From: a virus
Reading direction: 5' to 3' (one strand)
Length of the DNA: 32,126 bases
IMG/VR virus record: IMGVR_UViG_3300010392_000092
Location: 1 to 32,126 of that record
In this document: one piece after another, positions 1-32,126 of the stretch
Layout of the letters: each line of letters starts with the position of its first letter
Position numbering within the stretch: the stretch's first letter is position 1
The notes under the pieces: model-generated
Database searches by the model: none
What the model was told of the DNA's origin: nothing
The model's input: the letters and a program-made list of their open reading frames with translations, nothing else
Translations under genes and position numbers: made by a program

Positions 1-261
1 AGATTCGGGAAGCTGGCTCCGTTAGTGCATGATTGGTTGCATTCCGTTGAGGGGCGAGTTGTCGTTCAGAAGTTTGAAGTGACTGGCTGGACGCGGTATT
101 GGGCTCGCTTGTTAGATGGTCAACAATTCACCCGCCGCGAAGCCGACAAGCTCTTTTTTCGCATCATGCGGGAACAGGGCGTTAAGCCGCGATGGTTGCT
201 CCGAGGGGCATACAAGGCAGTGAGGCTATTGAGTAGATTGAAAGGGGATCGGTGGAATTAA
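1..261 (+). CDS. DUF1353-like phage protein, C-terminal part (5' end outside window)
   Basis: The frame is open from the first base to the stop at 259-261, so the gene very probably starts before the window; the GTG at 25 is not needed as a start. The visible 86 residues contain an HDWL motif near the start, then RREADKLFFRIM and a basic, hydrophobic tail ending in a Y-K-A-V-R-type helix. The order HDxL, then R-x-x-AD-x-x-F-x-x-xM, then Y-x-A-V-R is typical of DUF1353, a small domain common in phages and often near lysis or tail genes; its biochemical role is not established. The next gene begins 127 bases downstream, after a structured spacer. The family call rests on motif recall, not a search. 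Confidence 0.7.
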   Translation, partial: RFGKLAPLVHDWLHSVEGRVVVQKFEVTGWTRYWARLLDGQQFTRREADKLFFRIMREQGVKPRWLLRGAYKAVRLLSRLKGDRWN

Positions 262-272
262 ACCTTTAGGAC

Positions 273-369
273 GGCTAGGAGAGTGCGAAGCTAACGCCTA
301 CCTCAACGAACGTGTTTGAGGTGTATAAGTCCCGGCAGGGTATTGCGGGCTCGTTTCCCGCCCTGGTCA
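273..369 (+). other. tRNA-like cloverleaf in the 262-387 spacer
   Basis: The gap 262-387 has no gene but folds by eye into a cloverleaf. The 7-bp acceptor-like stem is 273-279 with 362-368 (two G-U pairs), followed by an unpaired A369. A short D-like stem is 285-287/295-297. A 7-bp arm is 300-306/316-322 with a 9-base loop. A variable-arm-like stem is 331-333/338-340. A 5-bp T-like arm with a 7-base loop is 345-349/357-361. It is not a canonical tRNA: the middle loop has 9 bases instead of 7, T8 and the near-invariant A58 of the T-loop are absent, the D-loop lacks GG, and AGCA follows instead of an encoded CCA. It could be a decayed tRNA, a tRNA-like regulatory RNA, or chance pairing in a GC-rich spacer. 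Confidence 0.3.
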
Positions 370-387
370 GCAATTTAACGCGAGTGC

Positions 388-672
388 ATGAACCAAGCCA
401 CAACACCAGAACAGATCGAACAAAACAACAAGGCCAGGGAGGCCATTTATAGAGAGCAAAGTGAGATGAGAACTAAACTCGAAAAAGTTACCTGTGACCT
501 GTGTGCCAAGGCGTGCAATGTAACGATTCCAGGAGCCGACCCGCATGATTGGGTTAGTTTTTGGGACGTCGACCAGCACGGGATGGACGACAAAGAGCGT
601 ATCGTCTGCGACACCTGTGCGAACGAGATCGTTGCTGCCGTTGCTAAAAACACTGACATGACGAACGATTAA
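388..672 (+). CDS. Small Cys-motif (zinc-ribbon-like) hypothetical protein
   Basis: This 94-residue acidic protein is not recognised. It has a Gln/Glu-rich N-terminal helix (residues 1-30), then TCDLCAKAC near residues 35-42 and VCDTC near residues 74-78. The two CxxC pairs separated by about 35 residues resemble a zinc ribbon or a two-knuckle metal site. The ATG at 388 is preceded by only a weak purine stretch. The gene ends one base before the next start at 674, so the two are probably co-transcribed and translationally linked. Many small phage proteins of this type bind nucleic acid or modify host transcription, but nothing here proves that. The coding call rests on the Cys pattern and the tight packing. 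Confidence 0.6.
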   Translation: MNQATTPEQIEQNNKAREAIYREQSEMRTKLEKVTCDLCAKACNVTIPGADPHDWVSFWDVDQHGMDDKERIVCDTCANEIVAAVAKNTDMTND

Positions 673-673
673 G

Positions 674-1828
674 ATGATAACACTACAAGGAACAGACGAG
701 AAAACTGGGCAAGAGTGGGCCGGATCAATTCAGCCAGTCTCCAGTGAAGACAAGCCAAGCGAGCAACCGCGTCCGAGAGGCTTCGGCAACCCTATAAATG
801 TGGCTAACGAGTTCCCACCGGATAAAGAGATCGAGATAGCCACAGGAAAGATTGACGCTTCAGAGTATGTCCAGGCCGCAATCGATAAGTCTTGGTGGTG
901 GGTCATGAAGCAATACAAAGAATGGGAGCCTGAAGTCGGTATTAACTACCCGATATTCCAAGGGGATTCGCGAGCGTGGGGGGCAAGCTCTGCTGCTGTC
1001 GGGATTCCTGTTGTCTTGCCTCCTTGCACACTGCGAATCGAGAAACCGATTGAATTGCCGCAGTGTGTGCCGCTGCTTGGTGCTGGTGGGGGCGTCATCC
1101 ACGGTGGATCAAAGCTTATGCTTCGGGGCCATGCTCAACTGCAAGTTGTCGGGAATATTCGAACATCGGAAGGCACGTTTCAGATGATCTCAGGGGGGGT
1201 CGCCGGGATCAAATTCGCTCGCAACGCATCGTCGCCAATCATACTTCTCGGGGATTGTTCGAATTTCAAAATCTCGAACTGCCACTTCTCAGGAGTGGGA
1301 AGCCGGAAGACTCCAATGATTGACCACTTCAACGCCGTTGAGCTAGAGACAAAGTTTGGTCAAATCACGGCTCGAAGGAACCAGGGACACACGCTCAAAG
1401 AAGTCACTATTGAGGATTGTCAATTTGAGGGTGGCTCCAGTGCCATGAATCTCACGGGCGGCTTGAACGTCAACATTCACAACAACACAATGCTCTACAC
1501 TCACGCTGGCATTGTGCTCAACAACTGTCGGAAGGTCCGGATCACTTGCAATAACATCCTCGGCACCAAGCTAGGTGAGCCGATCCAGGTAGACGGGCAA
1601 GCTGGGTTGATCGTTGGTGGATCGGATGTGATGGCGTTCGGGAATCAGTTTCTCGATCTCGATCTAGGTTGCATCGTTAGTGGTTCAGAGCCTCACCTGT
1701 ATCTCAACGATTGGAGCAGGGTTAAAGACCACTACAACGGGGCGTCGGCTGTCGTTGATAGTCAATGGCGGTTCCCCCGGGACATCGGAAACTTTAAGAA
1801 GGGCGCCAAGCCGCCTTTTGGGACATGA
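674..1828 (+). CDS. Beta-helix (pectate-lyase-like) phage protein
   Basis: This 384-residue protein has a disordered charged N-terminus (residues 1-55), then an entry motif of the Pectate_lyase_3 type: an SEYVQAAID helix near 63-71 and VVLPPCTLRIEKPIEL near 113-128, followed by a GAGGG turn. Residues 150-350 are made of short repeated strands with Asn ladders (SNCHFSG, IEDCQFEGG, IHNNTMLY, ITCNNILG), the signature of a right-handed parallel beta-helix. In phages this fold forms tailspikes and depolymerases, usually as trimers on the virion. The gene lies directly upstream of DNA polymerase rather than with the tail genes, which is odd. No catalytic residues can be assigned. It could bind or cleave surface polysaccharide. 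Confidence 0.7.
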   Translation: MITLQGTDEKTGQEWAGSIQPVSSEDKPSEQPRPRGFGNPINVANEFPPDKEIEIATGKIDASEYVQAAIDKSWWWVMKQYKEWEPEVGINYPIFQGDSRAWGASSAAVGIPVVLPPCTLRIEKPIELPQCVPLLGAGGGVIHGGSKLMLRGHAQLQVVGNIRTSEGTFQMISGGVAGIKFARNASSPIILLGDCSNFKISNCHFSGVGSRKTPMIDHFNAVELETKFGQITARRNQGHTLKEVTIEDCQFEGGSSAMNLTGGLNVNIHNNTMLYTHAGIVLNNCRKVRITCNNILGTKLGEPIQVDGQAGLIVGGSDVMAFGNQFLDLDLGCIVSGSEPHLYLNDWSRVKDHYNGASAVVDSQWRFPRDIGNFKKGAKPPFGT

Positions 1829-1854
1829 AGAACTTGGGACAACAGGATTAAGCT

Positions 1855-4800
1855 ATGAGTGATGATGAGATAGTCCCCTCGAGCGGGAAGAGGAAGTTCG
1901 GGGGGCCATTGCCGAATGAGTGGCCGATGATCGAGCCGACCGGGGAGACGAGGATCGCGATAGTCGGGGATCTTCCGAGTAAGGATGAGGATTGGTATGG
2001 CAAGCTGTTCATAGGTGAGACCGGGAAGCTTCTTGAATCGGGTTTAGGTAAAGTGGGGCTCGTTAGATCGCAATGCCTCCTCTGTAATGTTTCGTGGGTG
2101 CGCCCTGCGAGTGGATTGTTCGAGGACTTGAATTGGGAGGACAATGAGATTCAATGTGGTTTAGCTCATCTCGAAGAGGACTTGGAGAAGTTCGATCCGA
2201 CTATCGTGCTCTGTCTAGGTAATGAAGCTTTGCACGTCATGAAGAGGGGGAACGTGGATCCGTGGGGCTTTGCCAAGTTGAGTATCCACCATTGGAGAGG
2301 CACGCTCTTCGAGAGCACATTCAGGCCGGGGCAGAAGTGTCTCGCAACGTTCCATCCGAAGACGATTCTGAGGGACTTTAGCGAGCAGATGTATTTCCAG
2401 TTCGATATGGAGAAGCTTAAGGCCGAGAGCAAGACGCGAGAACTCGTGCTGCCGAAAAGAGATGTTGTCGTCCTTCGAACTCGGGAAGAGGTTGCGGAGA
2501 AGCTGAAGGAGATTCACGCGAATTGGACTTACTGCTCTCTCGATATCGAGGGTTGGATGAACAATATCACTGCCGTCTCCTTTTCTCAGAGTGCCTACAA
2601 GGCTTACGTCGTGCCCTTTGCACACAATGACGGCTCGAACTATTGGAGTGAGGAAGATGAGTATGTGGCTTGGGAGCATATCCGTTACGTAGTCGAGGAT
2701 GAACGAATTCATATGATCGCGCAAAACGGATCTTACGATTTCCACGCTCTGGCGTTTGGGCTCGGAATCTGCGTTCAAGGCTACACGGAGGACACCCTCC
2801 TAGGTTGGTGGGAACTTTACCCTGAGATGAAGAAAGGCCTTAGCACGCAGGCTTCGATCCTGACAAATGAGCCTTACTACAAGCCGGAGAAGAGCAAGGG
2901 AAGTTTGAAGTTTGCGGATGATGAAGCTTTCTGGGAATACAACGGTGTCGATGCTGCCGTTACCTACGAGTGCTGGGAGAAGCAGCAAGCTAGGATGACA
3001 GAACAGCAAAAGAAACATTATCGTTTCAACATGGATCTACAAGCGGGCCCCGTCCTCTACATGATGTTGCGAGGGATCCTCTTCGACGTAGGAAGAGCTA
3101 AGGCCGAGCAGAACAGAGCCAACGACGAGATCGCGAAGCTTCAACGCTTAATCGATGTGGAGAGCGGGATTACCTTTAACTGTGAGACTAAGAAGAATGA
3201 CTTCGAGGACGTTCTCGAGATTGTGAAGAAGAACTTCTGCTCGAAGAAGATGAAGAAGAAAGCCACCGTGACCCTCGAGAGATGGCAACCCATGAAGCAC
3301 AACGGGAAGAGGTGGGTGCGCGGCGGGAAGCTAACACTAGAGCATCCAGAGGTAGCAGAGATTCTCAGTGGGGTGCTCGATGAGAAGCTCGAGGGACTTC
3401 GCTATCTGCCTATGCCAGTCACGAAGGAGAAGCTCGTTGACGCGGAGCCTGCCCGCCTGAGTGAGTGCGAGGAGTTCATACTCAAGTCAAAGCGAGAAGA
3501 CTGGATCGAAGTTAAGAAGTTGATCGCGGAGATCCGTAAAGATGGCGTGAGCGAGGCACTACTCGGGAAGCTGAGTCAAGCGTTAGGCGTCGCGGTGAAC
3601 GTAGGGTCTACGCAACAGGACGGAGATGCCCAGACGTTTCTCTATACTGTCTGCGAATTGCCCCGGGTGCTCGTCAATGATCGAGGACAGTTCTCCTTCG
3701 AAGAAGAGAAGGACCGCGTGCGGCGCGTAGCGGGTGAGGGGACTACGAATTACCCCGGGAAGAAGGTCGTGTCGAGTATGCAAGCTCTTGCTAAGCTCTA
3801 CGCGAAGACGGAGGACGTGAGGGCCTTGTGGTGCCTACAGATTCGCAGACTTCGGAAGATCTCGAGTGACTTGAATGTGAAGCTTGACGAGGATCAACGA
3901 GCCAGGGCTTCGATCTCTCTCGTGAAGGAGACGGGGAGAATGGCTGAGAGCAAGACTCCGACCGGGACCGGGATGAACCGTCAGGCTTTGAACAAGGATT
4001 TGCGGAGGGTCTGTGTCGCAGACCCTGGTAGGTCTCTCTATCAGTTCGACCTCGAGGGTGCGGACAACTGGACAGTTGCAGCGGAGTGTGCTAGGTTAGG
4101 GGATGCCACGATGCTACATGACCTTGAAGCAGGTCTCAAACCTGCCAAGATTCTGTCCCTCATCGTTCATCTTGGACCCGAGAAAGTGCAAGGCATGACG
4201 AGGGACGAGATCAAACGCTCCTTGAAAGAGCTAGCGGGCGAGATGCCTAAGTGGCTCTACCCTGCCTGTAAAGCCGCGGTGCATGGGTGCGTGACGGGTG
4301 ATCATGAGGTTCTTACGCCGGGGGGTTGGGTAAGGTTGGATGAGTATCAGATAGGGACTCCTATCATGATCTACGATCTGCATACGAGATTCAGTTCTTT
4401 CGAAGTGCCAGAAGACGTTTACCAAGGCGAACACAAGGGGAAAATGTATCGGTTGAGAGGGAATAGTTTATCGCAAATCGTTACACCTTGTCATACACTG
4501 CCTTACACCACAAATGGGAACGCAAAACATAAGACTGCGGAAGAGTTGCACGGATTCAAAGGTGCTTCCTTGCCGATGTCGAGCTGTTACACTGGAGGTA
4601 AAGAGAAGGAGCATGTTCAACTCATCGCCGCGTTCCAAGCAGACGGAACGATAAGTCACAAGCAGGTGGTTTGGCATTTCAAGAAACAACGTAAGATCTT
4701 GAGAATTCAAGAACTGCTACGCGAGGCGAATATACCTTACAGGATAACGCTTAACAAGGACGGCACGACAACCATTGCGACGAAAGGTGATGTGGCTCAA

Positions 4801-5787
4801 ACGTGGCACCCTTACAAACAGGCAGGTGCGTATCTACTGACGTGGAACGTCCAATCGTTGGAGTTATTTTTGACGGAACATGCTCATTGGGACGGTCATC
4901 GGACAGATGTTAACTCTTTTGAGGTCTCTGCGGTTAACAGAGAGCACTTGGATTGGTTAGCCACGGTGAGTAAACTAGTGATGCGAAGCTACACTTGGAA
5001 TGATGTAAGAACGAGTGGTTACGGGTCGACAGTGCATTCGATTAAGTTTAACTCTCGAAGCTACGCGGATTTAGATTCTCTCTACGAGTTCTCAGAGAGT
5101 GCTAAACGTGATCATAAGGTTTACTGTCCTGTCACCTCGACAGGTTTCTTCATGGTCAGACATAACGGCAAGATCAGTATTACCGGGAACTCTAGTTATG
5201 GAATGGGCTGGAAGGTTATGACCGAGACAGTCCTCAAACACTCCCTCCACACGCTACCTCTGGAGCTGGCTTCGGCATCACCTCTCACCCTCAAGAAGAA
5301 GGATGTCGAGGCACTCCAGAAAGCGTTCTTCTCCCGCTGGGAGGGCGTGAAGAAGTGGCAGAACCATGTGAGTGACGCCCTGCTTAACCAAGGGTGGCTC
5401 GATACTGGTGTTGGGCACCGTCGATTGTTCCAAGGGCGGAAGGCCGAGTGGCGTCAGGGTGTTAAGCAGGCTAACAACTCAACATTGAAGGAGGCCCTCT
5501 CGAGTATGCCTCAGTTCTTCACAACCTATTTCACCAAGCTGGCACTCTTCAATCTATGGTTCGACGAAGAGAACGTGAGAGAGGGCGGCGAGATGCGTCT
5601 TGAGCCTATCCTATGTGTCCATGATTCGCTGCTAGCTCAAGCTCGAGATGAGGATGAAGCTTGGGCGAAAGTCGCGATCAAGAAGTATTTCAAGAACAAG
5701 GTGGAGATCGCTGGTCAGTTGATCGAGATACCTGCCGAGGGCACGATAGGCTCCGATTGGGGCATGGAAGACGAGGTGCTGATATGA
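1855..5787 (+). CDS. polA: Family A DNA polymerase with N-terminal UDG-like domain, intein-containing precursor
   Basis: This 1310-residue precursor is the replicative polymerase. Residues 30-195 resemble uracil-DNA glycosylase family 4/5 (GDLPSKDED at 38-46, LFIGETG at 51-57, HPKT at 167-170), but the Fe-S cysteine pattern is incomplete and motif 1 is unusual. The 3'-5' exonuclease is intact: D230 and E232 (SLDIE), N291 and D295 (NGSYD), Y362 and D366 (YNGVD). Polymerase motif A is FDLEGAD with D732, motif B is K806 through Y1115-G1116, and motif C is H1256-D1257. An intein (residues 812-1112) splits motif B, so the mature enzyme would be about 1009 residues. A UDG-like domain fused to PolA is, from memory, also seen in SPO1-type phages. 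ATG 1855 follows an AGGA-like site. The stop overlaps the next small gene as ATGA. Confidence 0.95.
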   Translation: MSDDEIVPSSGKRKFGGPLPNEWPMIEPTGETRIAIVGDLPSKDEDWYGKLFIGETGKLLESGLGKVGLVRSQCLLCNVSWVRPASGLFEDLNWEDNEIQCGLAHLEEDLEKFDPTIVLCLGNEALHVMKRGNVDPWGFAKLSIHHWRGTLFESTFRPGQKCLATFHPKTILRDFSEQMYFQFDMEKLKAESKTRELVLPKRDVVVLRTREEVAEKLKEIHANWTYCSLDIEGWMNNITAVSFSQSAYKAYVVPFAHNDGSNYWSEEDEYVAWEHIRYVVEDERIHMIAQNGSYDFHALAFGLGICVQGYTEDTLLGWWELYPEMKKGLSTQASILTNEPYYKPEKSKGSLKFADDEAFWEYNGVDAAVTYECWEKQQARMTEQQKKHYRFNMDLQAGPVLYMMLRGILFDVGRAKAEQNRANDEIAKLQRLIDVESGITFNCETKKNDFEDVLEIVKKNFCSKKMKKKATVTLERWQPMKHNGKRWVRGGKLTLEHPEVAEILSGVLDEKLEGLRYLPMPVTKEKLVDAEPARLSECEEFILKSKREDWIEVKKLIAEIRKDGVSEALLGKLSQALGVAVNVGSTQQDGDAQTFLYTVCELPRVLVNDRGQFSFEEEKDRVRRVAGEGTTNYPGKKVVSSMQALAKLYAKTEDVRALWCLQIRRLRKISSDLNVKLDEDQRARASISLVKETGRMAESKTPTGTGMNRQALNKDLRRVCVADPGRSLYQFDLEGADNWTVAAECARLGDATMLHDLEAGLKPAKILSLIVHLGPEKVQGMTRDEIKRSLKELAGEMPKWLYPACKAAVHGCVTGDHEVLTPGGWVRLDEYQIGTPIMIYDLHTRFSSFEVPEDVYQGEHKGKMYRLRGNSLSQIVTPCHTLPYTTNGNAKHKTAEELHGFKGASLPMSSCYTGGKEKEHVQLIAAFQADGTISHKQVVWHFKKQRKILRIQELLREANIPYRITLNKDGTTTIATKGDVAQTWHPYKQAGAYLLTWNVQSLELFLTEHAHWDGHRTDVNSFEVSAVNREHLDWLATVSKLVMRSYTWNDVRTSGYGSTVHSIKFNSRSYADLDSLYEFSESAKRDHKVYCPVTSTGFFMVRHNGKISITGNSSYGMGWKVMTETVLKHSLHTLPLELASASPLTLKKKDVEALQKAFFSRWEGVKKWQNHVSDALLNQGWLDTGVGHRRLFQGRKAEWRQGVKQANNSTLKEALSSMPQFFTTYFTKLALFNLWFDEENVREGGEMRLEPILCVHDSLLAQARDEDEAWAKVAIKKYFKNKVEIAGQLIEIPAEGTIGSDWGMEDEVLI
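4288..5190 (+). other. Intein in DNA polymerase motif B (with LAGLIDADG-like core)
   Basis: This in-frame 301-residue insertion starts at C812 (CVTGDHEVLTPGGW, block A) and ends at N1112, with S1113 as the +1 residue. Block B is IVTPCHTLP with the TxxH motif. Block F/G is VYCPVTSTGFFMVRHNG followed by ISITGN. Removing it joins KAAVHG to SSYGMG and restores a normal O-helix motif B, which fixes both borders. The centre carries LIAAFQADGTI and FLTEHAHWDGH, resembling the two LAGLIDADG motifs of DOD homing endonucleases, though it is compact. The penultimate residue is Gly rather than the usual His; such variants are known in phage inteins and may slow Asn cyclisation. Splicing is required for an active polymerase. 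Confidence 0.9.
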
Positions 5788-5870
5788 CAAGAGACGAGAC
5801 ATTAGATGCGTTCACCACTGTAGTCCTTGTATGGCTCACTATCGCTTACGTTATCCGTTATTGGTTTTGA
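5784..5870 (+). CDS. 28-residue membrane peptide coupled to DNA polymerase
   Basis: The start ATG at 5784 overlaps the polymerase stop as ATGA, the classic arrangement for translational coupling. The product is a short polar head (MTRDETLDAF) followed by one hydrophobic span (TTVVLVWLTIAYVIRYWF) running to the C-terminus. This is the pattern of a single-pass membrane peptide with the N-terminus probably cytoplasmic. No family is recognised. It could anchor replication at the membrane, act as a small membrane-active early protein, or be a chance frame. The exact overlap and clean transmembrane segment favour a real gene. Confidence 0.5.
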   Translation: MTRDETLDAFTTVVLVWLTIAYVIRYWF

Positions 5871-6091
5871 TACTCGGGGCATGGTGTGCAGGGAGATCCT
5901 GTAACGGAGGTTTTTTATTGTTTGTCCCTCCTATGAAACACCTCGAGTATCTTGAAACTTTACCCGTCAGAGTTCATTACAAAAAACAGAGGAGTCCGTA
6001 ATTGGATAGTTGCGGATCGAATCCTCATACAACGTTACACAAGACCGAGGTGTCTAGCCCATCGACGGGTTCAGGCGAAACACCTCGGTCT
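5869..6091 (+). other. Structured non-coding region between polymerase and second beta-helix gene
   Basis: The gap 5871-6113 has no convincing gene but several strong inverted repeats. An 11-bp stem (one G-U) joins 5869-5879 to 5941-5951. Inside it are a small hairpin (5889-5901) and a GGAGG/CCTCC stem (5906-5910/5927-5931) around a T-rich loop; AGGGA at 5890-5894 can instead pair with TCCCT at 5925-5929, giving two competing folds. A second element is a perfect 12-bp inverted repeat, 6042-6053/6080-6091, enclosing AGCCC/GGGTT (6056-6060/6067-6071). No T-run follows the second stem, so it is not a standard terminator. Candidates are a leader RNA, a small non-coding RNA, a processing site or a replication-origin structure. 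Confidence 0.5.
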
Positions 6092-6113
6092 CACTTTCAA
6101 TCCAAAAATCATT

Positions 6114-7349
6114 ATGAAGCTACCTATCAACATAGCACTCCCTTCCGAGATCGAAGTCCCCGACGATTTGTTTCAGACACGGGGCTCAATCGCCTTACTC
6201 GAAGCCGCCAAGAAAGATCTGGAGAAGCGCATCGTGGCACTCGAGCAACGAGAAGCTATCCCAGAGGGACACTCCACGGTCGCGCCTTCGGCTTTCCCTC
6301 GTGATGCCGGTCCTCAACCTGACCTCTCCGACATGGAAGAGGGTCTCGAGGAACTGAAGCGAGGACTTAGAGACCTGAACTTGAAGAAGGATAAGTTACT
6401 TGATTCTCAGGCCAAGCTGGTTCAAGGGAAGGTCGATTGCAATTTTTCAGGGGAGTATCACTTTCTTGCAGGGCTCGATCCCGAACTCGCGAAGATCTAC
6501 AAGAATGGTCGTGATATCACGGCGAGGTTTCAAGAGATCGTCAACCACATCATCAAAGAAGAGAACGGTCTGGGCAGCATCGTGCTACCTGCAGGTGAAC
6601 TTAAAGCGATGACGACTCTCTTCGTGCCTCCTGGAATTACACTCAAAGGACAAGGCAGACATCTCACCAAGCTTCACGTTGACTTTCGAGAGACTCCTTC
6701 CGAACGACTCCATGGCTCTAGCGACAAACTCTCGCGTGACAGCAACCCAGGTATCGTTCTGTGTGGACAAGGCACCTATCATCATAACAACACATCCACT
6801 GGGAGAGAGGGGACTGTCGTGAAAGATCTTTCGTTGACCGTGTCAGGAGGTAGATGCTCAGGCATCCTTGTGGTAGGTCACTTGACGGAATACGCTATCG
6901 AGAACATATCGGTGTCAGGGGTTTTCTCTGATGACCCTCGAGTGGGTATAGGTGAGCACACACTACCCGGGCAACGCACGTTGAGAACACCCTATGGGAG
7001 CGTCGTCAGCGAGGAAACAACAGTAGGTAAGATACAAGAGCACTCTTCGATCACCAATTGCATCGTTCGTAACTTCAAAGTGGGAGTCTTCATGCAATCC
7101 GAGAGGAGTCGAACCGAGAACTATGTGTATGACTGTCATGTCGGAGTGATGCACCTAGGCGCTCTGAGCCTCGATATGTCACAAATCACCGGCAAATGTG
7201 ATGTTGCAATCTACGCTGGGAAAGGGGCAACTGACGTTGCTTACGCAGGTGTCTACTCACCGCCAATCGAGGACAATTCCCACGCAAGTCTTTCAGCTAC
7301 GGCTAAAGAGGAACGAGGGATCTTCCGGACCGGCGACCTACTCTGGTAA
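6114..7349 (+). CDS. Coiled-coil plus beta-helix phage protein (second copy type)
   Basis: The start ATG at 6114 is chosen because the only earlier in-frame start is a TTG at 5952 that would place the 12-bp inverted repeat inside the gene and add a basic, non-helical leader. The 411-residue product has a heptad-like N-terminal region (residues 20-105, ending LEELKRGLRDLNLKKDKLL), which fits a trimeric coiled coil. After it come VLPAG and VPPGITLKGQGRHLTKL near 165-190, typical of the entry to a pectate-lyase-like beta-helix, then strands such as VVKDLSLTVSGG, IENISVSGVF and ITNCIVRNF. The overall plan matches tailspikes or receptor-binding proteins. It ends two bases before the convergent minus-strand block. 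A weak Shine-Dalgarno site leaves the start somewhat uncertain. Confidence 0.7.
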   Translation: MKLPINIALPSEIEVPDDLFQTRGSIALLEAAKKDLEKRIVALEQREAIPEGHSTVAPSAFPRDAGPQPDLSDMEEGLEELKRGLRDLNLKKDKLLDSQAKLVQGKVDCNFSGEYHFLAGLDPELAKIYKNGRDITARFQEIVNHIIKEENGLGSIVLPAGELKAMTTLFVPPGITLKGQGRHLTKLHVDFRETPSERLHGSSDKLSRDSNPGIVLCGQGTYHHNNTSTGREGTVVKDLSLTVSGGRCSGILVVGHLTEYAIENISVSGVFSDDPRVGIGEHTLPGQRTLRTPYGSVVSEETTVGKIQEHSSITNCIVRNFKVGVFMQSERSRTENYVYDCHVGVMHLGALSLDMSQITGKCDVAIYAGKGATDVAYAGVYSPPIEDNSHASLSATAKEERGIFRTGDLLW

Positions 7350-7350
7350 A

Positions 7351-10314
7351 CTAAGGTGCAACAGCTTCCCCTGTCGGTTCCTCGAGAGAGGGTAGACCTG
7401 AGAGTATCTGAGCGGTGAAGTCTTCTTCGACGAAGCCTCCTTCATCCGGTGAAGGTGCGTTTAAACCGACTGAATCACCTACCATAATACCTAATGAGGT
7501 GGCCACATCGGGAGTCTCGTCTATCAAGAGACTTCGTAGAACAGGGGAAGCTATCAGCATTGCTTGCACCATTTTAGTTCTGTCCCCTTTGCCTGCACGC
7601 GTAGCAATAGCTCTCGTCACAGGGTTGGACAATATGGCCGCTGCTACACCGTAACCTATGTGCTTACCGAAGCTCTTAGGGCTAAGTGTCATGATATCGG
7701 CCATAAGCCCTCCAGCGACTAAGCCTCCAACAGCATCGGTAGCTTTATCCTTTTGCTCTCTCATCGAGGCAACTCTTGCGAGATCACCCAGGATAGACAT
7801 AGCCTCTGGCTCAATTACCTTAGAGAGCTTGTTACGAGTGTTTTCGTCGCCTAGTATCTTCGCTATGCCGATAGACTTAAGAACCTTCTCGGGTTCAGCA
7901 TCGAGAGAACGTAGGGTATCTTCAGGTTGGACGGTTCTGGCGGCGTCCAAAAAGATCTTGTGGATCGTGCGCCGTTGAACATCCTCATAGAGATCTGGAT
8001 CTAGTTTGATGATGCTCATGACTTCTTCGACTTCGTCCAAGCTACCGATGTCGAGGTATTTATCGACGAATTCGTCAGAACGTATGAAGTCACGAACATT
8101 ACCTTCGTCGATGTTCCCTTTGACTAAGCGTTGAACGATCGAGTTTTTGTAGATCCTGCTTTCCTTCTTAGAAGCCTTGACCATTCGCTCTAAACTGTCG
8201 GCTGTCGCTCCCGGTTTTCGCAAAGCTTTCAAGGCCATTTCGATAGGCACATTCTCGTCTATCAAACCTCGGCTTAGAGCTTCGTTCAATAGCCCTTGAG
8301 AACCTTTACCTAGAAGGTCATCTGCCATCTCCGCTTCGAGGCCCGAGAACAATTCCGCGAAGCGTTTGACGTTCATCACATTCGACCCAGCGAGCGCGTT
8401 ACCCGTTAGGGTGTCGAGGATGGAGCGTTTTAAAGTGTCGAAAGCCGCTAATCCTGCGAGCCTGACTTCAGGGTTCTCAAGGTCCTTCATCTCGGAGGTG
8501 AGAGCCTCCTTCAATCGGAAATACTGATCAGGGTCTTGACTCGCCTCATTCACTACGCGGAAAGGCCCGATCTTCTTTTGTGTGGAGGTAGCAAGCAGCT
8601 CATTAACACCCTTTACCTGAAAGCGTTCAATATTGTTCCGGTAGAAACTATTCGCTCTCTCTAGGTTGAACTTCAAACTATCTGAGGGCAATGCGTCAAC
8701 ACCTTCTTCGATGGCTCTCGTGATGGAGCTTGCCAGCTCCTTCAAGCGTTTACTGGGAACGTCATCAAGTATTTGACCGTCACTTAACGCATCGTTAATC
8801 TGTGTTCTGAGATTTCTTAGTTCCGAGAGAGGTATTTCATCGTCCAGTTTGTCGAAGCCTTGTAGCGTCCGACTCAAACCTGAAGGGATAAACTCTGGAA
8901 TAGGTTCCCGCCCTCCTCCTTCAATGACTTCCTTGGTGATCGCTTCACCACGTTCCCCTACCATTCCAGTATCTACTATCTTCTTAGATTCTGGGATAGT
9001 CGATTTAGTGAACTGTTTCCTAATCTCTGCGACCTGCTTCTTGATAGGTGCTACGTTAAACTTCGGATCAACTCTCAGGATAGGCTCGTAAAGTTTCTCG
9101 GCTCTAGCTCGAAATGCTGCATGAGAAGCTCTTAAAGCCCCTCTGGTCACTTCCCCCGTCGCCTGCTTTCCAACAGAGACACGAGCCAAAGGAGTCGACC
9201 TCATAATCTGATTCTTAATGAAGTCAGAACCCGCTTTAACGTTCGCCAAAGTCTCAGCCAAAAGCCTCTCGTCGGTCAAATTCGTGTGCTCTTGAAGCAA
9301 CCTCAAAGCTCTTGCGTTCACGTCCTGTAAACGGGGTAAACCCTCACCTCCTAGCAGATACCTTTCTACGTCACGTATCGCCTGCTCCTGCCTAGCTACG
9401 AAAACGTTCCGCATTCCGCCGCCTACAGGTGTCTTCTCTGTTATGCCCTCAGCTCTCAGTATGAAAGGGCGTCCCGTAGATTCCCCCACGGATAAAGGTA
9501 TCGTGATGCCTGTTTTTTGTTTGATCCTACCTATCGCCTCGATGCCTTGAGTTTGAACGAACCCTCTGCCACCCGTTACAGCTCTATCCACCATGCGGCC
9601 CATCCCTAGCGGAAGTAGACCTAGACCTAAATCGAAGAGACCTTCCCCTGGGAGTTCTTTCAAGGACTGTTTCCCGACATCTCTAAGTTCTTCCAGCCCA
9701 CCTCCTGTGCCCAGCACCGTAGAGGCTTCCCCTAAAGCCTCTGCTGACTTCGCGGCACCTGTAGACGCAGTAGCCATAACCCCTAACCGGGCTATCGTCG
9801 CCGCAATACCCATGCCCGTTGTGGCCGTCGCGGTGGCAGGAAGTGCTGCGAGTGCCGCGAAAGCTGCCCCTGTGCCTAGTAAGGCTTTCGACAGATCGGC
9901 GATATCCCCTGACGACATCGAACGTTCATCGAATAGAAGATCCTTCTGAGCGCCGGTCTCAGGATCCTTGACCCCTCTAATAATGAAGTTGCCTCCTTCG
10001 ATGGGTTCGACGACAGACCCTTTAAAAGCTTGTTGTAGGAGTTCCTGCTGCCTCTCCTCGTTGTCTGTGAGACCTACCTTAGAACGTGTGAGAAAATCGA
10101 CTCCTGTTTCCGTGTCAAGGGGTATGAACGCACCTTCCTCATCACGTCGAGAATGCCTAGACAAGAAGTTTACGGTCGTATCCGCAGCGAGCCTAGGATC
10201 ATCCTCGATAAAAGCTAGAGGTCGATCAGGTGTGAGATCAATGTCTACCGGGAGACTCTCGGTTCGAGCAGCGGTCTCGATACCTTCCATTATCTGTGAG
10301 GTAAAGTCGGGCAT
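7351..10314 (-). CDS. Large putative internal virion (ejection) protein
   Basis: This 987-residue protein is the last gene of the late block. Residues 140-190 are a long Ala/Gly-rich hydrophobic stretch (GAAFAALAALPATATATTG and beyond), and another hydrophobic Gly-rich segment lies near 880-930; between them are long charged helices. Size, amphipathic helices, hydrophobic segments and position after nozzle and connector genes fit the internal or ejection proteins of short-tailed phages (the role of T7 gp15/gp16), which form a channel through the envelope. No lytic transglycosylase or other enzyme motif is visible. ATG 10314 lies 3 bases after the stop of the upstream gene. The role is inferred from context, not from a recognised family. 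Confidence 0.6.
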   Translation of the reverse strand: MPDFTSQIMEGIETAARTESLPVDIDLTPDRPLAFIEDDPRLAADTTVNFLSRHSRRDEEGAFIPLDTETGVDFLTRSKVGLTDNEERQQELLQQAFKGSVVEPIEGGNFIIRGVKDPETGAQKDLLFDERSMSSGDIADLSKALLGTGAAFAALAALPATATATTGMGIAATIARLGVMATASTGAAKSAEALGEASTVLGTGGGLEELRDVGKQSLKELPGEGLFDLGLGLLPLGMGRMVDRAVTGGRGFVQTQGIEAIGRIKQKTGITIPLSVGESTGRPFILRAEGITEKTPVGGGMRNVFVARQEQAIRDVERYLLGGEGLPRLQDVNARALRLLQEHTNLTDERLLAETLANVKAGSDFIKNQIMRSTPLARVSVGKQATGEVTRGALRASHAAFRARAEKLYEPILRVDPKFNVAPIKKQVAEIRKQFTKSTIPESKKIVDTGMVGERGEAITKEVIEGGGREPIPEFIPSGLSRTLQGFDKLDDEIPLSELRNLRTQINDALSDGQILDDVPSKRLKELASSITRAIEEGVDALPSDSLKFNLERANSFYRNNIERFQVKGVNELLATSTQKKIGPFRVVNEASQDPDQYFRLKEALTSEMKDLENPEVRLAGLAAFDTLKRSILDTLTGNALAGSNVMNVKRFAELFSGLEAEMADDLLGKGSQGLLNEALSRGLIDENVPIEMALKALRKPGATADSLERMVKASKKESRIYKNSIVQRLVKGNIDEGNVRDFIRSDEFVDKYLDIGSLDEVEEVMSIIKLDPDLYEDVQRRTIHKIFLDAARTVQPEDTLRSLDAEPEKVLKSIGIAKILGDENTRNKLSKVIEPEAMSILGDLARVASMREQKDKATDAVGGLVAGGLMADIMTLSPKSFGKHIGYGVAAAILSNPVTRAIATRAGKGDRTKMVQAMLIASPVLRSLLIDETPDVATSLGIMVGDSVGLNAPSPDEGGFVEEDFTAQILSGLPSLEEPTGEAVAP

Positions 10315-10317
10315 CGA

Positions 10318-11550
10318 TTATGAGTCTTCCTTCAAGAAGTTTAACACAGACCCCTCGCTGTCCTTAAAGGACGATTGATTCATCAATTCGTTGACCCTTT
10401 GGACCTGACGTTTGAGAGTCGCTTCATCTGTTGCTATCTTCCCAAAACCACCCGAATGAAACCTCTCCATGATCTCCCTAGGAGTCAACAAGGAGACGTC
10501 AAGTTGATCCACCTTCAAGCTATCGGGAATACTCAAACCTGCACGTTGCGCTTTACGTTTCGCACTCTCGACCAACAGACGAGACGTTCTAGCCATTGCA
10601 CGTTTATATCTCTTCGGGTTGTCGATGAAGTTGAGTTCAAGCTCTCTTGTGAGTCCCGCTCGTTCAGGTTCAGCTATGTTGCTATCCGACTTCAACTGAG
10701 GAACAATTTTAGCTCGAAAAAGCGGCAGTTGCGTAGCCAAGTCCGAAGCTGCCCCAGGATCATTTACCCCCAAACGCTCAAGTATCCTAGAGACTAGACC
10801 CCCTGGCCCTATCGTCGAGGGATCAGCCATGTTGATCATGTTAGCTCCCATCACCGCTACGTCCGTAGCAGCCCCTAGACCCTCCTCAACCTTGTTAATC
10901 CCTGCCGCAGACAGTCCAGAGCTTTCCCCGGCACCCGATGTCTCAATAACCTCAACAGTACCGTCCGGGTTTATCCTAGTTGTGATATTACGCCCTGTAG
11001 GCGTTGAGCCTGTCACGTTCCCTTCGGCGTCCACTGATAGCTTAGCGGCAGGACCAACCAAGTCTATGATCCTTTGACGAGCCAACTGCTGCTGCTCTAA
11101 AGTGGGACGTGCAGCTCTCTCCTCGGATGTGATCTGAGCCCTCTCTTTCACTCTATCTTGCAGAGTCATGAGCGCGTCCGCTCTCTTAATAAATTGATCA
11201 CGCACCGGGTTATCTTCCGATGTGCCATAGGTCGATTGCATCACCTCATCGATCTGATCCACGGGCGAGCCGGAGTTATACCATTGAGCAATACGTTGAT
11301 TAGCAATCACGTCCTGTTCTTGCATCGCCAATTGAGCCAGTTGCGACGCTTCTCCCGCTTTAACTTTCAGAGCAGTTGATATGTTAGCTAGCCTAGTCTG
11401 CTCCTCTTCCAGATTAAGTCGTCTATCCGCTTGATCGAGTTGACGATCCTGCTGGGCTATCTGCACGCCTCTCGCAAAGAAGTCTCCGAAACCTTGGCCC
11501 CCTGTCGCGAACTGAGCCTGTTGAAAAATCTGTGCTACTGTATCTGCCAT
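10318..11550 (-). CDS. Putative internal virion protein, coiled-coil
   Basis: This 410-residue protein is rich in Gln, Ala, Glu and Arg. The N-terminal third (about residues 30-80) is a strong heptad region (QQDRQLDQADRRLNLEEEQ), followed by a helical middle and a GS/T-rich linker near 170-215. No enzyme motif is seen. It sits between two other probable ejection proteins with spacers of 3 and 8 bases. Such coiled-coil proteins in this position are usually minor virion components injected with the DNA. It could equally be a tail-needle or assembly helper; no family name can be given. Confidence 0.55.
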   Translation of the reverse strand: MADTVAQIFQQAQFATGGQGFGDFFARGVQIAQQDRQLDQADRRLNLEEEQTRLANISTALKVKAGEASQLAQLAMQEQDVIANQRIAQWYNSGSPVDQIDEVMQSTYGTSEDNPVRDQFIKRADALMTLQDRVKERAQITSEERAARPTLEQQQLARQRIIDLVGPAAKLSVDAEGNVTGSTPTGRNITTRINPDGTVEVIETSGAGESSGLSAAGINKVEEGLGAATDVAVMGANMINMADPSTIGPGGLVSRILERLGVNDPGAASDLATQLPLFRAKIVPQLKSDSNIAEPERAGLTRELELNFIDNPKRYKRAMARTSRLLVESAKRKAQRAGLSIPDSLKVDQLDVSLLTPREIMERFHSGGFGKIATDEATLKRQVQRVNELMNQSSFKDSEGSVLNFLKEDS

Positions 11551-11558
11551 ACCTAACC

Positions 11559-12368
11559 TTATGCGAACATCCCCATCAAGCCCCCACTACCTGGTTGCCC
11601 TGTGTTAGGGAAGCCTCCTTGAACATTGTTCTTAGAAAGGGTAGGAACATTAGAGGCTTGAACGCTCTGTTTCATAAACGCTTGTCCTGCTGCGAGAGCC
11701 CCAAATTGACCTACCGTTTGCCCGAAGGCGCTCACGCCCCGGCCTATCGCCGCTTGCATGGGTGAAGGGGCAGCTTTCACCCCAGCCGCCATGAGATCAC
11801 GTTGGAAACGGGCATTCCGCTCATTCGTCGCATGTTGCAAACGTTGCTGAGGAGAGAAGAACATCGTTTGCACGTTAAACGGGTTGGGGTTGATCAGTTG
11901 AGCTAGAGCCCCGAATTGCTGGAAACCTGTCTGCTGCAACCCAAGCGACGTCAACCCGAGATCCCTCGCGGTCAAGTTCGAGCTAAGTCCCGCGCCTTGA
12001 AAGCCTCCCGCGAAGCTACGTGCCGTTGAAGCTCGTCGAACTTGTTGTGATACATCGGTCGGAATCTCGCCTCTAAGCAACGCCGATACATTCGAACTTG
12101 CTTGAGCAAACTGCCCGGGCAAGCCAGCATCTAACGCGGCTCGTTGGTTCCTGATCTGCAACGCGTTGACCTCCCGTCCGAGAGCCTCCAGGGAGGCTAA
12201 GCTCTGCCGGTTATCCTCGATGGTCTGCGTTTGTTGCTCGCCCGCGTCCACTGCATGAAACTTCGGGACTTTGGGCTTGCTACCGCCACCTATGAGACCT
12301 CCGAGCACAGAGCCTCCTATAGAGCCTACCGCTGACATCGCAAGTCCTGCACCTAATCCTATCGGCAT
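11559..12368 (-). CDS. Putative minor structural / internal virion protein with Gly-zipper N-terminus
   Basis: This 269-residue protein starts with a Gly/Ala-rich hydrophobic segment (GLGAGLAMSAVGSIGGSVLG, residues 4-23, then GLIGGG), a likely membrane-inserting Gly-zipper. The middle is helical and Gln/Arg-rich (residues 40-110), followed by LTARDLGLTSLGLQQTGFQQ and an INPNPFN motif; the C-terminus is low-complexity Gly/Ser/Pro. This layout recurs in minor virion proteins of uncultured short-tailed phages, where the Gly-rich end may help cross the host membrane. Only 2 bases separate it from the upstream connector-like gene. Function is inferred from context. Confidence 0.55.
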   Translation of the reverse strand: MPIGLGAGLAMSAVGSIGGSVLGGLIGGGSKPKVPKFHAVDAGEQQTQTIEDNRQSLASLEALGREVNALQIRNQRAALDAGLPGQFAQASSNVSALLRGEIPTDVSQQVRRASTARSFAGGFQGAGLSSNLTARDLGLTSLGLQQTGFQQFGALAQLINPNPFNVQTMFFSPQQRLQHATNERNARFQRDLMAAGVKAAPSPMQAAIGRGVSAFGQTVGQFGALAAGQAFMKQSVQASNVPTLSKNNVQGGFPNTGQPGSGGLMGMFA

Positions 12369-12370
12369 AA

Positions 12371-13624
12371 CTAAATTGGGTTAAAGACTTCCATTCCTCC
12401 GGAGCCCCCGTCTACGTGTTTGATATCGAATTTTACTCCGTCGCCAAGATGCGCTGAGAGTTCCCCCTCGATCTCGCGGAGTGCTTTCCCTTCGAAGGCT
12501 TCCGCCTCCCGTATCCTGTTCTGGTCTTCTCTCTGTATCGCCATGCACATTAGTTTGATCGCAGCTAAGTTATCGATCACGAGAAAATCGTTGTCTACCG
12601 ATACGGGAACGTGGCGAAGCCTTGCAAGAACAGTGAGAGATTTGTTCTCACACGAGGAGGTAGACGCCGCGCACGCCCCGTAATTCGATAGACCCGGGAA
12701 AAGCATTCTTCGATACGTCGGCAAAGTCTCACTCGGCTCGTAAGCCGCTATCTGCCTCTGCTCTATCGACGCTGTTGAATCCCAAGTCCACATATCTACT
12801 CGACCGTCAGTCACCTCTTTCACTACCCTCGTTACCTTCGTGAAAGTGTTAGTCGAGTTTACAGCAGTCGCTGCTAAAGTTAATTGCTCACCGTCGATCC
12901 AAGTCCCTGCAACCTCTGTCCGGATCCACTGAGCGTTCTCATCGTAGCCCATGACGGTCACGATTTTCCCAGCATCATCCGCAGCCGTGCTCGAGAGAGC
13001 CCGAATCTTGCGGTTATACCCGATACTCGCCGTCGCGGTAGCTCCTGTGCCCCCTCCTCCCGAGAACGAGATCGTAGGCGCCGTGGTGTAACCCGAACCC
13101 GAGTTCGTAATCGTCACCGAAGTAACCGCATCCCCTGTCAGGACAGCCGTTCCCGTAACCCCATTACCTGTCGTGTCGGTAGAGTCATTCGTGAAAGTCA
13201 CCGTCGGTGCAGACGTATACCCACTACCCCCTGCCGTAATCGCAATTGAGGTGATGCTTTTCCCGCTCGCCACGGAGTTGAATGTCGCCACCCTCCCATG
13301 ATCCAGCAACTCACGCCCAATCGACTTATCCCCGTCATAGAGATAAGTCCCGTTCCCTAGAAACTCATGCCAGATTGGGCGAACGATGCCCGGGGTATTA
13401 CAAACCGCGAAGCTCTCCACAGTGCGGATCTGCCTCGGAAGCACGATACAACTATCGTTGATACAGAATCGATACCTCGCGAGCCCTCCGACTGACTGAT
13501 TAGGACGGTTCAACAGACGCTCTTGCGCTTCGTTGATATGGTCAGCGACACGGGAATCCGTCGAGCACATACCGAGTGCTCTTGCGACTGTCGACTTCGC
13601 TTCGCCTAGCGTCAGGAAACTCAT
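12371..13624 (-). CDS. Putative head-tail connector protein with two GSGY repeats
   Basis: This 417-residue protein begins with a helical module ending DHINEAQERLLNRP (residues 28-41), then IVLPRQIRTVESF and a PIWHEFLGNGTYLYD stretch. Late in the chain come IKLMCMAIQREDQNRIREAEAFEGKAL-type helices. This helix-strand-helix plan resembles the adaptor or gatekeeper proteins (the role of T7 gp11) that close the head and bind the tail. Two internal repeats of about 38 residues (124-163 and 166-201), each with a GSGYTxAPT motif and a Gly/Thr-rich end, interrupt it; they look like small beta modules exposed on the virion. It starts next to the collar fibre gene at 13625. The family assignment is tentative. 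Confidence 0.55.
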   Translation of the reverse strand: MSFLTLGEAKSTVARALGMCSTDSRVADHINEAQERLLNRPNQSVGGLARYRFCINDSCIVLPRQIRTVESFAVCNTPGIVRPIWHEFLGNGTYLYDGDKSIGRELLDHGRVATFNSVASGKSITSIAITAGGSGYTSAPTVTFTNDSTDTTGNGVTGTAVLTGDAVTSVTITNSGSGYTTAPTISFSGGGGTGATATASIGYNRKIRALSSTAADDAGKIVTVMGYDENAQWIRTEVAGTWIDGEQLTLAATAVNSTNTFTKVTRVVKEVTDGRVDMWTWDSTASIEQRQIAAYEPSETLPTYRRMLFPGLSNYGACAASTSSCENKSLTVLARLRHVPVSVDNDFLVIDNLAAIKLMCMAIQREDQNRIREAEAFEGKALREIEGELSAHLGDGVKFDIKHVDGGSGGMEVFNPI

Positions 13625-14371
13625 TTACGATCCCTTGTAGTTCAATCGTCCCGTTCTCTTGATCCAGTATCCCGCTTTATACGGATTAAGCGAGTCAAAA
13701 GCTTCTCCAGATGTCCCTTCCAGACTCGTCGTTTGCACCCCGATCACATCGAAAGACGTTGCCGACGAGCCATGAGTGTGCCCCGAGTTCTCGTGAAACC
13801 CGTCATCCGTCAACCCTGAAGGGTCGTTCGGTTGGTTCCCGCCCGAGATTCGCACATAAGCCTTACCGAGATGCGTATGATCCGGAAGCTGATTCGAGGC
13901 CAAAGTAACCTGGTCAACTCCTCCCGTATCCCCTTTCCCGATCACAGTAGCACTCGTAGGAAGCGCCCCCGCATGGAGCGGAAATCGCCCTTGGTAAGTC
14001 GTATCCTCTTCCCACATAGGCCCGCTCGACGCTCCAACGGTCCCCGACGCACCTCCGTCGAAGGTCAAAAGCTCCGTAAGGGTTCCCGCATACCACAACC
14101 GAACCTTCCCGTTCGCCTCGTAAGGATGTCGATGTATCCAGGCCCCTCCATCCCATCTGTAAATACGATCATTGTCAGTATCGAGCCAAAGCTTATCTCG
14201 ATCCGTTGCCGCCGGTTGTGCGCTCGACACGATGACCACCGTAAACGACGAGGACTCAAAGTTGACAACTGCCCTCGAGAGGATATCGTTGTTGTAGGTC
14301 TGCGGGTCAGTAGGCCAGCAATAGCCCGTAGGGAGCGTCCCCGGTATGATCTTGAGAGTTGCTACTGCCAT
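13625..14371 (-). CDS. Tail-collar-type short fibre protein
   Basis: This 248-residue protein has an N-terminal attachment-like part with PAATDRDKLWLDTDNDRIYRWDGGAW (near 53-78), a common fibre linker. Next comes a GGVDQVTL-x-x-NQLPDHTHL stretch near 160-176 and a second histidine motif SGHTHG near 205. The C-terminus ends NPYKAGYWIKRTGRLNY, the usual close of the phage tail-collar domain. The LPDHTH motif is characteristic of these fibres; in T4 gp12 a related His pair binds metal at the trimer tip. It lies between nozzle-like and connector-like genes, which suits a short fibre attached to the tail hub. Confidence 0.75.
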   Translation of the reverse strand: MAVATLKIIPGTLPTGYCWPTDPQTYNNDILSRAVVNFESSSFTVVIVSSAQPAATDRDKLWLDTDNDRIYRWDGGAWIHRHPYEANGKVRLWYAGTLTELLTFDGGASGTVGASSGPMWEEDTTYQGRFPLHAGALPTSATVIGKGDTGGVDQVTLASNQLPDHTHLGKAYVRISGGNQPNDPSGLTDDGFHENSGHTHGSSATSFDVIGVQTTSLEGTSGEAFDSLNPYKAGYWIKRTGRLNYKGS

Positions 14372-14372
14372 A

Positions 14373-16205
14373 TTACGTGGTGGTTGTGTAACTAAAATCG
14401 TCTTCTGGGCACCCTGTGACCGACGTCGCGGACACTGCCGCAGGCGGGCAAGCCCCGCTGTAATCCTCTGGAATCTCCATGCCCTCTAAACGCAACCGTT
14501 TGATCCTCGCGAAACCTGTAATCTCGATCCGCATCGAGAAAGTATACCCATTCGCGTAAGGTTTCAGCGTCACCGTGTCGCAATCCCCTGTAAACTCAGG
14601 CAACCGAACCCTCGAGCGATACTGCTCCCGGTAGTTAGAGGGGGTATTACACGGAACAAGATTGCAATCCTTGTAGGTCGCCTGCTCCTGCCAAGAGTGA
14701 TGAGCTTGCCACACCGGCTCGTTATCCGGTCGAAACTTCGTCACGAAGTCCACCTGCCCCGTCAACCGGTCATACCAGATCGAAGCCGTCCTTAGCTTCT
14801 TCAAGCTCCACCCGTCGTCGTTAAACCGATACGAGGGAGTCTCGACCACCCACTCGATGGCGTTATCCTCCGAGTCAAACTTGTCCTCCTTCGACAACTC
14901 CCACAGTTGGATATCATCGCTCGAGGTATCGAGGGTAAAGATCAGACAGCGATCAGCGTCTTGATGGTAAACCGCTTGGAGCATGTTCAGCCCTGTCCAG
15001 ACACCCTCCCACTGAGGCCGACCCCGCTCGAACATGCTCGACACAGGGTGAAAGTCTAGTGCCACGAGACCCTGATGGACATAACCATGCTCAACCCCGC
15101 TCGAATCCGTATAACGGTAAGGCGCCGCGAGCTGTAAAAGCCTATTATCGAAGAGCACCGCGCTCCCGAACTGAAGAGCGTGCGCGTTATCCCGCTCGAG
15201 GATACGGTCAACCTCCGAGGAGAGGGCTGTGTTCACCCAAGTCCCGTGGTCGCGTCTCGCTATCGAGAAGGAGCGAACTCCATCGGCTGATCTGAACCAG
15301 ATATCCCCGTTGACATTCACAGTCGAGTTCTGCGATACTGCCCCTGCTCCGAGAATGGAGATTGTTTGAATAGGCGAACGTAAGTTCTGCCACTGATCGC
15401 GATCGAACGGCGCGTCCACCGAGAGAACCCCTTTGGTAGTGAATACCTGAAGCGGTCCTTGACCTGTCGTCGTGTCCTGAATTGCCACCGATCTCATCGC
15501 CACGATCTTACCGGCATCCTCGCCCACAGTGAAGGCCCCTCCCCCGTTGAGGAAGTTGTTCTCCGTGAACGAGAGCAAGTCCTTCGTCTGACCCGTCACC
15601 GAGTAAGTGAGGTCTCCGGCCACAAAAGATTTCCCATCGGGCAATGCCACCCACAGACGGCCCTTGTTGTAAGCCATCACAGTGCCCACCGGAACCTCGT
15701 CACTCCCCGTCGTTGACCTAGGTTCCGCTCGACGTAAGCTCGCCCCGTTGTAGATAAGCGGCACAGAGGAGCCGTCTTGAACGATCAAGAACTCCTCCGC
15801 TTGGACCATCCAAACCTTGTTCAGATTCGAGGGGTTCGTCTCTCCCGACGATGTCGAGAGGTCGGTAACCTCATATGAGTCGAGGTCAAGACGGAAGATC
15901 CGCCCCGAGATCGATACGATGATCGAGGTCGCACCTCTTGTATCGGTGTAAGGGTGAGCGCCTTGCCAGCACCCGTCTTCGAAAGCGTCTCGAACCGCCG
16001 TATCAACAGCCCCGTCCTCATCTAAAAATCTAAGCACTCGCTGCTTCCAGCCCGGGCGACACTGAGGATACCCATTCCGAGTAGTCCCGTTCACCATCCA
16101 TGCGAGTTGATCAGCCGGGATAGCCTCTGACGCAAGCGAGGTGTTGACTCCTCGTCTTACGATGTTGAAGCCTGCATAGGAACCGAACTGATCAGCGATG
16201 CTCAC
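14373..16205 (-). CDS. Tail nozzle / hub-like protein (beta-propeller type)
   Basis: This 610-residue protein begins GSYAGFNIVRRGVNTSLAS, then MVNGTTRNGYPQCRPGW (residues 37-53). That pattern, an N-terminal GG/RG-N-x-S segment followed by N-x-x-R-x-G-x-x-x-RPG, is usual for podovirus nozzle and hub proteins (the role of T7 gp12). The body is a series of beta strands with W and Y residues spaced as in propeller blades (IIVSISGRIFRLD, GRLWVALPDGKSF, GDIWFRSADGVRSF, QLWELSKEDKF). The start is GTG at 16205, overlapping the stop of the upstream lipoprotein gene as GTGA, so translation is probably coupled. The C-terminus is Cys/Thr-rich. Confidence 0.65.
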   Translation of the reverse strand: MSIADQFGSYAGFNIVRRGVNTSLASEAIPADQLAWMVNGTTRNGYPQCRPGWKQRVLRFLDEDGAVDTAVRDAFEDGCWQGAHPYTDTRGATSIIVSISGRIFRLDLDSYEVTDLSTSSGETNPSNLNKVWMVQAEEFLIVQDGSSVPLIYNGASLRRAEPRSTTGSDEVPVGTVMAYNKGRLWVALPDGKSFVAGDLTYSVTGQTKDLLSFTENNFLNGGGAFTVGEDAGKIVAMRSVAIQDTTTGQGPLQVFTTKGVLSVDAPFDRDQWQNLRSPIQTISILGAGAVSQNSTVNVNGDIWFRSADGVRSFSIARRDHGTWVNTALSSEVDRILERDNAHALQFGSAVLFDNRLLQLAAPYRYTDSSGVEHGYVHQGLVALDFHPVSSMFERGRPQWEGVWTGLNMLQAVYHQDADRCLIFTLDTSSDDIQLWELSKEDKFDSEDNAIEWVVETPSYRFNDDGWSLKKLRTASIWYDRLTGQVDFVTKFRPDNEPVWQAHHSWQEQATYKDCNLVPCNTPSNYREQYRSRVRLPEFTGDCDTVTLKPYANGYTFSMRIEITGFARIKRLRLEGMEIPEDYSGACPPAAVSATSVTGCPEDDFSYTTTT

Positions 16206-16681
16206 TTCAGCTTACCTCTTTGCTTCTCTGCCTCACTTAATAGCCCGAGTAGTTGAGCCTTCACCGTCGGATCCGGCACCGTAGCTGCCATCGTTTGAAT
16301 ACTCCGTGCGAGAGTAGCCAAACCGTTATCGGCAGCACGCCCGAGATTCGAGAACTTCGAGAAGAGAATCCACATACCCATCAAGAGAACGAGACCTAGG
16401 CAACCGATGAAGATCGAAACCATAACAGGGATCGAGATCTTAGAAGAGACATCCTCCCGCGCTCCAGCGTTCGAAGAAGAGTCGTGAGAGAGCTTAAGCT
16501 CCTCGTGAAAAGGTTGTCCATCCGCCCCCATCCCACTCGTTGTGACCTTCTCAATCATCAAGTTCTGCGCGTTCGCGATACTCTCAGTAGCTTGAACACT
16601 CTCGGTGCGCTTCTGAGGAAGCATCGAGGACATACAGCCTGTGAAACCGAGAACCAGTAGAATTGCGAGGAACTTTTTCAT
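16202..16681 (-). CDS. Lipoprotein with central membrane span (possible unimolecular-spanin-like lysis protein)
   Basis: This 159-residue protein has a classic export signal (MKK then FLAILLVLGFTGC), with C16 as the likely lipidated residue, although Phe at -3 is not ideal. A second hydrophobic segment (residues 84-108, VMVSIFIGCLGLVLLMGMWI) spans the inner membrane, and about 50 residues follow. A lipid-anchored N-terminus plus an inner-membrane segment is the design of phage T1-type unimolecular spanins, which link the two membranes in the final lysis step; here the tail after the span is longer than usual. It overlaps the holin-like gene (ATGA at 16678-16681). Other roles, such as superinfection exclusion, remain possible. 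Confidence 0.5.
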   Translation of the reverse strand: MKKFLAILLVLGFTGCMSSMLPQKRTESVQATESIANAQNLMIEKVTTSGMGADGQPFHEELKLSHDSSSNAGAREDVSSKISIPVMVSIFIGCLGLVLLMGMWILFSKFSNLGRAADNGLATLARSIQTMAATVPDPTVKAQLLGLLSEAEKQRGKLK

Positions 16682-16938
16682 TTCAATAACGTCACGAACA
16701 ATGTTCTAAACATCTCGTTCGAGATGATGAGGAAGATCAACACTCCGCTCCCTAACCACTCGATTATCTTTATCCTTTGACCCTGACTCTTTTGGCGTTG
16801 AACGACACCTTCTAAACCTTTGCTATCATCCCCTGTTATAGCTACGGTTAAATCGTGGAGCTTCCTGCCTTGATCGTTTTGCAAACGTTTGATCTCGTTG
16901 AGAGTTTCTTTCAACTCTTTGACTTCTTCGTCGCTCAT
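16678..16938 (-). CDS. Holin-like (XhlA-type) small membrane protein
   Basis: This 86-residue protein has an acidic/basic N-terminal coiled coil (residues 1-30, KELKETLNEIKRLQNDQG), a polar linker, and one C-terminal membrane segment (about 59-75, IEWLGSGVLIFLIISNE) followed by a short basic end. Coiled coil plus a single C-terminal span is the layout of XhlA-type holin or holin-associated proteins. It directly precedes and overlaps the lipoprotein gene, supporting a small lysis cassette. No endolysin is seen next to it or elsewhere in the window, so the assignment is by shape and context. Confidence 0.5.
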   Translation of the reverse strand: MSDEEVKELKETLNEIKRLQNDQGRKLHDLTVAITGDDSKGLEGVVQRQKSQGQRIKIIEWLGSGVLIFLIISNEMFRTLFVTLLK

Positions 16939-16941
16939 AAA

Positions 16942-18171
16942 TCATGAATACCTCCAACCATAAACGTGAACATTCGCCGTGTCCGCCGCTCCCTCGGCAG
17001 TCGTCAGACGGACATAGATCGTAGTAACGGTATAAACCTTGGCCCCTATCGTCGCTGCGTTATTCGTCGCATCCTCATAATCGTTCACAGTGGGTAGAGT
17101 TATCGCTGCCGGAGTCACTAACGTGTCCCCCGTTGCACCTGCCCCTGTGTAGATACCTACAGCAGCAGTCCCGATAGCCGCCGATGAGCCCTGCCAAGTG
17201 ATTTTATCGATCCGGTAACGTCCCCCTGGCATCGTGATCGTAGCCACGTCCGCAGGGACAGTGCCTCCGTTGTCAAGATCCACACCCAATGACTCCCCGA
17301 GCAACCCATAACCCCCTGCTAGAACAATCGCAGTAGTTTCATTAGCCGAAGTCTTCGACTCGATCCCCGAAGCTGTCGCGAAAGCTATTCTCCCATTCGA
17401 GAGTCCCCCGGCGTCATCGACCAGAACCACATTCCCGTTCGCTGCTCCCGTAGATGCTGTAGCGGCAGACCCAAGCCCCAAGGCTGTCCTAGCGGTAGCT
17501 GCCGTCGGCGTCTCTATCCCGTTCGCGGTAGCCGTTACGACTAACCCCGTAGTCAAGCCCGCTGCGTCATCGACCGTGACCGAGTTCTCGTGAGCAACCC
17601 CGATAGCCCTTTTGACCATCGTGCCCGATTGATCCTCGAGCACATCCCCATAAGTTCCTGCCCCGGGTGCTGCCATAGCGGAGACCGCAGACTCTCCCGA
17701 GAGGGACGCTTCAGCGTTCACCGTGATGTAGCTAGCTGAGTCAGGAGCATTTCCTGCCGTATCACCATCTGGGCCTTGTAAACCTGCTGGAGAAATCTTT
17801 GAACTCGTTGCCGCTATCGTGCCTGGTGCCGAGTTCGAAGTGTAAGCCGAGGTAGCGGTATCTTCAAGATTCGTTAGAGAGACAGAAGTGAACGGTGATG
17901 ACGTGACTGCCGCCACCTGCATGTGACCCAGATTCTCGACGTAGACGACCATCCCCGCAGACATCCACTCGGAGTCCGCCACAGTCGCACTACTGCTCGC
18001 ACCTTCGGCGGGCATCGTGTATTGTGCCGTCAAGGTAGTAAAGGCGTTAGTTCCATCGGTGCCGTTGGACCCATTAGACCCCGAGGCCCCAGTAGGCCCA
18101 GGGACTTGCGTTGTTACCTCACCGTTGCAGGGAGAGCAACAGTCCGAGACCGATGGAAGTGTGCTAGCCAT
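16942..18171 (-). CDS. Collagen-like, Cys-capped tail fibre protein
   Basis: This 409-residue protein starts with a Cys cluster (SDCCSPCNG, residues 10-17), then six G-X-Y triplets (residues 25-42, GPTGASGSNGSNGTDGTN), a short collagen-like trimer stem. Two copies of a roughly 26-residue unit follow (197-222 and 248-273), each with the pattern V-D-D-A-x-G-L, then ATAxGIExxT, joined by ARTALGLGSAATAS, a usual fibre linker. The C-terminal part is beta-rich and probably the distal head. Cysteines beside a collagen stem could lock the trimer by disulfides. It lies between the tailspike cluster and the lysis pair. The spacer 18172-18210 upstream holds only a weak 4-bp hairpin. Confidence 0.7.
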   Translation of the reverse strand: MASTLPSVSDCCSPCNGEVTTQVPGPTGASGSNGSNGTDGTNAFTTLTAQYTMPAEGASSSATVADSEWMSAGMVVYVENLGHMQVAAVTSSPFTSVSLTNLEDTATSAYTSNSAPGTIAATSSKISPAGLQGPDGDTAGNAPDSASYITVNAEASLSGESAVSAMAAPGAGTYGDVLEDQSGTMVKRAIGVAHENSVTVDDAAGLTTGLVVTATANGIETPTAATARTALGLGSAATASTGAANGNVVLVDDAGGLSNGRIAFATASGIESKTSANETTAIVLAGGYGLLGESLGVDLDNGGTVPADVATITMPGGRYRIDKITWQGSSAAIGTAAVGIYTGAGATGDTLVTPAAITLPTVNDYEDATNNAATIGAKVYTVTTIYVRLTTAEGAADTANVHVYGWRYS

Positions 18172-18210
18172 AATACAGTTGTGCCCAGTCTGAGTAGTGT
18201 GGCTTCACTG

Positions 18211-18519
18211 TTAAAGCTTTATTGGTGTAGCAGCTTCAGCGGAGGCAAGTTTCGTGTAATCCTTGACCGTCTTGACTTCAATAGCCGAGTTCAGGGCATC
18301 GAGTTTTGCCTTGAGTCTTGCGAATTGGGCTTGCAACGGAGCAATCTCTTTTTCCTTGGGTGCTTCCCCTTTGGCGATTCTGAACCCTAGATTTTCTGGC
18401 CCCAAGACAGTGTCAGCGAGAGCCACGCCTTGCTGGGCAACGTCCGCAAGCTCCTTGAGCTGCGCTCGTGTGTTTCGGATATCTTCTGAAAGGGCAACAG
18501 CCCCGTAGGGAGTAGTCAT
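18211..18519 (-). CDS. Small coiled-coil protein of the fibre cluster
   Basis: The ATG at 18519 is chosen over upstream starts because it follows a Shine-Dalgarno-like AAGGAAAA on the minus strand and because the extra upstream residues would overlap the tailspike end and are low-quality sequence. The 102-residue product (starting MTTPYGAVALSEDIRNTRAQ) has two helical stretches (residues 9-30 and 53-85, the second with APLQAQFARLKAKLDALNS) that fit a coiled coil. No family is recognised. Placed between two large fibre genes, it may be a fibre chaperone or a small linking subunit. Confidence 0.55.
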   Translation of the reverse strand: MTTPYGAVALSEDIRNTRAQLKELADVAQQGVALADTVLGPENLGFRIAKGEAPKEKEIAPLQAQFARLKAKLDALNSAIEVKTVKDYTKLASAEAATPIKL

Positions 18520-18539
18520 GATTTTCCTTGTGTTTAAGT

Positions 18540-21233
18540 TTACGCTAAATAGTAGGATTGAACTCGGATAGTGAGATTGATCGTTCCGCCCGTCTTGTTT
18601 TCGATGGTCGTTTTGTTGCTGTTTCCAGCATCCGTATAGATGTTGATCTTTGACGCTGTGGTAGCTGTGATGCTCCAAGTTGAAAAGGGATCAGAGACCA
18701 ATACCGGAGCACCGTTCGTCCCCTGCAATGCGACGATCGCGCATTGGAGACCCGCCCCTTGAGAGTTAGTGACTGTGATGAACCCGCGAACCTGCGAGCC
18801 AAGAATGTTATCATTCAACACCCAAGTCGCATTGTCAGCAATGGCTCCAGTCTGGATAATCTCGTCGTAGCCGTGACCTGCCGTCCGCTGAAACGCGATG
18901 ACGCCATTCTTGACCACCCCGTTACCGTGTCGACGATGCAGCACGGTCGCACCGTCCCCTGCGGTGATCTCCTCAATGATGTCCGAGGCGGAATCACTCG
19001 GAGCGTGCGCCATTTGCGGAGCTGGTTTGCGAAGGACTGATACTGAGGTTGCAGTTGCGTCTAGGTCATTCGAACTGGCGTCTTTCCAATCTCCGTTTGA
19101 GGAGCGGATGTTTTCTGGGAGTAGAGCAACCACACACCCGATAGTTCTAAGGGTGGACCCGTTGGAGTAGGTTGTTGGCGTTGTTCCGGTCGCTACGAAC
19201 TCGACCCCGGTAGCGTTAGATCCTGCCCCGACGTTCGTAAAGTCATCTGCGCTTACGTAGGTATCAATTCGATATTTCTGTCCCACAGTCAACGTGCCGC
19301 TGGTCTGCGTAGTATTGTCTGCCCATTGGTCGTCTGTTTCGGGAGTGTTCCCATTTTCCGATAACGCGAGCACTTGAGCCGCAGTCAATTCACGGGCGTA
19401 AACAAGACCGCTATGGATGACGCCCTCCGAGTAACTATTTGCGGAAGGTTTAGAGTATCCAATCTGCAACGGCGTCGTTGTGTCGTGCATCGCTGTATAA
19501 ACGCCCGCTGAATTATCCGCGACAGTTTCCGCAACGCCATTGACGTAAATCTTAAAATCTGTGTATCCCGTTGCGTCGCCATCGTAGGTCGCTGCAACGT
19601 GGTAGGTTTGGCCTTCCACCAACGCTGTCGACCCCACCACGCCGATGTAGACGCCCACCGCATTATCATAGGTAACGAACCTCAGCTTGTTGTCTGAGTT
19701 ATCGACCCAAAACCGATATTCAAACGAGAAGTTGGCGTTGGCTTTCGCAACGATTTCAAAGTCAGAAGATAGCGAATCTGGACGGATGATCGCAGTCAAC
19801 GAAAAGGGACTGTCGTTTGTAGAATCTCCAAAAGATAACGATGCACTATCGCCACAGCTCAGAAGTGAGGACGCCCCGTCAAAGTATTCCCCATTCGCCG
19901 CTTGCCGTGCATTCGTCCGGTCGTTGACAAAGTCTTTTGTTTGTAGCCCCACGAACTCGTTGGTGGAGTCAACCCGCTCGTTGTTCGTGCCGGAGTCGCT
20001 GTAAGAGCCTGCGAAGGTGTTCGCCTCGATCAAGTTGTCTTGCGAGTTCGCATCCAACGACAAGCTGACAGGGGTAGCATTAGAGGCTGTATTGTCTCGG
20101 ATAGACGAACTTTGAAGTCCCTCAAAGCGCATCGCATATCCGGTTCCCGAGCTAGTGAACCTATTGCCCGAGATCAAACAGCCGGTGTAGACAGTCGAAG
20201 TAGTCCTTTTGAAATAGAGATCCTCGTCCGCCGAACTTGCCCCATCGTTGTTTTCGAAGAGGTTGTTGAGAATGCGAATCGCCTTGGCTGTGATCCCAGC
20301 GCCACTCGTAAAGTAGACCCCCTTCCCGTTGTTCGCGGTGAACTGATTATCCTCAATGGTGATGTCTTCAACAGCCCCGCTCCCAAACTGGACAGCCCCA
20401 TCACCACTACCTGCAACCGCAAAGTAACTATTGCGAATCCGGATACTAGAGTTGGCGTTTGAGGTCAAGATACCCGCATTATCGGCACTCGTGATGGAGA
20501 TCCGATCAATGTCCAACCCGATACAGTTATCGAGTAGAATCGCACCATTGTTATGCCCGCTGAACGAGCAATCTTGAACGTAGCCGTTCACGACACTTGC
20601 AAGCTGGACAGCGTATGTGCCGCCTGTGGCAGTGCCCTCTGTGAATCTTAGATGCTCGATCGAAACAGCCGTGCGATCAAGCGAGCCCCCTCCCAGCAAA
20701 GCCTTGAAGGCCACTCCTCCGGTTTCGTTGTCAATCACAGAACCGTGATCAGCCGTTGAAGTGTCCAGAGCCACAACCCCTTGCATCCGGATACCCTCCG
20801 CGAGGTCAATGGTGGTTTCGATGCTGTAAGTCCCGAGCGGGAAGAACACAATACCTCCGTTACCGGCAGCAGTTGCTTCGTCGACGGCAGCTTGAATAGC
20901 TGTGCTGTCATCCGTGATTCCATCACCAACAGCCCCAAAGCTCTTGACATTGTAGATACCACTCCCCGCACCGCTCGCGGCACCACCGAAAGCGGTCAAC
21001 AACCAGCGACCACTCCAGGTAGTGTCGTTAGCCTGGAGCACTTCGTATCCATCATCAGCAGCCGAACTAGTTGCGTCGAACTTGTAGATTCTCCCGTCGT
21101 CTGCCGTGCCGATGATGGCGTGCGACTTATCGACAGGGCGGGGGATCTGTTTGACTTGAGTTTCGTTGCTCGCCTCGTAGAAAGAGGGAATTTTATACTC
21201 CCTAACGGAAGTTCCTGATCGAGTTAAAGGCAT
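18540..21233 (-). CDS. Tailspike: beta-helix plus LamG-like domain
   Basis: This 897-residue protein is built in four parts. Residues 1-90 form a likely virion-binding head. Residues 93-430 start with YNVKSFGAVGDGITDDSTAI and AAVDEA, the hallmark of the Pectate_lyase_3 beta-helix used by tailspikes and depolymerases, and continue with repeated strands (IRIRNSYF, ITIEDNQFTAN, IRILNNLFENN). Residues of about 450-640 (YFDGASSLLSCGDSASLSFG, then FEIVAKANANFSFEY and IYVNGVAETVADNSAG) form a LamG/concanavalin-like jelly roll. The last 230 residues are beta-rich, perhaps a trimerisation or second binding domain. It is probably the main host-recognition protein; enzyme activity is not provable from sequence alone. 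Confidence 0.85.
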   Translation of the reverse strand: MPLTRSGTSVREYKIPSFYEASNETQVKQIPRPVDKSHAIIGTADDGRIYKFDATSSAADDGYEVLQANDTTWSGRWLLTAFGGAASGAGSGIYNVKSFGAVGDGITDDSTAIQAAVDEATAAGNGGIVFFPLGTYSIETTIDLAEGIRMQGVVALDTSTADHGSVIDNETGGVAFKALLGGGSLDRTAVSIEHLRFTEGTATGGTYAVQLASVVNGYVQDCSFSGHNNGAILLDNCIGLDIDRISITSADNAGILTSNANSSIRIRNSYFAVAGSGDGAVQFGSGAVEDITIEDNQFTANNGKGVYFTSGAGITAKAIRILNNLFENNDGASSADEDLYFKRTTSTVYTGCLISGNRFTSSGTGYAMRFEGLQSSSIRDNTASNATPVSLSLDANSQDNLIEANTFAGSYSDSGTNNERVDSTNEFVGLQTKDFVNDRTNARQAANGEYFDGASSLLSCGDSASLSFGDSTNDSPFSLTAIIRPDSLSSDFEIVAKANANFSFEYRFWVDNSDNKLRFVTYDNAVGVYIGVVGSTALVEGQTYHVAATYDGDATGYTDFKIYVNGVAETVADNSAGVYTAMHDTTTPLQIGYSKPSANSYSEGVIHSGLVYARELTAAQVLALSENGNTPETDDQWADNTTQTSGTLTVGQKYRIDTYVSADDFTNVGAGSNATGVEFVATGTTPTTYSNGSTLRTIGCVVALLPENIRSSNGDWKDASSNDLDATATSVSVLRKPAPQMAHAPSDSASDIIEEITAGDGATVLHRRHGNGVVKNGVIAFQRTAGHGYDEIIQTGAIADNATWVLNDNILGSQVRGFITVTNSQGAGLQCAIVALQGTNGAPVLVSDPFSTWSITATTASKINIYTDAGNSNKTTIENKTGGTINLTIRVQSYYLA

Positions 21234-21234
21234 A

Positions 21235-21666
21235 TTACTTTAAGGGTGAGGCGTGGACTTGTCCGTCCGTGCCGTTATCGCGTATGAACTTGGCGGCAGT
21301 AGCGAGGTCTTTCGACCAAAGCTCTTGATAACCTACTTCGAGCGTATGCCCATGAGACGTAGTCGGTGCCGACCCGTCGAAGGTTACCCTTACCGCTTGA
21401 TCTTGAACCGATACATACACCTGTGTCGTATCAGCAGAGAAAGCCGAGAGCTGAACCCCTCCAGCGGTAGCATCCACGGTAAGTGTCTGTGAAGTATCCG
21501 AAGATGACAACGTTGCTAGAGCGGAAGAAGTCGAAGCAGTTAACTCTAGTTCGCCCAACGCTTGCAGCGTCAGTTTCATCACGTCGTCCTTGTTGTAAGC
21601 GGAGACGTTAGATTGGTTCATTCGCCCACCTAGAGCGAGAAGAGCCGCGTTATTGAATGTTGCCAT
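21235..21666 (-). CDS. Putative minor virion / decoration protein
   Basis: This 143-residue Ser/Thr/Ala-rich protein has a helical start (FNNAALLALGGRMNQS, residues 4-19; then MKLTLQALGELELTAST), followed by beta strands ending in a helix with AAKFIRDNGTDG. No family is recognised. It follows the capsid gene set and ends one base before the tailspike start, so it may be an adaptor for the tailspike or a decoration protein. The start ATG at 21666 comes directly after the U-tract of a terminator hairpin and has no Shine-Dalgarno site; an internal ATG at residue 16 is possible. Confidence 0.55.
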   Translation of the reverse strand: MATFNNAALLALGGRMNQSNVSAYNKDDVMKLTLQALGELELTASTSSALATLSSSDTSQTLTVDATAGGVQLSAFSADTTQVYVSVQDQAVRVTFDGSAPTTSHGHTLEVGYQELWSKDLATAAKFIRDNGTDGQVHASPLK

Positions 21667-21697
21667 AAAAAGTTAAAAGGGGGAGGTTACCCTCCCC
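21667..21697 (-). terminator. Intrinsic terminator hairpin (minus-strand transcript)
   Basis: On the minus strand GGGGAGG, a GTAA loop and CCTCCCC form a perfect 7-bp GC-rich stem (21680-21697), followed by the U-rich run CTTTTAACTTTTT down to 21667. It stands between the gene ending at 21707 and the one starting at 21666, so it would reduce read-through from the capsid genes into the fibre and tail genes. This is the only clear intrinsic terminator noticed in the minus-strand block. Confidence 0.75.
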
Positions 21698-21706
21698 GGT
21701 TGATTG

Positions 21707-22105
21707 TTACTTAGCGTAACCGCCATTGGCGATATACTGCTGGATCGCTTGAATCTCGATGTCGGCTCGCCACGTAATGGGAGTCGAATCAGCCGGTGTA
21801 ATCCGAACCTCGATGTTGCTCCCTGTCGCAGCTAGCGAAGGAGTGGCATTCACAGTCTCGATATTCACCGTTGTTGCGGTAGCACCCACCTGTGCGAGCG
21901 TCCCGCCATCGTTCAAGAAACAGGCTTTCATCTCATAGAAAAAAGCCTCGTCGAAGTTATCAGTCGACACCCCGTAAACCCGAGCGACGATGGCATAAGC
22001 CTGATCATCGACAGTCGTGGTGGTCGTGATAACCTGATTCGCGGTTGCGGCGGAAGTATTTAGAATACTCCCGTCACGTTGCGTTGCATCTACTGCTACA
22101 CTCAT
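21707..22105 (-). CDS. Putative head decoration or minor capsid protein
   Basis: This 132-residue protein of beta character (ATANQVITTTTTVDDQAYAI, VEVRITPADST-like strands, WRADIEIQAIQQ) lies right after the probable major capsid gene. It has the best Shine-Dalgarno site seen in the window, AAGGAG (22114-22119 on the minus strand) 8 bases before the ATG, which fits a highly made virion protein. It is followed by the terminator at 21667-21697. No family is recognised; head decoration or head-fibre base are the likeliest roles from its size and place. Confidence 0.6.
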   Translation of the reverse strand: MSVAVDATQRDGSILNTSAATANQVITTTTTVDDQAYAIVARVYGVSTDNFDEAFFYEMKACFLNDGGTLAQVGATATTVNIETVNATPSLAATGSNIEVRITPADSTPITWRADIEIQAIQQYIANGGYAK

Positions 22106-22130
22106 ATTCGTTTCTCCTTATCTGTTCAGG

Positions 22131-23336
22131 TTAGGAGGCGCAGACGAGAGTGCAGCCCATTGGATCACAACGATTGTGGACAAACGCCACTCCGCGCCAA
22201 GTCTCTTTCGGTTTACCTGCATGACCCAACTGGAGACGGTGATAGATCACAGTCCCATCAGGGTTACAGGTTCGATCGATGATGTTCTTCAACGTCACAG
22301 CGCCCGTGAAGTTCACAGGATCGAACTGGAAGTTCGGATGTGGTGCAGTCGGAGGACGAGGAATCAGAGACTCCATCACCTCGGGATCGAACAAGAAGGA
22401 CTCTTCATCCGCCGCCGTCTTCCACGTAGGATTGACGACAGCTTCTTGTCCTCGTGTAGCATTGCTACCCAACGCGAAGGCCGGGATCTCGGTGAACGTG
22501 CCACCCGAGCAAGAGAAACGACGAGGATACGGATCAGCCAACCATGCGATGTCCCCGTAAGAGTGTGAAACACCAAACGCTCGCACGAGCAGGTTGTTCA
22601 TGTTACTCTCGCGGATATCTTCTCGGATATCGCCATTCTGCCGGATGATGTTCCCTCGTGTCTCGTTCGAGACGATCATGATGCCCAGCGGCGAACCGCC
22701 GGCACCCCTCAGCAAAGCGTCAGCTCCCGCCCCATCACGCATTTGCTCGATGAAGTGGTAGCGGACAATCGCCATATGAAGAGGTTGTGTAGGACAAGCC
22801 GAAGGATACGTCGTTGCCAACGTATCAGAACTCGTAGCCCCGCTCGCACAGTCGTCAACAACGACCTTGGTTTGACACAAGCGGAAATACTCGTGTCGAT
22901 ATTTGATTTCCCACAAGATCCGCGAGTAATCGCCCAGAATCCCGGCAACGCTCTCAAGCTGGTTCTGCAAGTCGAAGGCAGGCATGATATCGATGTTACA
23001 GATATCAGGACCTTCTCTCGCAATCCGCTCGAGCGAAAAGCTTCTCGTGGTCGAGGCGATTGGGATCTTCTCAGAGGGAGGCAGACAGCTACCACCAGCA
23101 GCCCCGTCAGGGATTACGCCGCTTGGATGGATATTTGTCCATGTCGGATCCGCCTCAGTGGGAGCACTACGCTCGTAGAAGAGAACGTTGAGTGACGGGC
23201 CCATTCCATTAAGCCACTCGCCACGGCGGATGATGTTTAACCAGAGACTACGCTGAAAAACGCGCCTCTGCATGATAGGCACAACGAACCTTCCGGTCTC
23301 GTTATGCACGAAATTAGTTACAGCTTCGCAAGACAT
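22131..23336 (-). CDS. Probable major capsid protein (Cys-rich)
   Basis: This 401-residue protein is the best capsid candidate: it is of capsid size, globular, has its own structured leader, and is followed by a decoration-like gene with a strong ribosome site. A scaffolding-like gene lies upstream with the glycan island in between. The N-terminal part (VVPIMQRRVFQRSLWLNIIRRGEW, residues 18-41 region) and central helix (DLQNQLESVAGILGDYSRIL, about 121-140) resemble the N-arm and spine helix of HK97-fold proteins, but no exact family is recalled. It has 11 cysteines, including a CDPMGCTLVC cluster at the extreme C-terminus, unusual for a cytoplasmic assembly protein. No Shine-Dalgarno site precedes ATG 23336. 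Confidence 0.6.
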   Translation of the reverse strand: MSCEAVTNFVHNETGRFVVPIMQRRVFQRSLWLNIIRRGEWLNGMGPSLNVLFYERSAPTEADPTWTNIHPSGVIPDGAAGGSCLPPSEKIPIASTTRSFSLERIAREGPDICNIDIMPAFDLQNQLESVAGILGDYSRILWEIKYRHEYFRLCQTKVVVDDCASGATSSDTLATTYPSACPTQPLHMAIVRYHFIEQMRDGAGADALLRGAGGSPLGIMIVSNETRGNIIRQNGDIREDIRESNMNNLLVRAFGVSHSYGDIAWLADPYPRRFSCSGGTFTEIPAFALGSNATRGQEAVVNPTWKTAADEESFLFDPEVMESLIPRPPTAPHPNFQFDPVNFTGAVTLKNIIDRTCNPDGTVIYHRLQLGHAGKPKETWRGVAFVHNRCDPMGCTLVCAS

Positions 23337-23519
23337 ACTGACAAACAGTTAAGTTTACGAGACACAGCTACTCGAATCGCACTCGCGACTCGTCCGTGTC
23401 TCCTGTTTGTCCCCGGTCAACGGGACTATTCCGACCTGGTAAAGTGAGTTAACACTCGACGGAATAGCTCTTTGTCTTGCGACGGGCAGAGCCTGGCCCA
23501 TAGTAATCCGACCACTCGA
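23337..23519 (-). promoter_or_regulatory. Structured leader before the capsid gene
   Basis: This 183-base gap carries nested inverted repeats. Next to the capsid start, 23340-23348 pairs with 23403-23411 (9 bp) and continues as 23359-23365 with 23396-23402 (7 bp), with a 10-base bulge on one side only; the base of the stem lies 4 bases from the ATG. Further upstream in the transcript are CTATTCCG/CGGAATAG (23426-23433/23460-23467) enclosing GAGT/ACTC (23446-23449/23454-23457), and GGGC/GCCC (23484-23487/23496-23499). No clear -35/-10 pair or T-run is seen. It may be a processing, stabilising or translation-control element that isolates capsid expression from the island. Confidence 0.55.
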
Positions 23520-24029
23520 TTATCGCACAAGTTCGGGACGTGTCAACCACCAATCCTCAAACCCCCCATGCTCGCACTTCACGTCCATGTGACTTAACAC
23601 ATATCCCCGGTCCCGCAAAAACCTCCTCTGTTCTCCTCGATACTTATTTCCGTGCAGGTAAGCATCATGCTCCACCGTAATCGCCTCAAAGCGCACATAG
23701 CCCAGAATCCTCTCCATAACCCCCGTCGAATCCTCATCGCAATCCAGCGACAGGTAACCCAAGCTCTTCGTGGCAAACCCTTCAAAATGAGTCCCCCAGT
23801 CATAGCTCAGTCCGTCACACACGAAGAACTCACTGGTCCGCATCCTTTCATGCTCCTCCCGGTGCTCCTCGTCCTTGTCGAAGCATTGACCCTCCCAGCC
23901 CTTCAAATCGAGCAGGTAGGTGTTATTGTGAAAGATCGCCTGACTCGCACCCACATCGAGATACGTCCGACTCTCCTTCACGTTCTCGAGAGCCCACAAA
24001 TCCTGACCCACTTGACTATAACTCTTCAT
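23520..24029 (-). CDS. FkbM-like SAM-dependent methyltransferase
   Basis: This 169-residue protein starts SYSQVGQD, then TYLDVGASQAIFHNNTYLLD (residues 22-41) with the DVGA SAM-binding loop. LSLDCDED at 93-100 and ITVEHDAY at 117-124 follow, then a final RRFLRDRGYVLSH helix-strand. SQxGQD, DVGA, LSLD and a late EHD are the usual order in FkbM-type O-methyltransferases, which commonly methylate sugars or sugar-linked hydroxyls. It is short for the family (about 200-270 residues) but has all the main motifs. Its ATG overlaps the stop of the small membrane gene as ATGA. It is the last gene of the glycan island before the capsid leader. Confidence 0.75.
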   Translation of the reverse strand: MKSYSQVGQDLWALENVKESRTYLDVGASQAIFHNNTYLLDLKGWEGQCFDKDEEHREEHERMRTSEFFVCDGLSYDWGTHFEGFATKSLGYLSLDCDEDSTGVMERILGYVRFEAITVEHDAYLHGNKYRGEQRRFLRDRGYVLSHMDVKCEHGGFEDWWLTRPELVR

Positions 24030-24283
24030 GGGCTACTGTCCTTCGCTTTCTTCTTCTTCAGACTCTCGGCATAGATCTCCGTCATCTTCAAGGTCTCTCT
24101 CATCATCTCTAGCTCAGTCATAACGTGCATGTATGCCTGCCGGTAGCTCTCCGTCCGCTTCTCCGCCTCCGCTGTCAAAGAGGAAGAGCTTAAAGCCGTC
24201 AGGATCATCGAGAATAGAAAACCTACCACGAACGCCAACACAACAAGCAAGAACGTCTCGCTACTTCTTCTTGTAAACTCCAT
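24026..24283 (-). CDS. Small single-pass membrane protein with coiled coil
   Basis: The ATG at 24283 is chosen because it removes an Arg/Cys-rich leader that lies wholly opposite a real methyltransferase frame. The 85-residue product has a basic N-terminus, one membrane span (residues 10-30, ETFLLVVLAFVVGFLFSMIL) and a heptad-patterned tail (residues 38-80, EAEKRTESYRQAYMHVMTEL, then EMMRETLKM). It overlaps the methyltransferase upstream by 23 bases and the FkbM gene downstream by 4. Sitting between two methyltransferases, it could anchor the glycan enzymes at the inner membrane. Family unknown. Confidence 0.55.
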   Translation of the reverse strand: MEFTRRSSETFLLVVLAFVVGFLFSMILTALSSSSLTAEAEKRTESYRQAYMHVMTELEMMRETLKMTEIYAESLKKKKAKDSSP

Positions 24284-24908
24284 AGCAATGCGACTCACTC
24301 TCCTCAATCCTCGGCTCCTCGCAAAACTCGAGCAGCATTCTTTGAGCCTTCTTCGTCGACTCCCAGTTCGTATCGTCCATGAACACGGTAGCCCCACTTC
24401 GCACCAAAGGCAGATAAAGCTCCACGTCAGCACTTGAAGTCTCCTCCGAATGATTCCCGTCTATGTGGAGAAAATCGATAGGAGAGTCTTTCTTGTGCCA
24501 CTCTTGAAATCTAGGGTAAGCACTCACCGCTTTGGCTTTCAGAAGTTGCACCCTGTGCGTCAGGTTCAAGTAAGACCTTACGTCATAAACGCTCCGCTCA
24601 ATAGCTCCCATATTCACGCTATCCCACCACTCCTTGTTCGGATCATCCTTCTCGTAACCTTGCCCGCACGCCTCCGAACTCCAAGGATCTATCCCGTAAA
24701 CCTGCCCATTCGCCCCAATCTCCTCTAGTGCGGCACCCACCGCAAACAACGATCTACCAGCGAAGACCCCAATCTCAACTGAGATCACCGGCTTGTCCTC
24801 GAGCACCGTTTTTATAATGTCCCTCGCCTTGAAAGGATCACACCAACCGTGAATGGTCGGCATGAAAGTGTTCACGTAATGCTCTAATTTCTCACTCAAC
24901 GCTGTCAT
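24261..24908 (-). CDS. Class I SAM-dependent methyltransferase (Methyltransf_24-like)
   Basis: This 215-residue protein has a full Rossmann methyltransferase set: motif I VEIGVFAGRS (44-53), the acidic strand GIDPW (72-76), DFLHIDGNHSEE (145-156) and FMDDT (176-180). The DFLHIDGxH pattern is typical of Methyltransf_24/CmcI-like enzymes linked to sugar and antibiotic methylation, often metal-dependent O-methyltransferases. It lies 4 bases after the glycosyltransferase stop at 24913 and overlaps the membrane-protein gene. In this context a methyl group on a sugar or glycan end is the likely product. Confidence 0.85.
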   Translation of the reverse strand: MTALSEKLEHYVNTFMPTIHGWCDPFKARDIIKTVLEDKPVISVEIGVFAGRSLFAVGAALEEIGANGQVYGIDPWSSEACGQGYEKDDPNKEWWDSVNMGAIERSVYDVRSYLNLTHRVQLLKAKAVSAYPRFQEWHKKDSPIDFLHIDGNHSEETSSADVELYLPLVRSGATVFMDDTNWESTKKAQRMLLEFCEEPRIEESESHCYGVYKKK

Positions 24909-24912
24909 AATC

Positions 24913-25899
24913 TCACATCTCTCTCAAAGGTTGCCCGTCTCTCCAATCGTGTTGCGGTATCTTGATCACCGGAAACTTCCCCGTCGAAAGCACCAAATCC
25001 CGCAAACCTCTCAATCCCCCTGACCCCATGTAGTTCAAACTCTTCTTCCTTCGCCCTGTCCTCAGCCAATTCAGCATGACATGCGAGGCATCAGGCTTCC
25101 CCTTCAGTTCTTTGATAATACGCAGAAAAGGCTCCTCGTTCCCATGATCCTCTTCACTCTCGAGTGTCATCATCCTCGGGATGTAGTGAAGCTTAAACCC
25201 TTGCGCCACCAACATAATCCCCATCGCATAATCCTCGCCGCCCATAGAATCGTTATCCTCGTCCCAACCATTCACCTGCAAGATCGCATTCAAAGGAGCC
25301 CCGAAGCTACACCCGAAGGCCCAACCTCCATCACATCTCAAAGGATCCCAATGAGTGATCTTCTTCAACCTCGAGTCCACCCCGCCAGAAAACCCCTTCT
25401 CCATCCCCTCCAGAATACCCCTCCCCACATCCCCCGGTAAAGCCTTACTCAAAGCCTCCTCATCCAGTCCCTTAAAACCTCGTATCCTGCCCTCACTCAC
25501 CCTCAACTCCTTGACCTTCCCGTAACTCCCGCAAGCTACCCAGCCCTCAGCCCTAGCCCTCTCCACCTCTTTGAGCCACCCGGGCACCAAGACACTCAGA
25601 TCATCGACACACACTAGGTAGTCCCCCTTCGCCACACACACAGCCGTATTCCTCGCGTTAGCTGCCGCAAAATAATCCCTTGATGTTAGTCGATACTCCC
25701 CTTGCCAAACGCACGGTTTTGGTTTAACGTGAGTGACAGCTAGATCATCACGAAGATCAAGCTCTCGCAAACCTTTGTAGAAGTCCACCACAACGAGTTG
25801 GACCTCCTCATCTGAACCGTCCAGCTCCCTCTTCAGCGAATCGAGGAACCAGCGAATGTGGCAAACCTTCCGATTCGTCATGTAAGCGATCGTGATCAT
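24913..25899 (-). CDS. GT2-type glycosyltransferase
   Basis: The ATG at 25899 is chosen because it overlaps the upstream stop as ATGA and begins directly with the first strand of the fold (MITIAYMTNRKVCHIRWFLD). The 328-residue enzyme has the GT-A plan: an NTP-sugar binding start, ANARNTAVCVAKGDYLVCVDD (80-100) with the VDD metal/nucleotide site, an acceptor part with DGGWAFGCSFGAPL, and WDEDNDSMGGEDYAMG, whose E-D pair is the usual catalytic base position. It probably transfers a sugar from a nucleotide sugar in the cytoplasm; donor and acceptor are unknown. Methyltransferase genes flank it on both sides. Confidence 0.8.
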   Translation of the reverse strand: MITIAYMTNRKVCHIRWFLDSLKRELDGSDEEVQLVVVDFYKGLRELDLRDDLAVTHVKPKPCVWQGEYRLTSRDYFAAANARNTAVCVAKGDYLVCVDDLSVLVPGWLKEVERARAEGWVACGSYGKVKELRVSEGRIRGFKGLDEEALSKALPGDVGRGILEGMEKGFSGGVDSRLKKITHWDPLRCDGGWAFGCSFGAPLNAILQVNGWDEDNDSMGGEDYAMGIMLVAQGFKLHYIPRMMTLESEEDHGNEEPFLRIIKELKGKPDASHVMLNWLRTGRRKKSLNYMGSGGLRGLRDLVLSTGKFPVIKIPQHDWRDGQPLREM

Positions 25900-26486
25900 A
25901 ATCTCCTCAACCATCCCAGACCTGCATATGTAGGAGCCTCGAACCATTCCCAACCAGCACCCTGCTTCTCCAACCAAGCGAGCGCGGCTCTCCTAACGCC
26001 CTCAGTGCTCTTCGTATCATGCAGCCAGATCGTCCCCGAAGGTTTGATGAACGGACTCCACTTCTCCAGTTCCTTCCTCGTCTGCTCCTCCTCGTGTGAC
26101 GTATCAATGAGCAGGAAGTCAATCGGCTCTGTCCATCTAACTTCGATCGAGTCGCCCACGATATGACGCCAACAACCCCTCTCCCCTACTCTCCCAAGCC
26201 GCTCCTTCAAAGCCTCTTCGCAGGCAGCGTCGATATCCACCGAAGTGAAGACCCCGTTGTAACCGTAACAACGATTCAACTCGCAAATGGCAGAGAAAAG
26301 CGCAACAGAAGATTCCCCCTCCCGTGAACCTAGTTCCACCACATTCTCAATAGACGTCGTCTCGCCTCTCATCAGAACCTCGAAGTAGAGTATCGGAAGA
26401 AAGTAGCTAATATCACTGAACTTCAGAACTGCCTCACATAACTCCTCGTTCCCTTTGAAAGCGTTGTGGCAAGCCTCATAGTCCAT
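25896..26486 (-). CDS. Class I SAM-dependent methyltransferase (Methyltransf_24-like), second copy
   Basis: The ATG at 26486 is preceded by a strong GGAGGAGG site with 9 bases of spacing, so it is preferred over two starts further upstream. The 196-residue enzyme shows motif I VVELGSREGESS (49-60), SVDID (82-86), DFLLIDTSHEEE (123-134) and IWLHDT (153-158). It resembles the 24261-24908 methyltransferase in motif order but is clearly divergent. It overlaps the upstream glycosyltransferase end by 11 bases and the downstream one by 4, a tight operon. Sugar O-methylation is the likely job from context. Confidence 0.8.
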   Translation of the reverse strand: MDYEACHNAFKGNEELCEAVLKFSDISYFLPILYFEVLMRGETTSIENVVELGSREGESSVALFSAICELNRCYGYNGVFTSVDIDAACEEALKERLGRVGERGCWRHIVGDSIEVRWTEPIDFLLIDTSHEEEQTRKELEKWSPFIKPSGTIWLHDTKSTEGVRRAALAWLEKQGAGWEWFEAPTYAGLGWLRRL

Positions 26487-27564
26487 ACTCAACATCCTCC
26501 TCCAAGTATCTCGGGTTTGTCCACGAAGCATTGAAGATCTCGATCTTCTCCTCCCACCTCTTACCTTTCAAGTCATCGCTCAAACGCCTCAGATTCCTCC
26601 CCGATCCCGATACGTTAATCGGAGATCTCTTGTAATGCTTATCCTCACTCGCATAAGCGACTATGTCGTCATCAGGCAGCGCGGGGAAGATGAAATTGCA
26701 ATCCTCACACACCATCCAGGTTTTCCCGTTCTGCTCTACCTTACCCATACCTCCCTCACGTTTCGAGAAACACTCCACCCATTGCGGATGAGAGACAGCG
26801 CCTATCTCATTCACGGCCTTACTATGCGTAGCCTCACACCTCGCACACAGACTCTTGAAAGGTAGTTCCATCTCCCTCTTAGCCCTGTTCTGTAGACTCC
26901 CGTATTGGTGGTGAATTCGAAACATCTGATTCGGGATACGTTTACCCGAGTAACCCGCATGACCGCACCTAGCGTCATAATCGATGTCCTCCCAATGAAA
27001 GAAGTTGAACGAAACCTCGTTGAAACCATTCACATCCAACCAAAGCTCCCTAGACAAAGCATTATTGGCAAAGCAGTTACTCGGTGTCCTGAAGAATAGC
27101 TCAAACTTCTCAGGGTAATCCCCTACGTTCTCCCATTTAATCCGTGCCCTCTCCCTATCCCAAACGTCAGCACCCTCCGGTATCTCGTGAAAGTAGAAAT
27201 CTACGAAAGCTTCAGCCTTCTCAGCTAGCAACGTCGCCACGAAATCCGATTTAAGAAAACGCCATTCCGAGAATCGCACACATCTCTCTGCCTCACTCAT
27301 CACCCAGCCTGCATTGAACACCGAGCAATCCATGTAACGCTTCGCCACATGAGGAGCAGGGAAATGTGGCATGTGCAGAACTTCAAAGTCGCACTCACCC
27401 CTTAACTCTCTTACAGCCCCTTTCCTCGCTTGGTAATGATGATCCACCAAGATGACGTTAAAGTCCTTCCTTGTCTGCCGCTTCAAGGAGGCCAACATCA
27501 TACGCAGCATATCCTGGTTCTCGGACCAATCAGCAAGCGTCACAGCAAACGTTAAAGGAAGCAT
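26476..27564 (-). CDS. GT2-type glycosyltransferase with Cys4 C-terminal module
   Basis: This 362-residue enzyme starts LPLTFAVTLADWSENQDML, then SLKRQTRKDFNVILVDHHYQ (26-45), a GT2 entry. The usual acidic DxD site is replaced by a WRFLKSDF segment (101-108). The GT-A core ends with NGFNEVSFNFFHWEDIDYDA (179-198), with the conserved E-D at 192-193. Unusual for the family is a C-terminal addition with CARC (240-243) and CEDC (286-289), a plausible zinc-binding knuckle. It starts after a 3-base gap from the upstream GT25-like gene. The acceptor is unknown; the Cys module may bind a partner protein. Confidence 0.75.
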   Translation of the reverse strand: MLPLTFAVTLADWSENQDMLRMMLASLKRQTRKDFNVILVDHHYQARKGAVRELRGECDFEVLHMPHFPAPHVAKRYMDCSVFNAGWVMSEAERCVRFSEWRFLKSDFVATLLAEKAEAFVDFYFHEIPEGADVWDRERARIKWENVGDYPEKFELFFRTPSNCFANNALSRELWLDVNGFNEVSFNFFHWEDIDYDARCGHAGYSGKRIPNQMFRIHHQYGSLQNRAKREMELPFKSLCARCEATHSKAVNEIGAVSHPQWVECFSKREGGMGKVEQNGKTWMVCEDCNFIFPALPDDDIVAYASEDKHYKRSPINVSGSGRNLRRLSDDLKGKRWEEKIEIFNASWTNPRYLEEDVEYGL

Positions 27565-27567
27565 AGG

Positions 27568-28209
27568 TTATTCAGGTATCCTCGTGTCCAACTGCGTTGC
27601 CAACCTCGGAAACACCGCGTAACTATTCAAAGCTCTCGTCCCCCTCCTCGACCTGTCCTGGTGCATCGAAAGATCGATCGGCGCCCACACCCTCTCACAC
27701 CTCTCAAGCAACACCGGCAATGCCTTCCCCCTTACCACATACGCGTGAAGACAACTCGCGGAAGGCACACTATAAAGCCCCCCACCCAGCAACGAGTCAG
27801 GTCCCGCAAAATGCCGACAGTTGCAAGACCCCAGGTAAAGGAGATCCCAATCATCCGGCAGAAACTCCAGCACGGCTCCCAAGCTCTCAGCCCAGTCCTC
27901 CTCAAATCTCACGTCTTGCTCCATGATCAGATGCCCCGTGTAAGGCGTCTCCGACAACACATTCAACGCCGCCCACAGCATGTAGTGCGAGAGATGAATG
28001 TTGATCGTTTTCGGCAACAAATGCCGATGCGTAGCATGATCATCCAGATCATACGGATGCAGGGTATGGCAGATCCCTGACACCTCGTGATCGAGCCCGT
28101 AGAAAAGTTTGAACCTCACCTCCCTTTCATCCAGGTGCTCATGCGTTTTGTCCAACCCCGCCGAGAACCTCGTCGAGATCAAATGAGATGTCCACTCCTC
28201 GGGTATCAA
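27568..28209 (-). CDS. GT25-like glycosyltransferase
   Basis: The proposed start is TTG at 28209, overlapping the upstream stop as TTGA, like other overlaps in this cluster; a GTG at 28260 with a GAGGA site 7 bases before it would add 17 residues and cannot be excluded. The roughly 213-residue product opens with a first strand SHLISTRF, then HLSHYMLWAALNVL (72-85) and LIMEQDVRFEEDW (94-106), followed by LPDDWDLLYLG. The SHYMLW helix, the EQDV acidic site and DWDLLYLG match GT25-type glycosyltransferases, which include LPS galactosyl- and collagen-type transferases. It is paired with another GT25 gene upstream. Confidence 0.75.
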   Translation of the reverse strand: MIPEEWTSHLISTRFSAGLDKTHEHLDEREVRFKLFYGLDHEVSGICHTLHPYDLDDHATHRHLLPKTINIHLSHYMLWAALNVLSETPYTGHLIMEQDVRFEEDWAESLGAVLEFLPDDWDLLYLGSCNCRHFAGPDSLLGGGLYSVPSASCLHAYVVRGKALPVLLERCERVWAPIDLSMHQDRSRRGTRALNSYAVFPRLATQLDTRIPE

Positions 28210-28883
28210 TTCTGTTGCTCGCTTTCCGCCTTCGGGGCATCCCCCACCGTCGAAGCCCACTCACTGATCCTCGTCTTCTGACTAGCCAGGTAGGGCCAAG
28301 CCAAGTAGTGACTCACGAAGGGATAGACCTTCATCATCAACGACGTATCAAACGGCTTATCGATCGGCTTCAACAGTTCAATCGCCTTCTTCGCCGCGCT
28401 CCTCTTCCACCAGATGCACGCGGTGCAATAGGGATACTTATCCGTCCTCGCCAAACCCTCCGCAACCTTATGCAACTCCCCTGTCCTCTCCGGATTGTAA
28501 TCACCGCCCAACCCATCGCCCCCGAAGTAATACTCGAGTTGCACCACTTCCGCGTCCTCCGGCAACCTCCCCCTCAACTGCCGCCACTTCTCCGAGAACC
28601 CCGGCAAAAACTTCACATCATCCTCGCAGATAATGAACTCGTCCCACTCAAAGGCTAACGCCGTCCTCAGTGCCACCAGGTGACTCAAGTAGCAACCTAC
28701 TTGACTCGCATGGATATACTTCCCCCGCCCTTGCTCATCATCCTCGAAAGGGTTCGTAGGTCTCAGCCCAACCACAGGCCCGTAGATGCCATCCACAAAC
28801 AGCACATCCAGGCCCTCTTTCAAAAAGTGCTTCTCAGCTTGTTGCTTCTTCCACGGCTCTTCCGGCAACACGATACAAAGCAT
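28206..28883 (-). CDS. GT25-like glycosyltransferase
   Basis: The ATG at 28883 follows a GAGGAG site with 9 bases of spacing and begins at the first strand of the fold (MLCIVLPEEPW), so it is preferred over the ATG at 28910. The 225-residue enzyme has FVDGIYG, then SQVGCYLSHLVALRTAL (60-76), the G-C-x-x-SH helix that defines GT25, and FIICEDDVKFLPGF (83-96) with the EDD nucleotide-sugar site. It ends with hydrophobic strands and a polar tail. It resembles its downstream neighbour in plan, suggesting an old duplication, though identity is low. Confidence 0.85.
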   Translation of the reverse strand: MLCIVLPEEPWKKQQAEKHFLKEGLDVLFVDGIYGPVVGLRPTNPFEDDEQGRGKYIHASQVGCYLSHLVALRTALAFEWDEFIICEDDVKFLPGFSEKWRQLRGRLPEDAEVVQLEYYFGGDGLGGDYNPERTGELHKVAEGLARTDKYPYCTACIWWKRSAAKKAIELLKPIDKPFDTSLMMKVYPFVSHYLAWPYLASQKTRISEWASTVGDAPKAESEQQN

Positions 28884-28911
28884 CTTCGGTAACTCCTCTT
28901 CGACTCTCATA

Positions 28912-29145
28912 TTAAAACAACTCTAGTATCTTACTCGCTTTATCCGAATGAGGCACAATCTCTCGATCAAGTCCTCCGTCCACAAACTCCTCATGTATCT
29001 CCCTCACCGACACATACCCCGCCCAGATCGAATCACTCCCCAAATTAACAGCCTCTACTGCCACCTCTTCACAAGGAGCCATCACTATCGCGTTCCTCTC
29101 CTCAACCCGAACAGGCGTTGTCGCAATCAACCAGAAATACTTCAT
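28912..29145 (-). CDS. Small hypothetical protein of the glycan island
   Basis: This 77-residue acidic protein starts KYFWLIATTPVRVEERNAIV and is probably an alpha/beta fold. Its ATG overlaps the stop of the large glycosyltransferase as ATGA, and it ends just before the next gene, so it is almost certainly expressed with them. No family is recognised and no Cys or membrane motif is present. It could be a small partner of one of the flanking glycosyltransferases. Confidence 0.55.
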   Translation of the reverse strand: MKYFWLIATTPVRVEERNAIVMAPCEEVAVEAVNLGSDSIWAGYVSVREIHEEFVDGGLDREIVPHSDKASKILELF

Positions 29146-30806
29146 ACTCGTTCCAATCTCTTCATTAAGTCCTTATTCGGAATCTTGATCCACCCACACT
29201 GCTCGTCGTTCACCCCGAACGTCACCAGATGCACCCCCTCCTCGTAAACATGCCCCTCGGGGAAGATCACCAACGGACTTTCCCAGGCCCTGAAATCTCT
29301 CTCGCTCCCCACCAACAGCGGCACACTCGTCATCCGCTTCACTTCAAACGGCGCTTTCGCCTCGAACGTGTAAGCCCCCATGTAATACCTTCTCTTCGGC
29401 CCCCTCCACTGCAAAGCCGAATGGAAGAAACTCAAATACTCGTCATCGTTCAACCTCACCGGCGGCGACCCCCCTCGGATATCCCCGAAGTCCCACTTCA
29501 TCCGGTGCTTCCCTTTCCAATGCCTCTGAACCCTCAACCGCTCGTCAAGTCGAAACACCATTTGAGGCGAAGGTGAATACACACAGTGCCACAGCCCATC
29601 ATGCACAAACCACTGCCAATTCTTCTCATGCCCACTCGCCGCCTCGGGCCTCGGATGATTTCCCCCGAACTCCGGCTCAACGATCACGTCAAACTTTTCC
29701 AAATCCCAATCCAACTTTGTCAATGCCTGCCGTATCTTCCAATCCTTCGTTCTCACCCAAGTAGCAAACCCCACATAGACCTCACCATCATGCACAATCG
29801 CTCTAGGATCCTCCCACTGCTCATTCACATGCCTCTTCGGCTCAACGGGAATCATATTAGTGCTCTTCACACTCATCGTCCTCTCATCGATCTCCCACAC
29901 CACAAGCCGACTCTTCTTGTCCGTCGTCTGCTCACCTTCAATCCTCCCGACCCCATATTGAAACTGCCTCGTAAAAAGCTGCAACTTCCCCCTCGCCCTC
30001 GCGAGCCCAGGATTAAAGTAACACCCGTTCTCTAAAAACGGAAACGCGAACATCCCGCAATCCCACTCCGTCTGCTCCAGATAACTCGGATAGAAGTTCT
30101 TCGCAATAGCCTCATCGACATCACTCACTTCCCTCTTCCCTTGCAACACCTCCTGAACCATCCCGTGACACCCTCGCAGCAAAACCGCGTCAGGGTATCG
30201 TTGCTCGATCTTACTTAACCGAAACGTATCACTCTGCGTTGTCAACACGTAGTTACTCTCACACGTATTAGGCAACGCCTCTAGCCCCGCGATTCTATCG
30301 AACGGCGCATTCGTCACATACAAAGTCCCCCCTTGCAGAAACCTCGTCACATGCGTAGGCCAAACACCACACCGATCCATAAAAGGACTTACCGTAGGCC
30401 CCCTGTAGACATACCCGCAGAAAGGCTTCCCCCCTTCTTGCCAAACCTTCTTAATTGTCTTCAGCCACCCACTTCTCAAAGGACACGCATCCTGTTCCCA
30501 CCAGAACCACCCCTTATAACTCTTCGCGAAGTTCGCCTCAACATACCTCGCGCTTTGCTGCCACACCCGATTCTCCCCCACCGGATATTCCTTCACCCCC
30601 GCTATTGAGTTCCTCTTCATCGTGAAGACACTCACGAAGCTCTCTCTCGCCTTCTTCGCAAGCTCCGAGATCCTCACCTCCCCGTCATGCGTGATCAACA
30701 TCGAGAACCCCGTCCCCTTCGGGTCAAGGTGCTTCACCAAGTCGAGGTTTGTTTCGAACAAGCTCTCATTCCTCGCTGAGAGCGGCACGACAACAAGCAA
30801 TTCCAC
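29142..30806 (-). CDS. Glycosyltransferase (GT-A) fused to GH130-like beta-propeller
   Basis: The start is GTG at 30806, overlapping the stop of the scaffold-like gene as TAGTG. Residues 1-235 are GT-A-like: ELLVVVPLSARNESLFETNL, then GWFWWEQDACPLRSGWL (99-115), where EQD takes the place of the DxD site. Residues 255-554 look like a five-bladed propeller of the GH130 type: FNPGLARARGKLQLFTR (264-280), WEDPRAIVHDGEVYVGFATW (331-350), HEKNW (393-397), GGSPPV (445-450), FFHSAL (460-465), YYMGAYTFEA and FPEGHVYEEG. EDPR and EKNW are conserved in GH130 phosphorylases/mannosidases. The enzyme could build and then trim or phosphorolyse a glycan; activity is not proven. Confidence 0.75.
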   Translation of the reverse strand: MELLVVVPLSARNESLFETNLDLVKHLDPKGTGFSMLITHDGEVRISELAKKARESFVSVFTMKRNSIAGVKEYPVGENRVWQQSARYVEANFAKSYKGWFWWEQDACPLRSGWLKTIKKVWQEGGKPFCGYVYRGPTVSPFMDRCGVWPTHVTRFLQGGTLYVTNAPFDRIAGLEALPNTCESNYVLTTQSDTFRLSKIEQRYPDAVLLRGCHGMVQEVLQGKREVSDVDEAIAKNFYPSYLEQTEWDCGMFAFPFLENGCYFNPGLARARGKLQLFTRQFQYGVGRIEGEQTTDKKSRLVVWEIDERTMSVKSTNMIPVEPKRHVNEQWEDPRAIVHDGEVYVGFATWVRTKDWKIRQALTKLDWDLEKFDVIVEPEFGGNHPRPEAASGHEKNWQWFVHDGLWHCVYSPSPQMVFRLDERLRVQRHWKGKHRMKWDFGDIRGGSPPVRLNDDEYLSFFHSALQWRGPKRRYYMGAYTFEAKAPFEVKRMTSVPLLVGSERDFRAWESPLVIFPEGHVYEEGVHLVTFGVNDEQCGWIKIPNKDLMKRLERV

Positions 30807-31987
30807 TACATCTTCCCGGCTCGATCCTGTGCCTGCGCTGCCGCAATCCCATTCGCCAAATACTGGGCATACTGAGGATCTCCCATTTTCATGTTCGTCC
30901 CCCCGTCCTTCGTAATCCCCGGCGACCCGATCCCCGGCTGTGCTTCCTGCAACTCGTTCAGCTTCTCATGCAACGCATCACGCTCCGCGACCACATCGTT
31001 GAATGCGCTCACCAACCTCGGATACGCGCCTTGATTCAATGCAATCTCCACAGCTTTCTCCGGCGTCATCTGACCCCGCATGATGATCTTCGCCTCGTCA
31101 ACACTTTGAGCCACAGACTTGTTGTGTTCCTCGTTCCCCTCAATCTGCTTAAACAGCCAATTCCCCAGCTTCCCATCCCCTTGCAGCTCCCCTAACTTCT
31201 TCTCGAAGATCTCCTCGTATTGCCTCTGGGTCTCCGCCTGCTGTTGCTGACTCATCACACTCAGCTCCTCTTGCTGCCGACCCCAGTTCGACAAGCTCGC
31301 TTGTATCTCACTCTGCTTCTGAAACTCAATCGTCGACAAGGTCTGCAAAGCCCCCATCAGCCTCACCTTCGACATATCGTCAACCTCCCCGAGCAACTCG
31401 TTAACTTTCTGATCCCGCCAAGGCCCACCAGGCCCCTTCAACAAACTCGCAAGCTCATCTCCCTTGGCTCCCGCCGCCTGCCTCGCCCCCTCAATCGCGC
31501 TCTCCATCTGAACTTCATACTTCCGGTTGAACTCCGGATCCCGCTCAAGCGCAACCTCTCGCAACCTATTCCGATACTCATCCCTCTCCTTCGCAAGCTC
31601 TTCTGACCCCTTCCCCTGAGCCTCTTGCAACTCAACCAATTGCTTCTGCAAAGCCGCCACCTCATTCGCGTGCTTCGTCTTCATCTCCTTCCATTGCGCC
31701 GCCTTCGTAGGATTCTTCTCGAAAGGGTTCATCGGAGCACTCGAAGGGGAGGAAGACTCATTTACCCTTGAATCCTCCTCCCCTTCCTTCTTCCCTTCGG
31801 TAGCGGTTGCATCAGCAACAGATTTCTCACTTTGAACGTCCTCACTCTGAGGCTTCACCTTCCCCGCATCGTCCTCAGCCCTCGCTTTCTCGAAAGCCCC
31901 CACGTCAAACTTAGCTTCAACCTCACCTCCCACGCGCTCTACACGCGAGATGGCCTCTCCACTTGTAACACTTGTCTCGTCACTCAT
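30806..31987 (-). CDS. Probable scaffolding protein
   Basis: This 393-residue, strongly charged protein has a disordered acidic N-terminus (residues 1-90, Ser/Glu/Asp-rich), a long helical middle (95-300) with coiled-coil runs (KHANEVAALQKQLVELQEAQ and LAKERDEYRNRLREVALERD), and a helical C-terminus ending YLANGIAAAQAQDRAG. This is the standard build of a phage capsid scaffold, whose C-terminus usually touches the capsid shell. The usual scaffold-then-capsid order is broken here by the 7-kb glycan island. ATG 31987 lies 3 bases after the previous stop. A tail-assembly or minor helical virion role is less likely. Confidence 0.7.
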   Translation of the reverse strand: MSDETSVTSGEAISRVERVGGEVEAKFDVGAFEKARAEDDAGKVKPQSEDVQSEKSVADATATEGKKEGEEDSRVNESSSPSSAPMNPFEKNPTKAAQWKEMKTKHANEVAALQKQLVELQEAQGKGSEELAKERDEYRNRLREVALERDPEFNRKYEVQMESAIEGARQAAGAKGDELASLLKGPGGPWRDQKVNELLGEVDDMSKVRLMGALQTLSTIEFQKQSEIQASLSNWGRQQEELSVMSQQQQAETQRQYEEIFEKKLGELQGDGKLGNWLFKQIEGNEEHNKSVAQSVDEAKIIMRGQMTPEKAVEIALNQGAYPRLVSAFNDVVAERDALHEKLNELQEAQPGIGSPGITKDGGTNMKMGDPQYAQYLANGIAAAQAQDRAGKM

Positions 31988-31990
31988 AAT

Positions 31991-32126
31991 TTAGTCTATC
32001 AAACTTTCCTCTAAAGTCTCCTCCGAGTTGTAAGTCATCGTCTCATCCACTTCCGGCTCCTTCGGCATACTCCTGGACATCTCCAGTAGCACGTTAATCG
32101 CCTCCTCATAACCCTCCACTCTCCCG
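31991..32126 (-). CDS. 3' end of an upstream late gene (partial)
   Basis: An open frame enters from the right edge and stops at 31991, just before the scaffold start. The visible 44 residues include a GYEEAINVLLEMSRSM helix and an acidic end (EETLEESLID). In many phages the gene before the scaffold is the portal or a small head gene. The short visible end does not decide between them. Confidence 0.5.
   Translation of the reverse strand, partial: GRVEGYEEAINVLLEMSRSMPKEPEVDETMTYNSEETLEESLID

Follow-up and report, generated by a model that had tools for sequence, protein, structure and literature searches.

A candidate virion-glycosylation cassette in a variable slot between the scaffold and probable capsid genes of uncultured tailed phages

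Serotype-converting gtr clusters consist of a membrane glycosyltransferase (GT), a flippase and a bactoprenol GT, and enzymes of the GT25, GT2 and FkbM families are typical of bacterial surface-glycan loci. Few phages, most of them mycobacteriophages, are known to have glycosylated virions. In the passages of PMC12363180 that cite Freeman 2023, mycobacteriophages are described as encoding the transferases that glycosylate their capsid and tail tube, and PMC12619734 likewise reports virion glycosylation by mycobacteriophage-encoded transferases. The chlorovirus PBCV-1 carries methyl-capped capsid glycans that are built by its own GTs and methyltransferases (PMC9614988). Pelagimyophages have a GT-rich island in the structural region of their genomes, for which the authors favour a role in O-chain modification (PMC7029224).

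The DNA studied here is a window of 32,126 nt (the whole stretch analysed) of IMG/VR record IMGVR_UViG_3300010392_000092, an uncultured virus of bacteria. The remainder of the genome is found in a 54.6-kb contig, which is 99.9% identical over the compared stretch and has an end overlap of 127 bp, and the whole-genome checks were made on the resulting circular genome of about 54.5 kb. An ARAGORN prediction of a tRNA-Arg at 21389-21470 is treated as false, as a coding gene covers the site and Rfam does not support the call.

An island of ten ORFs, all of them confirmed, occupies positions 23520-30806 on the minus strand (Table 1). It encodes a GT-A/GH130-like fusion protein, two GT25 and two GT2-like transferases, two Methyltransf_24 and one FkbM-like methyltransferase, an 85-aa membrane protein and a 77-aa protein without a family, so that eight of the genes are for sugar- or methyl-adding enzymes (five transferases and three methyltransferases). 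The genes are tightly packed: the scaffold gene and G1 overlap by 1 bp, G1 and G2 by a 4-bp ATGA, G3 and G4 meet at a TTGA, and G6/G7 and G9/G10 each at an ATGA, with 1–4 bp gaps or short overlaps at the other junctions. The likely starts of four genes were set by reading the sequence rather than from the longest ORF (G4, TTG at ~28209; G6, ATG at 26486; G7, ATG at 25899; G9, ATG at 24283). The island genes recur in the same slot on independent contigs with conserved frames, which excludes chance.

Table 1. Features of the island and its flanks (all on the minus strand; positions are those of the window).
Feature	Position	Strand	Assignment	Evidence
Scaffold	30806..31987	-	Scaffold-like protein, 393 aa, directly upstream of island	Follows portal-like gene; acidic coiled composition
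G1	29142..30806	-	N-terminal GT-A domain fused to GH130-like propeller	AlphaFold, Foldseek, Pfam, PDB profiles
G2	28912..29145	-	77-aa protein	L003 orthologue in same place, 46% identity
G3	28206..28910	-	GT25 glycosyltransferase	Pfam GT25 37.2 bits, over cut-off
G4	27568..28209	-	Second GT25-like glycosyltransferase	TTG start overlapping G3 stop
G5	26476..27564	-	GT2/GT7C-like glycosyltransferase, CxxC..CxxC C-terminal segment	Weak GT7C/GT2 matches
G6	25896..26486	-	Methyltransf_24 SAM methyltransferase	Pfam 60.8 bits, over cut-off
G7	24913..25899	-	GT2-like glycosyltransferase	Weak GT2/GT7C matches
G8	24261..24908	-	Methyltransf_24 / RMNT_CmcI-type O-methyltransferase	Pfam 75.6 and 26.6 bits, both over cut-off
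G9	24026..24283	-	85-aa protein, one predicted transmembrane segment	Hydropathy maximum 2.81, residues 11-29
G10	23520..24029	-	Short FkbM-like methyltransferase	SYSQxGQD...LDxGA...GWEG pattern
Intergenic region	23337..23519	-	Island to MCP, 183 bp	Conserved RNA hairpin, its end adjoining MCP start codon
MCP	22131..23336	-	Probable major capsid protein, 401 aa	Gene order, conservation

G1 has an unusual enzyme architecture. Its N-terminal ~125 aa were modelled by AlphaFold mostly at pLDDT 80-95 and gave Foldseek matches to GT-A, and this part is conserved in two relatives, L018, where it stands alone, and L019. The C-terminus matches GH130 (PF04041) over residues 443-552 only, with a score of 23.4 bits (E 3e-5) that is below the cut-off of 26, while PDB profiles match GH130 phosphorylases (E 0.003) and an EDPR motif is conserved in three viruses. 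Foldseek also matched G1 to 1vkd, from a model of low confidence past residue 230; since the model is good in the GT-A part only, the propeller matches are weak evidence. The G1 pattern was not found in a scan of 84,980 cellular species, each represented by a single genome.

The GT25 assignment (PF01755, curated cut-off 24 bits) is based on an over-cut-off profile match together with the acidic metal-binding motif EDD/EED/EQD. G4 itself is below the cut-off at 17.4 bits, and its orthologue in L003 exceeds it at 26.1 bits. The nearest solved relatives of both proteins are the protein-directed procollagen galactosyltransferase (PDB profile E 0.01 for G3 and 6e-5 for G4) and mimivirus R655 (E 3.5e-6 and 1.4e-5, respectively). 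G5 shares a W-E-D-I-D-Y motif with its L003 orthologue (58% identity), and G7, whose PDB profile matches chondroitin synthase (E 0.004), has VDDLSVL and GEDY motifs that are conserved in three viruses.

G6 and G8 both exceed the Methyltransf_24 (PF13578) cut-off of 26.3 bits, and the PDB profile of G8 matches O-methyltransferases (E 8e-6). G10 had no match in Pfam, FkbM (PF05050) included; its L003 orthologue has a weak FkbM/Methyltransf_21 match at 13.1 bits against a cut-off of 22.7 (E 0.1). The family search with G2 matched no family. By hydropathy, the enzymes of the island are soluble and lack transmembrane segments, and the only strongly hydrophobic segment of the block is that of G9.

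The names portal, scaffold and MCP are assigned here from gene order and conservation, not from fold. Scaffold homologues are found in the same place at 53% (L014), 33% (L005) and 23% (L018) identity, and the order portal-scaffold-(island)-MCP is retained down to 27% identity in the outgroups L037 and L038. Pfam, PHROG and PDB searches gave no match that would name the portal. The MCP was not recognised by Pfam, PHROGs or PDB profiles, the last giving chance matches only, and an AlphaFold model made with five relatives reached a pLDDT of 28.6. We infer its capsid identity from its place and conservation. The hairpin in front of the MCP gene, at 23337-23426, folds with z-scores of -4.8, -4.3, -5.5 and -3.0 in four relatives and shows compensatory changes on both sides at four positions, and a sharp change in GC skew separates the island from the MCP gene.

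The gap between the scaffold and MCP genes is a cargo slot, the contents of which vary between relatives. It is empty in L037 and L038 (338 and 328 bp, respectively, with an MCP 27% identical). L018 has one lone GT and a small ORF; the 55.2-kb genome G007 has a GT-A fusion, a possible second GT and small ORFs; and L036, a Verrucomicrobia MAG contig, has five GT/MT-like ORFs without BLAST similarity to those of the window. The window’s own clade has 8–10 genes in the slot. An HNH-like ORF (identified by eye) and a metallophosphatase-like gene also lie within the slot in G007 and L005. GT-type genes are present in the slot of every island carrier, and matches to Methyltransf_24 and GT2 were confined to it in the genomes searched. 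The MCP tree does not resolve the order of L036, L018 and L028, and so gives no direction for the growth of the cassette among the island-bearing viruses.

What an earlier note had read from the DNA of the window stands in part. The gene list and its location between the scaffold and probable capsid genes are borne out by the ten ORFs, their domain matches and the tight junctions; the island is indeed extra to the empty-slot arrangement of L037 and L038; and the hypermodification genes said to be missing are missing from the 54.5-kb genome as well (no PF00303, no Tet_JBP). The comparison of relatives that it had proposed found the slot empty, with a single GT or with many genes, depending on the virus. 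What is not supported is the view that the island and the head genes are a single unit extending as far as the capsid gene: the island overlaps the scaffold gene, but the structured, conserved 183-bp region and the GC-skew break precede the MCP gene. Co-expression with the capsid gene is consequently not implied, which counts against a virion-glycosylation role.

Between the window and L003/L004, island proteins are 46-71% identical and tail proteins 46-80%. The idea that the island diverges rapidly in sequence was rejected, as the tail proteins diverge equally. Judged from these alignments, turnover is in gene content, with no sign of exceptional sequence-level diversification. No relatives of G1, MCP, TerL or G5 were found among 50,697 phage records, and G3 and G8 had only 26-27% matches there. 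The lineage has no detectable relatives among cultured phages.

The analysis establishes which genes are present, that they fill a slot, that the contents of this slot turn over and that the DNA-hypermodification genes tested for are absent. We consider it on balance probable that the block is a virion-glycosylation cassette lodged in the scaffold-MCP slot of an uncultured lineage of tailed phages. The enzymes are soluble and their genes share a late stretch with those for terminase, portal and scaffold, which would place their synthesis in the cytoplasm at the time of head and tail assembly. A virion protein as the acceptor is weakly suggested by the solved relatives of both GT25 genes and by the scanned ORFs, none of which matched a flippase, a polymerase or a lipid-linked GT. 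The GH130 and FkbM assignments, both below curated cut-offs, argue against this reading, as does a sequence divergence of the island proteins that is about that of the tail proteins, and the membrane protein G9 would fit an envelope target better. Such a target is central to the main rival, which we think rather unlikely: that late in infection the enzymes change the LPS, capsule or S-layer glycans of the infected cell, blocking superinfection or the sticking of progeny to debris. The enzyme families are those of bacterial surface-glycan loci, and the same role was proposed for the pelagimyophage island (PMC7029224). However, ORFs scanned across the 54.5-kb genome had no match to gtrA/gtrB, a flippase, a polymerase or a lipid-carrier transferase, G9 has no detectable orthologue in L003 or L005, and the cassette, besides lying in the late stretch, is next to the probable capsid gene in all island carriers with both flanks present.

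It is improbable that the block is a passenger cluster of host-derived surface-glycan genes that has no settled function and persists where insertions are tolerated. Contents do differ between relatives, and the HNH-like and metallophosphatase-like genes of G007 and L005 would suit such a site. However, G1, G3, G4, G7, G8 and G10 are shared by viruses in which identity falls to about 35-50%, with frames intact and, in most, the catalytic motifs preserved, which together with the GT-type genes of all island carriers points to selection for function. Less probable again is DNA hypermodification, in which the transferases would add sugars to modified bases in the phage DNA and so protect it from restriction. 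DNA glycosylation by phage GTs has a precedent (Pyle 2024, as cited in PMC12619734), some PHROG matches are labelled ‘glucosyltransferase’ and ‘DNA methyltransferase’, and a C5-cytosine methylase gene lies in the part of the genome beyond the window, which had raised this role. The role was rejected: neither thymidylate synthase/hydroxymethylase (PF00303) nor a TET/JBP dioxygenase (Tet_JBP) that could supply a hydroxyl was matched in the circular genome or its relatives, which makes DNA glycosylation unlikely; six other records, mostly of island carriers and in some cases partial, lack the C5 methylase; and the Methyltransf_24 proteins match O-methyltransferases.

If the cassette does glycosylate the virion, a GT25 enzyme, or G1 with its old GT-A domain, would start the glycan by transferring a sugar from a nucleotide sugar of the host to Ser/Thr or a similar residue of a virion protein. 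The remaining GT25 and GT2 enzymes would lengthen the glycan, the GH130-like domain of G1 might add, move or trim a mannose-type residue, and the three methyltransferases would cap the sugars, giving a methylated O-glycan on the putative virion-protein acceptor. Since the slot contents are swapped while the capsid protein changes slowly, the methyl-capped glycans on display would differ from one member of the lineage to another. A bolder proposal, which we put forward tentatively, is that the scaffold-capsid junction serves as a ‘phage serotype locus’, a site given over to the exchange of virion-glycan cassettes. It would have begun with a GT-A gene beside the capsid gene. One branch would have added the GH130 domain and further transferases and methyltransferases, a second would have fused a different domain to it, and a third would have acquired a set of unrelated enzymes. 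Related phages with nearly the same capsid protein would then differ in their methyl-capped coats, and the hairpin would keep capsid translation separate from the cassette. Slots that are empty, hold one transferase or hold a whole enzyme set form a graded series for the origin and change of viral glycan coats, and comparing relatives makes selection for sugar coats on environmental phages a testable question.

The gtr clusters of temperate phages resemble the island in being phage-carried GTs. However, no Pfam match to a GtrA flippase, GtrB bactoprenol glucosyltransferase or membrane GT was found among the ORFs scanned, and the sole membrane protein of the block is G9, with 85 aa and one segment. 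The pelagimyophage host recognition cluster is also a variable GT island inside the structural region, but it spans 44.6 kb with tail fibres and lies between VrlC and gp14 in T4-like phages (PMC7029224), whereas the present island is about 7.5 kb, has no tail fibres and lies between scaffold and capsid genes. PBCV-1 (A064R, A061L, A111/114R) similarly encodes GTs and SAM methyltransferases, which cap the glycan of its major capsid protein (PMC9614988), but it is a eukaryotic dsDNA virus with N-glycans, unlike the phage described here, whose enzymes are of other kinds and are encoded compactly in a single slot. Like the virion-glycosylating mycobacteriophages (Che8 gp110, Corndog gp38, Myrna), this lineage encodes soluble GTs of its own (G1, G3, G4, G5 and G7); the accounts in PMC12363180 and PMC12619734 place the mycobacteriophage glycans on capsid and tail-tube proteins, whereas the virion-protein acceptor proposed here is putative. 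The mycobacteriophages use few transferases, while the present cassette brings together five transferases, three methyltransferases and a GH130-like domain.

The scaffold-MCP interval (the slot; MCP is the probable capsid protein) is filled in the window, a virus record of 32,126 bp, by ten ORFs that follow the scaffold-like gene without interruption; neighbouring genes either overlap briefly (ATGA, TTGA and others) or lie no more than 4 bp apart. The ten genes agree with those listed by the earlier note. Profile searches of solved structures matched both GT25 proteins (G3 and G4) to mimivirus R655 and procollagen galactosyltransferase, G7 to chondroitin synthase, G8 to O-methyltransferases and G1 to GH130 mannoside phosphorylases. 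The AlphaFold model of G1 is good for most of residues 1 to ~125, with GT-A enzymes as its Foldseek matches, and A0A6J5KNP8, a 624-aa protein of an uncultured Caudovirales phage, can be aligned over the entire model.

Positions and assignments of the island genes and other features (GT, glycosyltransferase; positions without a contig name are in the window)
Feature	Position	Strand	Assignment
Island, ten ORFs	30806-23520	-	
G1	first in transcription order	-	GT-A domain + GH130-like propeller (GH130 part below cut-off)
G2	second	-	77 aa, no assigned function
G3	third	-	GT25, over curated cut-off
G4	fourth	-	GT25; below cut-off in window, L003 orthologue over
G5	fifth	-	GT2/GT7C-like; weak by Pfam, acidic GT motifs kept
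G6	sixth	-	Methyltransf_24, over curated cut-off
G7	seventh	-	GT2-like; weak by Pfam, acidic GT motifs kept
G8	eighth	-	Methyltransf_24, also RMNT_CmcI; over curated cut-off
G9	ninth	-	85 aa, one membrane segment
G10	tenth, last	-	FkbM-like; below cut-off
Hairpin, window	23337-23426	-	
Hairpin, relatives	L003:7040-7133; L004:618-711; L005:9928-10003		
GC-skew break	about 23340; 10-27 kb of sister contig		
Slot gene in L005	L005:8224-9111		metallophosphatase-like
Slot ORF in G007	L028:733-1356	-	HNH-like (by eye)
Polymerase	1855-5787	+	DNA polymerase A, 1310 aa
PAPS-reductase-like gene	L007:4201-5046	-	PHROG 424, E 3.6e-51
Spike	18540-21233	-	897 aa, beta-helix
Spike-like segment	L003:11518-11691		

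Relatives gathered by MCP and portal searches form a graded set. Contigs L003 (MCP 93% identical) and L005 (82%) carry the block at the same place, and L004 (93%) begins with G10 directly before the MCP gene. Compared with the window, L003 has one additional GT2-like gene and one additional methyltransferase-like gene and lacks G9, while L005 lacks G2, G5 and G6, carries a pair of GT2-like paralogues, differs in gene order, and includes a metallophosphatase-like gene flanked by a methyltransferase gene and the homologue of G10. L014 has G1 (68%) immediately after the scaffold. L018 (MCP 60%) has just two ORFs in the slot: a GT-A gene that stands alone and is a homologue of G1's N-terminal domain (31% identity across 179 aa), and an ORF of 64 aa. 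In genome G007 (MCP 46%) the slot contains a Cys-rich small ORF, a GT-A protein whose C-terminal domain is a different one, another small ORF and, by eye, a possible second transferase; an HNH-like ORF, possibly a homing element, runs the other way within it. In L036 (MCP 64%), five GT/methyltransferase-like ORFs without BLAST similarity to the window island genes precede the MCP gene; one matches Methyltransf_24 just over the cut-off (27.0 bits), the transferases being called by eye. L037 and L038 (MCP 27%, portal 25-26%) have no gene between the scaffold-like and MCP genes, which lie 338 and 328 bp apart. Across the set, scaffold-to-MCP distances are 328-338, 1166, 3316, 7469 (window) and 7862 bp. 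Methyltransf_24 and GT2 profile matches are confined to the slot in the genomes searched. The slot is therefore real and old, with turnover of its content. The MCP tree sets L037/L038 apart with full support and leaves the order among the others unresolved; the cassette may have grown from one GT-A gene. L036 belongs to a Verrucomicrobia MAG, the sole host hint found, although its binning may be wrong, since the title coverage is 0.12.

The sister contig, IMGVR_UViG_3300027790_000003 (54,618 bp), has 99.9% nucleotide identity to the window over the 14.7 kb compared, and its island and head proteins are 99.5-100% identical; judged by sequence, the two are the same virus. Its ends (L007:1-327 with L008:18001-18618) share exactly 127 bp, and joining them there gives a single open frame for a pentapeptide protein (continuity checked by coordinate arithmetic), so the contig is probably a complete circle of 54,491 bp. 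The 55.3-kb contig of G007 is likewise probably a complete circular assembly, given its own exact 127-bp end overlap (L028 with L029). The sister genome encodes a uracil-glycosylase/PolA fusion, a C5-cytosine DNA methylase and proteins resembling terminase, primase, Sak4 and exonuclease; a PAPS-reductase-like protein is encoded in its early region. A search of this genome found no thymidylate-synthase/hydroxymethylase family member and no TET/JBP oxygenase; six further records, some partial and with island carriers among them, were checked for the C5-cytosine methylase and lack it. The window's polymerase has an N-terminal uracil-DNA-glycosylase domain and, within the chain, an intein-like insert that weakly matches LAGLIDADG; L010 encodes a full-length relative (66% identical).

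The earlier note took the island as one unit with the head genes. This holds on the scaffold side, where the run is unbroken, but not at the MCP gene, from which 183 bp separate it. The final ~90 nt of this gap form a long conserved RNA hairpin, which stops just short of the MCP start codon, in the window, L003, L004 and L005 (fold z -4.8, -4.3, -5.5 and -3.0), with two-sided compensatory change at four positions, a consistent signal from few (four) sequences. L036 and L018 have a weaker stem near this codon (z about -2), the fold test found none there in the empty-slot relative L037, and Rfam gave no match for the hairpin. Coding-strand GC skew is strong along the terminase, portal, scaffold and island genes (about 0.3-0.45) and stays near 0.03 from the MCP gene onward; the change is sharp, with G10 at 0.37 and MCP at 0.03. 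Hairpin and skew break may together mark a border between two expression segments.

The enzymes would glycosylate a virion protein directly in the cytoplasm, with sugars from host nucleotide sugars and methylation of the sugars as a later step. This is favored because they are soluble, no lipid-carrier, flippase or polymerase genes were found, the island is part of the late stretch and adjoins the probable capsid gene, and the nearest solved relatives of the GT25 proteins include protein-directed transferases. The main rival is remodelling of the host surface by the same enzymes, which the authors describing a glycosyltransferase-rich island in pelagimyophages preferred for that island (PMC7029224). 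If virion proteins are indeed the acceptors, fibres and decoration proteins stay candidates beside the capsid, since the spike, the 143-aa protein and the 409-aa protein, which is collagen-like over a short stretch, are Ser/Thr-rich (20-24%), unlike MCP (13%). Spike residues 641-698 share 60% identity with part of the L003 region that corresponds to the 409-aa protein, which suggests that fibre proteins have exchanged domains.

None of the cultured phages in the searched collection is similar to the window virus in MCP, TerL or G1. Mycobacteriophages encode transferases that glycosylate their capsid and tail tube (PMC12363180), and enzymes of chlorovirus PBCV-1 build and methyl-cap its capsid glycans (PMC9614988). 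By its anatomy the island is a candidate for a system that works like these; it differs from both in enzyme number, fixed slot and graded presence among relatives.
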